Source of the DNA: Centroberyx gerrardi
Taxonomy: Eukaryota; Chordata; Actinopteri; Beryciformes; Berycidae
Direction of reading: 5' to 3'
Length of the DNA: 64,000 bases
NCBI RefSeq assembly: GCF_048128805.1
Contig: NC_135997.1
Coordinates: 17,416,116 to 17,480,115, forward strand
A program made the position numbers and the translations under genes. The notes under the pieces were generated by a model. The model ran no database searches and was not told the DNA's origin. It worked only from the letters and a program-made list of their open reading frames with translations. Shown here piece by piece: positions 1 to 64,000 of the stretch (positions within the stretch are counted from its first letter, which is position 1; every line of letters begins with the position of its first letter).

Positions 1-1895
1 CAAATGGTAAAAAAATCCTGCTATTCAGTCATGTTTCATTTGGTCTAGAAAGGACTGGTGATCTTGTCAACATGCTTTCATGTTGGATCTGGTAACAGTC
101 CATGCATGAGACGACAAAAGGTTCTTGTAACCATTTGAGGCAGGTGAAATTAGAATGCTACTTTCTTTCAAAGCTGAGGTGCGTATGCTTGCATTATATT
201 TGATCATGGAATGTCAACCAATGTTGGAAACATTAGTTGTACTCACAGAGCCTCAAGTGTCTCTAATCCACTTGTACAACGAGGACCACTGTGCTGTGAC
301 AGATTAGCCTATAGGCTCTGTGTGGCCTTAGGCTAAGGTCAAGAAGACTGTGTTATGTATAAATTGTATACATAAAATCTTATGTATAAATTGTACATTT
401 GATGTGCAACAAGCTTGCTGCTTTAATGCTCCTCTACTTAGTCCTTTGTATTTACTTTCGTTTTTTGGTCAGGTATTATTCTCATTCTTACTAGGGATAT
501 TCATTCCCTTTTCACAGATTGATAAATTCCAAGATTGAAGAAACTGATTTGGTTTGTCCATTAGAATAATTTTTTTTGAAGATGAACTTAATATGAGGTT
601 ATCTAGTGGTGAGAGTCCATCCTGTCACCAAAAGGTCACAGGTTTGATCTCTGCAACAGATAATGTGTCCATCAGCCATGTTTGTTGCTCTGGACAAGAG
701 GGTCAGCTAAATGCAGTATGCAGCATGAAGTGTAGGCTAAGTGTTAAATGTACAACATGTTCTGTTATTGAAAAGGCTGTTGAAGCTACCATGGATTTTG
801 CTCTAACAGTGAAAGGGGATGTGCTGCCTGAAGTGACAGGAATGCAAAAGAAACAGACTGGCTGAGTAGGTGTAGGCTACTTCTTCCAATTTGTGGCATG
901 TGGCTACCAATTACATGACCACAAAAAGGTCATGCAACAGCTAGGTAAGGATGTTTTCCCACAGCCTAAATGCAACACTTTTATTTTGTTGCATTTAGGT
1001 TGTGGGAAGTCCAATAGAAAATGTAACTGCTTATGACTCACCTTTGACTGATTATTCTATTTTTAAAATGTATTTTATTCCTCTCTGCTTCACATTGTTC
1101 CACTACATTTTTCAGAGAAAGTGTTCATTGCGTAAGCTAGTATCAGAAATTTTTACAAAAGGATCAAGAAAAGTTAACAAATAAGAGCTAAAATTAGCAT
1201 GCTTGCTCATGAGTTACGTTCCCAAAATCAGTTTCATGATTTGCTAAATGCAAAGCAATGCACAGCAGCTCTATTTTGTAGCGCACTGGTCCTTGAGGAA
1301 TATTTTAGCGTCTGTGATTCAAAGTAAAAAATAACATCAGGAAAATAACACAGGCAATAATTAGCTGATTAAAATTTCCAATCATTACACAATTTACCAA
1401 ACTGAAGACATTTATTCATTGCACGTGCTGAACAGAAGGGGTTACACCCAGCCGTCACTTTCTCTTATATATCTTTTACACCCCGATTAGCTGTCGTACT
1501 TGTTTTTGGACTCTGGACTCTCTGAATGGATTATAATGTTTGTTTCATGAAACGTGTGCCCCCTCAGCGTGCGCCACTCATGTGTCTCTACGTCAGTGTG
1601 GTAGCCTCAGCTCACATGAGCAGTTAAGCTGCAGTATTCGGGCCAAAGTGTGTAAGAGGAGCACGGCGAATAAGTTTAGTTTAGTGTGACCAGTGTCGAC
1701 CAGAATTGGTGTTTCATGCTTTTTTTTTTTTTAACCCCATACCCTTTTTATTTGTTTTTCTGTCTCTTAAGGGAATGTGTTTGTTTTTTAGTGCAGTACA
1801 CTCAGATTACCTTTCACCTTTCCCTGTCAGCCACCTCTAAATGTTTCTAGCCTGTCTCTTCAACCATGCTGTGTACCTGCTTGGTGTGTTTGCAG
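1..1895 (+). other. got2 intron 1 (partial), no exon seen
   Basis: This stretch precedes the first recognisable got2 exon, whose acceptor AG is at 1894-1895. No ATG-led mitochondrial presequence that joins exon 2 in frame was found, so exon 1 is probably left of the window. The short open frames at 350-538, 554-865 and 1002-1184 show no family resemblance. A small perfect-looking hairpin at 958-1006 is listed separately. Confidence 0.6.
958..1006. repeat. 49-bp inverted repeat (hairpin)
   Basis: Two arms of about 20 bases, reading CCTAAATGCAACA on the left and TGTTGCATTTAGG on the right, pair almost perfectly around a loop of about nine bases (cttttattt). It lies in got2 intron 1. It could be a tiny foldback element or an RNA hairpin. 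The stem is shorter than a typical animal pre-miRNA. Confidence 0.6.
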
Positions 1896-7187
<5,292 letters not shown>

Positions 7188-8560
7188 AGCGGATCCTGCC
7201 GGGAGAGCGACAAAAATCAACGCAGCAATGTTAAAGAGGAGCTTTATGTCATTTTCTCTCCCCGTTCCCTCCATTCCATCTTAGAAAAAGAGCTGGATAT
7301 TCTGTTAGACATTTTATGGATTGGATTTCATCAGTTCAGCTTTGACTTACATGTCTCTATTGTAAGGGTTGTTGTTAAACTGTTCAGTTTCCAATTGCCC
7401 TTGTTTGTTTGTTTGTTTGTTTTTTTCCATTGGACAGGCAGCCATGACAGGTTGTAAAAGACAAGTTTCCCCCACTACTGACTGAGCTGATGTCTGCGTT
7501 CTCTTGTCTGTGCTTATTTATTATGTGGAATTAACTGTTGGCTGTACACTAATCTTAGTGCTTTGTTTGTCTGCCGTGGGCCCTCTCGTTAGAAAACAAA
7601 AAACGCAACCAACATTGGGGTAATGTTAGTCTGTACATTGCGTGAATGCCTATAGTCGAAAGTATGACTTTTTTTTTTTTTTCTTGAAGCTGACACCATA
7701 ATAGTGGTGAAGTCTTGTAGCACTTTAAGAGAGATAAGGCACTGTTTCAGTTTCAAGATTAGACTGGCATTCTGCATTTCTATCATCGAGCTATACTGTA
7801 GTAACAAGCAAGCATTTGTCAATCAGCCAATCAATTCACTATCAGTCTAATCTACGGTTGTTCATCTGAACTAATCAGTCACTCAGTAATTTAGTCTCTT
7901 CAATGTCTTTGTCTCTGGAATTGCCCAATCTTGTCTCCCTTGTATTCAGTATTCTCCCTATAGGAACTGCAAATCATTTTGTCTCAATCTAATCTCAGTC
8001 TAGTTGGTTACAAGGCAGCAGTTGCTCAGTCAGTCTTTTTAAAGCCCCTAACAAGGAGCACTAGAGCCATGAGAGGTGAACACAATATAGAGAAGTCTAT
8101 TTGTTGTATGATTTCCACCATGCAGATTCCTAGACATTTCTTATTCCACTTTAACCCTACATCCAATGCCCCATTTGTTTTTATTGTTTTCATAATGGAA
8201 CGTTTGTATTTAATACCAGTACAAATGTCTCAGTGTGAGGGGGAAAAAATATAAATGGTTGCTTTGGGGTAATACCACCCATAACTTAGCGGTCAGTTCA
8301 TGAAGAAATAAGCACACTCTGCTGCATAAATCAGACTTCAAAGTCCTGTGTCTGAGTTTGTCCATCACTGAGATTGTGGGATAGAAGGTACAGATGGCAT
8401 TTTAGGAATGTGGGGGATTTTTCCCCCTCTCTACTTGTGTTTCATAAACTGGGCACTTAGCCTCCATGTTTTGCATTCTGTCATAGATTAATGGAGCATT
8501 GGTCATGTACCTCACTCTGAACAAAAAATAAATCGGTATAGAATAAAGATATGAACTTCT
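7188..8560 (+). other. got2 3' untranslated region (inferred)
   Basis: After the TAG stop at 7185-7187 there is no supported coding frame. Two AATAAA signals lie close together near 8527 and 8542, so the got2 transcript probably ends around 8560. The end is inferred from these signals only. Confidence 0.5.
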
Positions 8561-10692
8561 GTTTTCTTTTTTCTCCTAATGTGTTCTGGGATGTAATGGA
8601 GGGTAAGGCCACCTAAACCTTTTTAATTGCTGAGTAGTTTACACACCTTTCTAGGCAGACTTACATCTTGCTTATGTAAATTCATATTATACATCATACT
8701 GATAGATAAAATGTATATAAGGTATATGTAGATGGGGTCTATTGGAGGGGAAAGCATACATTATTTTCTGGGGATGTACTAATTTTTTTGATTATACTGG
8801 TGGTCTTGTGACTTATGTTTATCACCCACTGGAAGTGACAGTTTACCCACCTTTGTATTCAAAATAAGGTCCGCATTCAAGTCTAAATTAGTTCATCTTA
8901 AACAGTAGTGCAACAGGTTTATACATAATGCTCTCGTGTTTTGTTAGCGAGTCAGACATTAACAACTACAATACCCATGATACCTATCGTTTCAATCACG
9001 TGACGCAGAGTCACATGCCTCGCTGTTGCCTACAGTCTATCAAGCTCGCTGCCAAACATTCACACAGGCGTTTCATCCCCGGCAGTGGAGGCTGTCACAC
9101 TGAAGGTAATTATCGGCTGTTAGCGATAATGGCATTTTATCCTTTACGTATCAGTAAACGACAGCGGAGTCCCAGTTAAGATGAATGATATAAATATGTA
9201 AAGGTGTGGACTGGTGAATATTGGTTTGTTGTGTTTTTTGTTTAGCTAACGTTAGCTAGCTAGAGGAGATTGATTTTAACAATGGGGTTGACGGTGTTGT
9301 GAAGCTAACTGGCAGCAGTTATTGTAACGATAACGGAAAAAACTAAGGTAAAAAAGGTTAAGTACCTACCTTGGCTACATGGTAAACTGGTGTTTTGTGG
9401 AGTTGGTCATGAGTTGTCTGTGTGTCGGTTTCCATAGCATAGCAGTGATTGCAGTTGAGGTCAGTTGGTCATCATCAGCAATCACAACATCTCGGTCTGT
9501 TGGGTAAGTGAATTGCTTGCTCGGTAGTTAGGCGCTAGCTAGTTCCGCGCTATCTTAGCTTGAGGAGGAGCCACCAGTTGTGCCACGGTGTCTGTAAACT
9601 TTGTTTCAGCTCAATAACAAATAATGATTTAATTAGCCCCCGTGATTTGGATATGTGACTATCCCAGGTATCTGGAGTTAGGTGGTGAAGATGACAGGCT
9701 GAAGTGAAGAGTCAGACCCAGTAAGCATCATGGCTTGGCTTGAGTAAAGATATGCGCTGGTATAGCGGACTGTGATGAAAAAACGGCCCTATTTATAATT
9801 TTGATATTTGACCCAGACTGACCCACAGATACTCCAACCACTGCCCCGCTTCTCAACACCTGGACACATGTAGAACAAAGTATTATTAGAGATATAGCAT
9901 GTTTTTTCCTTTTTAGTATCTTTAAAATGAAGCGGGGATTTTACATATGGGATGATATATCTCAAAATATAATTATAAATATAAAACATCATCATTATAT
10001 ATAAATATAATAGGGAGTCAGGATACAGAGCAGAAGATGCTCATAAAATAGTGTCATGAATAAATTCTCACAAAATCAAGCAAAACCATCGCCACTAACT
10101 GGAAGCTTATTTTCAAAAGAATAATTGTTCTTGTAAAGGTCAATTGATGTCAGTTGTTGTTGAGAAATTATTTTGTATTTGTCAATGGGAAAAGAAGTGG
10201 GGATTTGCAAGGGAATGAACTCCATCAGTACAGACTATCACTTTTCCTTCAAGAAAACTGAGAGCTTGTGTGGTATTAAAAACGACTATCTCACCCCTTA
10301 AGACATCCTTTCACAAAAATCCTAACATTCAGTTAATTAACCACTTAGTTTACATTGTGTGTTGATATACGACTATGCATTTTGTCGATGCTCAGCTGTA
10401 TCAGTTGGGTTTTCTTCCAATGCAAGCATCTTCAAATGCCAAAAACATGTCATTACAGATCACCGAACGGCTGCACCGTCACATTGACCCTGTTGATAAC
10501 TTTTTCAGAAACATCACCTGCTTCCTGTCCTGGAACTTAAACAACAGCCTCAAAATTTGAACTGCAACGTGATTCCTTGTCCCTCCACCCAGAGTGAGCA
10601 ATCTGCCTTTCCTTCACTTGGATCTGGAGAGTCGGAGGCTGATTTTGTGGAGTGTTTGAGGCATTATCAGCCAGAGTGTAGCCTGTTAACTC
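8561..10692 (+). other. got2-slc38a7 spacer with probable slc38a7 promoter and 5' UTR
   Basis: No coding exon was recognised. A CLEAR-like site is at 8995-9004. A possible non-coding first exon of slc38a7 ends near 9104 at a donor-like ctgaag/gtaatt. The 9780-10350 part is AT-rich and featureless to my eye. Confidence 0.4.
8995..9004 (+). promoter_or_regulatory. CLEAR-like E-box upstream of slc38a7
   Basis: The sequence ATCACGTGAC matches the TFEB/TFE3 CLEAR consensus GTCACGTGAC at nine of ten bases and contains the CACGTG core. It lies about 1.7 kb upstream of the slc38a7 ATG but only about 100 bases upstream of a plausible non-coding exon. slc38a7 encodes a lysosomal membrane transporter, which fits a CLEAR target. 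Confidence 0.45.
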
Positions 10693-13600
10693 ATGGCAAT
10701 TAACACAGATGTAGAAGACTGGGGCGGAGTTGGGAGTAATGACTCGGGAGAAAGAGCGTGGCTCCTGCAGAGCCCCAGCGTGGATTCCGTCCGGCATCTG
10801 GAGTCGGACAGGAGCAGGAGCGGTGGCGTGTCATCTATAGCCGCCGTCTTCATCGTAGTCAATGCGGCGCTGGGAGCAGGTCTACTCAATTTCCCAGCAG
10901 CCTTCAATATGGCAGGAGGAGTAACTGCTGGAGTGCTGCTTCAAATGGTGAGGAGATCCAGACAGACAGACACTTTGTCAGAAAACACTTCCTTTCTCCA
11001 GTCCCTTTTCCCACTGCATGAAACATTCAGACCTAACAGAATTTGGTGTAAGATCGATGGTATGTTAAGACTGAATCTGGCTTCACCATACTTGCAGTCA
11101 TACTGGTGCACTGGTAGAAGTGCTAGAGATGGTAACTGTTTCTAGCCTAAAACAGCAAATGCATGCATTCTCTGTTGTCCCGTGACCAACACAAAATTGC
11201 TTCTAGACAATATAGTGTAAGAATGGGGAACTATAATGTAATGCATCCTGTTTCTTTGCATTTCAGTTTATGCTGATCTTCATCATCAGCGGGCTGGTGA
11301 TCCTGGGCTACTGCTCCCAGGTTGGTGTGATCAGATCCTGATAGTCTTTATTTCCATCTTTTACTGTTCATTTGTCTTTCTCCCCCATCTGCTGTAGTCC
11401 TCTAAGTCTGACATTAGTCTGTCATTAGTGGTGAGAATATTGGAGCAGTCTTGTGTAATAATACATAGTTTTTGCTGTGTTTGCATTTCTGATCAAACGA
11501 TAAAAATTCCCTAAAAGCAGACTTTCACTTCCTGATTGGCTACACACTTTACATGTTAAAACATAATGGAGAAAGGGTGAGTCCACCCCAATCTGAGTCA
11601 ATCACCAATAAGTTATGTAATTTAAATTTTTGGATCACTGATACCTCTATATATGACTGCATTACATTTTGACCCAGAAACATCACTAGGATCTTTCTTT
11701 AAAAGGACAAAAAACAGCCTCATGATGCATCTTAATGAGACTTCAGCTGTAGGATAGACTAACCTACAGTACTTTGGTGCAATGTAGAGTAAATGGATGA
11801 TTGAATGAATGTCCACATCTGAGCTCGTTTAGCAGCCCAAAACCATAGCCATGTCTACTATCATGCCTCAAGTTGAGGATGGCCACAATCTGCAGTGGGG
11901 TTCCTTCTGCCAAATTTTCCTATGGAGTTAATCAGCAATACTCATTTGGATGCGGCACACTGCTGAACTGACCCTGCATGAGGAAGGGGGATAGGAGAGC
12001 AGTGTTTCAGCTGGTGTACAGACATGAGTCAGTGTTAAGCTGGTATACAGAGATGAGTCATAGAGTTCAATAATAATGTGTTTTTATCCTGCTTGATGGA
12101 TGGATAAGCTACAGCAGCAGTAGACAATGCCGGCTTCCACTCCTGTCAGCTAAGAACAAGATGATACAGTGGCCACATGAACAACAAAATTGTCAGTTTC
12201 AAGAGTGGAAACCGGGTTTTGACAAATCTAGATTTATGTTGTAAGATGCAAGCTCAGAATTTGTTGTAACATGCAAATCCGAATTTGGCATAAACAGTCC
12301 AAAAATGCTCCTATAGAGCACTTCTGGGATGAGGTGGAGTGGGATGTTTGCAGAATGAAAGATTTGCAGGAAATGCGCAACACTGTCAGGCCAGCATGGA
12401 TCAAGATCTCTGTTGAACGTTTACAGCATCTGGTTGAATTCATGCCTCAAAGAATTTAGTCTGTTCTAGAGGCTAAAGTGGGTCCTACCTGGTATTGGTT
12501 GGCTGCACCTAATAAAGTAGATACGAGTATAAATTACTGTCAATTATCTTTTCCTCAGAAATGCAAATTTCAGTATACAACAAAACTGTTCCAATACATT
12601 TACCACTGATCCCATGTCCACTTATTACAATGCAAGTTTTACAGTGTTATTACCTCTCTGGTTCCTTGCTCTATTACCAGGTCAGCAATGAAAGCACCTA
12701 TCAGGAAGTAGTTCGGGCCTCCTGCGGGAAGGTCACAGGAGTCATATGCGAGGTAGCCATTGCTGTCTACACCTTTGGTACTTGTATTGCTTTCTTCATT
12801 GTCATTGGAGACCAGCTGGACCGCTGTGAGTATATTTGCACTGTTATAGTGAATTACACACAAACCATCCTCTTTCTGTCTCATTTGACAAGATTGATTC
12901 GATGATTAAAGTGGAAAATTGTTTATGTTCCGGTTGCTAATCTTCAAACACTTTTTTAAATTACATTTTTTTTTTTTACAACTGAGCTTTGTATGAATGT
13001 CATTGTTATTTCTTGCTCTGTAACCTACTTTGATGTCATCATATTTGCCCTACATTTAGCCCTGATTTTTTTGTTAAACCAAAGGTCTAGTAGTCGTATT
13101 GGTATGCTGTCAAAAAAAAAGCTGTGCCATCATTCTGGACAAGGGCAAAGAGTGTCCAGGACGACACCAGTCTGCTAACTCAATAAGTGTGTTTGTCATG
13201 TGACCCACTCGTGCCTTTCCATGCCCTTAAGTGCTGACATTGTAGAAATCCTACTGCTTTCTGCTTTTCAAAACGGACTGTGACCCTGCTCTTCTTTGAT
13301 TTGTTCAAATGAATGGAGCAGCTGTGACTTCAATTATCTACTTTGCTAAATCTCTGTCCTGTGCACCGCGGTCTACTGTTCGTCCCGCTGTGGCACTCAA
13401 TCCTCTCATCCTGCGTAGATTCACCTCTCAATCTTTCTGTCCTTTCTGAAAGATATTTGTAATTCCACTTATTTTCCTAACTCCATGTTTTTTTGTTGTA
13501 GTGATAGCTGCAATGGATCATGACACGGAGGGTGTGGTCACTGAACATTGGTACACTGACCGCAAATTTACCATCGTTGTTACTGCAGTCCTGTTAATTC

Positions 13601-16600
13601 TTCCTCTCTCCATCCCCAAAGAGATTGGCTTTCAGAAGTATGCCAGGTATACATCACTTAGGACTTAACATACGCTCATTGGTTCATTACACTGTGGTTC
13701 ATGTACACTACCAGTCAAAAGTTTGGACACATGCATTTTTATTTATTTTTTACTATTGTTCACATTTTAGAATAATAGTAATGACATGGAACTATGAAAT
13801 AAGACAAATGGAAGTATGCAGTGACCAAAAAACGTGTTAAACAAATCAAAACTATCTTATATTTTAGATTCTTTAAAGTAGAAAGCCTTTGCCTTGATGG
13901 AAAGGCAAAGGCTTTGGAAAGAAATTCACACATAGGCATCAACTTCACTATTCATATTTGTCTAAAAAACAATTTTCAAGCATTTAAGCTTAAGCCTTTA
14001 GATCAAAATGGCTTTAAGAGAATGAAAAACATCGTCCATTCAATCAGGTGTGTCCAAACCTCTGACTGGTAGTGTAGGAGTAAAATTGGTTAATGCTTTC
14101 TTTGTTTATGCCTTGCATGATAAAACTGACGAACGTGTCTGTGTTGCTGTTCTGTTTTCGCTGCAGTGCACTGAGTGTCATGGGTACCTGGTATGTTACC
14201 ACAGTGGTCATTATCAGGTACATCTGGCCTGATAAAGAGGTGACTCCAGGCTATATTCCCACCAGGTGAGCTCTCCATACTTTACAGTTTATGCCATAAC
14301 CTCTCTTCTATTCAGCCGGCAGCTTTTGCTCTTGACTAGATTTAGTGTCCAAGTCGCAGGTTAAACAGCATTTCAGCTTGTTCGCCACTCATTCAGACAG
14401 AAACTTCAGCACCCTCCTCATCATGCTTTGCTTGAGTTGCTAAATCGTTGTGTTTGTTACAGTGCATCTTCCTGGACTGCAGTGTTCAATGCAATGCCCA
14501 CCATATGCTTTGGTTTCCAGGTATATCCTCATTTCGTATCATTTTGAGATCATGAAAGGATTTGCCTTTGGTAATTTCTATTACTTTGCTGTGACTTGAG
14601 TTTAAAAATTTTGTTTGTCTCCTCCTCCCTCCTCGTCTCTGTCCACCCAAATCCTCTCACAGTGCCATGTCAGCAGTGTGCCAGTGTTCAACAGCATGAG
14701 CAGGATTGAGATCAAGCCTTGGGGACTTGTAGTCACTCTTAGCATGATTATCTGCCTCTTTGTGTACACAGGCACAGGTATGTTTGTTGTGCGGGTGTGT
14801 GTCGGTATATGCTACTAAATGCCTAATAAACTGTCTACTGTGTGTATATTACATGCAAGGCTTATACAGGTTGTTGGAATACTAAAATGTTTAAAGGTTA
14901 GGAAACTGCTTTAAAGCAGTATTCCACTTAGTTTTAACACGGGGGTTATTTGGCTCTTGACCACCATGAAAACCAGAATATAAACTACTCGCCAAGATCA
15001 GATGCAGCTGGATGAGTTTGTAGTGTTTTTACTTCCCATTCATTTGAATGAGGCCACGAAAATAGCCTGAAAAGTCACATTTAACACGTTTGTGAACAGA
15101 TTCAACAATCCCCGCAGCTATTGACATGGTTTCAACAGTCATTGATGAAGCAACTGCCAGTAAACTCAAAGCTATCCCCTTGTCAAACAACACTATTGCA
15201 AGGCGCACCTGTGACCTTTCTGCAGGCATGGAAGAACAGCTTATTGAAAAGATAAAAGACGGACATTTTGCTATCCAAATGGATGAGGCTACGGACAGTA
15301 ACAGAGACAGTTTATTCATAACGTATGTAAGATATATATTGATGCAGAAGATTTAAAAGAGGATTTGCTTTTCTGCAAATATATACCGGATATTTTCGAT
15401 ATTTCTGTAATATCCGAAATATTCACGAAATATCGCGATACTCGATAAGATAATATTGAATATCGGCCTGTGTCTACAAGTTTTGAAAAGTTTCTTAATA
15501 TTACAATATTTGCTAAAATAATGCCGTTTGCAAATTATTTTCAAGTCAGCAGGCTGTAATATCTGAGAAAATGTGATTGACTGCCAGAATACTGAAGTGT
15601 TTGTTGTTCTGTTTTGATCAGGTGTGTGTGGCTTCCTGTCATTTGGCTCCAACGTGAGTCAGGATGTGCTGATGTCATACCCTCCTAATGACATTGCGGT
15701 GGCCATTGCAAGAGCTTTCATTGTCGTCTGTGTCGTCACCTCCTATCCCATTTTGCACTTCTGCGGCAGGTAAGATGCAGTGAAAATAGGATGTGTACTA
15801 GCTTCATCCTTTGGGTATCCAACCACAGCTGGCCAGTGTGTAGCACAGCTCCTTCTCCGTAGGCTTCTGATGCAAGAACCAGGACACGTTAGCACTTGCG
15901 GTCTCCCTGTTTGCCATGCATTGGCCTACTGTCAGTCTTTCTCAGTGACCAGAACTAGCATTTTTTATTCCTTTCCACTCTTTGGTCTGTTTCAGTTCAG
16001 GGTATTCAATATGGTGGACTTAAATCCAAGAGGTGAATTTGCAGGGCATGGATAGCTAGATATATGTACCACATTCTGTCAATCCGTCTTCTAGTTTGAG
16101 AGTAATAGCCTTTTAAGGTTTTGAATTTTGACCTTAAGCTATACCACCACCATCTAACTAGAGTTATTTATTTATTAATTAATTGACGCATTTGCACACC
16201 ATTGTCTGTTGCACAGGTTCCCAAACTGGGGGGCGCGTCCCCTAGGGGGGGAACAGAGGAACTACAGGGGGGTGACAACATGTGAACAAGCCCCTTGATT
16301 TTTTTCAAAAAGAAATTAGAAAACTGTTGTGCCCAGCAGCGTCTCTTTGTTAAAACAGCATCTGTCCCTGTGAACGCTCACATCGCTTCCTACAAAGTAG
16401 CCTACCGAGTCGCCCAGTGCAAGAAGCCCCACACCATAGTGGAGGAGTTAATACTCCCCGCAGCTATTGACATGGTTTCAACAGTCATTAATGAAGCAAC
16501 TGCCAGTAAACTCAAAGCTATCCCCTTGTCAAACAACACTATTGCAAGGCGCATCTGTGACCTCTCTGCAGGCATGGAAGAACAGCTTATTGAAAAGATA

Positions 16601-18142
16601 AAAGACATTTTGCTATCCAAATGGATGAGGCTACGGACAGTAACAGAGACAGTTTATTCATAACGTATGTAAGATATATTGATGCAGAAGATTTAAAAAG
16701 AGGATTTGCTTTTCTGCAAATATATATCGAACAGAGCCACTGCAGGTGAACTTTTCAAAATCCTTGACACCTATTTGAAAGAGGCAGATCTGAAGTGGGA
16801 GAACTGTGAACTGCTGAAAATGTTCCTATATCATCAAAGGGGGGCCTGACAGAAAAAGTTTGGGAACCACTGGTCTATTGGGTTGCAAAATTATTACACC
16901 TTATCATGTATCTCAAAGAAATTTGAGATACATCAGGTAAACAAGAGTAATATCTGATGTGGGAAAACAATAGAGGGTCAGTCCATAAGGGGCATGAACC
17001 CGTAACAAGAGAACGTATTGTGGCTATTATTTCAGATCTCCCGTCCAAGGTTTGTAAATAGTAAATCAAAATCTTTACTTCCTTGATTTGATGCATTTCC
17101 TGTTGAAACAGGATGTTGGGGCATAATGCAGTGAGGGATCATTCAAAAGTCTAAACCAATGGAGTATGAGTTGGGGAGAGAAAGGCAATTTTATTTGATG
17201 GGAGGGGTGCAGAGGGGCAGGATTGTTCAAAAATCTGATGGTTTTATTGGTTAGAAATTCATATTTACGCCTACTAGTGCAGCATGAGGTCACCAGGAAA
17301 GATACTCTGTTTTCCAGGAAGTAAATGTAATGTTAATTTCATGGGGACTTTCCACTGTTCTTACTGAAACAGACACAATTGGACTAAGAATCCCAGTATT
17401 TCTCAGTCTAAATCAACATAATTTCATAGCTTGCCTGTTACTTTGCCATAGTTGTACCCAGTACTATATTTTGCTTATCTCTAGTATTTCCCTGTCTGTA
17501 CGATAATGACAAACTTCATTATTTTACAGTGTAGTTAAAGCAGCATTTCCTCATTGCACACTGGTGTCATCACGTGTCTTTCCAGGGCAGTTATAGAGGG
17601 ACTTTGGCTGCGTTTCCAAGGCGAGCAGGTGGAGGTGTGTGTGCGCCGTGAGCAGAGGCGCAGGGTCCTGCAGACGCTGGTGTGGTTTTCTGTCACACTC
17701 ATCCTCGCACTCTTCATCCCAGATATCGGTCGGGTAATCTCCCTTATTGGAGGACTGGCGGCCTGTTTCATCTTTGTCTTCCCAGGTACCGTGGCTCTCA
17801 TTCTTGGCATTGTGTAAGACTTCTAAGTATGGTTAATTTTAATGTCACACTGTAATGTATGTGTCTAATGTCTCTTTAACTCAACAGGTCTGTGTTTGAT
17901 TCAAGCCAAGCTTTCAGAGACAGAGAGCCGATCTGCCAGGTGGGACAGAGCAAAATATTTCATCAAAATATTTGTCTCAAAACTTCATGAAATTATTTCC
18001 TTAAGCATTTCCTTTAATGTTGGTCCTCTCCCCCTACAGCTGGCATGTTTTGGTGGTCTACGGTGTTGTCATGGTTACCATTGGAGCATTCATCTTTGGC
18101 CTTACCACTACCAACGCCATCTACCAAGACGTCGTCAGTTAA
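10693..18142 (+). CDS. slc38a7: Sodium-coupled neutral amino acid transporter 7 (SNAT7)
   Basis: The protein exports glutamine and asparagine across the lysosomal membrane (APC/AAAP superfamily, about 11 membrane helices). Exons: 10693-10947, 11267-11320, 12681-12825, 13502-13646, 14167-14265, 14463-14520, 14663-14777, 15622-15769, 17586-17785, 17888-17939, 18040-18142. They total 1374 bp, which is 457 residues plus stop, and all junctions are GT-AG with matching phases. The cytosolic N-terminus (ERAWLLQSP) precedes helix 1, with the family signature [15 protein letters not shown]. Further conserved blocks are [55 protein letters not shown] and [18 protein letters not shown]. Introns carry several Tc1 and hAT relics, none touching an exon. 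It is convergent with ctsa. Confidence 0.96.
12100..12528 (+). mobile_element. Tc1-like transposon relic, truncated
   Basis: Located in slc38a7 intron 2. It shows the Tc1-transposase C-terminal signature ([12 protein letters not shown], then [12 protein letters not shown]) and an end resembling CTAATAAAGTAGATACGAGT. Its left part resembles 30045-30140 of the e2f4 intron element, so both belong to one family. The reading frame is broken and the left terminus is missing. Confidence 0.65.
13706..14074. mobile_element. Non-autonomous Tc1/mariner element, 369 bp
   Basis: Terminal inverted repeats CACTACCAGTCAAAAGTTTG (left) and its near reverse complement ending CTGACTGGTAGTG (right) are flanked by TA dinucleotides at 13704-13705 and 14075-14076, the Tc1/mariner target duplication. 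It carries no transposase. It lies in slc38a7 intron 4, between exons 4 and 5. Confidence 0.8.
15110..15387 (+). mobile_element. Fragment of a ZBED5-like hAT transposase
   Basis: It encodes [20 protein letters not shown] and [15 protein letters not shown], typical of the hAT-derived ZBED5/FAM200 transposase family, in about 75 residues without start or stop of its own. It is almost identical to 16454-16729 in the next intron but lacks the terminal repeats seen there. It is not an slc38a7 exon: phases do not join, and exons 7 and 8 splice together perfectly. Confidence 0.7.
16212..16872 (+). mobile_element. Non-autonomous hAT (ZBED5-like) element, 661 bp, with 8-bp target duplication
   Basis: The left end CACAGGTTCCCAAACT and right end AGTTTGGGAACCACTG are inverted repeats of the common fish element with CAGTGGTTCCCAAACT ends. 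Flanking eight-base duplications are GTCTGTTG (16204-16211) and GTCTATTG (16873-16880), seven of eight matching. Inside is a broken transposase fragment of about 120 codons (16295-16663). It sits in slc38a7 intron 8. Confidence 0.85.
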
Positions 18143-20678
18143 AAAGACTCGGACCGAGCGGAGTCCTCACAGTTGGAGACTGAGAGGGTGCTTGGTTCTG
18201 TGCTGCTATTCTGAACTACTGAATATTTTGTGGAGAAGCATCTCAAGACTCGTTTAAATACTCAAGACTCTACTGCATGTCACGTCTCCTCTCCATACTG
18301 AGTAAATCTCCCAGAGTGCTTTACTCAGCCATGGAGCGCTGTTGTCTGATTGAACAGACTCAAGAAACCCCTCAATGACAACCGACTTGAGACGCTTGGC
18401 CTTTTACATTTTTCATGTGAATTTTAAGTTGCATGTTTTACTTTTTTTTTTTTTTTACAATGTTTCCAACTTGCAGTGAAAGTAGTTCTTGGTGTTGTAG
18501 CCGTCCCACACACAGGGCACAGAGGCCCTTCTGTCATCTCCTGACCCCGCATGGACGAAACATTCCTGTCCTGTTTACAAGAGCTGAGGGACCTCATGAA
18601 TGGAAAGGTCTATAATCAAATTGGATCGTGCCAATTTGTGTACTCTGAATGCATGTCGAAGTAAACATTATGAAGCTTGAGGTTGACATGCGATAGTTCT
18701 GAGTTCTAGGCCGTCCAGACTTGATGTTGAACTCTTTATGGTGGCAGTGCTGCATTTATAAGAGGACTGAGTTGCCGAAATTAATTTTTCCACAAATCAA
18801 GACTCATGTCCTACTCAATGGAAATTTTAATTGAGTGATTGAGCCAAAGTGGACAAAGCATCATTCATGGGTGATGTGGTACCTGTAGGCTTTTTTTTCC
18901 TTTTAAGCCACAGTTGTCAAAACCTTATTCTCAACTAGACTATATGACATTGACACTAATTGAGGATGTTCATAGCATTCGAAGCATTTTGAATGGAAGT
19001 TGGATTGTAATTTATATATGACAGGTATGCAAGGCTGAAGTATGCAACATGAATGCAGTTCATTTTATGATTTTTCTTTTTTTTTTTTTTATCAAGCTGA
19101 AGATGAGTTGAAGTATTTATCTAAAATGAGGTTCTAGGTTTTAATGGCTGATTATTTACAAGTGACTTACTAACTCCAGACTGGCCTAGAAAAAGAGAGG
19201 GAACATTGAAGGCTACATTATCATGATTTGTCTTGATTTGGATGAGGAAGCAAAGCCAGATTGTAGCAGACCAAAGAAGCCAGGAGCTCATTTGCAAAAT
19301 ACAAGTTTTTCATCCGCTCCCCTCTTTTGAAATCACGGAGAACGTTCAAAGTCTTAGAATGGTATGACCGGCCCACATGCCATTCGTAACAAACATTTTT
19401 ATTAATTAAAATAAGTGCTTATGCCCAATTTTACAATTCTAAAATGTGTCTTGCAATCACAGTAATAAACCCTGAGTACGGTCAGTATATTGGGAATCAG
19501 TATTTGAATGAAATTCTAGAATTCTCTGATCCATCTCTGTTTTTACTGGTTTATTTCATTTTTTTTTTTTACCTGACCTAACATTATTTGTGTGTGTACA
19601 TATAATGAGAAGAGGGACTGAACAATCATGGTAAAAGGGATTCTTCTTTGAAATAGCAATTATGGTTTACCAATGACACTACTGGACTGTTGACATTTTG
19701 TCACATTTACCCCATAATTGGGAACAAGGGAAGTGATGAACTTTGCTGAAACGGTGCTGCCTGCTCATCAGCGTAGCACCTTGTGATCAGTACAAAACCT
19801 TTCAATCTTTGACAGGATTTTTATTGCATGTCATTGGACTGAAGATCTTTTTCTTCCCATCGTGGTTGGAATACAACAAATAATTTTGTTATGCCTAATT
19901 TTTAGTTAATTATTCCAATTGTTGGGTTAGGCACTTTATGTGAACAAGGTTATTCACTTTATATCCAACTATATTGACCACATGAAACGTGTATGTCAAC
20001 ATTGTTGGTCTATGATTTTTCCCATCCATTTGATTCTGCAGACAACAGGGTATTTGGTCACATAAGTGAACGTTTGCTGTATCGCAATACAGGTTGCATA
20101 TCTGATTTCTGTCATTGCACCTTTTGTTTTAGAGTGAAATGTGGAGCTCAGGACTTGTTTATGTTTACTTATTTTTTCAAACAAAAGGGATACATTTTTT
20201 CAAGGTGTTTGTAATCATGAATCACATGTCCTGTTGTCTTATACCAAATAGTGACTTGCAATCATGGAAGTTATACTGGAAATATTAGATAACAGCACTA
20301 CCTGTGATATTCCAATAAATTAATTTCAGTCATGGCATGTGAATAAATCTGATAATCCATATGACACTGGCAGTTTCATAAAATGTTTAATAATAAAAAA
20401 TCGTACAATGCAAGTGAAATTACAGATTGATCATCAAGATTCAGTTCAGAGCAGGCAAGCGCTGTACATAATTTCCTTCAAAGTAAAAAGTGTCAGTGAA
20501 AACTATAAACACCGAAAGATTCTGTTAACTTCAGTGCTACAGAAAAGAGCTTCATTTGATCATACTTGTATTAAGAATACACTTGTTTTTTCCCCCAAAT
20601 TGATCTTCCCTGAGAAAAATGACCCGTCCCGACTACAGACGAGTGCAGTGAAAACAGAAGGCATTGTCTGCATCATGC
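18143..20678. other. Convergent 3' regions of slc38a7 (+) and ctsa (-)
   Basis: No coding frame of recognisable family was seen. Plus-strand AATAAA signals occur near 19462, 20313 and 20341, and could end slc38a7. On the minus strand an ATTAAA near 20383 could end ctsa, so the two 3' UTRs may abut or overlap. Confidence 0.4.
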
Positions 20679-23600
20679 TCAGTAGGAGCCATTTGTTATG
20701 AAGGACTGGAACATGTGGAAAGCCGGGCCGGGAGCCCACTGTGGGACCATGTGACCTGCACCCTGAAACAGAGAGGACAGCGGCATTTCACGACATCTTG
20801 TCTGCAAGAGGCACAAGCACTTACGCAGTCCTAACCCTGTCCAATCAAATTCGTTTTTTGAGGATTTTAAGAAAGGACTATCATGCTTTTGTGCCAGATG
20901 TGGCAGCCATTTTGTCGGTGCTTACCTTAACTGTCAAGAAGGTGACGTTTCCAAATTGTTGGTAGAAGCCAGCAATCTGGTCATCATATATCCAGCTGTT
21001 GTACTTGGTGGTTGGCTATGAACAGAAACATTGAAATTTTGGTTCAATTCATATGTCATCTGTGGGGGGGGAAAACCCCAAAACAAAACAAGTTGGATAT
21101 TTTCATGACCTCTCCCCAGTTCAGAGCCTTTACCTTCAGGCCCAGGTCTTCCACAAACCACTGGTCTCCCAGGAAGTTACAGGCCATGTCTGTGTCTCCG
21201 TTGTAGACCAGAGCACGCAGACCCACAGAGAGCAGCTTCAGATACACATCCTTCACTGTTGGGTAGAGGTTGGTGTAATGCTCTCCAACATCATCACTGC
21301 AGTGAAGGAAACGGTTCATTATGGCCACGATCAACATGTCCTTAATGTTTTCCATTACAGATTTGAAGACGTAAATCACTAGATTACTCAAACTCAGTAA
21401 CCTTGTGTAATTTCAATTACTTTTAGATCATTTTCCCCTCCAAAATACACGGAATGTGAAGTTAAATGAGCAATTAATTCTAGATAAGCCAGTTAGTTAA
21501 CTAGTTACTACTTCAAGGTGTATACATTTACATACATAGTGTATGTAATCAGTAATCTCCCAACCTAAATGCCTCTTTTTATGCATAATCCAACAAGCAC
21601 TCACCTATTTTGTCAAAAGCATCTAATCAGATTACTTTGTTTCATCAGTAACTGATGGATTTAAGTTATCATATTTTCTAACGATACTAATATAATCCTG
21701 TTACATTTATCCCATGACTTCCCAACCAAGCATGAAGCATCATGTTTTGTTGCATAAATCTTAAACTCTCTACAGAATGTTCCCACAGAACGAAGTGCGG
21801 TCAAGTTTAATTTGAAATCCAACAGAGTGCACCTGTGTTGATGGTAATACTGAAATGGGAGACAAAGTGATTTAGAGCTCTGAAGTTGATAAACAGACTA
21901 ATTTGCTGGTAATCTACCTGCAAATGTCCCATGGTGGTAGGATATCTGGAATATGCAAAGCTTTCCTCACATCGCCTCTGTTCAGCCAGTTTATCTGAGC
22001 TGTGCTGTTGATGCAGGGAGGGACTTCACCCAGAGACACGTAAGGACCTGCAGTCTTCATTTAAAAAAAAAAAAAGAATTATGATACCAAACGCAAACCA
22101 CTCCTTCCAATATACTAAACAAATCTTCAAACAAATCAGAAATGCGGGTGCATAAAGGTTGTCCATAAAGGGGAAGACTCACCTTGGACTCCCAGGTTTT
22201 CTTGTAGCTCTTAAACAGATGACTCATGCTCCTCTCGTAGCCTTTGTGGGATTTCACTCCACCCTCGCAATCCAAGTAAAGTGCATACTCATTTAGTCCG
22301 GTCGCATACACAATACCAAAGGCCACATTCACCTGAGGGGAAACGAGTGCAGACAAAGACCAAGTAGAATTCGCATCAGTCATCCAATAGCACCGGAAAC
22401 GCCCAGGTGATTAAAAATGATGCATACATACCATTATCTTGCAGGTTTCTGAACTGCTATTGTAGAAGTTACAGCTCCCCTTGTCACAGCAATTTATGTT
22501 CAGATCGCTCCATAAACTGCACAGAAAACATTGCGTTAAAATGACGATCACTGCATTAACCATGTGTGTATAACTTCTTGGCTTGATGGCATTACTTTTT
22601 TCACGTGTATCTTGGTGCAAAATGGTGGTGCAAAATGTCAGCGTTTCCACTCGCCATGGAAACACCGTGGAAACACAGCCAAAGTCCCAATAATACCAGT
22701 GTGCAGTGAAGAAATACTGCGTTAACTACACTCCATCACAAAAATCAAGGTGATGCTTTTAATTGGCGTGTCTCGCATGCAGGCAAGAACAGGACTCACA
22801 GGAAGCAGTAGCCTTTGTTAACAATAATGACACCTATAACTTTAGTGCTGTGACTTGTTGGGACTTGTTTAGCCCAGAATAGTCTGGGCTAAAAGAGATC
22901 CCCAATAAAAACTCAAACTCACTGCTGTCAGACGTGTTGGACGAGAGAGCTGGAGATCTAACTAAACTAAATGAAGACGGTGCTTTTGATTTGTCTTAAT
23001 TGGTGCTGCAGCTGCCTCACAATTAGGGAGGGGACTCGCACCACGAGGAAGCAATAGGCCTTGCTAGCATGAATGACACTTTTAATGAGCCCCAGTGCAT
23101 ACTCTGGCACCAAATGGGTACTTTATATATTCAGAGCAATGTCTGAATTCCCTTTCATGTATTTAGAAAAGCACCAGCTCAGAGCATTCAGACTAAACTC
23201 TGGTCAGTGAGGAGGAACAGCAAAGCATTCGATGTTCAGTCCACACAGTGAAAATAACTCTTCCTCAGACTGCAGCCATCACTTCCTTTCAGTTTACATA
23301 CTGGCTTGAGGGTTTATTTGCATTGACATGTGACTTGAAAATATATTATCCTCCCTTCCTCTTCTCTGCTCTCTGAATCTATTCACAAAGCCATCTAATA
23401 TTTTCCCCTATGTTCCAATGACAGCAGAGCGCTCTTTTGACTTAACACACCCAACATGACTTCACTGGAAATTCTGCATTTTGTGTGCTGTGTTGTGGCA
23501 AGGGCCTATCATCTGATGGGATGAGTTGATTTATGACCACCTTACACCACTTTACTGTAAAGCAGACAAGTTGGCTCTAAGATGTGCTACTTACTCTTCT

Positions 23601-25745
23601 CCAAAGAGGCCGTGGTAGTAACCAAAGTAGATCAAACTTTGGTCATTGAGGGCAATGCTGCTGAGACCATTGCCTACTGCAAAGCCCTAGAAAAACAACC
23701 ATACATACAAAAACAAACGTTAGATGGTTTACTTGCCTCAAAGTGTGCACATGTATTTTGTAATTTGCACAAAACTGCTTCTCAATGACAAGTAGCATCA
23801 CTTGCTGCATGAAACTGCCCTCTAGTGGTGCTACTGATAGTAAGCAGTTGGTGGACGAGGCCATGAAGCATCTCACCTTGAAGTTGATCTTGGCAGTTCC
23901 TGAAGCCACACGCAGGCTGAGGGTCGGGGCATAAATCCCACCATAACTTTCCCCAAAGATGAAGAACTCATTCCGGGTGAAGTTCGGAAACTTGACAAAG
24001 AAACTCTGCAGGGCAAGGTAATTATCATCGGCGACCTAAGAGAAGACGCAAGAAAGAACGATGTTTCCAGGCGATGTTTTCTTTGCCTTGTGAGATCCTT
24101 TAAAGTTACTCCCCAAACTGAACTCACCTGGTCATCGTTGGTTTTGTACTGCTTGTCATCAGAGTAAGAATAGCCGACTCCTGCAGGAGATTCCAGATAC
24201 AGAACGTTGGCGATCTTGTTCCAGCTGAATTTGTTCTCATACAGCGTGGCCCCATCATCATTTACCTAAAAGAGGAAACTCAACAATGCCTATTCAGAGT
24301 TACTTGAATTCAGCGCACAGGTATAGTTACACAAGCACACGCGGCTCACGTGAAAGGGGCCGTTCTCTGACAGGAATCCATCCAGCGAGCTGCAGCCAGG
24401 GCCTCCGTTCAGCCAGAGCACCAGGGGGTCGGTCAGCGGGTCGCTCTGAGACGTCACAAACCTGGGGACAGAGGTACAGATCAGCAGCAGGTTTATATAT
24501 CTGACAAAGTATGAGTTACACCTGCCAGTTGGATCGATGGAACAGATTGGAAGTCTTTAAGCAGACCTAGACACCTGGTACTAGACTACAACAGTTAAAA
24601 TGCAAACAGTGAAAATAACTTTCTTCCACAAAAAAGACTAGCTTTATTCATGGAAAAGGTGTGCACAAGAGGCAATTTAAAAATATGTTTCCATTTTCAA
24701 ACAAGTTTACAATAAGCTTTTGTCAGAAGTTTCAAAGTCAAACTATTTTAAAGGTATTGTTATTACTAAGAATTGCTGGAAGCAAAACGAGCTTGTCTTC
24801 CAGTGCTATAATATGGGCTTGGTGCCTTACACCAGGGCTATTAAACATGTCTCATTCCAATCACAGACTGCATCAGGTGACTTCACTGATTAGTTCCTCC
24901 TCTCTGGTTGACGGTGTGCTACACAGTAAAAACACCTGTAGTCTATGGTTGGAATGAAAACCTGCAGACTCTCGGCCCTCCATGGCACACGGTTGGATAG
25001 CCCTGCCTTATACCCTAAACTACATGTATTTTGCATACAGATATTTGGCTTGAAAAAAATATATAAGGTATTTTACGTCAGTAATGTTTGAGAACAGTGA
25101 ATTGCAATCTATATCTTGAGTTACTGAAGTTGGAATAAGCTTACTTTGGGAGATATTTTTCCACGAGTCAAACTCTCCATAGTCTAGGCAAAGACAAAAA
25201 AAAAAAAAAAAACTAGACCAAAAAAATGAAACAGTACAATATAAATTACTGATGCAGCCCACAATCCATATCTCAAGCTTAAAAATTCTTCTCTCACTCG
25301 TCTGCTTCACCTGATCAGTTCATGAAAACACCAAGTGTCCCTCATATTTTGTACAGTCAGTGTACATTCAGGTTTTGACTTCTAAAGTCATAGAACAACT
25401 GCCTGCATAATTTAACTGAACGCCATGGTTTACATGCAGGAAGTACAGTACAAGTCATTTGCAGTACAACATGTTTTGATGCGAAGCTGTGGAGTGGTAA
25501 GATACAGAAGCTGCCAAAAACCAATCAAATTCTTTGCAGCACCCTTGTTCAGAAGTTCAGAAAACGTACCAATAGTGGAGAAATCTTCCCCGGCTGGCAT
25601 TAAGATAACCAGACCACTGTTGATAGTTTGGTTTGAACCGCATACCAGGCAGCTCGGTCACCTCGTCAGGAGCGTACTGAGCCCACGCGCCGAGAAAAAA
25701 CAGAGCGAGGCAGCACGAGCGCAGCAACAAACCACCGGCAGACAT
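20679..25745 (-). CDS. ctsa: Cathepsin A / lysosomal protective protein (serine carboxypeptidase, family S10)
   Basis: The lysosomal carboxypeptidase also stabilises beta-galactosidase and neuraminidase 1. Minus-strand exons in coding order: 25745-25570, 24461-24350, 24265-24128, 24035-23877, 23686-23595, 22516-22432, 22332-22183, 22054-21918, 21296-21134, 21015-20926, 20762-20679. They total 1386 bp, which is 461 residues plus stop. I chose the ATG that opens a signal peptide ([20 protein letters not shown]); an in-frame ATG 15 codons upstream would spoil it. The catalytic triad is visible: Ser in GESYGG (exon 4), Asp in [10 protein letters not shown] (exon 9), His in GAGHMVP (exon 11). The oxyanion-region block [13 protein letters not shown] is in exon 2, and [14 protein letters not shown] is in exon 3. 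The acceptor of exon 8 is the least certain: frame requires aaatgaag/actgcag after a T-run. It is divergent from e2f4, 1.9 kb away. Confidence 0.95.
24833..25005. mobile_element. hAT-type MITE, 173 bp, with target duplication
   Basis: The ends CAGGGCTATTAAAC and GTTGGATAGCCCTG form an imperfect inverted repeat. The flanks CCTTACAC (24825-24832) and CCTTATAC (25006-25013) are an eight-base target duplication with one mismatch. It lies in ctsa intron 1 and carries no coding sequence. Confidence 0.8.
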
Positions 25746-27664
25746 CCTGAATGTCCACACGATGCCCCAGTGCTGGCTAAATCTATACAACTCGGTGCTA
25801 GATACAGTACAAGTTACTTCCTACAAGGTCCCAACAGCCACTGGTGATCATATGACTGCAACTGCATCTGTGCTCTGTCGTGTCACGTGACCAGTGAGCG
25901 CCTGATTGATCTGTCGACCGACCCAGCACTTTTTTTTTTGCTGGGGACTTTTTAAAAAATTTTTTTTAGAACTGCACAAGAACAGAAGTACAGCGGAATT
26001 CAATTAAAAATGAAAGAAAAAAAAACAAAACGAAAGATACAATCAAAATTTATGGTTTATTATTTTTTCTAATATGAGAAGTTTTCATATTATATTTTAT
26101 ATTGTTTTGTTAGTTTTTACAGTCAATAGGGAGTTACAAATAATACTAAGCCTATTCAGCATGACCGAATATTATGGTTTAGATCCTATAACCCTTGACT
26201 ATATGGAATTTACCAAATAGGCATACAATTTTAGGAGCATTGTCTAATGAAGACAAACCAGCATCACAGTCAACAAACAAGACCATACTTTGTTTGATAT
26301 CAAGAGGTTTGTTAAAAGCAGCACAAACAAGAAATAGGCTATTCAGAATTTTGCAGAAAAAGGACAACTGAAAAATAAATGAGGAATTGCTTCACTTCAC
26401 AGAATGGGCAATATGGTGAGAAATCCGCTTTAAATTTGCCTAGAAATCCACTGCACGGAAGTAGCACCTTCATACGAACTTCCTTCTTTAATGGGTATCA
26501 GAGACTTGAGTTACTTAGCTTTTTACTGAATAAATCAGCAGGTATAGAAAATAACACAATAATACAATAGGCTACACATCAAGAACTAGCCTGTAGGCCT
26601 ATAGGAATCCACAGCACACGTGAAACATCTAAAACAATGAAAACAGACATCGAAATAACATTTTATGAAACCTCTTCTCTAAAAGAGCAAGTTTCATATC
26701 AAAATTCAAGGATTACAATTTATAAGCTAATTTATCTGGTTGAATTTTATTCTGGTGAAAATGGTGATTATCCTTTCAAGCTCTTGGGCTTTTATTTTGA
26801 AGCCGGGAACAAACTTCTACCGGAAAAATACGCGCCTACTAGGTTCATAACAGTGACGCTGTAGATGCTCAGGAGAGTCGGTAAATTGTTGTAAAAAAAT
26901 TACATCTAATTTAATTGTGTGTCAATTTACACGTCAACCAAATCTGTAAACTTGTACCGCATGTGAAAATAGTGACGGGAATCGACAGTCATGTTGGAGT
27001 AGCTCCCCTAAAATATCCTTGGTAGCAACTCTGTGCCGCTTGGTCCCGATAACGATCGAGGTAAAAACAACAACAGTAATTCATCGCATTTTCAAGCCCT
27101 TCGTCGAGATAATGTATACGGTAGTTGTGAGTTGTGTGCATGTATTAGCACGCTTACCAATAGCTAACAGTTTACTTGTAGCTACTCTAAGCGAAACACT
27201 GCTTTTTCTCCTCACAGACTAGCTATTCGATGATACACCAGTGGAAAGCCACACAGAATATGAAATAGGGTTTCCGGTCAAAAAAAAAAAATCAAAATAA
27301 AACGTCGCTGCATTTTGAGTAATACGAAACAGCATAGTGAAATTATGAATCTATAGTAAATAACAACTGAATTGTTTTCTCCAAAATGTCATTTTCACAG
27401 CATACATTCACACCCATATAAGGCTATACAAGAGGTTACAAGTTTTTATTTTGAAGGTAAAATCGGCTGTGTTCCGGTCTTGTTCGGGCTGTGTGTGGCG
27501 GGCTTGACGTAGCCGCTTCAAACCGTCCCCGGCTCTGCTCGTCCAGTCCTAACGGCTCCGCTACCACTGATGGTCCGGGTGATGTTGGCCAGCGACCAGC
27601 CGGTGGCCGAAGCTGCAAAGGGAGGCTGAGATAACACCGTTGTTTCGCTCTTCTCTCCAGCAGC
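25746..27664. other. Divergent ctsa/e2f4 intergenic region
   Basis: The ctsa side holds a perfect CLEAR palindrome about 140 bases upstream of its ATG. From 25930 to 27300 the DNA is AT-rich with no supported gene. The last 250 bases before the e2f4 ATG are GC-richer, consistent with a housekeeping promoter and 5' UTR; no TATA box was seen there. Confidence 0.5.
25882..25891 (-). promoter_or_regulatory. CLEAR element (TFEB/TFE3 site) upstream of ctsa
   Basis: GTCACGTGAC is an exact match to the palindromic CLEAR consensus that drives lysosomal genes. It lies 137-146 bases upstream of the ctsa start codon. Mammalian CTSA is a known member of the CLEAR network, so conservation in fish is plausible. 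Confidence 0.8.
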
Positions 27665-30600
27665 ATGGAGCACGGAGGGAGCCCGGCTGGACTGGAAGCC
27701 GTGCCCGACACCCCGCAGACCCTGACCATGAGACACGAGAGGAGCCTCGGCATGCTCACCACCAAGTTTGTTACCCTACTGCAAGAGGCAAAGGATGGTG
27801 TGGTGGATCTCAAAGAAGTAAGTAGGCCCGGCCAGGCACACAGGACAACGAGCATTGATCCCAAAACTCCCGTAAACATTGTTTTATCAGATGCATTTAA
27901 AAAAAGAAAAAGAAAATACAAATGTATGTTTATTTGTAATGTGGGAAAGAGTGACATTTATTTTGATTATTGATAAAATTTGAACTCCACTGAACAGGTT
28001 GAGTATATAAATAGTTAACAGGTCTGTAATTATTTTCCAAGATGTCCAGTTAGGCCATTCTCCTTATCTTTTGACTCCTTAAGATATATCTTCGTATTGT
28101 GTGAAAACAGGACTAGCATCAATGTCCAGTAGTTTTTATAGGCCATGTTGTGTAAGACCTTACCAATTAGCAATGCTTCTACTTGGGATCAGCCAGCACC
28201 CTATAAACTCTTATCCTCACTGGCCACTATAGATACTGCAACTAAACTAACTAACTAAATCAGGTTGCCAATCTTGTTGTCATTAGAGATGTTATTTAAT
28301 GTTGGTAGTGGCATTTTTGCTTTACTTATTTGACATGGTATTAATGTAGAGGAGTGGATGGAGAGGTTGCACACTCATAGCCTCAATGCAAACAATTTAT
28401 TATAGCCAACATTTTGACAAATGTCAGGTTATTTGCAAATACCCTGAAGAAGACTTTTGTCAAAACGTTGGCTATATTTGTGGCATTGTTTGCATTGAGG
28501 CTATGAGTGTGCGACCTCTCCATCCACTCCTGTACCACCTGCTGTGGTCAGCACCTCCAATACTGGTGTGCGTCCCCTTCTCCTTTATATGGTGTTAATG
28601 TATTCACAATAAAACTTAAAAACATACTAATACACAGGATTTGATCCAGCTGTCTCTTGCTTCATAATTAATAAGTGCTTGTGTAGAAACTTGTCTTTGA
28701 TGCCAAAGAAAAGGGGGATTGAGTGTGGGTCACTCATTGAGGCTATCAATGGGGTGTCTACCACTTGCATCCACTGTACACTGAAAATAATACTGGTGGT
28801 TTGCATTCAAACTGAATACCACCCAATTTAATAATTAATAATTGATATCCACTGTAAGTGACCCTGAATGTTGCAATACCATCGCTGGCTGATCCCTGAT
28901 ACATATTACAGATTATTAGATACTAGATTATTAGATAGATTAGATACTGTTGGAGGAAGTCTGAGAAAATGTGATTTCTGTTAGAATGGGGCTGATTTGC
29001 TGTGGATAAATGGGCTTCCTTCTGTTTTTCCAGGCTGTTGAAGTCCTGGCTGTCAGACAGAAAAGACGCATCTATGACATCACCAATGTATTGGAGGGCA
29101 TTGGTCTGATTGAGAAAACATCCAAAAACAGCGTACAGTGGAAGTAAGTTTCTTTTACCTTTGTGTGGAAGGATATAGGTACGCAAGCGTGTGAGAGTTT
29201 TCGTGCTTAAAATGCATTTGTTAAAACAATATGTTGTGGATGCTTTCTTCTGAATAAGGGGCGTAGGGCCAGGAGGCAACACACAGGAGATCGCCGACAG
29301 GCTGATAGTGTTGAAGTCCGAGCTGGAGGACTTGGAGCGGAAGGAAAGTGTGTTGGACCTGCAGAAAGTTTGGGTCGAACAGAGCATCAAGAACACAACG
29401 GAAGACTCCAAAAACAGCCCATATCCTTCTTATACATGTTGAAGCACAAACACATTGGTTACCTTGATGTATCAGTTTTCTTACATTATTACAGTATGCA
29501 GGGGGATACAGTATACTCAGAGTACTCAAGTGTATTGGGTTGAATCCACTGTATGCTATATCACATTCCTTCTTTAACGTTTTTCTGATTACATTTCTAA
29601 AAATGTGGCCAAGTGAAACAGAAATGCATTCTATTATTGAATTTGTTCCTTTTTTAGTCGCTTCTCATTTTGCTGACATCTCAGGTATTGCAGTTTTAAA
29701 TAAAACCAGAGAATCAGTTAAGGTGCTCATGTGATCCTCTGAAGCATTTTATGAAGCTGAACTAACTACGATATGCTTCAGCAAGTAAAATGGCTAAAAT
29801 CCCCCATGCATCATCACTATAACTCAGCATCTATGTCTAATCAATTTAATGTCTCAGTTTAATGTTATGTGCACATCTTTCATTGATGAGCTTGACAAAC
29901 AGAAGTGATACAATACAATACAATCAGTATCCACTTTATTTGGTACACCTCCCCATTTATGTAAACCTCTCACTCGGTCGGCTCAGTACAACCGTGATGT
30001 GCAGAAGGGCATCTCAGAACAAACAACTTGTCAAACCTTGAAGCGGATCGGCTACAGCAGCAGAAGACCATGTCCGGTTCTACTCCTGTCAGTTCAAAAC
30101 AAGAAGATGAAGCGACAGTGGGCAAATGAACACCAGAAGTGGACAATTGAAGAGTGGAAAAATGTTGCCTGGTCTGACGGGTCTCGGTTTCTGTTGCAAC
30201 ATGCTAATGCAAGGTCAGAATATGGCATAAACTGATTCATCCTGCCTGGTGTCAACGGTACAGCCTGCCGGTGGTGGTATAAATGTGCGGGGAATGTTTT
30301 CTTGGCACATAGTAGGACACCTAGTACCAGCTGAGCATTGTTTAAATACCACAGTCTACCTAAACAATGTTGTTGACCTGGTTCATCCCTTCATGGCTGA
30401 TACATGGCGGATACTACCAGCAGGATAATGTGCCAGGTCACAAAGCACGCATCGTCTCTAGATGGTTCCAGTATACACCTTCATAATAGGTGTCCATAAT
30501 GGAGCACCTTTGGGATGAAGTCGAAGAAGATGTTCACAACATGAATGTGCCACTGAAAAATCTGCAGGAACTGGCGTGACGCTATCAAGTCAACATGGAC

Positions 30601-33600
30601 CAAGATCCCTGTGGTTTGTTTCCTGCACCTTGTTGAATCCAGGACTCGGAGAATTCAGGCTGTTCTGAAGGCAAATGGGGGTTTTACCCACCACTAGCTA
30701 GGTGGAGCCATGGAAGTCTTATATTACTGGGTGGACCCAATTAAGTGGATACTGAGTGTAATTCATTGTTATTATTTTTTTTTTTTTACTGTTTGTTTTG
30801 GAGCAATATTTACCCACTAGGTGGTGATTATCCACACACAATTGCCCCAATTATTTAAAAAAACAAAACAAAACTCTTTACTTACTTGTTAACCATAGCG
30901 GAGCCGTATCAGTCTGCTAAAAATGAGAAGTAGCTTGAACTCAACCCACCACCCAAATGTGACATATTTGTCCACGTAATGCAAGTTTACAGCTATCAAT
31001 TCCAATCTAAACTGTGCATTCATTTCATTTGGGCACTACTGTCAGTTACGGAAGTTAAGAATGAATAATTTATAGCTTCAGTTTGACAAGGTACCAGTCA
31101 ACTGAATAGTTGATGTTTGAAACTGAATGGGACCGGTGAGAACTGGACAGCAGTCCAACCTTGAATTGTATCTCACAACACATTAAATTCACTGAAAAAC
31201 AGCATAGGTGGGTCTGAAGTAGTGGGCAGATAGTGGAGATGACACTTGTATATTCTTTGGAAAAAACAATCACCATCATACTTGCAAGCTTACTCCTTTC
31301 TGAGATAATGATATAATTCTTGAGGTTATTCTTTGATCAAATCAACACCATATTCTAGGTTGAACCTTAACTCAGATCAACTCTTGCCTATGTGAACCAT
31401 GACGATATCTGCAGCTGCTTCAATGGTATTCTATACTCTGTTTCTTCCCTCTCTCTTGTTCTTATTTATGTTTGTTTGTGTCAGCAGCATATCTTTGATA
31501 CAGCTGAAAGTGCTGGAGTGGTAAACCTAATCTGGTTGTTGTTTTGTTTTTATAGAATCGTCATTTGTATTTCACATCAAAAGACGAATTTGAGGCACAA
31601 ATACTGAGTGTTGTCTTTTGATTATGGGTCATCATTGGCCTCAAGCTGTCAGAGCAAAACACACATCTGAGTCCAATTTATTGTCAAATATAAAAGCAGA
31701 ATCCGCTGAATTTTATATTACAGTATGCCCGAGTCAGCTTGTAATTAGTGGGTCCACTGTAGGGATGGCAGAGGATAACAAAGTTTCACTTGGGGGTGGG
31801 GGGGAGTCTGAACAGCAGGAAAGGTTGTTTGGTGCAGGTCAGTAGTTGTAATTCATCTCTTTTCCTGCTCAGGAAGTGAAAATTGGAGAAGCATAGTTCA
31901 GGAAGCACAGCACAGAAAGCTTGCCTCTTCCAGTGCTGCAGTGCCACAGCTCATTTCCCTCTCCTCCGTCTCTGAGCTCACTGGGCTGGAAGACTGTGCC
32001 GCTATTGAGTCGTCTTGATTAATATATCTGCAGGAGAGCTTGAAGAGTTGGGATTAAAAGCCAACAGTATATTCCAACTTTTGAAATGGAATGCACACTG
32101 AATGTACAAAATATTAGGGACACTTGCTCTTTTCATGAAGTGCACTGATGAGCTGAATCCAGGTAAAATCCATTATCCCTTATTGATTTCCCTTATTAAA
32201 TCTATACCAATCACAAAGGAGAATGTAGATGAAGAAAAGCAGAGGAGTTAGAGAAGGAGTTTTAAGCTTTGCGACCATTGAGATGTGGATTGTGCAAAAG
32301 AGGCTGCAACTCAATACCAAGATGTCCCTAATATTTTGTACACCAGTATCAACACAGCTGGACAAAGATATGGTGCACCAATTCATGGTGGCTGTCACAT
32401 TACCACCACTGACACAGTTCTAACATGGTTTAATAGAGGCAAAAAGACCCCTAACAAAATGACATTTTCTTTTGATTTAAAATGCACAAAGACCAAATTA
32501 ACTCATTGCTCAAGGTTTTCACTGTATCTCCTGTCTCTGCAGGTAATACCCTCTTGGCAGTACGCGCACCGTGTGGTACACAGTTAGATGTTCCCATACC
32601 AAAAGCTGTAAGTCCTGCATCATTACAACATAATTTACTTCCTCTTTGCTTACTTTACCTCAAACGGGGTGATTTAGTGCATGCATGCATCTCCCCACAG
32701 GTGCAGAACGGTCAAAGGAAGTATCAGATCCATCTGAAAAGCACCAACGGGCCCATTGACGTTCTGCTTATTAACAAAGACCCTGTAAACTCTGTTCCTG
32801 TGGTGCTGCCGGTCCCACCACCTGAAGAACTTCTACAGAGCGCCAAATCAGCCGCGTCTTCTGCATTGGCAACGGAAGACAGTGCCACACCTAGTCATGC
32901 CTCAGCTGATACCAACCAGACTCCTGACAAACCCAGCACTCAGTCTAGGAAAACAGCCTCAGTGGACTCCCAGTCTCTTCAGTCATCACCGTTTATGAAC
33001 GCTGAGCCTAACAGAACTGATGCGTCTGAATGTGAGTAGCTTTGTTTGTGGAATTAGCTCCTGAAATGGGCTGTTATGGATATGTCACTTAAAGGAACAC
33101 ACTGTTTTTTGTCACAAAGCACCGGTCAAATCAATACTAGAACTGCCAGAAAAATGGCTTGTTAGCATTGCTAGTGCTTCTCATTTAAACTGAGGAGGAG
33201 AAAAATAGCACAAACTTCAAAATATTGAGCAGTTCCTGTTTAAAAGTTAAGTTACAACAGTTACAAGTATTTGATGGAAGGAGATAATCAGTTATATCAT
33301 GCTTTAGCTGGTCGTGCAGTGTCTGTATCTCTCTCTCTGACACACACATGCATACACACACAACTAATCACGTTTTCACATCTCTTGTACTGTGTTTCCC
33401 TTCGGTGCTGAATGTTCTTATAGTGATTTCCTTTTTTTCAGTGCTGGGCTTATCAAAAGGCCTGGCAGACATGCTAGACCCAACCAAAGGTACGAAGCAT
33501 GTTTCATGTTGTGTCTGACATTTATTTTTGTGTTCTTTGAATTCCACTGTGAATTTATTGATTATATATAAATGTATGAATAAGTGTGTTCTCTTTCTCT

Positions 33601-33883
33601 GTCTTGCCTCATTTCTGTAGAAATTATGAATGCTGATCTAATCACAGAGCTTATGGCTTCTGAAGGTAAATGTTTCAATGCACCATATTTTCATTCTGAC
33701 TAGATCATTTGGGGCTTACACTGGTATTATGCATCCTATACACTCTGCTCTCCACTCCTTTTCTCAGTTTTCTCTCCACTCCTCCGTCTGTCCCCCCCCC
33801 CAACTGAACATGACTACATCTATAACCTGGATGAGAGCGAGGGCCTGTGCGACCTCTTCGACATCCCTGTCCTCAATGTTTGA
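27665..33883 (+). CDS. e2f4: Transcription factor E2F4
   Basis: E2F4 is a pocket-protein-dependent E2F that pairs with DP proteins and represses cell-cycle genes (DREAM complex). Exons: 27665-27817, 29034-29143, 29259-29420, 31382-31425, 32543-32607, 32701-33031, 33442-33489, 33621-33665, 33768-33883, giving 1074 bp, 357 residues plus stop. The winged-helix DNA-binding domain covers about residues 25-88 ([20 protein letters not shown], then [20 protein letters not shown]). A heptad-rich dimerisation segment and marked box follow ([31 protein letters not shown]). The C-terminal transactivation and pocket-protein-binding segment ends [17 protein letters not shown]2F4 is preferred over E2F5 because of [22 protein letters not shown] and the C-terminal DIPVLNV. 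The serine-rich linker is shorter than in mammals. Intron 3 is of the U12 type. Confidence 0.95.
28350..28531. mobile_element. Foldback (MITE-like) element, 182 bp
   Basis: Arms of about 70 bases face each other: AGGAGTGGATGGAGAGGTTG at the left end and its near reverse complement ending CTCTCCATCCACTCCT at the right. The middle contains ACCCTGAAGAAGAC, a motif seen in fish dispersed repeats. It lies in e2f4 intron 1. A large part of the single strand could fold on itself. Confidence 0.75.
29421..31381 (+). other. U12-type AT-AC intron of e2f4 (1961 bp)
   Basis: The donor ATATCCTTCT (29421-29430) matches the minor-spliceosome consensus. The branch-point sequence ACCTTAAC lies at 31364-31371, with the branch adenosine about 12 bases before the exon. 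The intron ends in AC at 31380-31381. Only this choice restores frame: NSP then [11 protein letters not shown]2F genes are known carriers of conserved U12 introns. A Tc1 relic lies inside it. Confidence 0.93.
29921..30758 (+). mobile_element. Tc1-like DNA transposon, decayed, 838 bp
   Basis: The ends CAATCAGTATCCACTTTATT and AATTAAGTGGATACTGAGTG are inverted repeats, bounded by TA at 29919-29920 and 30759-30760. A transposase remnant with [20 protein letters not shown], part of the Tc1 DDE domain, is followed by stops and shifts. It is inserted in the U12 intron of e2f4, leaving its donor and branch point intact. Confidence 0.8.
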
Positions 33884-35520
33884 TCTTGGACTCCTGTCCA
33901 GTGAAAAGGCAAGACTGCAGAGGAGTATTTTTGCTCCAGAACATGCACAAAGTAGTCTACTAAGTGCTGATTTGTTGAAAAAAAAAAAACTTTGATATGC
34001 TTTTCATCCTTGGTGTTTTTCCCAAGATCTGAACTGGAATGCCCTCAACATTATGCGGGACAAGTATTGTCTGACAAGATTTGATATTATTTAGGTTATT
34101 GGTCTCTATAGCAAAGATCATAACGATTTCACCTAGTGAGCCACTGAGAACATGAGCAACTTTTGTAGTCCTGTTTGTAGTTTGGAAGATCAAAGTAGGG
34201 CACACCTGATGCTGTGTTATTCTTTTTTTATTGTTTTTCCTGAGTCTTGTATTTATGTATGGTTTCTCCAGTTGCTAGCAATTCTTCAGAATAAGGAGAT
34301 ATCTGAGTTTATAGTAAAATACTTTTTTTTAATCTTCACTTCCCCTGTTCTCTTGTTTGATAATAGATGTTATTAGTGTAAAACGATGCTTCTAGAGGGA
34401 AATATACTTTAGTGGGGTATGCAAACATTCTGTGCCGTATTCAGTGTGGTTCCAGTCAGACAGGGCTGACTTTGACCACTGCAAAATTACCTGCAAAATG
34501 GGCGTTACTGCTGCAGTGCACATGGTATGGCACCTTCATAGGAAGCAGAGCTATAATTTCCCCCAAATTCCTCCTAGTGCCAACAACGTTGCCTCGGCAG
34601 CAAGCAACTTACAATAATTTACATCTGATGACAGTAATGACCAAAACAGACCATTCAGTCAACATAGGGATATTCATCCATACATATTCAAAATAGGTGC
34701 TATGATTATACTGAAACTGTCCTTCAACTGGAGGACATGGGTTCAAGCCCCCGTATTGGGAAGCCTCCACCCTGCCCAAGTGTCCTTGAGCAAGTCACTG
34801 AATCCCCAGCAGAACCGTTCGGTAGCTCACTCTGCACTCTTGCTCCCTGTGGAAGGGGGAAGTGAAAAATAATTTCTCTATGGAGATTAATAAAGTCTCT
34901 TCATGCTCTTTTATTCTTAAAAAGGTGTCATTCATCAAAACCTCCTCTAGAGGTAGCACTTCACCACTGCAGCATTTATTGTGCACATGTTGGAAGAGAG
35001 GAAGTACATGGTCACTTTGCAGGGAATTCCAAGTTCTGAGAAAAAACCCAAATGAAACTCTAGTGCACAGTTGAGTGTCCTGGGCATCAGGCACCTGAAC
35101 AGGGAGGAGGACTAGGGATGATTCCACAGCAGCTGTATTGGCTGCTATGGAGCTGCATAGCAGCATTATTCAATACATTTATTCATGAAATTAGAAGGAA
35201 GGAAGTACCTATGAAATACCTTGCATTGATGGGTTTGTGCTCTCTATTCTAGGTGATGAGAAAACTCAGAATGGTGAAATCAGGAAAACCCCTGTGGAGA
35301 ATGGTGAATGAACGTGTTGCAGCCCTTGGTGGAATGAATGAAGTGAACCTTTTAGACACTTGTTTTTGTATGGCTTGTGTGTTTTTTGGAATAAAGTCTG
35401 TTCTTCTCTTATTGCTCAGTCTACATTAATAGTGATGTTTTCGCCATTTTACTTTGTTTTCACCACCATACATCAGAAATACGTATTTTATTGGCAAACT
35501 GCAGATCAGGGTTTCTCCTA
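31826..35520 (+). repeat. Copy 1 of a direct segmental duplication (partner 54652-57190)
   Basis: The parts 31826-32445 and about 34190-35520 have close matches at 54652-55790 and 55755-57190, in the same orientation and about 22 kb away. The intervening e2f4 exons 5-9 (32543-33883) are absent from the partner. Copy 1 starts inside e2f4 intron 4 and ends past the e2f4 stop. Confidence 0.85.
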
Positions 35521-36980
35521 CCAGTCTCGGGTGGTGTGTTTGGGCTACAATACCCCTTTTTTTTGCTGAGATTTTCCCCGTTTTAACTCTTATCTCGCCC
35601 TGTAGTAGAGTAAGCTGTAATAACTGGTTTAACCACCAAGATTATTCATGCTGTCTAACTGTTCATTTATAAGATGCAAATTAATTGTAATTATAAAAGA
35701 ACCAGGGAACCACAATGAGGACACAGCTATGGGTCTACATGAAATAGATATTCATCATAGAAATTGCCATTCTAGGATATGAAAAGAAAAAGGCCAGAGC
35801 AGCCACAAAGACACCATAATGCTACAAATATGAAATATGTGTATCTGACTGACTTGGATTTCAGAAGTAGGTTAATGCTGCACATCGCTAAAGCTACACT
35901 ACCAGTTTGTGGTTAGACTGAGTTAGTCATCAACATGAGAGTAAAAAGTCTGTTTTATGTGTGTGTGTGTGTGTGTTTGCAACAGTAAGTAGTATGCCCA
36001 TATCAACGGTATGTGAATCATCCAAAACAAAAGTAGCCTAGTTACATCCAGCCTACAGTTTCAAATATAGATAGACATGATTATGCACAACTTTAGTGAA
36101 AAGGCTTCTAATAACAGATTTCATGTTTCATGTTGGAAGCTATGAAACGGGATTGAGGGGCAAGAAAGAAGTCCATTTTCTGTGTAATATTAAAAATTCT
36201 GCTTTTGTTCCAAGTGAAATGTCCTTCAGCTATGTCATCCAAGGCACAACTATATACCATGGTCAAATGAGATTATGCATTTGTTGCAACAGAAGATGCA
36301 ACAGAAGATTGAAGTCGTTTTATATTCCTCTACATTTCCATTGAACTGTAATTTGACTTCCTAGGGTCTGATTGTTGCTCCCTCACTTCACTCTCATATT
36401 CTTTCTATATTCCCGACTTCTCCTGTCTGCCATGTAATTCCAGGGAAATAAATGCTCCTTGCAGCTGTATTACAATGATGCATCATGATATTACCTCTTC
36501 ACTAGACATTTCTGTTGGATGTCTGCTATATTATTGAAAATGTAAAATGTAAACCTCCTTTTGAAACATAGCCTACTGAATAATAAAATTAAATGTAATA
36601 TTAGCAGTAGCCTAGTAGTAGGCTAGGCCACTACTGGTATTAGATATCCCATCTTAAATATCAATACATCAACCAAAAATCACTACTAGCCATGCTTACT
36701 TAGTGGAATAACAACATTCAATGATTAGAATTATATTGTCTATTGAATGTAAAAGATGTGTTGAACAACTGCAACCTTTCTTTACTTACTTTACTTACTA
36801 CCAAATTCTCTTAAATAAAAAAATAAAAAAACCTTCTACAGTCAATGTGAATGACTGTAAATGTTAACCTTTCTAAAAGCACGGCCACTCATAGGCCGCA
36901 GACTGCATTAAACGTAGACTGTGACAGGAACGATAAACCCTATTCATTTACCCCATAAAGACGTCGCTATGGAACTGGAA
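33884..36980 (+). other. e2f4 3' flank and intergenic spacer
   Basis: No recognised gene. A fish dispersed repeat with the GTGTCCTTGAGCAAGTCACT motif lies at about 34740-34870. A phase-compatible candidate terminal exon (35253-35311) and an AATAAA at 35390-35395 follow. A GT dinucleotide run is near 35956-35978. From 36100 to 36980 the DNA is AT-rich and I see nothing in it. Confidence 0.5.
35253..35311 (+). other. Candidate alternative terminal exon downstream of e2f4
   Basis: After a good acceptor (tctattctag) an open frame encodes GDEKTQNGEIRKTPVENGE then TGA, with AATAAA about 80 bases later. Its phase fits e2f4 exons that end after codon base one (exons 4, 7 and 8). In the duplicate at 56923-56999 the TGA has become AGA and the frame runs nine codons further. 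No homologue was recognised; transcription is unproven. Confidence 0.3.
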
Positions 36981-36981
36981 T

Positions 36982-36991
36982 CCATATTTGG
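36982..36991 (+). promoter_or_regulatory. CArG box (SRF site)
   Basis: CCATATTTGG fits CC(A/T)6GG exactly. It lies about 90 bases upstream of the inferred start of transcription of the repeat-protein gene. Confidence 0.55.
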
Positions 36992-36992
36992 G

Positions 36993-36999
36993 CATTCCA
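36993..36999 (+). promoter_or_regulatory. M-CAT/TEAD site
   Basis: CATTCCA matches the TEAD core and lies two bases after the CArG box. The pair is frequent in muscle and serum-response promoters. The motif is short, so chance occurrence is possible. Confidence 0.4.
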
Positions 37000-37015
37000 T
37001 GTTCGATTTAAGAGG

Positions 37016-37023
37016 TGACGTCA
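37016..37023 (+). promoter_or_regulatory. Palindromic cAMP response element
   Basis: TGACGTCA is the full CRE, embedded in the ten-base palindrome GTGACGTCAC (37015-37024), 26 bases upstream of the TATA box. This is the classic position for CREB/CREM/ATF control. Confidence 0.65.
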
Positions 37024-37041
37024 CAATGGAAGCTGATAGCG

Positions 37042-37047
37042 TATAAG
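37042..37047 (+). promoter_or_regulatory. TATA box of the repeat-protein gene
   Basis: TATAAG lies 26 bases after the CRE, placing transcription start near 37072. A non-coding first exon would run to 37139, where gaag/gtaagg is a strong donor. The intron would end at 37304, immediately before the ATG (tttctcttgtctcaat then taaag/ATG). The acceptor is a slightly unusual AAG. Confidence 0.6.
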
Positions 37048-37304
37048 AAGGATGAGTTTTGAGTGTGTTGCTTTCACAACCATTTGCAACACAGCAGGAG
37101 CTTTCTTTTTTCAGTATAGCGGTCAGAAGTTCAACGAAGGTAAGGGAACACTTCTTTAAAACAATAATCTAACAGTCCCGCGACTCAGAATTTTCGTTCC
37201 TGGCAGGAATCGACCTCTGGTCTACCAATTGCGAGAGTGCAGTCAGTGCGTTCAGACTACGGGCTACAAATTATTATTATTTTCTCTTGTCTCAATCGTT
37301 AAAG

Positions 37305-40300
37305 ATGCTGATATTGAGCAAGGACTCAATTCGGAGAGTCCTTAAAGGGACAATCTCACATGCAGATTCCAAAAATAGACGTCAAAATCGAGCCAGATTT
37401 AAAGAAAAGGTGGTTGAGTGTAAACTAGCCAATTTGGTTAAAAGCCTTGAGGTCAGCAATCCATGGATACGCTTCACCGACATCCAGGAAGAGGCCACAG
37501 TGGGTTTACATGAAAACAAGGTAATTCAGAATTTGTCAGATAAGGACATGACATTGGATGATATGCTCAAAGCTGCACATCCTGTCAACACCAGATGGGA
37601 GTTTTGGGACGCTTTCTTCTTTGCTCTACCTTCCCGTACCTCCCAGCCCTCCTGCTCCACCTCTGCCCAGAGTAGCATGAAGGCCATGGTACTGGCGCTT
37701 CGCCAGCACATGCAAGAAACCCAAACTGCAAATGTCGAGGTTCCTTGTGGTCAGGCACGCAAGAGTCTGAGAATGAAGATTGAGCAAGCCCTTCATTCAG
37801 TAGATGTAACTCCACCTGCAAATGCCACAGAGCTGGTCTCAAGTGAAGAGGGTGATTCCATTCTAACTAAGTTGGCAAACACTCTAGTCACTGTTGTTAT
37901 GGAAGGAGCCAAGGCCATGGCAGCAGAGGAATCTAAGTCTGACATGAAAACTGACAGTGCTATTGCTACGGAGGGTGACAAAGGCATTTTGGCACAGGAT
38001 CTCAGTGTGAAATCCCACTGTGCCCTGACTCCAGCTGACCCGACCTCTGAAGGTCCTGCTTCAGCTTTGCAGGCTGCCATTTTTGGGGTTGATAACAACC
38101 TAGCCCCAAAGGTGGAGGGCCCCTCTGCACAATCAAAAAGTGAGCATGAGGCTGCCCAGACTTCTACCTTAAAAAATGATAAGGATAAGATCCCAGATAT
38201 GGACGCAGGCAACCAAAGTGAGTGCCAATCTGCCCTAATTGACTTGGCAAACACTGTAGTCAGTGATGTTATCAAAACAGCCAAGGCAATTGTGGCAGAG
38301 GAAAACAAGTCTAAAATGACGACTCACAGTGCCTTCAACCGACATGGTCAATCCCTGTCTTTAATAGACAGCACAGATCAGGACCTTACTGCAGAGGTTT
38401 CTGATAACCAGCCTTCCATTAAGAGAAGCGAGCTGGGTTCAGACATGGAGGCATCCGTTGGTTTGACCTCTGGATGTACACCTTCTGTGCAGGCTGAGAG
38501 TGCATTTGAGAAAGAAAATGAAGCAGTAGGGCCAGCCACTGAAAACAGCCAAGATGCTATTGTTATGGAGGGTGACAAAGGTATTTTGGCACAGGATCTC
38601 AATGTGAAATCCCACTGTGCCCTGACTCCAGCTGACCCGACCTCTGAAGGTCCTGCTTCAGCTTTGCAGGCTGCCATTTTTGGGGTTGATAACAACCTAG
38701 CCCCAAAGGTGGAGGGCCCCTCTGCACAATCAAAAAGTGAGCATGAGGCTGCCCAGACTTCTACCTTAAAAAATGATAAGGATAAGATCCCAGATATGGA
38801 CGCAGGCAACCAAAGTGAGTGCCAATCTGCCCTAATTGACTTGGCAAACACTGTAGTCAGTGATGTTATCAAAACAGCCAAGGCAATTGTGGCAGAGGAA
38901 AACAAGTCTAAAATGACGACTCACAGTGCCTTCAACCGACATGGTCAATCCCTGTCTTTAATAGACAGCACAGATCAGGACCTTACTGCAGAGGTTTCTG
39001 ATAACCAGCCTTCCATTAAGAAAAGCGAGCTGGGTTCAGACATGGAGGCATCCGTTGGTTTGACCTCTGGATGTACACCTTCTGTGCAGGCTGAGAGTGC
39101 ATTTGAGAAAGAAAATGAAGCAGTAGGGCCAGCCACTGAAAACAGCCAAGATGCTATTGTTATGGAGGGTGACAAAGGTATTTTGGCACAGGATCTCAGT
39201 GTGAAATCCCACTGTGCCCTGACTCCAGCTGACTCGACCTCTGAAGGTCCTGCTTCAGCTTTGCAGGCTGCCATTTTTGGGGTTGATAACAACCTAGCCC
39301 CAAAGGTGGAGGGCCCCTCTGCTCAACCAAAAAGTGAGCATGAGGCTGCCCAGACTTCAACCTTGAAAAATGATAAGGATAAGATCCCAGATATGGACAC
39401 AGGCAACAAAACAGAGTGCGAATCCGCCCCAATTGTCTTAGCAAACAGTGTGGCCGTTGATGACAGTGACAGAGCCAAGGCAATTGTGGCAGAGGAAAAC
39501 AAGTCTAAAATGACGACTCTGATACTGAGCAAGGACTCCATTCGGAGTGTCTTCAGAGGGATAATCTCACTTAAAAATTCCAAAAATAGACGCCAAAATC
39601 AAGCCAAATTTACCAAAAAGTTGGTTGAGCGTAAACTAGCCAATTTGGTTAAACGGCTTGAGGATAGCAATCCATGGATACGCTTCACCGACATCCAGGA
39701 AGAGGCCACAGTGGGTTTACATGAGAACAAGGTAATTCAGATTTTGTCAGATAAGGACGTGACATTGGATGATATGCTCAACGCTGCACATCCTGTCAAC
39801 ACCAGATGGGAGTTCTGGGATGCTTTCTTCTTTACTCTACCTTCCCGTACCTCCCAGCCCTCCTGCTCCACCTCTGCCCAGAGTAGCATGAAGGCCATGG
39901 TACTGACGCTTCGCCAGCGCATGCAAGAAACCCAGACTGCAAATGTTGAGGTTCCTTGTGGTCAGGCACGCAAGAGTCTGAGAATGAAGATCGAGCAAGC
40001 CCTTCATTCAGTAGATGTAACTCCACCTCCTGCAGATGCCACAGAGCTGGTCTCAAGTGAAGAGGGTCCCAGTGGCCTGATTCCACCTGGCAAGAGTGAC
40101 CATGTTTCTCTTCTCAAGTGTGATTCCATTCTAACTAAGTTGGCAAACACTCTAGTCACTGTTGTTATGGAAGGAGCCAAGGCCATGGCAGCAGAGGAAT
40201 CTAAGTCTGACATGAAAACTGACAGTGCTATTGCTACGGAGGGTGACAAAGGCATTTTGGCACAGGATCTCAGTGTGAAATCCCACTGTGCCCTGACTCC

Positions 40301-43300
40301 AGCTGACCCGACCTCTGAAGGTCCTGCTTCAGCTTTGCAGGCTGCCATTTTTGGGGTTGATAACAACCTAGCCCCAAAGGTGGAGGGCCCCTCTGCACAA
40401 TCAAAAAGTGAGCATGAGGCTGCCCAGACTTCTACCTTAAAAAATGATAAGGATAAGATCCCAGATATGGACGCAGGCAACCAAAGTGAGTGCCAATCTG
40501 CCCTAATTGACTTGGCAAACACTGTAGTCAGTGATGTTATCAAAACAGCCAAGGCAATTGTGGCAGAGGAAAACAAGTCTAAAATGACGACTCACAATGC
40601 CTTCAACCAACATGGTCAATCCCTGTCTTTAATAGACAGCACAGATCAGGACCTTATTGCAGAGGTTTCTGATAACCAGCCTTCCATTAAGAGAAGCGAG
40701 CTGGGTTCAGACATGGAGGCATCTGTTGGTTTGACCTCTGGATGTACACCTTCTGTGCAGGCTGAGAGTGCATTTGAGAAAGAAAATGAAGCAGTAGGGC
40801 CAGCCACTGAAAACAGCCAAGATGCTATTGTTATGGAGGGTGACAAAGGTATTTTGGCACAGGATCTCAATGTGAAATCCCACTGTGCCCTGACTCCAGC
40901 TGACCCGACCTCTGAAGGTCCTGCTTCAGCTTTGCAGGCTGCCATTTTTGGGGTTGATAACAACCTAGCCCCAAAGGTGGAGGGCCCCTCTGCACAATCA
41001 AAAAGTGAGCATGAGGCTGCCCAGACTTCTACCTTAAAAAATGATAAGGATAAGATCCCAGATATGGACGCAGGCAACCAAAGTGAGTGCCAATCTGCCC
41101 TAATTGACTTGGCAAACACTGTAGTCAGTGATGTTATCAAAACAGCCAAGGCAATTGTGGCAGAGGAAAACAAGTCTAAAATGACGACTCACAATGCCTT
41201 CAACCAACATGGTCAATCCCTGTCTTTAATAGACAGCACAGATCAGGACCTTATTGCAGAGGTTTCTGATAACCAGCCTTCCATTAAGAGAAGCGAGCTG
41301 GGTTCAGACATGGAGGCATCTGTTGGTTTGACCTCTGGATGTACACCTTCTGTGCAGGCTGAGAGTGCATTTGAGAAAGAAAATGAAGCAGTAGGGCCAG
41401 CCACTGAAAACAGCCAAGATGCTATTGTTATGGAGGGTGACAAAGGTATTTTGGCACAGGATCTCAATGTGAAATCCCACTGTGCCCTGACTCCAGCTGA
41501 CCCGACCTCTGAAGGTCCTGCTTCAGCTTTGCAGGCTGCCATTTTTGGGGTTGATAATAACCTAGCCCCAAAGGTGGAGGGCCCCTCTGCACAATCAAAA
41601 AGTGAGCATGAGGCTGCCCAGACTTCTACCTTAAAAAATGATAAGGATAAGATCCCAGATATGGACGCAGGCAACCAAAGTGAGTGCCAATCTGCCCTAA
41701 TTGACTTGGCAAACACTGTAGTCAGTGATGTTATCAAAACAGCCAAGGCAATTGTGGCAGAGGAAAACAAGTCTAAAATGACGACTCACAATGCCTTCAA
41801 CCAACATGGTCAATCCCTGTCTTTAATAGACAGCACAGATCAGGACCTTATTGCAGAGGTTTCTGATAACCAGCCTTCCATTAAGAGAAGCGAGCTGGGT
41901 TCAGACATGGAGGCATCTGTTGGTTTGACCTCTGGATGTACACCTTCTGTGCAGGCTGAGAGTGCATTTGAGAAAGAAAATGAAGCAGTAGGGCCAGCCA
42001 CTGAAAACAGCCAAGATGCTATTGTTATGGAGGGTGACAAAGGTATTTTGGCACAGGATCTCAATGTGAAATCCCACTGTGCCCTGACTCCAGCTGACCC
42101 GACCTCTGAAGGTCCTGCTTCAGCTTTGCAGGCTGCCATTTTTGGGGTTGATAATAACCTAGCCCCAAAGGTGGAGGGCCCCTCTGCACAATCAAAAAGT
42201 GAGCATGAGGCTGCCCAGACTTCTACCTTAAAAAATGATAAGGATAAGATCCCAGATATGGACGCAGGCAACCAAAGTGAGTGCCAATCTGCCCTAATTG
42301 ACTTGGCAAACACTGTAGTCAGTGATGTTATCAAAACAGCCAAGGCAATTGTGGCAGAGGAAAACAAGTCTAAAATGACGACTCACAGTGCCTTCAACCG
42401 ACATGGTCAATCCCTGTCTTTAATAGACAGCACAGATCAGGACCTTACTGCAGAGGTTTCTGATAACCAGCCTTCCATTAAGAGAAGCGAGCTGGGTTCA
42501 GACATGGAGGCATCCGTTGGTTTGACCTCTGGATGTACACCTTCTGTGCAGGCTGAGAGTGCATTTGAGAAAGAAAATGAAGCAGTAGGGCCAGCCACTG
42601 AAAACAGCCAAGATGCTATTGTTATGGAGGGTGACAAAGGTATTTTGGCACAGGATCTCAATGTGAAATCCCACTGTGCCCTGACTCCAGCTGACCCGAC
42701 CTCTGAAGGTCCTGCTTCAGCTTTGCAGGCTGCCATTTTTGGGGTTGATAACAACCTAGCCCCAAAGGTGGAGGGCCCCTCTGCACAATCAAAAAGTGAG
42801 CATGAGGCTGCCCAGACTTCTACCTTAAAAAATGATAAGGATAAGATCCCAGATATGGACGCAGGCAACCAAAGTGAGTGCCAATCTGCCCTAATTGACT
42901 TGGCAAACACTGTAGTCAGTGATGTTATCAAAACAGCCAAGGCAATTGTGGCAGAGGAAAACAAGTCTAAAATGACGACTCACAGTGCCTTCAACCGACA
43001 TGGTCAATCCCTGTCTTTAATAGACAGCACAGATCAGGACCTTACTGCAGAGGTTTCTGATAACCAGCCTTCCATTAAGAAAAGCGAGCTGGGTTCAGAC
43101 ATGGAGGCATCCGTTGGTTTGACCTCTGGATGTACACCTTCTGTGCAGGCTGAGAGTGCATTTGAGAAAGAAAATGAAGCAGTAGGGCCAGCCACTGAAA
43201 ACAGCCAAGATGCTATTGTTATGGAGGGTGACAAAGGTATTTTGGCACAGGATCTCAGTGTGAAATCCCACTGTGCCCTGACTCCAGCTGACTCGACCTC

Positions 43301-45452
43301 TGAAGGTCCTGCTTCAGCTTTGCAGGCTGCCATTTTTGGGGTTGATAACAACCTAGCCCCAAAGGTGGAGGGCCCCTCTGCTCAACCAAAAAGTGAGCAT
43401 GAGGCTGCCCAGACTTCAACCTTGAAAAATGATAAGGATAAGATCCCAGATATGGACACAGGCAACAAAACAGAGTGCGAATCCGCCCCAATTGTCTTAG
43501 CAAACAGTGTGGCCTTTGATGACAGTGACAGAGCCAAGGCAATTGTGGCAGAGGAAAACAAGTCTAAAATGACGACTCTGATACTGAGCAAGGACTCCAT
43601 TCGGAGAGTCTTCAGAGGGATAATCTCACCTAAAAATTCCAAAAACAGACGCCAATATCAAGCCAAATTTACCAAAAAGTTGGTTGAGCGTAAACTAGCC
43701 AATTTGGTTAAACGGCTTGAGGATAGCAATCCATGGATACACTTCACCGACATCCAGGAAGAGGCCACAGTGGGTTTACATGAGAACAAGGTAATTCAGA
43801 TTTTGTCAGATAAGGACGTGACATTGGATGATATGCTCAACGCTGCACATCCTGTCAACACCAGATGGGAGTTTTGGGACACTTTCTTCTTTATTCTACC
43901 TTCCCATACCTCCCAGCCCTCCTGCTCCACCTCTGCCCAGAGTAGCATGAAGGCCATGGTACTGGCGCTTCGCCAGCACATGCAAGAAACCCAGACTGCA
44001 AATGTTGATGTTGGTCAGGCACGCAAGAGTCTGAGAATGAAGATTGAGCAAGCCCTTGATTCAATAGGTGTAACTCCACCTTCTGCAAATGCCACAGAGC
44101 CGGTCTCAAGTGAAGAGGGTCCCAGTGGCCTGATTCCACCTGGCAAGAGTGACCATGTTTCTCTTCTCAAGTGTGATTCCATTCTAACTAAGTTGGCAAA
44201 CACTCTAGTCACTGTTGTTATGGAAGGAGCCAAGGCCATTGAAACAGATGAAACTAAGTCTGACATAAAAACTGACAGTGCTATTGTTACGGAGGGTGAC
44301 AAAGGCATTTTGGTACAGGATCTCAGTGTGAAATCCCACTGTGCCCTGACTCCAACTGACCTGACCTCTGGATGTCCTGCTTCAGCTTTGCAGGCTGCCA
44401 TTTTTGGGGTTGATAACAACCTGGCCCCAAAGCTGGAGGGCCCCTCTGCACAACCAAAAAGTGAGCATGAGGCTGCCCAGACTTCAACCTTAAAAAATGA
44501 TGGCAAAGGCATTTTGGCACAAAGCCTCAGTGTGAAATCCGACTGTGCCCTGACTCCAGCTGACATGAGCTCAGCAGAGGACAATGGCACAGATAAGGCC
44601 CCAAGCGGAGAGGACGCAAATGATCTGGCTTCTACTGACACAAGTGGCATGGACTTGATGGACATCAACTCGGTTATGGCCTTAGACAACTTGGCCTTAA
44701 ATGATGAAGATACCAGTTTGGACTGCAACGACCTGACTCACACTGACAAAAGTGATGTAGTCCAAACTATGCAAGCCTCCAATGATCTGGCTGCCTCTTG
44801 TGCCAAGATGGATTCAAGAGTGGAGGCAAATCCAGATCTGGTCATGTGTAAATCAGAGGCTGCTCTGTTTGAGGTGACCAACAAAAAAGTCATTGAAGGT
44901 TCAAAACCCTTCACTATAAAGACTCACAAGAATCAGACAATGGGCAAATCAGGACGCAACAAGATCTGCATCATCCTTCACCTGCATCCCCAGGTGAAAC
45001 CCCACTGCTCCCTGACCTCAACCCAGGAACAAAACTCTGCCACAGATCAGGACCCCAGTGCCACAGATCAGGCCCCCAGTGCAGAGGACCACATCTCCAT
45101 TTCAATAATGGAGGCCACTATTGGTCCATCCTCTGGTTCGCTGGCTGTGCAGGCTGAGCGTTCCCTGACTGATTATGATGTTGTTGATGCCCAGGAGGGA
45201 TCAGATGGCTCCCAACTGACATCAAGTGTGTCCAACAGCCCTGACCTGGCACCAAATCCTGAGGGAATCTGTGCCGAAGTAAAAGATTCTGCTACCACTG
45301 TGAAGGCTTCACTCCATCCAGACCCAGTTTCATCGTCAGACAATGGAGAAAAACCAGAGAAGCCAAAGAAGAAAAAAAAGAAGGGAATCAGAAGATTCTT
45401 TCGACGAATCTGGAACTTTCTGTCATGCTCGTCTGGCATCAAAGAGGAGTAG
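37305..45452 (+). CDS. Giant modular repeat protein with AKAP-like helices (2715 residues, unnamed)
   Basis: I do not recognise this as a named gene. One exon, ATG at 37305, stop at 45450-45452. Module A (about residues 1-222, 738-978, 2092-2329) begins LILSKDSIR, is basic then helical, and contains NPW, FTDIQEEATVGLHENKVIQ and NTRWEFWD. Module B is 199 residues, starting GDKGILAQDL; full copies begin at residues 224 and 423 and at 980, 1179, 1378, 1577 and 1776. Truncated copies begin near 622, 1975 and 2331. Each full A and B has an amphipathic helix (LANTLVTVVMEGAKA or LANTVVSDVIKTAKA) resembling PKA-anchoring helices. The rest is Ser/Ala/Asp/Glu/Lys-rich and probably disordered. After residue 2422 the sequence is unique, ending in KKKKKKGIRRFFRRIWNF plus a cysteine. 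No signal peptide or transmembrane segment was seen. An AKAP role is inference. Confidence 0.85.
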   Translation: MLILSKDSIRRVLKGTISHADSKNRRQNRARFKEKVVECKLANLVKSLEVSNPWIRFTDIQEEATVGLHENKVIQNLSDKDMTLDDMLKAAHPVNTRWEFWDAFFFALPSRTSQPSCSTSAQSSMKAMVLALRQHMQETQTANVEVPCGQARKSLRMKIEQALHSVDVTPPANATELVSSEEGDSILTKLANTLVTVVMEGAKAMAAEESKSDMKTDSAIATEGDKGILAQDLSVKSHCALTPADPTSEGPASALQAAIFGVDNNLAPKVEGPSAQSKSEHEAAQTSTLKNDKDKIPDMDAGNQSECQSALIDLANTVVSDVIKTAKAIVAEENKSKMTTHSAFNRHGQSLSLIDSTDQDLTAEVSDNQPSIKRSELGSDMEASVGLTSGCTPSVQAESAFEKENEAVGPATENSQDAIVMEGDKGILAQDLNVKSHCALTPADPTSEGPASALQAAIFGVDNNLAPKVEGPSAQSKSEHEAAQTSTLKNDKDKIPDMDAGNQSECQSALIDLANTVVSDVIKTAKAIVAEENKSKMTTHSAFNRHGQSLSLIDSTDQDLTAEVSDNQPSIKKSELGSDMEASVGLTSGCTPSVQAESAFEKENEAVGPATENSQDAIVMEGDKGILAQDLSVKSHCALTPADSTSEGPASALQAAIFGVDNNLAPKVEGPSAQPKSEHEAAQTSTLKNDKDKIPDMDTGNKTECESAPIVLANSVAVDDSDRAKAIVAEENKSKMTTLILSKDSIRSVFRGIISLKNSKNRRQNQAKFTKKLVERKLANLVKRLEDSNPWIRFTDIQEEATVGLHENKVIQILSDKDVTLDDMLNAAHPVNTRWEFWDAFFFTLPSRTSQPSCSTSAQSSMKAMVLTLRQRMQETQTANVEVPCGQARKSLRMKIEQALHSVDVTPPPADATELVSSEEGPSGLIPPGKSDHVSLLKCDSILTKLANTLVTVVMEGAKAMAAEESKSDMKTDSAIATEGDKGILAQDLSVKSHCALTPADPTSEGPASALQAAIFGVDNNLAPKVEGPSAQSKSEHEAAQTSTLKNDKDKIPDMDAGNQSECQSALIDLANTVVSDVIKTAKAIVAEENKSKMTTHNAFNQHGQSLSLIDSTDQDLIAEVSDNQPSIKRSELGSDMEASVGLTSGCTPSVQAESAFEKENEAVGPATENSQDAIVMEGDKGILAQDLNVKSHCALTPADPTSEGPASALQAAIFGVDNNLAPKVEGPSAQSKSEHEAAQTSTLKNDKDKIPDMDAGNQSECQSALIDLANTVVSDVIKTAKAIVAEENKSKMTTHNAFNQHGQSLSLIDSTDQDLIAEVSDNQPSIKRSELGSDMEASVGLTSGCTPSVQAESAFEKENEAVGPATENSQDAIVMEGDKGILAQDLNVKSHCALTPADPTSEGPASALQAAIFGVDNNLAPKVEGPSAQSKSEHEAAQTSTLKNDKDKIPDMDAGNQSECQSALIDLANTVVSDVIKTAKAIVAEENKSKMTTHNAFNQHGQSLSLIDSTDQDLIAEVSDNQPSIKRSELGSDMEASVGLTSGCTPSVQAESAFEKENEAVGPATENSQDAIVMEGDKGILAQDLNVKSHCALTPADPTSEGPASALQAAIFGVDNNLAPKVEGPSAQSKSEHEAAQTSTLKNDKDKIPDMDAGNQSECQSALIDLANTVVSDVIKTAKAIVAEENKSKMTTHSAFNRHGQSLSLIDSTDQDLTAEVSDNQPSIKRSELGSDMEASVGLTSGCTPSVQAESAFEKENEAVGPATENSQDAIVMEGDKGILAQDLNVKSHCALTPADPTSEGPASALQAAIFGVDNNLAPKVEGPSAQSKSEHEAAQTSTLKNDKDKIPDMDAGNQSECQSALIDLANTVVSDVIKTAKAIVAEENKSKMTTHSAFNRHGQSLSLIDSTDQDLTAEVSDNQPSIKKSELGSDMEASVGLTSGCTPSVQAESAFEKENEAVGPATENSQDAIVMEGDKGILAQDLSVKSHCALTPADSTSEGPASALQAAIFGVDNNLAPKVEGPSAQPKSEHEAAQTSTLKNDKDKIPDMDTGNKTECESAPIVLANSVAFDDSDRAKAIVAEENKSKMTTLILSKDSIRRVFRGIISPKNSKNRRQYQAKFTKKLVERKLANLVKRLEDSNPWIHFTDIQEEATVGLHENKVIQILSDKDVTLDDMLNAAHPVNTRWEFWDTFFFILPSHTSQPSCSTSAQSSMKAMVLALRQHMQETQTANVDVGQARKSLRMKIEQALDSIGVTPPSANATEPVSSEEGPSGLIPPGKSDHVSLLKCDSILTKLANTLVTVVMEGAKAIETDETKSDIKTDSAIVTEGDKGILVQDLSVKSHCALTPTDLTSGCPASALQAAIFGVDNNLAPKLEGPSAQPKSEHEAAQTSTLKNDGKGILAQSLSVKSDCALTPADMSSAEDNGTDKAPSGEDANDLASTDTSGMDLMDINSVMALDNLALNDEDTSLDCNDLTHTDKSDVVQTMQASNDLAASCAKMDSRVEANPDLVMCKSEAALFEVTNKKVIEGSKPFTIKTHKNQTMGKSGRNKICIILHLHPQVKPHCSLTSTQEQNSATDQDPSATDQAPSAEDHISISIMEATIGPSSGSLAVQAERSLTDYDVVDAQEGSDGSQLTSSVSNSPDLAPNPEGICAEVKDSATTVKASLHPDPVSSSDNGEKPEKPKKKKKKGIRRFFRRIWNFLSCSSGIKEE
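37974..39518 (+). repeat. First B-module array: two full 597-bp units plus a 351-bp partial
   Basis: Unit starts are 37974, 38571 and 39168. Units are nearly identical at nucleotide level, differing at a few sites such as AGT/AAT in the VKSH block and AGA/AAA before SEL. The partial unit ends in a diverged block (KTECESAPIVLANSVA) that joins directly to module A2 at 39519. Confidence 0.97.
40242..43577 (+). repeat. Second B-module array: five full 597-bp units plus a 351-bp partial
   Basis: Unit starts are 40242, 40839, 41436, 42033, 42630 and 43227. The first three units carry variant residues (HNAFNQHG, LIAEV) not seen in the others. The terminal partial is almost identical to the one ending the first array and joins module A3 at 43578. 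Confidence 0.97.
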
Positions 45453-46420
45453 GACGACGACTGCTACAGTCGAAGAGAACATCCACCTAACTTCACAGAT
45501 GAGAACTTGGTAGGACAGAGTAAAACTAAGGAAACACTTGGAAACACCAGAGACAAGATTAAAACAAATAAAACAAGATAATAATGGGTGAAAACATTAA
45601 AAAATAACTAAATAACTAAATAAAAAATAAAAATAAATAAAAACCTAAAATGTTCTGATTAAGATGTAAAAGCTAGACTAAAAAGGTAGGTCTTGAGTTT
45701 GCTTTTAAAAATGTCAACACCCTCAGCAGCCCTCAGGTCTTCTGGGAGGCTGTTCCAGAGGTGAGGACCATAGAAACTAAAAGATGCCTCACCGTGGGTT
45801 TTTGTTTTGACTTTCGGAGTGATTAAAAGGCCACTGCCGGAAGCCCTTAGGGTTCTGGTTGGTTCGTAGGCTAAGAGAAGGTCTGATAAATAGCTGGGTG
45901 CAAGGCCATTAAGAGCTTTAAAAACCAGTAAAAGGATCTTAAAATCAATTCTGAAACTAACAGGCAGCCAATGCAGAGACTTTAAAACTGGTGTAATATG
46001 TGTGCTCTCCTTCTGGTCCTGGTCAATACACGAGCAGCTGAGTTTTGTATTAATTGTAACTGACCAATTTTCTTTTTGGGAAGACCAGAGAGGAGAGCAT
46101 TGCAGTAGTCGATCCTAGAGGTGATAAAAGCGTGCATTAATGTCTCTGTGTTAGCTTGAGAGAGAAACGGCAGAACTTTGGCAATGTTCTTAAGATGATA
46201 AAATGCAGTCTTGGAAACATTTCTAATATGCGGCTCAAAATTTAGGTCTAAATCAAAAATAACTCCTAAGTTTTTTACCTGATGACAGGGTTTTAATGCC
46301 AGTGACTGCAGCTTTGTGGCCAGTTTCTCTCTCTGAGCCTCAGGACCAATAACCAAAACTTCAGTTTTGCCCTGGTTGAGCTGTAGAAAATTCTGGGCCA
46401 TCCATAATTTGATATCTAAA

Positions 46421-47487
46421 TGTAATACCCTGGTTTTATAACCATGTATTGTTATTTTTTATTTACATTACAGCCTTTTGCTGTGAGTATTTGGGTTTAA
46501 TGCAGTGTAATGCATCATACATTTATTACTGTCATCAGTACATGTTAACCATTTTATATAATGTAATGCAATGCATTAGGTATTTTCTTATTTTCTCTGC
46601 ATAGTATATTTTAAGGTTTGTGAACATTCTAAACAGTGTTGAGTTCCTACATTACTCTTGGTAATTATATTTCTTGGAATTTAGGTCTGACCCGTTGTTA
46701 TGGTTACCTGAGCTAATTCTAACCAATAGCGATGCTTGTTAAGTTCTTAGCCAATAGGAAGCTAAATGCGTAAATGCGCCATGTTGGAGAAGGGAGAAAA
46801 GGCAGAGAGACGAAATGTCGGAGAGCTGTCGTTTTTTATTTTACAATGTTTACTGAAGTTATTACGTTATTAAGTCGATAAAAACAGTAGTTACTCGTTG
46901 CTTGGAGATTACCCTTGGTTGTGAGATTGTCTACAGAGTTCAAGAGAAGTCAGCATGTTGTGTTGATAACAAGTTCTTCTGATGAAGAGTTGCCATGAGG
47001 ACAGCGTGCAGCGAATTCGGGAGTGAACTGTGGATTCTCCGGTGGACATTTCCTTGCAGTGTGGGATTCCGGTGTGTTTTCTGCAACAGCGTTGGATTGA
47101 TCAGCAACAGGGAAGTGCTTCATGTACCATGAGTAAGCTGTGTTTCAGTAGAGGAGGACAGTTTCGCCACTCCATCCATCTCGTTTTTTTGAGCTCCAAC
47201 GATTTCGCGCGCCAACAAACTGCTGCAAGCTTGCAATAAGACTATTAAGGGTGCACCCAGGTTTAAGTGAACAAGCTTAATATGTATTTTGAAATGTTTT
47301 GTATTGTGTTGAACTATTATAAAAGGTATATCCAGGTCTTTTATGCACCTTTGAGAGGATCTTAATTTCTCCTAGACATGTTTATTTCATGTCTCTTTCA
47401 TCATTTTCACCAAATGCATATTAGTGTAGTAGGCCTACTGTAAGAACAACAGTATACATAATACGAGCCGTTGATGGAAGGGTTACA
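46421..47487. mobile_element. Probable solo LTR, 1067 bp, inserted in the LINE
   Basis: It begins TGTAATACCC and ends GGGTTACA (TG...CA with short inverted ends), flanked by the four-base duplication TAAA (46417-46420 and 47488-47491). Removing it rejoins the LINE reverse-transcriptase reading frame (DALFN-YIL-DIKLWMAQ). No gag or pol coding is present, so it is best explained as an LTR left after recombination. The retroelement class is not identifiable by eye. Confidence 0.75.
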
Positions 47488-49436
47488 TAAAATATAGTTA
47501 AAAAGAGCATCGATTGGCTCTGTGTCATCAGGAGACATGGCAATATAGAGTTTTGTGTCATCAGCATAGCTGTTAAAATGTATGCTGTGCTTCCTGATGA
47601 CGCTCCCAAGCGGAAGCATGTAAAGATTAAAAAGTAAAGGACCTAAAATTGAACCTTGAGGGACACCGCATGTCATTTTGTACCTCTTAGATGAGTGTTC
47701 ATTAACAGTTAGAAGAAATTCTCTGTCGGTGAGGTAACATCTAAACCAGTTAAAAACAGTACCAGAGGCCAACCAAGCTGCAAAGTCTTTCTAAAAGAAT
47801 TGAGTGATCGACTGTGTCAAAGGCTGCGCTTAAATCAAGAAGAACTAATACAGGTCGTTTACGACCTTGACTAGGGCCATCTCAGTACTATGGTTGGCCC
47901 GAAAGCCAGATTGGTATTTTTCAAGAATGTTATGTGAATTCATGAAATCATTTAGCTGACTAAAAACAAGTTTCTCTAAAATTTTACTTGAAAATGGAAG
48001 ATTGGATACTGGTCTATAACTGTTGAGAGCCAAAGTGTCTAAATTACTTTGCTTCAGAAGGGGTTTGACTATAGAGGTTTTAAGAGCGGTGGGGAAAACA
48101 CCCATCTGAAGAGAGTAGTTCACAATATTAAGTAATTCCTCATCCATAGAACTAAAAACTGATTTTAAAAAGGATGTAGGAATTGGATCTAAAGAGCAGA
48201 TTGACAGTTTCAGTTGGGATACAACTTTAGCCAGCATCTCAGCATCAACCAGGACAAATGCCTCCAGTGTTTCCTTATATAAAATCAATGGCTCTGGGGC
48301 ATTAAAATTTACAGTGTTGTCTTGGCATAAACCTGATCTAGTGGTGTCTATTTTATCTCTGAAGTGCAAGTGAGCTGCAAACTCTTCACATTTTGATGTG
48401 GAGGATAAATCTCTAGGCATAGTAAAAACAGGGTTAATTAAACGATCAATAGTGGAAAAGAGCACTTTTGGATTATTGCGGTTGTCGGTTATCAGTTTAG
48501 AGAAATGTGATTGTCTTGAATTCTTAATTGCCTTATTATAAATAATCAGCTGCTCACTGAGAATTTGAATGTGGACAAGTAACTTAGTTTTTCTCCACCT
48601 CCTTTCAGCTACTCGACAGTTTCTCTTTAATTGTTTAATTTCCTCATTTTTCCAGGGAGGTTTCTGGTTGATGGGTATCTTTTTTTAGTTTAAGTGGGGC
48701 CACTGTATCCAGGGCAGTCCTTAGATTATTGTTAAAACTATTGACCATAAAATCACAAGAGGAGGGTAAAAAGTTTGCAGGAGTGTCACGTAAGTGTTCA
48801 ATAAAATTTGCAGCCACTTCAGCGGTAAGATAGCGTTTCTTCACAGTGCGCTCAGGAATATCTCGCTATACATGGCTATTGACAGTAAAAAAGTCACATA
48901 AGTGATCAGAGATGCCTACATCAACAATTGAGGAAATATTGGCAGTGAGACCATATGTTATTACAAGGTCTAGGGTATGGCCTTTGCTATGGGTTGGTTC
49001 AATAACATGCTGGGTGAAGTTCATACAGTTCAGCAGGTTTAAAAAATTCCATTGCTAGAGAGTCTGATTGTCATAGTGTGGATAATTGACAGTATTTCTG
49101 AGAAATCAGTGATAAAAGACGAGCATCGTTTGGGTGGCCTGTAAACTGTCATACACAGTGTAGGGTGCAGACTGTTAAAAATGAAAGAATGATATTCAAA
49201 AGATGTGTATTCCTCAAATGTAATGTCTTTAAAACCAAGCATGTCTGAGAAGTTGGCTGCTGTACCCCCACCTCTCTTACCTCTTCTAAAAGAGTGTGAG
49301 AAACTAAAATTAGGCGGTGAGGCTTCAATAAGGGCAGCTGATCCATCAGTATTGAGCCATGTTTCAGTTAAAAACATACAGTCAAAGTTGTCCGAAATCA
49401 GATCGTTTATAAGGAATGTTTTATTAGAGAGTAGGG

Positions 49437-51560
49437 ATGTCGGTTTCGGTCAATTTTGCTTTCGATAGGCCGACACCCATTAACCGGTTAATTTTTAAGA
49501 AAAAATGCTTAATGACGTGAAATACAAGAAAGTGGCGCTTTCCTTTTAGTCCGGCGCTCCATTGACTCAATAAGCTTTGGCTCCGCATTTTGAAGCGCTG
49601 TCCATTTAGAGGGGCTGAAATTGTAATGTTTTGTGTTGTAAATGTCTTGCCTTTATTTTATTTTCTGTTGGCTTTGCCAGTTTATTGCTGCATTTTGATC
49701 AGGTCATCGTTGCAAAAGAGAATGTGTTGTCAATGATTCCACCTGATAAAATAAAGGTCAATAAATAAATAATAAATTAACTATAGAATTGTCATTTCGT
49801 TAATTAATATGCAAAAAATGAACCTAGGCCTACAAATTACAAAATTTTGGAACTGCATAGTGGTCAAATTACTGGTGCTCCGGCACTTCTAGTGTTAATG
49901 CGGACAAGGAATCGATTTTTAAGAGCTTTATTAAAAGTACAACTGCACTTAATCTAAACAACAAAACAACATATTATTTAGCATTTCGATTTGGCAATTG
50001 GCACATTACTTTGCAGCATATATGAAAACACTTTTGAATTATCCAATAATTAATGTGGACAAGGAACGGATTTTTAAGAGCTTTAAATAAAGTCGGCTAC
50101 AACTGCATTTAATCTTAACAACAAAACAACATTTCGTTTCGAACTAATGGTTTTTGTTGAGGAAGATCAACATATCGTGCAAATGTCTTTTTTCTCCTAA
50201 TAATTTTTATAATACTTTCAATAGCATATTGATAACAATAGGCTAATGTAATATTCGCCTACAATATATAAAGGCAAATTTTAATATAATAGGATAGCTT
50301 ACAATAAATTAATAGGCTACCTGCATGCGTTTTCTAAGGGACTCCCGAACTTTAGCCTTGAACTCTGACACCGTCCTGCTGTCATCCTCTGCGCGGAGGA
50401 AGGGTTTCTCCAGGAGGCTGAAGGTGATGGGGTAGGTGTTGGAGATGGAGACGTCCTATTCGGCCGACATCATAGTGGTAGCACGCTTCAGAGTTGCCAA
50501 GACAGGCAAGATCTTCGTCACTAGTCATCCTGGAGCTCGAGGGTCCTGGCATCTTGGAGTTTTGTGACGGTCCGGTCAGACAGAACGGCTGTGACTGCCC
50601 ATCTTTGCTCCACCAACCTCTCAAACATGTCACAGACAGAGTTCCATTGTGTGTTTGTAGATCAGGACTGGATGAGGGTGTGCTGTGGCAGCTGCATCTG
50701 TGCCTGCTTCGCTTTCAGTGCCACGGTGGTGGGATGGCTGTGGCTAAAGTGCTTCACCAGCCTCCCAGCAGCAACGTTCACGCGACACACGTAAACGTTG
50801 AAGCCGTCGTTGATGGCGAGTTGGAGTGTGTGCGCATAACACGGAACAGAGACCCAGGGGACGCGTGCGGGGGAGTTAGCTGCCACAATGTTTTTGGCGT
50901 TATCGCGGACGCAGGCCAACATACGGCCGTTAAGGCCCCATGTCTCCACCGCACTAGTCAGCTTCTCTGCGAGGTTGTCTGACGTGTGCTGGACGGAGAG
51001 GCTCTGAGTGAGTAGCACACTGGACTGTATCTCCCAGTCAGCATTGACGAAGTGACACGTTGTTGTGATGTAGCTTTCGTTTGTGAGAGCTGTCCAGCAG
51101 TCGGTGGTCAGAGCTAGCTTGTCTGCTCTGGCTAGCTTGACTTTTAGCTCATCCTTCTTCTCCTCAAAGTGTTTTTCAATGTGTTTAGTCACAGTAGCTC
51201 TCGATGGCATAACGTACTCGGGCTCGAGGTACCGAACTAGCTCTTTAAATCCCTCGCCCTCTACCACACTGATTGGCAGCATATCGGTCTCAATCATTCG
51301 GCACACCAACTGGGTGATGGCCTCGGACGGGCGCGCATCACACTTTCTCCCCCCGGCTAGCAGCGACATGATCTTTGGCTGTGTCTGCGAGCCATCCTCG
51401 GACATGGCAGCTGGGTGCTTGTTCTTAATGTGGTACAGCATAGTGCTAGTACTACTACTAAACTGAAGAGTAGCATCACACAATTTACATTTGACTTTGT
51501 TGCCTTTCTGGAGGAAATGGTCCCACACCAAGCTTCGTTTAGCGCGCTTAATTTTTTACC
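49437..51560 (-). pseudogene. hAT transposase (ZBED1-like), broken
   Basis: On the minus strand, 51531-50662 is open for 289 codons. It has a BED-type zinc finger (VKCKLCDATLQF, then YHIKNKHP), a dimerisation part, and the start of the RNase-H-like catalytic domain (LALTTDCWTALTNESYITTT; CVRDNAKNIV; CYAHTLQLAI). The frame is then shifted and continues to about 50340, where stops accumulate. The left terminus TAGGGATGTCGGTTTCGG at 49437 interrupts LINE endonuclease sequence. No matching right terminus or target duplication was found. Confidence 0.8.
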
Positions 51561-51564
51561 TCAG

Positions 51565-52850
51565 CAGGGCTGCCAAGTTTTGACCTCAGCTTGGAGTGAG
51601 ATGTGTTTCGGGGGGGGGGGTTGGGGTTGGTGTAAGATACATAATTGGGGGGGGGGGGTCTGGCGGTCCTCCCCCAGAAAAAAAAATAGTTATTTAAAAC
51701 AAATTTCCTGCATTTCTACACCACCTAACCTCTCGGATTAAGTCAAGAAACAGCAACCCTGTATAATGTTAACCAAAAATGTCAAATTATGTTATATTAC
51801 TAGATTTCAGCATTGAGGTACTTACATTCATGATTTTGCATAGGCATACCAGGGCTGTACGTTAACTTTTTTTGCACATAGCACTGGTGCTACAGAGGTT
51901 GATAGTTTTGTAGCACAGGCCACAAAATTGTAGCACACGTATAAAACGTCTGTTACCATCTCTAAAAACAACCACAAGTAGTGCAGTTCATCACTTAAAC
52001 AGGTATGTGACTGACAAAGGACATTAATGTTGCATACAGGGCACACAAAATCCAAACCTTAACAAGAAATGTTTTCAGACAAACATTTTCTTTATTTGCC
52101 CATAATGGTATATTGCAGGGACATAACAACTGTATACAAAACATCAATATATTACGCTTCAAATTAGGGGTGTGAATCTTTGGGAATCTCACGATTCCAC
52201 GATTCCCATTCTGAATCGATTCAGAATCGATTCTCGATTCAAAACTGATTCTCGATTGAATGAATAGATAAGGGGGCACTATTTTCAGTCTCTTGCTCCA
52301 GTGTACTGTGTTCACTGGTGTCCTTAGTCCACTGAAATACAATATGAAACATAACTGGCAATTAAGATAAATGGTCCGCAGCCTTTTTATTTTAAAAAGT
52401 TAACTGCATTAATTAATGTATAAATTAATTTGAAAGCATCTTACAGTCTCCTGCCTGTATGAGAATAACAAAATGAGGGGGAGGCGGAGTGTGTTGTTAT
52501 TAACGTTATGTCTCCACAGTGGAGAGCAGCCTCTCTGCTGCAGCGTTCGCTCCGGGGAAAGCCATCGCTGTCCGAGACGCTGAGCGGGCGCAGGGTTTCT
52601 GAGGTGAAACAGACTGAGCACAGAGTTATTTTCTTCACCTCAGAGTTGGTTTAAGTTGTTTAATGCTGCAGTGTGTGTTGGTCAGCCGGTCTCGTTTGTT
52701 ACTGCTGATCGCTGCTCCGCTCTGCTAACGTTAGTCTCTGAGTGACGGCGTAGAAAGTTCACAATATACTAAACGTTCGTCTCGCAAAGGTGATTATTTA
52801 GTCATTAAATCAAAACATGTTTGCAACCGCTTGCCTTTTTTGAAGATGAA
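51565..52850. mobile_element. Cluster of hAT-type termini and fragments
   Basis: Several hAT-like ends follow one another: CAGGGCTGCCAAG at 51565 with a possible partner CAACCCTG ending 51761, CAGGGCTGTACGTTAAC near 51850, and GGGGTGTGAATCTTTGGG near 52169 followed by repeats of CGATTC. None shows a convincing eight-base duplication. The region carries no recognisable coding sequence. Confidence 0.5.
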
Positions 52851-54651
52851 CTACAATATAACTCTAGCGTGTGCGCGCTGTAGAGTAGGAATTGGCCCAG
52901 AGATAAAAGCCGTAACTCTGGACTCTTTGAGGATATTAAAGAGCTGGATAAAATCACGCTTTAAGATCTCCGACTGCTGCCGGGGAATATCATTCGTTCC
53001 CACGTGGACAACTACCGTCTTCACCGATGGTAGAGCTTCCAGGATGCCGGGGATTTTGGCTGAAATGTCGTTAACAGTAGCGCCGGGGAAACAGAATGTT
53101 TTTGAAGAATGTGATTGAATGGGGTTGAACACAGTAGTGCCTTTGGCTTGGCTCCCATCTGAGCCGACCGGTCCTCTCCTTTTCACTGAGCCGCATTGGT
53201 CCATGGCACCGTTGAGTCCAGCTCTCCACCGGCAGTCTCGCCTCCGTCCGTAGTGGTGAATGGACAGTGGGCATACAGGGAATCGATGAGCCGCTCATCT
53301 TCACCGATCTGGCGAAGAAGTGAGACTCTCCCCTCCAGTTCAACAATCTTCTGGGTTAGGCGAACGCAGCTCTCAGAGGCAGACGGAGAAATAAGTGGTG
53401 GCATGCTAGGAGAGAGATAGAGACGGGCCAGCAAGGAGCCAACACACAGAAACAATAGAATAAAAGCTCACAATCGAGCAGTATTGAGGCTCAGGGCGAC
53501 ACTTACATGCGAGGGCTCCACAAACGGGAGCCCACAGCGGTGATCAGACTCGATGATTAGCCTCTTTTCAGGTCTTTTTAGCTACACCGGTAGCCGACAG
53601 GTTAGAACAGTGATGAAGCGTCGGCCTGTACACAGGAAGGTCTCAGAAGGCAACAATACAGTCGGTACCGGTAGGGTTAGCTTCAGCCACCCCGGCTAGC
53701 ATAGCAAGTAGTTACATCCATAGAGGGATCAATCCAATCGCGATCATTGACACGCCAAGGTAAAGCGATTAAAAAAAACACTAAAGACAAGTACGGCGGT
53801 AAGATCGATTTAAAAATAGTTAGGCTATTCATTACTTTTTATATGTTCAATTTACAACCTTGTGCGCTATGATGATGCATCAATCTGACCTCATCTCAAA
53901 AAAGTAGTAATAAGGCAGTGACCTTTTAAACAGCAAAAATAAAATGTAATATGTCATAATATAATAGGAGATATATTAGCATGTACTGGTCCTAGTAAGG
54001 TCATAGATTACTTAATACCTTTTTTAATTAAAATTTTGATGTGCTTACTGTAAACTACTACCCATGTTGGTGCTTGTGTGTCAGTTAGCAGCCACTTTTT
54101 CTGGTTGCCTAACCAGATTTGTTGAGGATTTGCATTCTCTTTTTTATTAAAATGGTGTGTAACCACTGTTTTGTGAACCATGAGCCACTCAACATCATGG
54201 TTTACAGCAATTTTAGAGCATGGCACACTTTAAAACAAGGCCTCTAGTGGCTAATAGCAGGAGCTTCAGCAACAGCAATGCTTCCTGCTCCTTGAGCCAG
54301 GCTGAGGCTGGTTAGGTGTGTAGGAAGCCAAATAACTTAAAACTGGATTTTTTTGGGGATTTATGTTCTAGGCTTTCTCTCTGAATGCTTTTGATTACTG
54401 TGTTCATTTTTTAGAAGTACTTTCAGGCAAACCACACATTTTTACTGAATTACTGAATCTATTATGTTTTATCTAAGGCTGATTTAGTTCTACTTCTGCT
54501 CAATGCTATATGTAGTTGTGCTCTTGGAAGCAAGGGATGGATTTGTGGCCAGCTGTTGGTTAATTTTTAAGGAAATACGATAAATGACTGTAGTTGGGTA
54601 AAAGCTCTGGTTTTAAGCTAGTTGAAATTGTCAGCAGTTATAGGCCTTGTT

Positions 54652-57190
54652 GTTTGGTGCAGGTCAGTAGTTGTAATTCATCTCTTTTCCTGCTCAGGAA
54701 GTGAAAATTGGAGAAGCATAGTTCAGGAAGCGCAGCACAGAAAGCTTGCCTCTTCCAGTGCTGCAGTGCCACAGCTCATTTCCCTCTTCTCCGTCTCTGA
54801 GCTCACTGGGCTGGAAGACTGTCCGCTTTTGAGTCGTCTTGATTAATATATCTGCAGGAGAGCTTGAAGAGTTGGGATTAAAAGCCAACAGTATATTCCA
54901 ACTTTTGAAATGGAATGCACACTGAATGTACAAAATATTAGGGACACTTGCTCTTTTCATGAAGTACACTCATCCAGGTAAAAACCATCATCCCTTATTA
55001 GGCAAGGCAAGTTTATTCATATAGCACATTTCATACACAATTCAAAGTGCTTTACATAAATAAAAATAAAGACATAAAAAAAACAGTGCAAGAAGATTAA
55101 AAAGATAAAGAAAAGTGAAAGTGCATTAAAATCACATTTAAAAGAAAGTATAAAAGATAAAAAATAAATAAATATTCCAGTGCAGATTAGTGTGCCTGGC
55201 GAACAGAAAAGTTTTAAGTCCTGGTTTAAAAGATTCTAAAGTGGAGGCAGACCTCAGATTTTCTGTAAGTTTGTTCCAAGCATGAGGAGCATAAAAACTA
55301 AAAGCTGCTTCTCCATGCTTTGTTCTGACCGTGGGAAAAGTAAGCAGACCAGCACCTGAAGACCTGAGGGTCTGGCGGGTTCATAACATAGAAGGAGATC
55401 AGAAATGTATTTTGGTCCTAAACCATTTAGTGCTTTATAAACATGCAACAGAATTTTAAACTCAATTCTTTGGCACACAGGAAGCCAATACAGTGATCTC
55501 AGCACTGGAGTTTTTTTTATATTTTATTTATATCTGTATCTATTATATCTATCTATATCCCTTATTACATCTATACCAATCACAAAAGAGGAGATGCAGA
55601 TGAAGAGAAGCAGACGTTAGGGACGTTTTTTTTTAGGCTGTACATTTTGAAGTAACACCAATATCAACACAGCTGGACAAAGATATGGTGCACCAATTCA
55701 TGGTGGCCGTCACATTACCACCACTGACAGTTTTAACATGGTTTAATGGAGGCAAAAAGTAGGGCACACCTGATGCGGTGTTATTTATTATAAGATGTTA
55801 TTAGTGTAAAACGATGCTTCTAGAGGGAAATATACTTTAGTGGGGTATGCAAACATTCTGTGCCGTATTCAGTGTGGTTCCAGTCAGACAGGGCTGACTT
55901 TGACCACTGCAAAATTACCTGCAAAATGGGCGTTACTGTTGCAGTGCACATGGTATGGCACCTTCATAGGAAGCAGAGCTATAATTTCCCCCAAATTCCT
56001 CCTAGTGCCAACAACGTTGCCTCAGCAGCAAGCAACTTACAATAATTTACATCTGATGACAGTAATGACCAAAACAGACCATTCAGTCAACATAGGGATA
56101 TTCATCCATACATATTCAAAATAGGTGCTATGATTATACTGAAACTGTCCTTCAACTGGAGGACATGGGTTCAAGCCCCCGTATTGGGAAGCCTCCACCC
56201 TGCCCAAGTGTCCTTGAGCAAGTCACTGAATCCCCAGCAGAACCGTTCGGTAGCTCACTCTGCACTCTTGCTCCCTGTGGAAGGGGGAAGTGAAAAATAA
56301 TTTCTCTATGGAGATTAATAAAGTCTGTTCTTGCTCTTTTATTCTTAAAAAGTTGTCATTCATCAAAACCTCCTCTAGAGGTAGCACTTCACCACTGCAG
56401 CATTTATTGTGCACATGTTGGAAGAGAGGAAGTACATGGTCACTTTGCAGGGAATTCCAAGTTATGAGGAAAAAAAACCAAACAAAACTCTGTGACCATT
56501 AGTGCACAGTGGAGTGTCCTGGGCATCAGGCACCTGAACAGGGAGGAGGACTAGGGATGACCCTGTGAAATTGAATTTACACCAGGAGGTTGATGGGAGC
56601 TAGAGTAACTCTCAGTGAAGTCAGGGTTCAGTGTGGACAAAAAATATGCACTGAATCCCCTCGTAAAGCCTTCAGCACAACCATGGACAAGAGAATATAG
56701 GGTAGCTAAAGAGCGCTAATCAAGGACCACTTAACGTGAAAGAGGGTCATGCTTTGGCATGACTGCTTGGCTCAGCAGACTAATGAATAATTTAGAAATG
56801 TTGCATTCTGTAAGCTCCATAGCATCTGACTTCTACATTATGCAATACATTTATTCAAGAAATTAGAGGGAAGGAAGTACCTATGAAACACCTTGCATTG
56901 ATGGGTTTGTGCTCTCTATTCTAGGTGATGAGAAAACTCAGAATGGTGAAATCAGGAAAACCCCTGTGGAGAATGGTGAAAGAACATGTTGCAGCCCTTG
57001 GTGGAATGAATGAAGTGAACCTTTTAGACACTTGTTTTTGTATGGCTTGTGTGTTTTTTGGAATAAAGTCTGTTCTTCTCATTGCTCAGACAGTCTACAT
57101 TAATAGTGACGTTTTAGCCATTTTACTTTGTTTTCACCACCATACATTAGAAATACGTATTTTCTTGGCGAACTGTGCAGATCAGGGTTT
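54652..57190 (+). repeat. Copy 2 of the segmental duplication (exon-less e2f4 3' region)
   Basis: It starts at TTGTTTGGTGCAGGTCAGTA, shared with 31826. It matches e2f4 intron 4 up to 54979 and again from 55568, then jumps near 55755 to sequence matching 34190 onward. The deleted part would hold e2f4 exons 5-9. A LINE fragment (55001-55557) and about 300 bases at 56570-56850 have no counterpart in copy 1. It probably makes no E2F4 product. Confidence 0.85.
55001..55557 (-). mobile_element. 5'-truncated L2-type LINE with 10-bp target duplication
   Basis: The minus-strand frame contains LYWLPVCQRIEFKILLHVYK and ALNGLGPKYISDLLL, the C-terminus of LINE reverse transcriptase. The 3' end begins at 55001 with the widespread fish motif GGCAAGGCAAGTTTATTCAT. 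The ten bases TCCCTTATTA occur on both sides (54991-55000 and 55558-55567). The copy lies only in the second duplication copy, so it inserted after the duplication. Confidence 0.88.
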
Positions 57191-57779
57191 GTGCGGCACT
57201 TATAAAATCGGGGCTAACCTTTTACAGCTCACAGGGAAGAGGCGTAGTATAGTGGCCATGTTTCAGACAAAATTGGGAGAAGCCACACAAAGGTGAGATT
57301 TTATACTTTATTGCAAATATTTGCACACAATATGTTTTACTCATGTAACAGAAAAGGGTTCAAGGATTTCAGAAAGCTTATCTGATTGGCAAATTTCGGT
57401 CTGGAAACCTTGCCCACATGAAGTCAAATTGCCACAAAGATTTTATCGGCACGGTTTTTAATAGAACGCCTGCCAGACGCAATGGGCAGGAAGTGGAAGT
57501 TGGCCCCACATGCCCCCGGTCCATACTACCCTGGTGAAGGAGAGCCATTGACCACCCAACCTGGAGAGAATATACCTGAAAAGTGTGGAGGTATGCTCAG
57601 CTCAGCTCAGCTCAACTCAGACGGATGACAACCGATCGTTTGAACAGTCACATGTTGGAGATGGAGCTAGAGAGTGTCAAAGCAGGAGGTTTTCAGAATG
57701 GAAACAGGATTGCTTGACAGAGATACGTTTGGTTGTATTGTTGGATATGTTGCTTGTTTTGAAGATTCAATTAATTACT

Positions 57780-58126
57780 ATGCTGGATGAAAAGTCAATT
57801 CACTTACACTTGAGGATCAGGTTTTCATGACACTTATGAAACTACGACAAAACTACTTTTTAATTGTAGTGTTGGCACTGTCAGCAACGTAATTAACACT
57901 TTTGTCACTCTTCTACACAAAGTTTTTTTTAAAGGACATACTGACAACTGTACCCAGCAGAACAAAGAACCAAACCAGCATGCCTGCATCTTTCCAGAAA
58001 TTCCCTAACTGTAAAATGGTGATTGATTGTACTGATGTAGAAGTTGCTACCCCAGGTCAAATCATTCGAAGAGAAACCTATTCGACATACAGAGGCATGC
58101 ACTCCTTTAAATTGCTCCTTGATTAA
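57780..58126 (+). pseudogene. PIF/Harbinger-type transposase fragment
   Basis: The frame at 57902-58126 encodes MPASFQKFPNCKMVIDCTDV and YSTYRGMHSFKLL, the start of the DDE_4 endonuclease domain with its first catalytic aspartate in IDCTD. Upstream, TLMKLRQNYFL-like sequence resembles the helix-turn-helix part of the same family but is interrupted. The remainder of the domain is missing, so this is a relic. Confidence 0.7.
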
Positions 58127-60885
58127 TTTAGCATAATGTTGCCACATAGCTGGTAATCTGGCAATTATGCTGCATTCAAGTGCTCTTGGAAATATCAGAA
58201 TTACGAGTTCATGTACAATGCATGTCCAATATAAACAAGGGAGTAAATATGACAGGGAAAGTCAGGATTTTCTATGATCCCCAATTTGCTGAGATGTGAT
58301 GTTTATGGGCAGAGAGCACAGACATCTTGTGAGCAACTGGTAGTAGAAGTGATGTATTTTTTATTATATTTTGAATTTAAATGTATCGCGCCATATAAAA
58401 AATGGCAACTTAATTTTAAACATTCTAAAAAAAAAATGTCTATCTCTAATAATACACGTGTCCATATTGTGAGAAGCGGGACAGTGGGTGGAGTATCTGG
58501 GTTAGTTGTACTGGGCCAGTCTGTGTCACATTTCCAGTGTTCATTGTTTTTGTTTTGTTTTGTTTTTTATCCCAGTCCACCACTGGGAGGCAGGCATGTC
58601 AAATGCAGTCAGGACAGTTCTACAGAATGTGACAGAGATTGATAAAGTTTGAATTTTAAATTGCAGTTATGCAGCTATTGTCAATGCTTTAGATTCCTTT
58701 CATCTGTGGCTTTATTATGTTTTGTCTATTGATTCGCATCGTGGACACGTTTATGTGAATTTGTGGACCTGCAAAAATGTGGGGTGCCCCATATTGTTGC
58801 TTCCAGGCCTGCACTTGCAAACTGAAGTGAACTGTACTCCACTGTCACCCTTCTTCTTCTCCTTCTTCTTCTTCTTCTTCTTCTTGCCGTCTGCTTCAAT
58901 CTGATAGAAAATATATGTGTATGACAGATCAGTGATAATCTCATTGTGCTATTGTGGTAATTAAAATGTCATTAAATGATTCTGTTGTAATTTCCTTGGT
59001 CCAAAAATGCAAAATACAGCATGTTGTTCACTTTACATAAGAAGGTACATAAGGTACTTAAGGGGTTTCTAACATCTTCTTGAAAAAATATTTGCTGCAG
59101 AGCTGACATCAGAGAAAATGGTGTGTTCCAATATGAAATTGCTCAGAAAATTAGTTCTTCATCTAGGTAGTAACATCTCCAGTTGAAATTTAAGGTATCC
59201 ATCCAACCCTTAATGAAAACTGAGGCTAGCTACAGTATTACGAGGCTAACACTTGGAAGCAAACCAAGTATTCCAATCTCAACAGCTACTTTCTCCAGCT
59301 GATTTCCCCAGTGCCATACCTGTGTTTCCAGCAGAGAGGAGGAAAGTCTGGGGTGGATCCAGTTTCTCATTGAATATTCCTGCGGCCAATCGAGCCCTGC
59401 CGCACTGAGTGACTGCTGTTCCCTGCGGTATCAATAATACAAGAGGAAGTTATTGTCCCTCTGCAGGCCACAGTATCACACAGCTAAAGGAAGGGGGAGT
59501 GGGTCCTTTCAATCAACCCTCTAGGGTTTCAGGGCCTGCAGACAGTGGTCTGACGCTGGGGAGCCTGCTGCTGTGCCCCTTGTACAGAGCTTGATTGTAT
59601 GGCTGGCGTGACCAAGGGATAAATGTGTCTAAACAGTGACAGCCTGCAGAGTCCTGCTGGCCTGGCCCAGTAGGTAAGACTACACCCCCACAGAACCAGA
59701 GTCACAAGATGAGTCCCAGCTGAGAGACAACTCAATAGAGAATTAGTCAGTGGGAGACATTGGACAGTTAGAGAATGGGATGGATATCCTGGGTGTGATT
59801 AACATGATCCAGATTTTCACCTTGTTTGAGCAGCTAGCTGACAGCTGTGACCTTCCTATAGCTTCCCGATGGTCCAAAATACTGCATTGAAAAAAAATCT
59901 ATTTATTTTAAGTGTGATTTTAAATACGTCATTGTTGTACATCAAAACAATGACATGACCTGAAGGACTCATAGACGTGTCCTGATCCACTGTTGCTGTT
60001 TTAAGGAATTATGTGACGTGTACCTAAGCTTTTTCATACTACTCTCTATTTTTTTCTATGTATTATCACAGAAAATAGTCAACCAACCTATGATGGTCAG
60101 ATGACTCATGAAATATGAAGCCATGCATCAACCTGAACCCAAGAGAACAAGTTCACAAAGTAGAGAAAAGCACAGAGAGAGCTAGAGGACGCAGGTGGGA
60201 GGGGTGCAGAAGGAGAGAGTGAAATGTAGAGAAAGTAGGAGAGATGGTGAAACGGAGAGTGGCAGTCCAAAAGAGGTCAGCTCCGAGTGCAGTGATACCT
60301 ACAAGTTAGAGATGCTGCCAAAGCCTTGAAAGGATATTTAAAGTAATGAATGGAATGGAACTGTTGGTGAGTTCTAAAAAATATTTTTTTTCCTAATTTT
60401 AATTATTGTAAATGATCATTGGCATTTGAAATTGATAAAAATTACTCTCAACCTAAATTATATGTATTCTGTGCTTATCTTTTTGAACAGTGAGCTTGTT
60501 AATCACAATTGTGTGTTTTTGGATTAAAAATGTCTAGCCTCATATTCATAAATTAAACAGTTTCTCTGGGCACTCTTCGTCTGCAGCTCTGTTCAGTATC
60601 ACAAATTGCTCCACCTCTAATTAGTTCATAGATTTATGGTTTTCATAAGTAAAGTAGATTACTGGTACTTGTTTTATTAACCATGCTGTGAAAGTGGTAA
60701 GGTAGCCAGTCATTAAGGTTTAATATCCCCTCTCCGGTGAGATACTTTACTCCCTGTGTTAATCCCATCACTGAAAATGAAAAAAACGGCATCTATTTAA
60801 ACCCAGGGTTTTGCGACATCATTAGGAAAAACAGACTGAAGAGAAAGATGTGACATCACTGTGTCGTTGTGCACACGGGCATGAG
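58127..60885. other. Intergenic region upstream of strc
   Basis: No supported gene. A CTT-rich microsatellite lies at 58846-58886. The segment 60140-60360 just before strc is purine-rich (repeated GAGAG). The short open frames here have no family resemblance. Confidence 0.5.
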
Positions 60886-63800
60886 ATGAAGATGGCAGAG
60901 AAAGGGCCAGGGATGGCCACTCTTGGATTCACAAGCGTCCTAGTTTGTGTTATTTTACTGGGACAAGCATCCGCTCAGAGGACAGGTGAGTACATCATCT
61001 AAACTTGTCCATCAAATACAGTGTTTGTATATTGTGCTACATGTGCTTATGACATAATGCTGGCTCTAGCTCTCCTTAATGGGACACTTTCAGGAGGAAA
61101 TAAAGAGGACCAAAGAGATGCCATTCTCAGGGAAATAGTTTCAAAATGGAGTAAAGGAGGTGCTTGGAATCCTCAAAAAAATTCTCCAGAAACTAACAAG
61201 GACCACGAAGTACACCCTTTGGTGAGGAGCATCATGGGGGGTCTGAAGACACTTGGTCTCCTGCCCAGCAAGAACATGCCCCTGCCCTCGCTAAACAAGG
61301 CGGTGGACAGGCACCGTCTGTCTTCCTTCCTCTACAACATCTCTCTTTACCTCCAAGAGATGGGTGCTGAGCTAGAGGAGAGACAGACAGTGTCTGATGA
61401 GGAGCAGCTATGGGAAAAGGTGCTGCAATCCTTCATCCAGTCTGAGGGGAGTACTACACTGAACCAGTGGAACGGCCGGGTGCCGCCCAGACCCAGCGTC
61501 AGACTCCAGGACTGGTTTCTGTCCCTGCGGGGAAGCCCTCACTGGGACTGGTTTCTGGGGCTGCTGCAGAGTCTCATCGCTCTATCTGAGCGTCAGCCTC
61601 ACCGGCCGCTCTTGGCTCTCTTATCTCAGAACTGGAGGACAGTGAGCGCTGTGCTGGAAACTGTGCTCCAGGCACTGGTTAGTGGAACCTATGGCCAGGC
61701 CAGCGCCGGCCTGCAGGGCTTCATCTGTGCACTGAAGGGCCGCAGTGACTGTGCCTTCAACGTCAGCTGGCTTCAGCAGCTGCTACTTTTCCTAGAGACC
61801 CGCAACTGGAAGCCTGTGGTCAGTTTACACCCAGCAGGTGAAGGTGGTGAACAGAACAGGGGCTCAACTGCATTTGGACGTTTAAAGCCCTTCAGCTTGC
61901 CTCCTGAGGCCATGAGGCAGGACGGGTTGTCTGGAAATGCCTCTGTGGAAGAGACAAGGGACACTGGGGACGATTTAGACTCCATGCAAAGCTTACTGTT
62001 GCAGGCACTATCACGCTCAGGTGGAGGAGAGAGGGCAGGCCACTTAGCAGAGAAAAATCCAGCTCTGGTGCAAAGCCTGGATGGGCTGAGGAGGGGTCTC
62101 CTGCACAGGGTGGGTAGTTCTGTCTACAGTAACCTGAGGAAGAAAGTGAACCGCGTTACCATGGCGCTGCTTGATGATGTCAGCAGCCTGGTGGATGTGC
62201 CACAGCCTAACCCACAGGGGCGATGCTCAGTGGGTGAGTATGTAGAGCAGTTGGACTCGGAGGTCATTAACACCAACACGAGATAAAGATTCATTTACAT
62301 GACACAAAGAGCGGTTGATTGATTGTTTCAGTGAGTTATAAAAAAACAAAAAACAAAACCTGTCATCTTCATAAAGCATAGCTCCATCAGTGTTTTCAGT
62401 TGTGTGCATTTATATAAATACAATCTGATAATCAAATCATTAGATAATTAAGAAAGAGAATGCTCCAGTTACATCGGAACAGGGTGGAGAATATACCTGT
62501 AAGGGTTCAGGTAACAAATACTTTAAGAGGAAGATAAGATAAAGGGAAGGCAAGTGTCATGTTGTGGTATGAGGACAGTGACTTTCTCTATGTCGAATGG
62601 CAAGTAGCAAGCAAACACAGCCTGTAAGCTTGATATTATTTGGCTTCCTCTTAACATTCACTTTGCTTCACCTCCTCAGTCTGTCCTGAATGCTGAGAGA
62701 ATGTGATGCTTTGAATTAACAAACAGGAATACTGAATGTTCACAAGTTACTAATGTTCCAGCTTGCTGCTAGCAGGCTCTCGCTGTTCGAGTGCCAATTT
62801 ATGAAGGCACACAACATTTGGACGCTTTGCTCCAAGCGAGGATCCTGAGAAAAGCAATGACTGCTAAAAGTGTGCTATTAACTATTTAGTAGGTCCATTT
62901 AAATATACTACAGGTCAAAAAGAAGTCATAAGTTCTTTAGATTGTATTTAGTGTCATTCACCGAAATACGAAAGGGAAAGCTACTGTGACTGACACTGCT
63001 TTAAAATCATTATGTTCATCTTGGTCATTGAGAGCATCTGCTGTACCTTCAATCCCCTGGCCCGGCTAATCTCTTTATCCTTTCATTGATGTCAGTAACA
63101 TTATATCCTGGGCATTGTTAGCTGAGCTGTGCTGTTGCATCAAGCATAATTGTAATGCTGCAAGGGCCTCCAGTTGCTTTTTCCACCATTCACCCCTTAC
63201 CTGATTCCACTGTGATTTTCTGTTAATATTTGCCTTCCATCTGTCTTTCTAAAGGTGACCTGAGGCAGCTCATCTTATGGTAAGATATTTTATTCATAAA
63301 GATCACTATATCATTATAATCTACACACTTTGACTATGGCACTATATCACAGCATTACTTAGCATTATACCTTCAGTTTTATTCTTTGTTAATAAAAGAA
63401 CGGGAGGTTATTAGCAAAGTCACAATAGCTTCACGTTTCTATACCATTGTTTTCTCTAACCTGCCCATGCATATTTAGGGGGATAAGACATAATGTTACA
63501 TGGAACACCCAGGCTTTGGGTTTTAGCTCCCAGGGCCTCCCCAGCACCCTTCCATTCCTGTCCTGCCCCTCCACTGAGGGAGGTGAACTAAGGTCCAGAC
63601 TAACACCATCCCACTCAGCTCAAAAAACTCCGTCATCACGAACAATCTCCAAAAAAAATCACCCGCCTGACCTCCCTCCCGCACCTCGCCGCTCCCGGCT
63701 CCACCAGCCCAGCACAGAGGGAGGCGAAGGAGGCAAAGACCAACAGAAAGAGGCGGAGTTCTCCACCTCAACAGAAATTCTGGAGGCAGCGTGTAATGCA

Positions 63801-64000
63801 TCCATCCCAGGCTTGACAGGAGTCTCCAACTTCACTGTGTTCCTCTACTGCAACCTGTTTGAAGGGGAGAATGGGTCAGTTAATCCTGCAGTGGGTCAGA
63901 TGGGACTTGACCTGCATGCCACTTGCTCTGATGCGGCCTGGTACCTGTCTGCAGCTGAGGAGGATTTCCTCTGGGTCCATGTCTGCAGCGAGTACTTTGC
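60886..64000 (+). CDS. strc: Stereocilin, N-terminal part; 3' partial at window edge
   Basis: Stereocilin is a large secreted/GPI-type protein of hair-cell stereocilia that forms horizontal top connectors and tectorial-membrane attachment. Exons: 60886-60985, 61094-62233, 63255-63279 and 63479 to beyond 64000. The ATG opens a signal peptide ending near LLGQASA. Blocks shared with mammalian STRC are RLQDWFLSLRGSPHWDWFLG, SDCAFNVSWLQQLLLFLE, LLHRVGSSVYSNL, GDLRQLILWGIRHNVTWNTQ and, in exon 4, ILEAACNASIPGLTGVSNFT. The third coding exon is only 25 bp. A proline/serine/basic linker in exon 4 is longer than its mammalian counterpart. A start at 61021 inside intron 1 is rejected because the spliced frame supplies a proper signal peptide. 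Confidence 0.9.

Follow-up and report, generated by a model that had tools for sequence, protein, structure and literature searches.

The question raised by this locus is whether a very long reading frame of Centroberyx gerrardi, which the sequence-only reading had taken for a possible polyvalent PKA-anchoring scaffold, carries helices that could dock PKA in the manner of AKAP helices. In the window (the whole stretch of 64,000 nucleotides that was analyzed), the plus strand is free of stop codons from 37173 to 45452 (2,759 codons), the first in-frame ATG lies at 37305, and the stop codon of the resulting 2,715-residue frame occupies 45450 to 45452. The protein is rich in S, A, D, K, L, and E, and the residue numbering used in its analysis begins one codon ahead of the ATG. 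Its modules follow the order head 1, A helix, B, B, B-prime; head 2, A helix, five B, B-prime; head 3, A helix, tail. The features are given below, all on the plus strand; bits are ungapped AKAP-profile scores in the best register.

37016..37023, plus strand: TGACGTCA, putative full CRE-type palindrome, the sole such site in the 64 kb
37140..37304, plus strand: proposed intron of 165 bases separating a non-coding first exon from the ATG (GAAG/GTAAGG ... TTAAAG/ATG), read from the sequence
37305..45452, plus strand: coding exon, 2,715 residues, stop included; an open frame with long-framed relatives across the genome
37308..37631, plus strand: head domain copy 1, about 108 residues, the family head, from a profile search
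37872..37916, plus strand: A helix 1, LANTLVTVVMEGAKA, 13.4 bits
38244..38288, plus strand: B helix 1, LANTVVSDVIKTAKA, 19.1 bits
38841..38885, plus strand: B helix 2, 19.1 bits
39438..39482, plus strand: B-prime module with the spacing lost, LANSVAVDDSDRAKA, best score -3.5 bits
39519..39842, plus strand: head domain copy 2, from a profile search
40140..40184, plus strand: A helix 2, 13.4 bits
40512..40556, plus strand: B helix 3, 19.1 bits
41109..41153, plus strand: B helix 4, 19.1 bits
41706..41750, plus strand: B helix 5, 19.1 bits
42303..42347, plus strand: B helix 6, 19.1 bits
42900..42944, plus strand: B helix 7, 19.1 bits
43497..43541, plus strand: B-prime module with the spacing lost, LANSVAFDDSDRAKA, best score -3.2 bits
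43578..43901, plus strand: head domain copy 3, from a profile search
44193..44237, plus strand: A helix 3, 13.0 bits
45360..45449, plus strand: C-terminal tail, polybasic, aromatic, and Cys-containing, KPKKKKKKGIRRFFRRIWNFLSCSSGIKEE, common to family members

Upstream of the gene, the CRE-type site is accompanied by a TATA-like TATAAG at 37042, 26 bases downstream of the first base of the palindrome (37016). A CRE palindrome and a TATA box ahead of the first exon make up the layout of cAMP-inducible promoters. In 28 relatives, the first exons of which may be more distant, no CRE-type site was found in the stretch of up to 700 bases ahead of the head; as the promoter has no match upstream of the paralogues, we do not take it to mark a cAMP-driven or testis gene. 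Elsewhere in the window, the minus strand holds probable transposon remains at 47845 to 48684 and 50662 to 51555, a fragment of a reverse transcriptase that stays below the Pfam cut-off and a BED zinc-finger frame that passes it. The plus strand has an open frame of 427 codons at 61003 to 62286, in which Pfam gave nothing over its cut-off and which may be a large exon belonging to a cellular gene.

The ten AKAP-like helices proposed from the sequence are indeed present, three of the A form and seven of the B form, each start quoted there lying 15 bases before the start of the helix itself. Both forms carry paired hydrophobic residues over five helical turns, AL..LA..VV..VI..A in B and IL..LA..LV..VM..A in A, and both the gapless register with D-AKAP2 and an equivalent one with AKAP-IS could be reproduced. 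All ten places had been listed correctly, but the two degenerate B-type modules at 39438 and 43497 had been passed over; these B-prime modules both fit LANSVA[VF]DDSDRAKA, and the AKAP-like hydrophobic spacing that the A and B helices keep is gone from them. A distance of about 200 residues between neighboring helices is right for most of the ten, the B unit having a period of 597 bases. When A is compared with B, the six anchors (A2, L/V5, V6, V9, M/I10, and A13) are all hydrophobic, being identical at four positions and hydrophobic in both forms at the other two; changes fall at positions 7, 8, 11, and 12, and three of the other seven core positions are identical. This retention of anchor hydrophobicity is suggestive, over too few positions for a test.

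Scores were obtained with a profile of 12 anchoring helices, part of which were checked against printed sequences: three agree with peptides in PMC4526808, one agrees with a printed PDB chain, one differs from its chain by a residue, and four were matched in PDB by name or without letters shown. Against PDB, the matches at E <= 0.002 represent eight distinct AKAP sequences and the first other protein follows at E 0.18, a result that tests the profile itself more than its power, several of the matched helices having been in the profile. Known AKAP helices score 8.7 to 33.8 bits (leave-one-out, fixed register), and the hydrophobic spacing of anchoring helices is found in 10 of the 12 window modules, at 13.0 to 19.1 bits; when the profile is run along the entire protein, the ten A and B helices, and no other site, exceed 5 bits. 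As a control, 109,975 positions of other six-frame ORFs (from the window and the fetched loci, antisense included) were scored; three reach 8.7 bits, with a maximum of 10.9. None of 400,000 permutations of the same 19 residues scores as high as B and three of 400,000 score as high as A, and among permutations that roughly match the real helix in amphipathicity the counts are 0 of 1,570 and 0 of 118. The likeness of the helices to AKAP helices is a direct observation, as are the repeats.

The profile scan that had been proposed as a check recovers the ten sites in this ungapped form, but with calibrated whole-protein HMMER its outcome is weak: B reaches 4.4 bits (E about 490 per 177,635 sequences), an AKAP match not significant by itself, and A reaches -0.4 to -1.3 bits (E 17,000 to 33,000 per 177,635 sequences). 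About 0.3% of unrelated sequences match the AKAP profile as well as B does in this search. The weak score is in part due to the length of the protein; with all peptides in the same 53-residue frame, HMMER gives 11.6 for B and 7.0 for A, compared with 2.6 to 23.0 for left-out known helices and -3.8 to 2.7 for eight other family peptides (B-prime, six paralogue variants, and the contig-21 type). The profile is unable to certify the weakest real AKAPs either. The loose AKAP pattern of the literature was rejected as a sole test, shuffled versions of the third A module plus tail (625 residues) holding a mean of 0.85 matches (strict) or 1.3 matches (with Met). Nor do the non-repeated parts show an excess of it: for the third A module plus tail, p is 0.54 (strict) and 0.37 (with Met), and for one B module it is 0.06 and 0.11. 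The hydrophobic moment of B points to 129 degrees, among the five known helices tested (114 to 151 degrees), and that of A to 93 degrees, nearer the paralogues (69 to 91 degrees). An AlphaFold model of the three A modules has a helix at residues 191 to 228 that includes the A helix; its mean pLDDT of 37.6 is too poor for a fold search, and the model supports neither side.

The window gene belongs to a large family. In its own genome (778.9 Mb) there are 84 matches to the third A module, ten of them within the window gene, and 57 matches to the helix-to-tail region of a paralogue; by hand count, the family occupies about 50 separate places on 16 contigs, some of them broken, with single-exon frames of up to 2,174 residues. 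Several of the places are clustered on contigs 5, 14, 17, 21, and 23, and near-identical copies are dispersed over contigs 5, 7, 11, 17, 18, and 21. We read 33 places (one of them on contig 21, via L003/L004); the head is common to most, and a single helix, a basic tail, and TTQAS-like hexapeptide repeats are also found in most. The C-terminal tail, which had been proposed to tether the protein, is a real family feature and basic, and it may act as such a tether. In the relatives L040 to L059 and L068 to L070, the head exon nearly always follows a CAG acceptor and opens with ACG, GTG, ATG, or a similar codon. Because the head follows the acceptor and mostly starts with ACG or GTG, most relatives require an upstream coding exon, which was not found within about 1.5 kb of the head. 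In a tree of 31 heads, those of the window lie on a long branch amid the contig-12 and contig-21 heads, with a weakly supported nearest neighbor.

Searches outside the genome gave little. No homologue from another species was found in one protein collection (about 8,000 candidates scored per query); the third A module plus tail had no match there, and the four matches of paralogue L040 (E 9e-11 to 1e-5, 13 to 22% coverage) were taken as low complexity. The 14 Pfam matches of the whole window protein all fall under the curated cut-offs and were taken as chance. Four family members gave nothing over the Pfam cut-off apart from a hexapeptide-repeat match, namely, Cementoin in L040 (35 bits, cut-off 27; weaker in L004), likewise taken as low complexity. 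A PDB sequence search with the window protein and each helix returned nothing credible, Rfam had no match at its gathering score, and a matching expansion sought in one anchovy genome paper was not found in its available text (PMC13403563). A family at about 50 places in which the four members checked have no accepted Pfam domain merits a name.

How far do the relatives share the helix of the window gene? At 25 of the 33 places the helix is of a short type (e.g., ELANKLRAATERAEA or ELANKLRAVIERAES). The long type occurs at three places, L039, L066, and L065, the last of them broken, with LANTALSVV ahead of a deletion. At three others (L003/L004, L060, and L067) the site is missing or broken, and the only helix, beside it, is of a different, contig-21 type (in L067, downstream of the shared helix site); two (L061 and L064) have no intact helix by pattern search. 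A DNA alignment of 11 sequences places the difference inside the helix, adjoining LAN-T, where the short type has one codon fewer, so that its two helix halves are rotated against each other relative to the window helix. Read in the plain register, the short type is charged at position 10 in 25 of 25 cases (E, once R), has R at position 6 in 24 of 25 (once G), and has E or K at position 13 in nearly all; charged residues, mostly R, E, and E, thereby take the place of V, I/M, and A. If the register is instead fitted to the second half, hydrophobic residues prevail at positions 2, 6, 9, 10, and 13, and position 5 holds K or T.

The AKAP-profile scores of the main variants are -6.6 to -1.7 for the short types, 5.1 and 4.0 for the contig-12 members, and -1.2 and 0.0 for the contig-21 type. 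In a scan of 33 other family frames (a set that leaves out L065, L066, and one of the two L059 frames, the second, and in which L003 and L004 overlap), no site reaches 8.7 bits, and the best, at 7.6 bits, lies outside the helix; scores of 4 to 7 bits are therefore family background, and the contig-12 helices cannot be called AKAP-like. The repeated contig-21 helix INELVKAAVALV (L004/L003) fits the loose pattern and was rejected as an AKAP helix at -1.2 bits. The broken relative L065 (contig 23, 19.77 Mb) is about 70% identical to the B module and carries LANTALSVV followed by a 5-base alignment gap; the long helix type may therefore predate the window gene. Both the family and the absence of the AKAP match from most relatives read were seen directly. 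Homologues in other fish that keep the modules and lose the spacing had been named as the finding that would refute anchoring; very nearly this was found, in paralogues (the 25 short-type places) rather than in orthologues. Because the face is not conserved among homologues, as judged on paralogues, and binding is only predicted, we do not file the gene as an AKAP. For this one gene the AKAP reading has partial support, which the paralogues reduce; they lower the statement that it is an AKAP more than the statement that it may work like one.

The five-turn paired-hydrophobic face makes the docking of dimerization/docking (D/D) domains the most likely single role, and we tentatively read the A and B helices as candidate docking sites for the D/D domains of PKA regulatory subunits or their ropporin-type relatives, at somewhat less than an even chance. 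Ropporin-kind proteins carry D/D domains, and a partner other than PKA (of the ropporin or DPY-30 type) should be regarded as equally open. The same genome has eight exon matches to the RIIa-type D/D domain (PF02197); therefore, D/D partners exist, as in any vertebrate. A serious possibility, also short of an even chance, is that the helix is the ordinary interaction helix of the family, serving self-association or another partner, and that in this one member a length difference of one codon, by turning half of the helix, gave it an AKAP-like spacing by chance. The helix site is common to most family places read, where its prevailing short form (such as ELANKLRA[AV][IT]ERAE) consists of three to four heptads with conserved charges, and the DNA alignment does reduce the difference to a single codon; the weak whole-protein match points the same way, as does the short-type helix of L062, which in the short HMMER frame scores 2.7, level with the weakest known AKAP (2.6). 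Against it, the AKAP face is kept in 10 of the 12 modules of the window protein, anchor hydrophobicity is intact between A and B, which differ at four of seven non-anchor core positions, and the scores are as high as those of real AKAPs.

The seven B units differ by 0 to 8 of 597 bases: copies 1 and 6 are one base apart, and copies 2 and 7 as well as 3 and 4 are identical throughout. The near-identity of pairs 1/6 and 2/7 is such as block duplication by unequal exchange would leave. Heads 2 and 3 differ at 10 of 354 bases and head 1 differs from both at 30 to 33; over 421 head pairs the median dN/dS is 0.58, and among the 86 pairs that include a window head, the 15 printed range from 0.64 to 1.25. 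Over the 36 helix-region codons of A and B, dN is 0.34 and dS is 0.36; therefore, no purifying selection is visible in the helix region. A copies 1 and 3 differ outside the core only. The ten helices are thus not independent, because two homologous helix versions were multiplied by duplication; the valency of ten is real in the sequence as assembled and mostly of recent duplication.

Another reading is that recombination has filled a disordered, fast-evolving protein with mostly neutral modules, the helix copies being kept by their youth alone. The small divergence of the B units, the median head dN/dS, the loss of the helix from two modules, and the broken state of some relatives all agree with it; nevertheless, we consider it improbable, since 2,715 codons run without a stop here and frames reach 2,174 residues elsewhere, and the helix is among the best-conserved columns in an alignment of 12 short-type relatives. 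It is very improbable that the count of ten owes something to misassembly of the near-identical 597-base repeats. The identical B copies (2 with 7, 3 with 4) could speak for this; against it stand the three different block lengths around heads 1 to 3, the 10 to 33 of 354 bases that separate the heads, and a frame intact throughout.

Under the D/D-docking reading, the gene belongs, as a fast-evolving member, to a large family whose plan runs from a head domain through a flexible linker and a single amphipathic helix to a basic tail at the C-terminus. In this gene, unequal recombination probably multiplied the head-helix block first and the helix-linker (B) module later, giving ten near-identical helices. 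The AKAP-type five-turn face is present in the window gene and possibly also in the broken contig-23 relative. We infer that the helices form and bind D/D dimers at many places of one membrane- or filament-tethered chain; a chain of about 2,700 residues tethered by KKKKKKGIRRFFRRIWNFLSC would gather several dimeric regulators there, whichever D/D partner it selects. The full scenario, a polyvalent PKA or ropporin-type scaffold of ten D/D-docking helices on one tethered fish protein, born in a young expanding family through a helix-phase change and then runaway module duplication, its valency evolving by unequal recombination, is considerably less probable than its docking step and, as a whole, unlikely.

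The A and B helices of the window gene are a plausible and testable PKA-anchoring candidate, and that interpretation is partly supported. The sequences and KDs of D-AKAP2, AKAP-IS, Ht31/AKAP-Lbc, and RIAD are given in Table 1 of PMC4526808. The window helices share with such AKAP helices their length, register, and paired hydrophobics over five turns; B has the same VSDV and terminal Ala as D-AKAP2 and the same A, N, I, K, and A positions as RIAD. The differences are that the window protein, as predicted from its sequence, has ten near-identical copies in one chain and that most paralogues read are without the face. According to PMC12203939, the fungal form of OPA1 has a glutamate in the face, a change like that of the short type, and does not anchor PKA; the same source states that PKA R subunits need five helical turns and has classes, RIID2/RID2, that cover ropporin-kind D/D proteins. 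In DDIPs as well, amphipathic helices bind D/D domains of the PKA-like kind, chiefly in cilia and flagella; for DPY-30-type partners, four turns are described as the requirement, whereas the window helix has five. Should the helices fail to bind, the gene is an example of AKAP-like motifs that mislead; if they do bind, paralogues with and without the extra codon would be a natural experiment in the gain or loss of kinase anchoring, and the protein would be the highest-valency anchoring scaffold found in our literature search (subscription literature being mostly outside it), with BIG2 next. BIG2 has three predicted AKAP sequences (PMC2909266); compared by description, both proteins hold several candidate AKAP helices, three predicted sites in BIG2 and ten repeats of two forms in the window protein.
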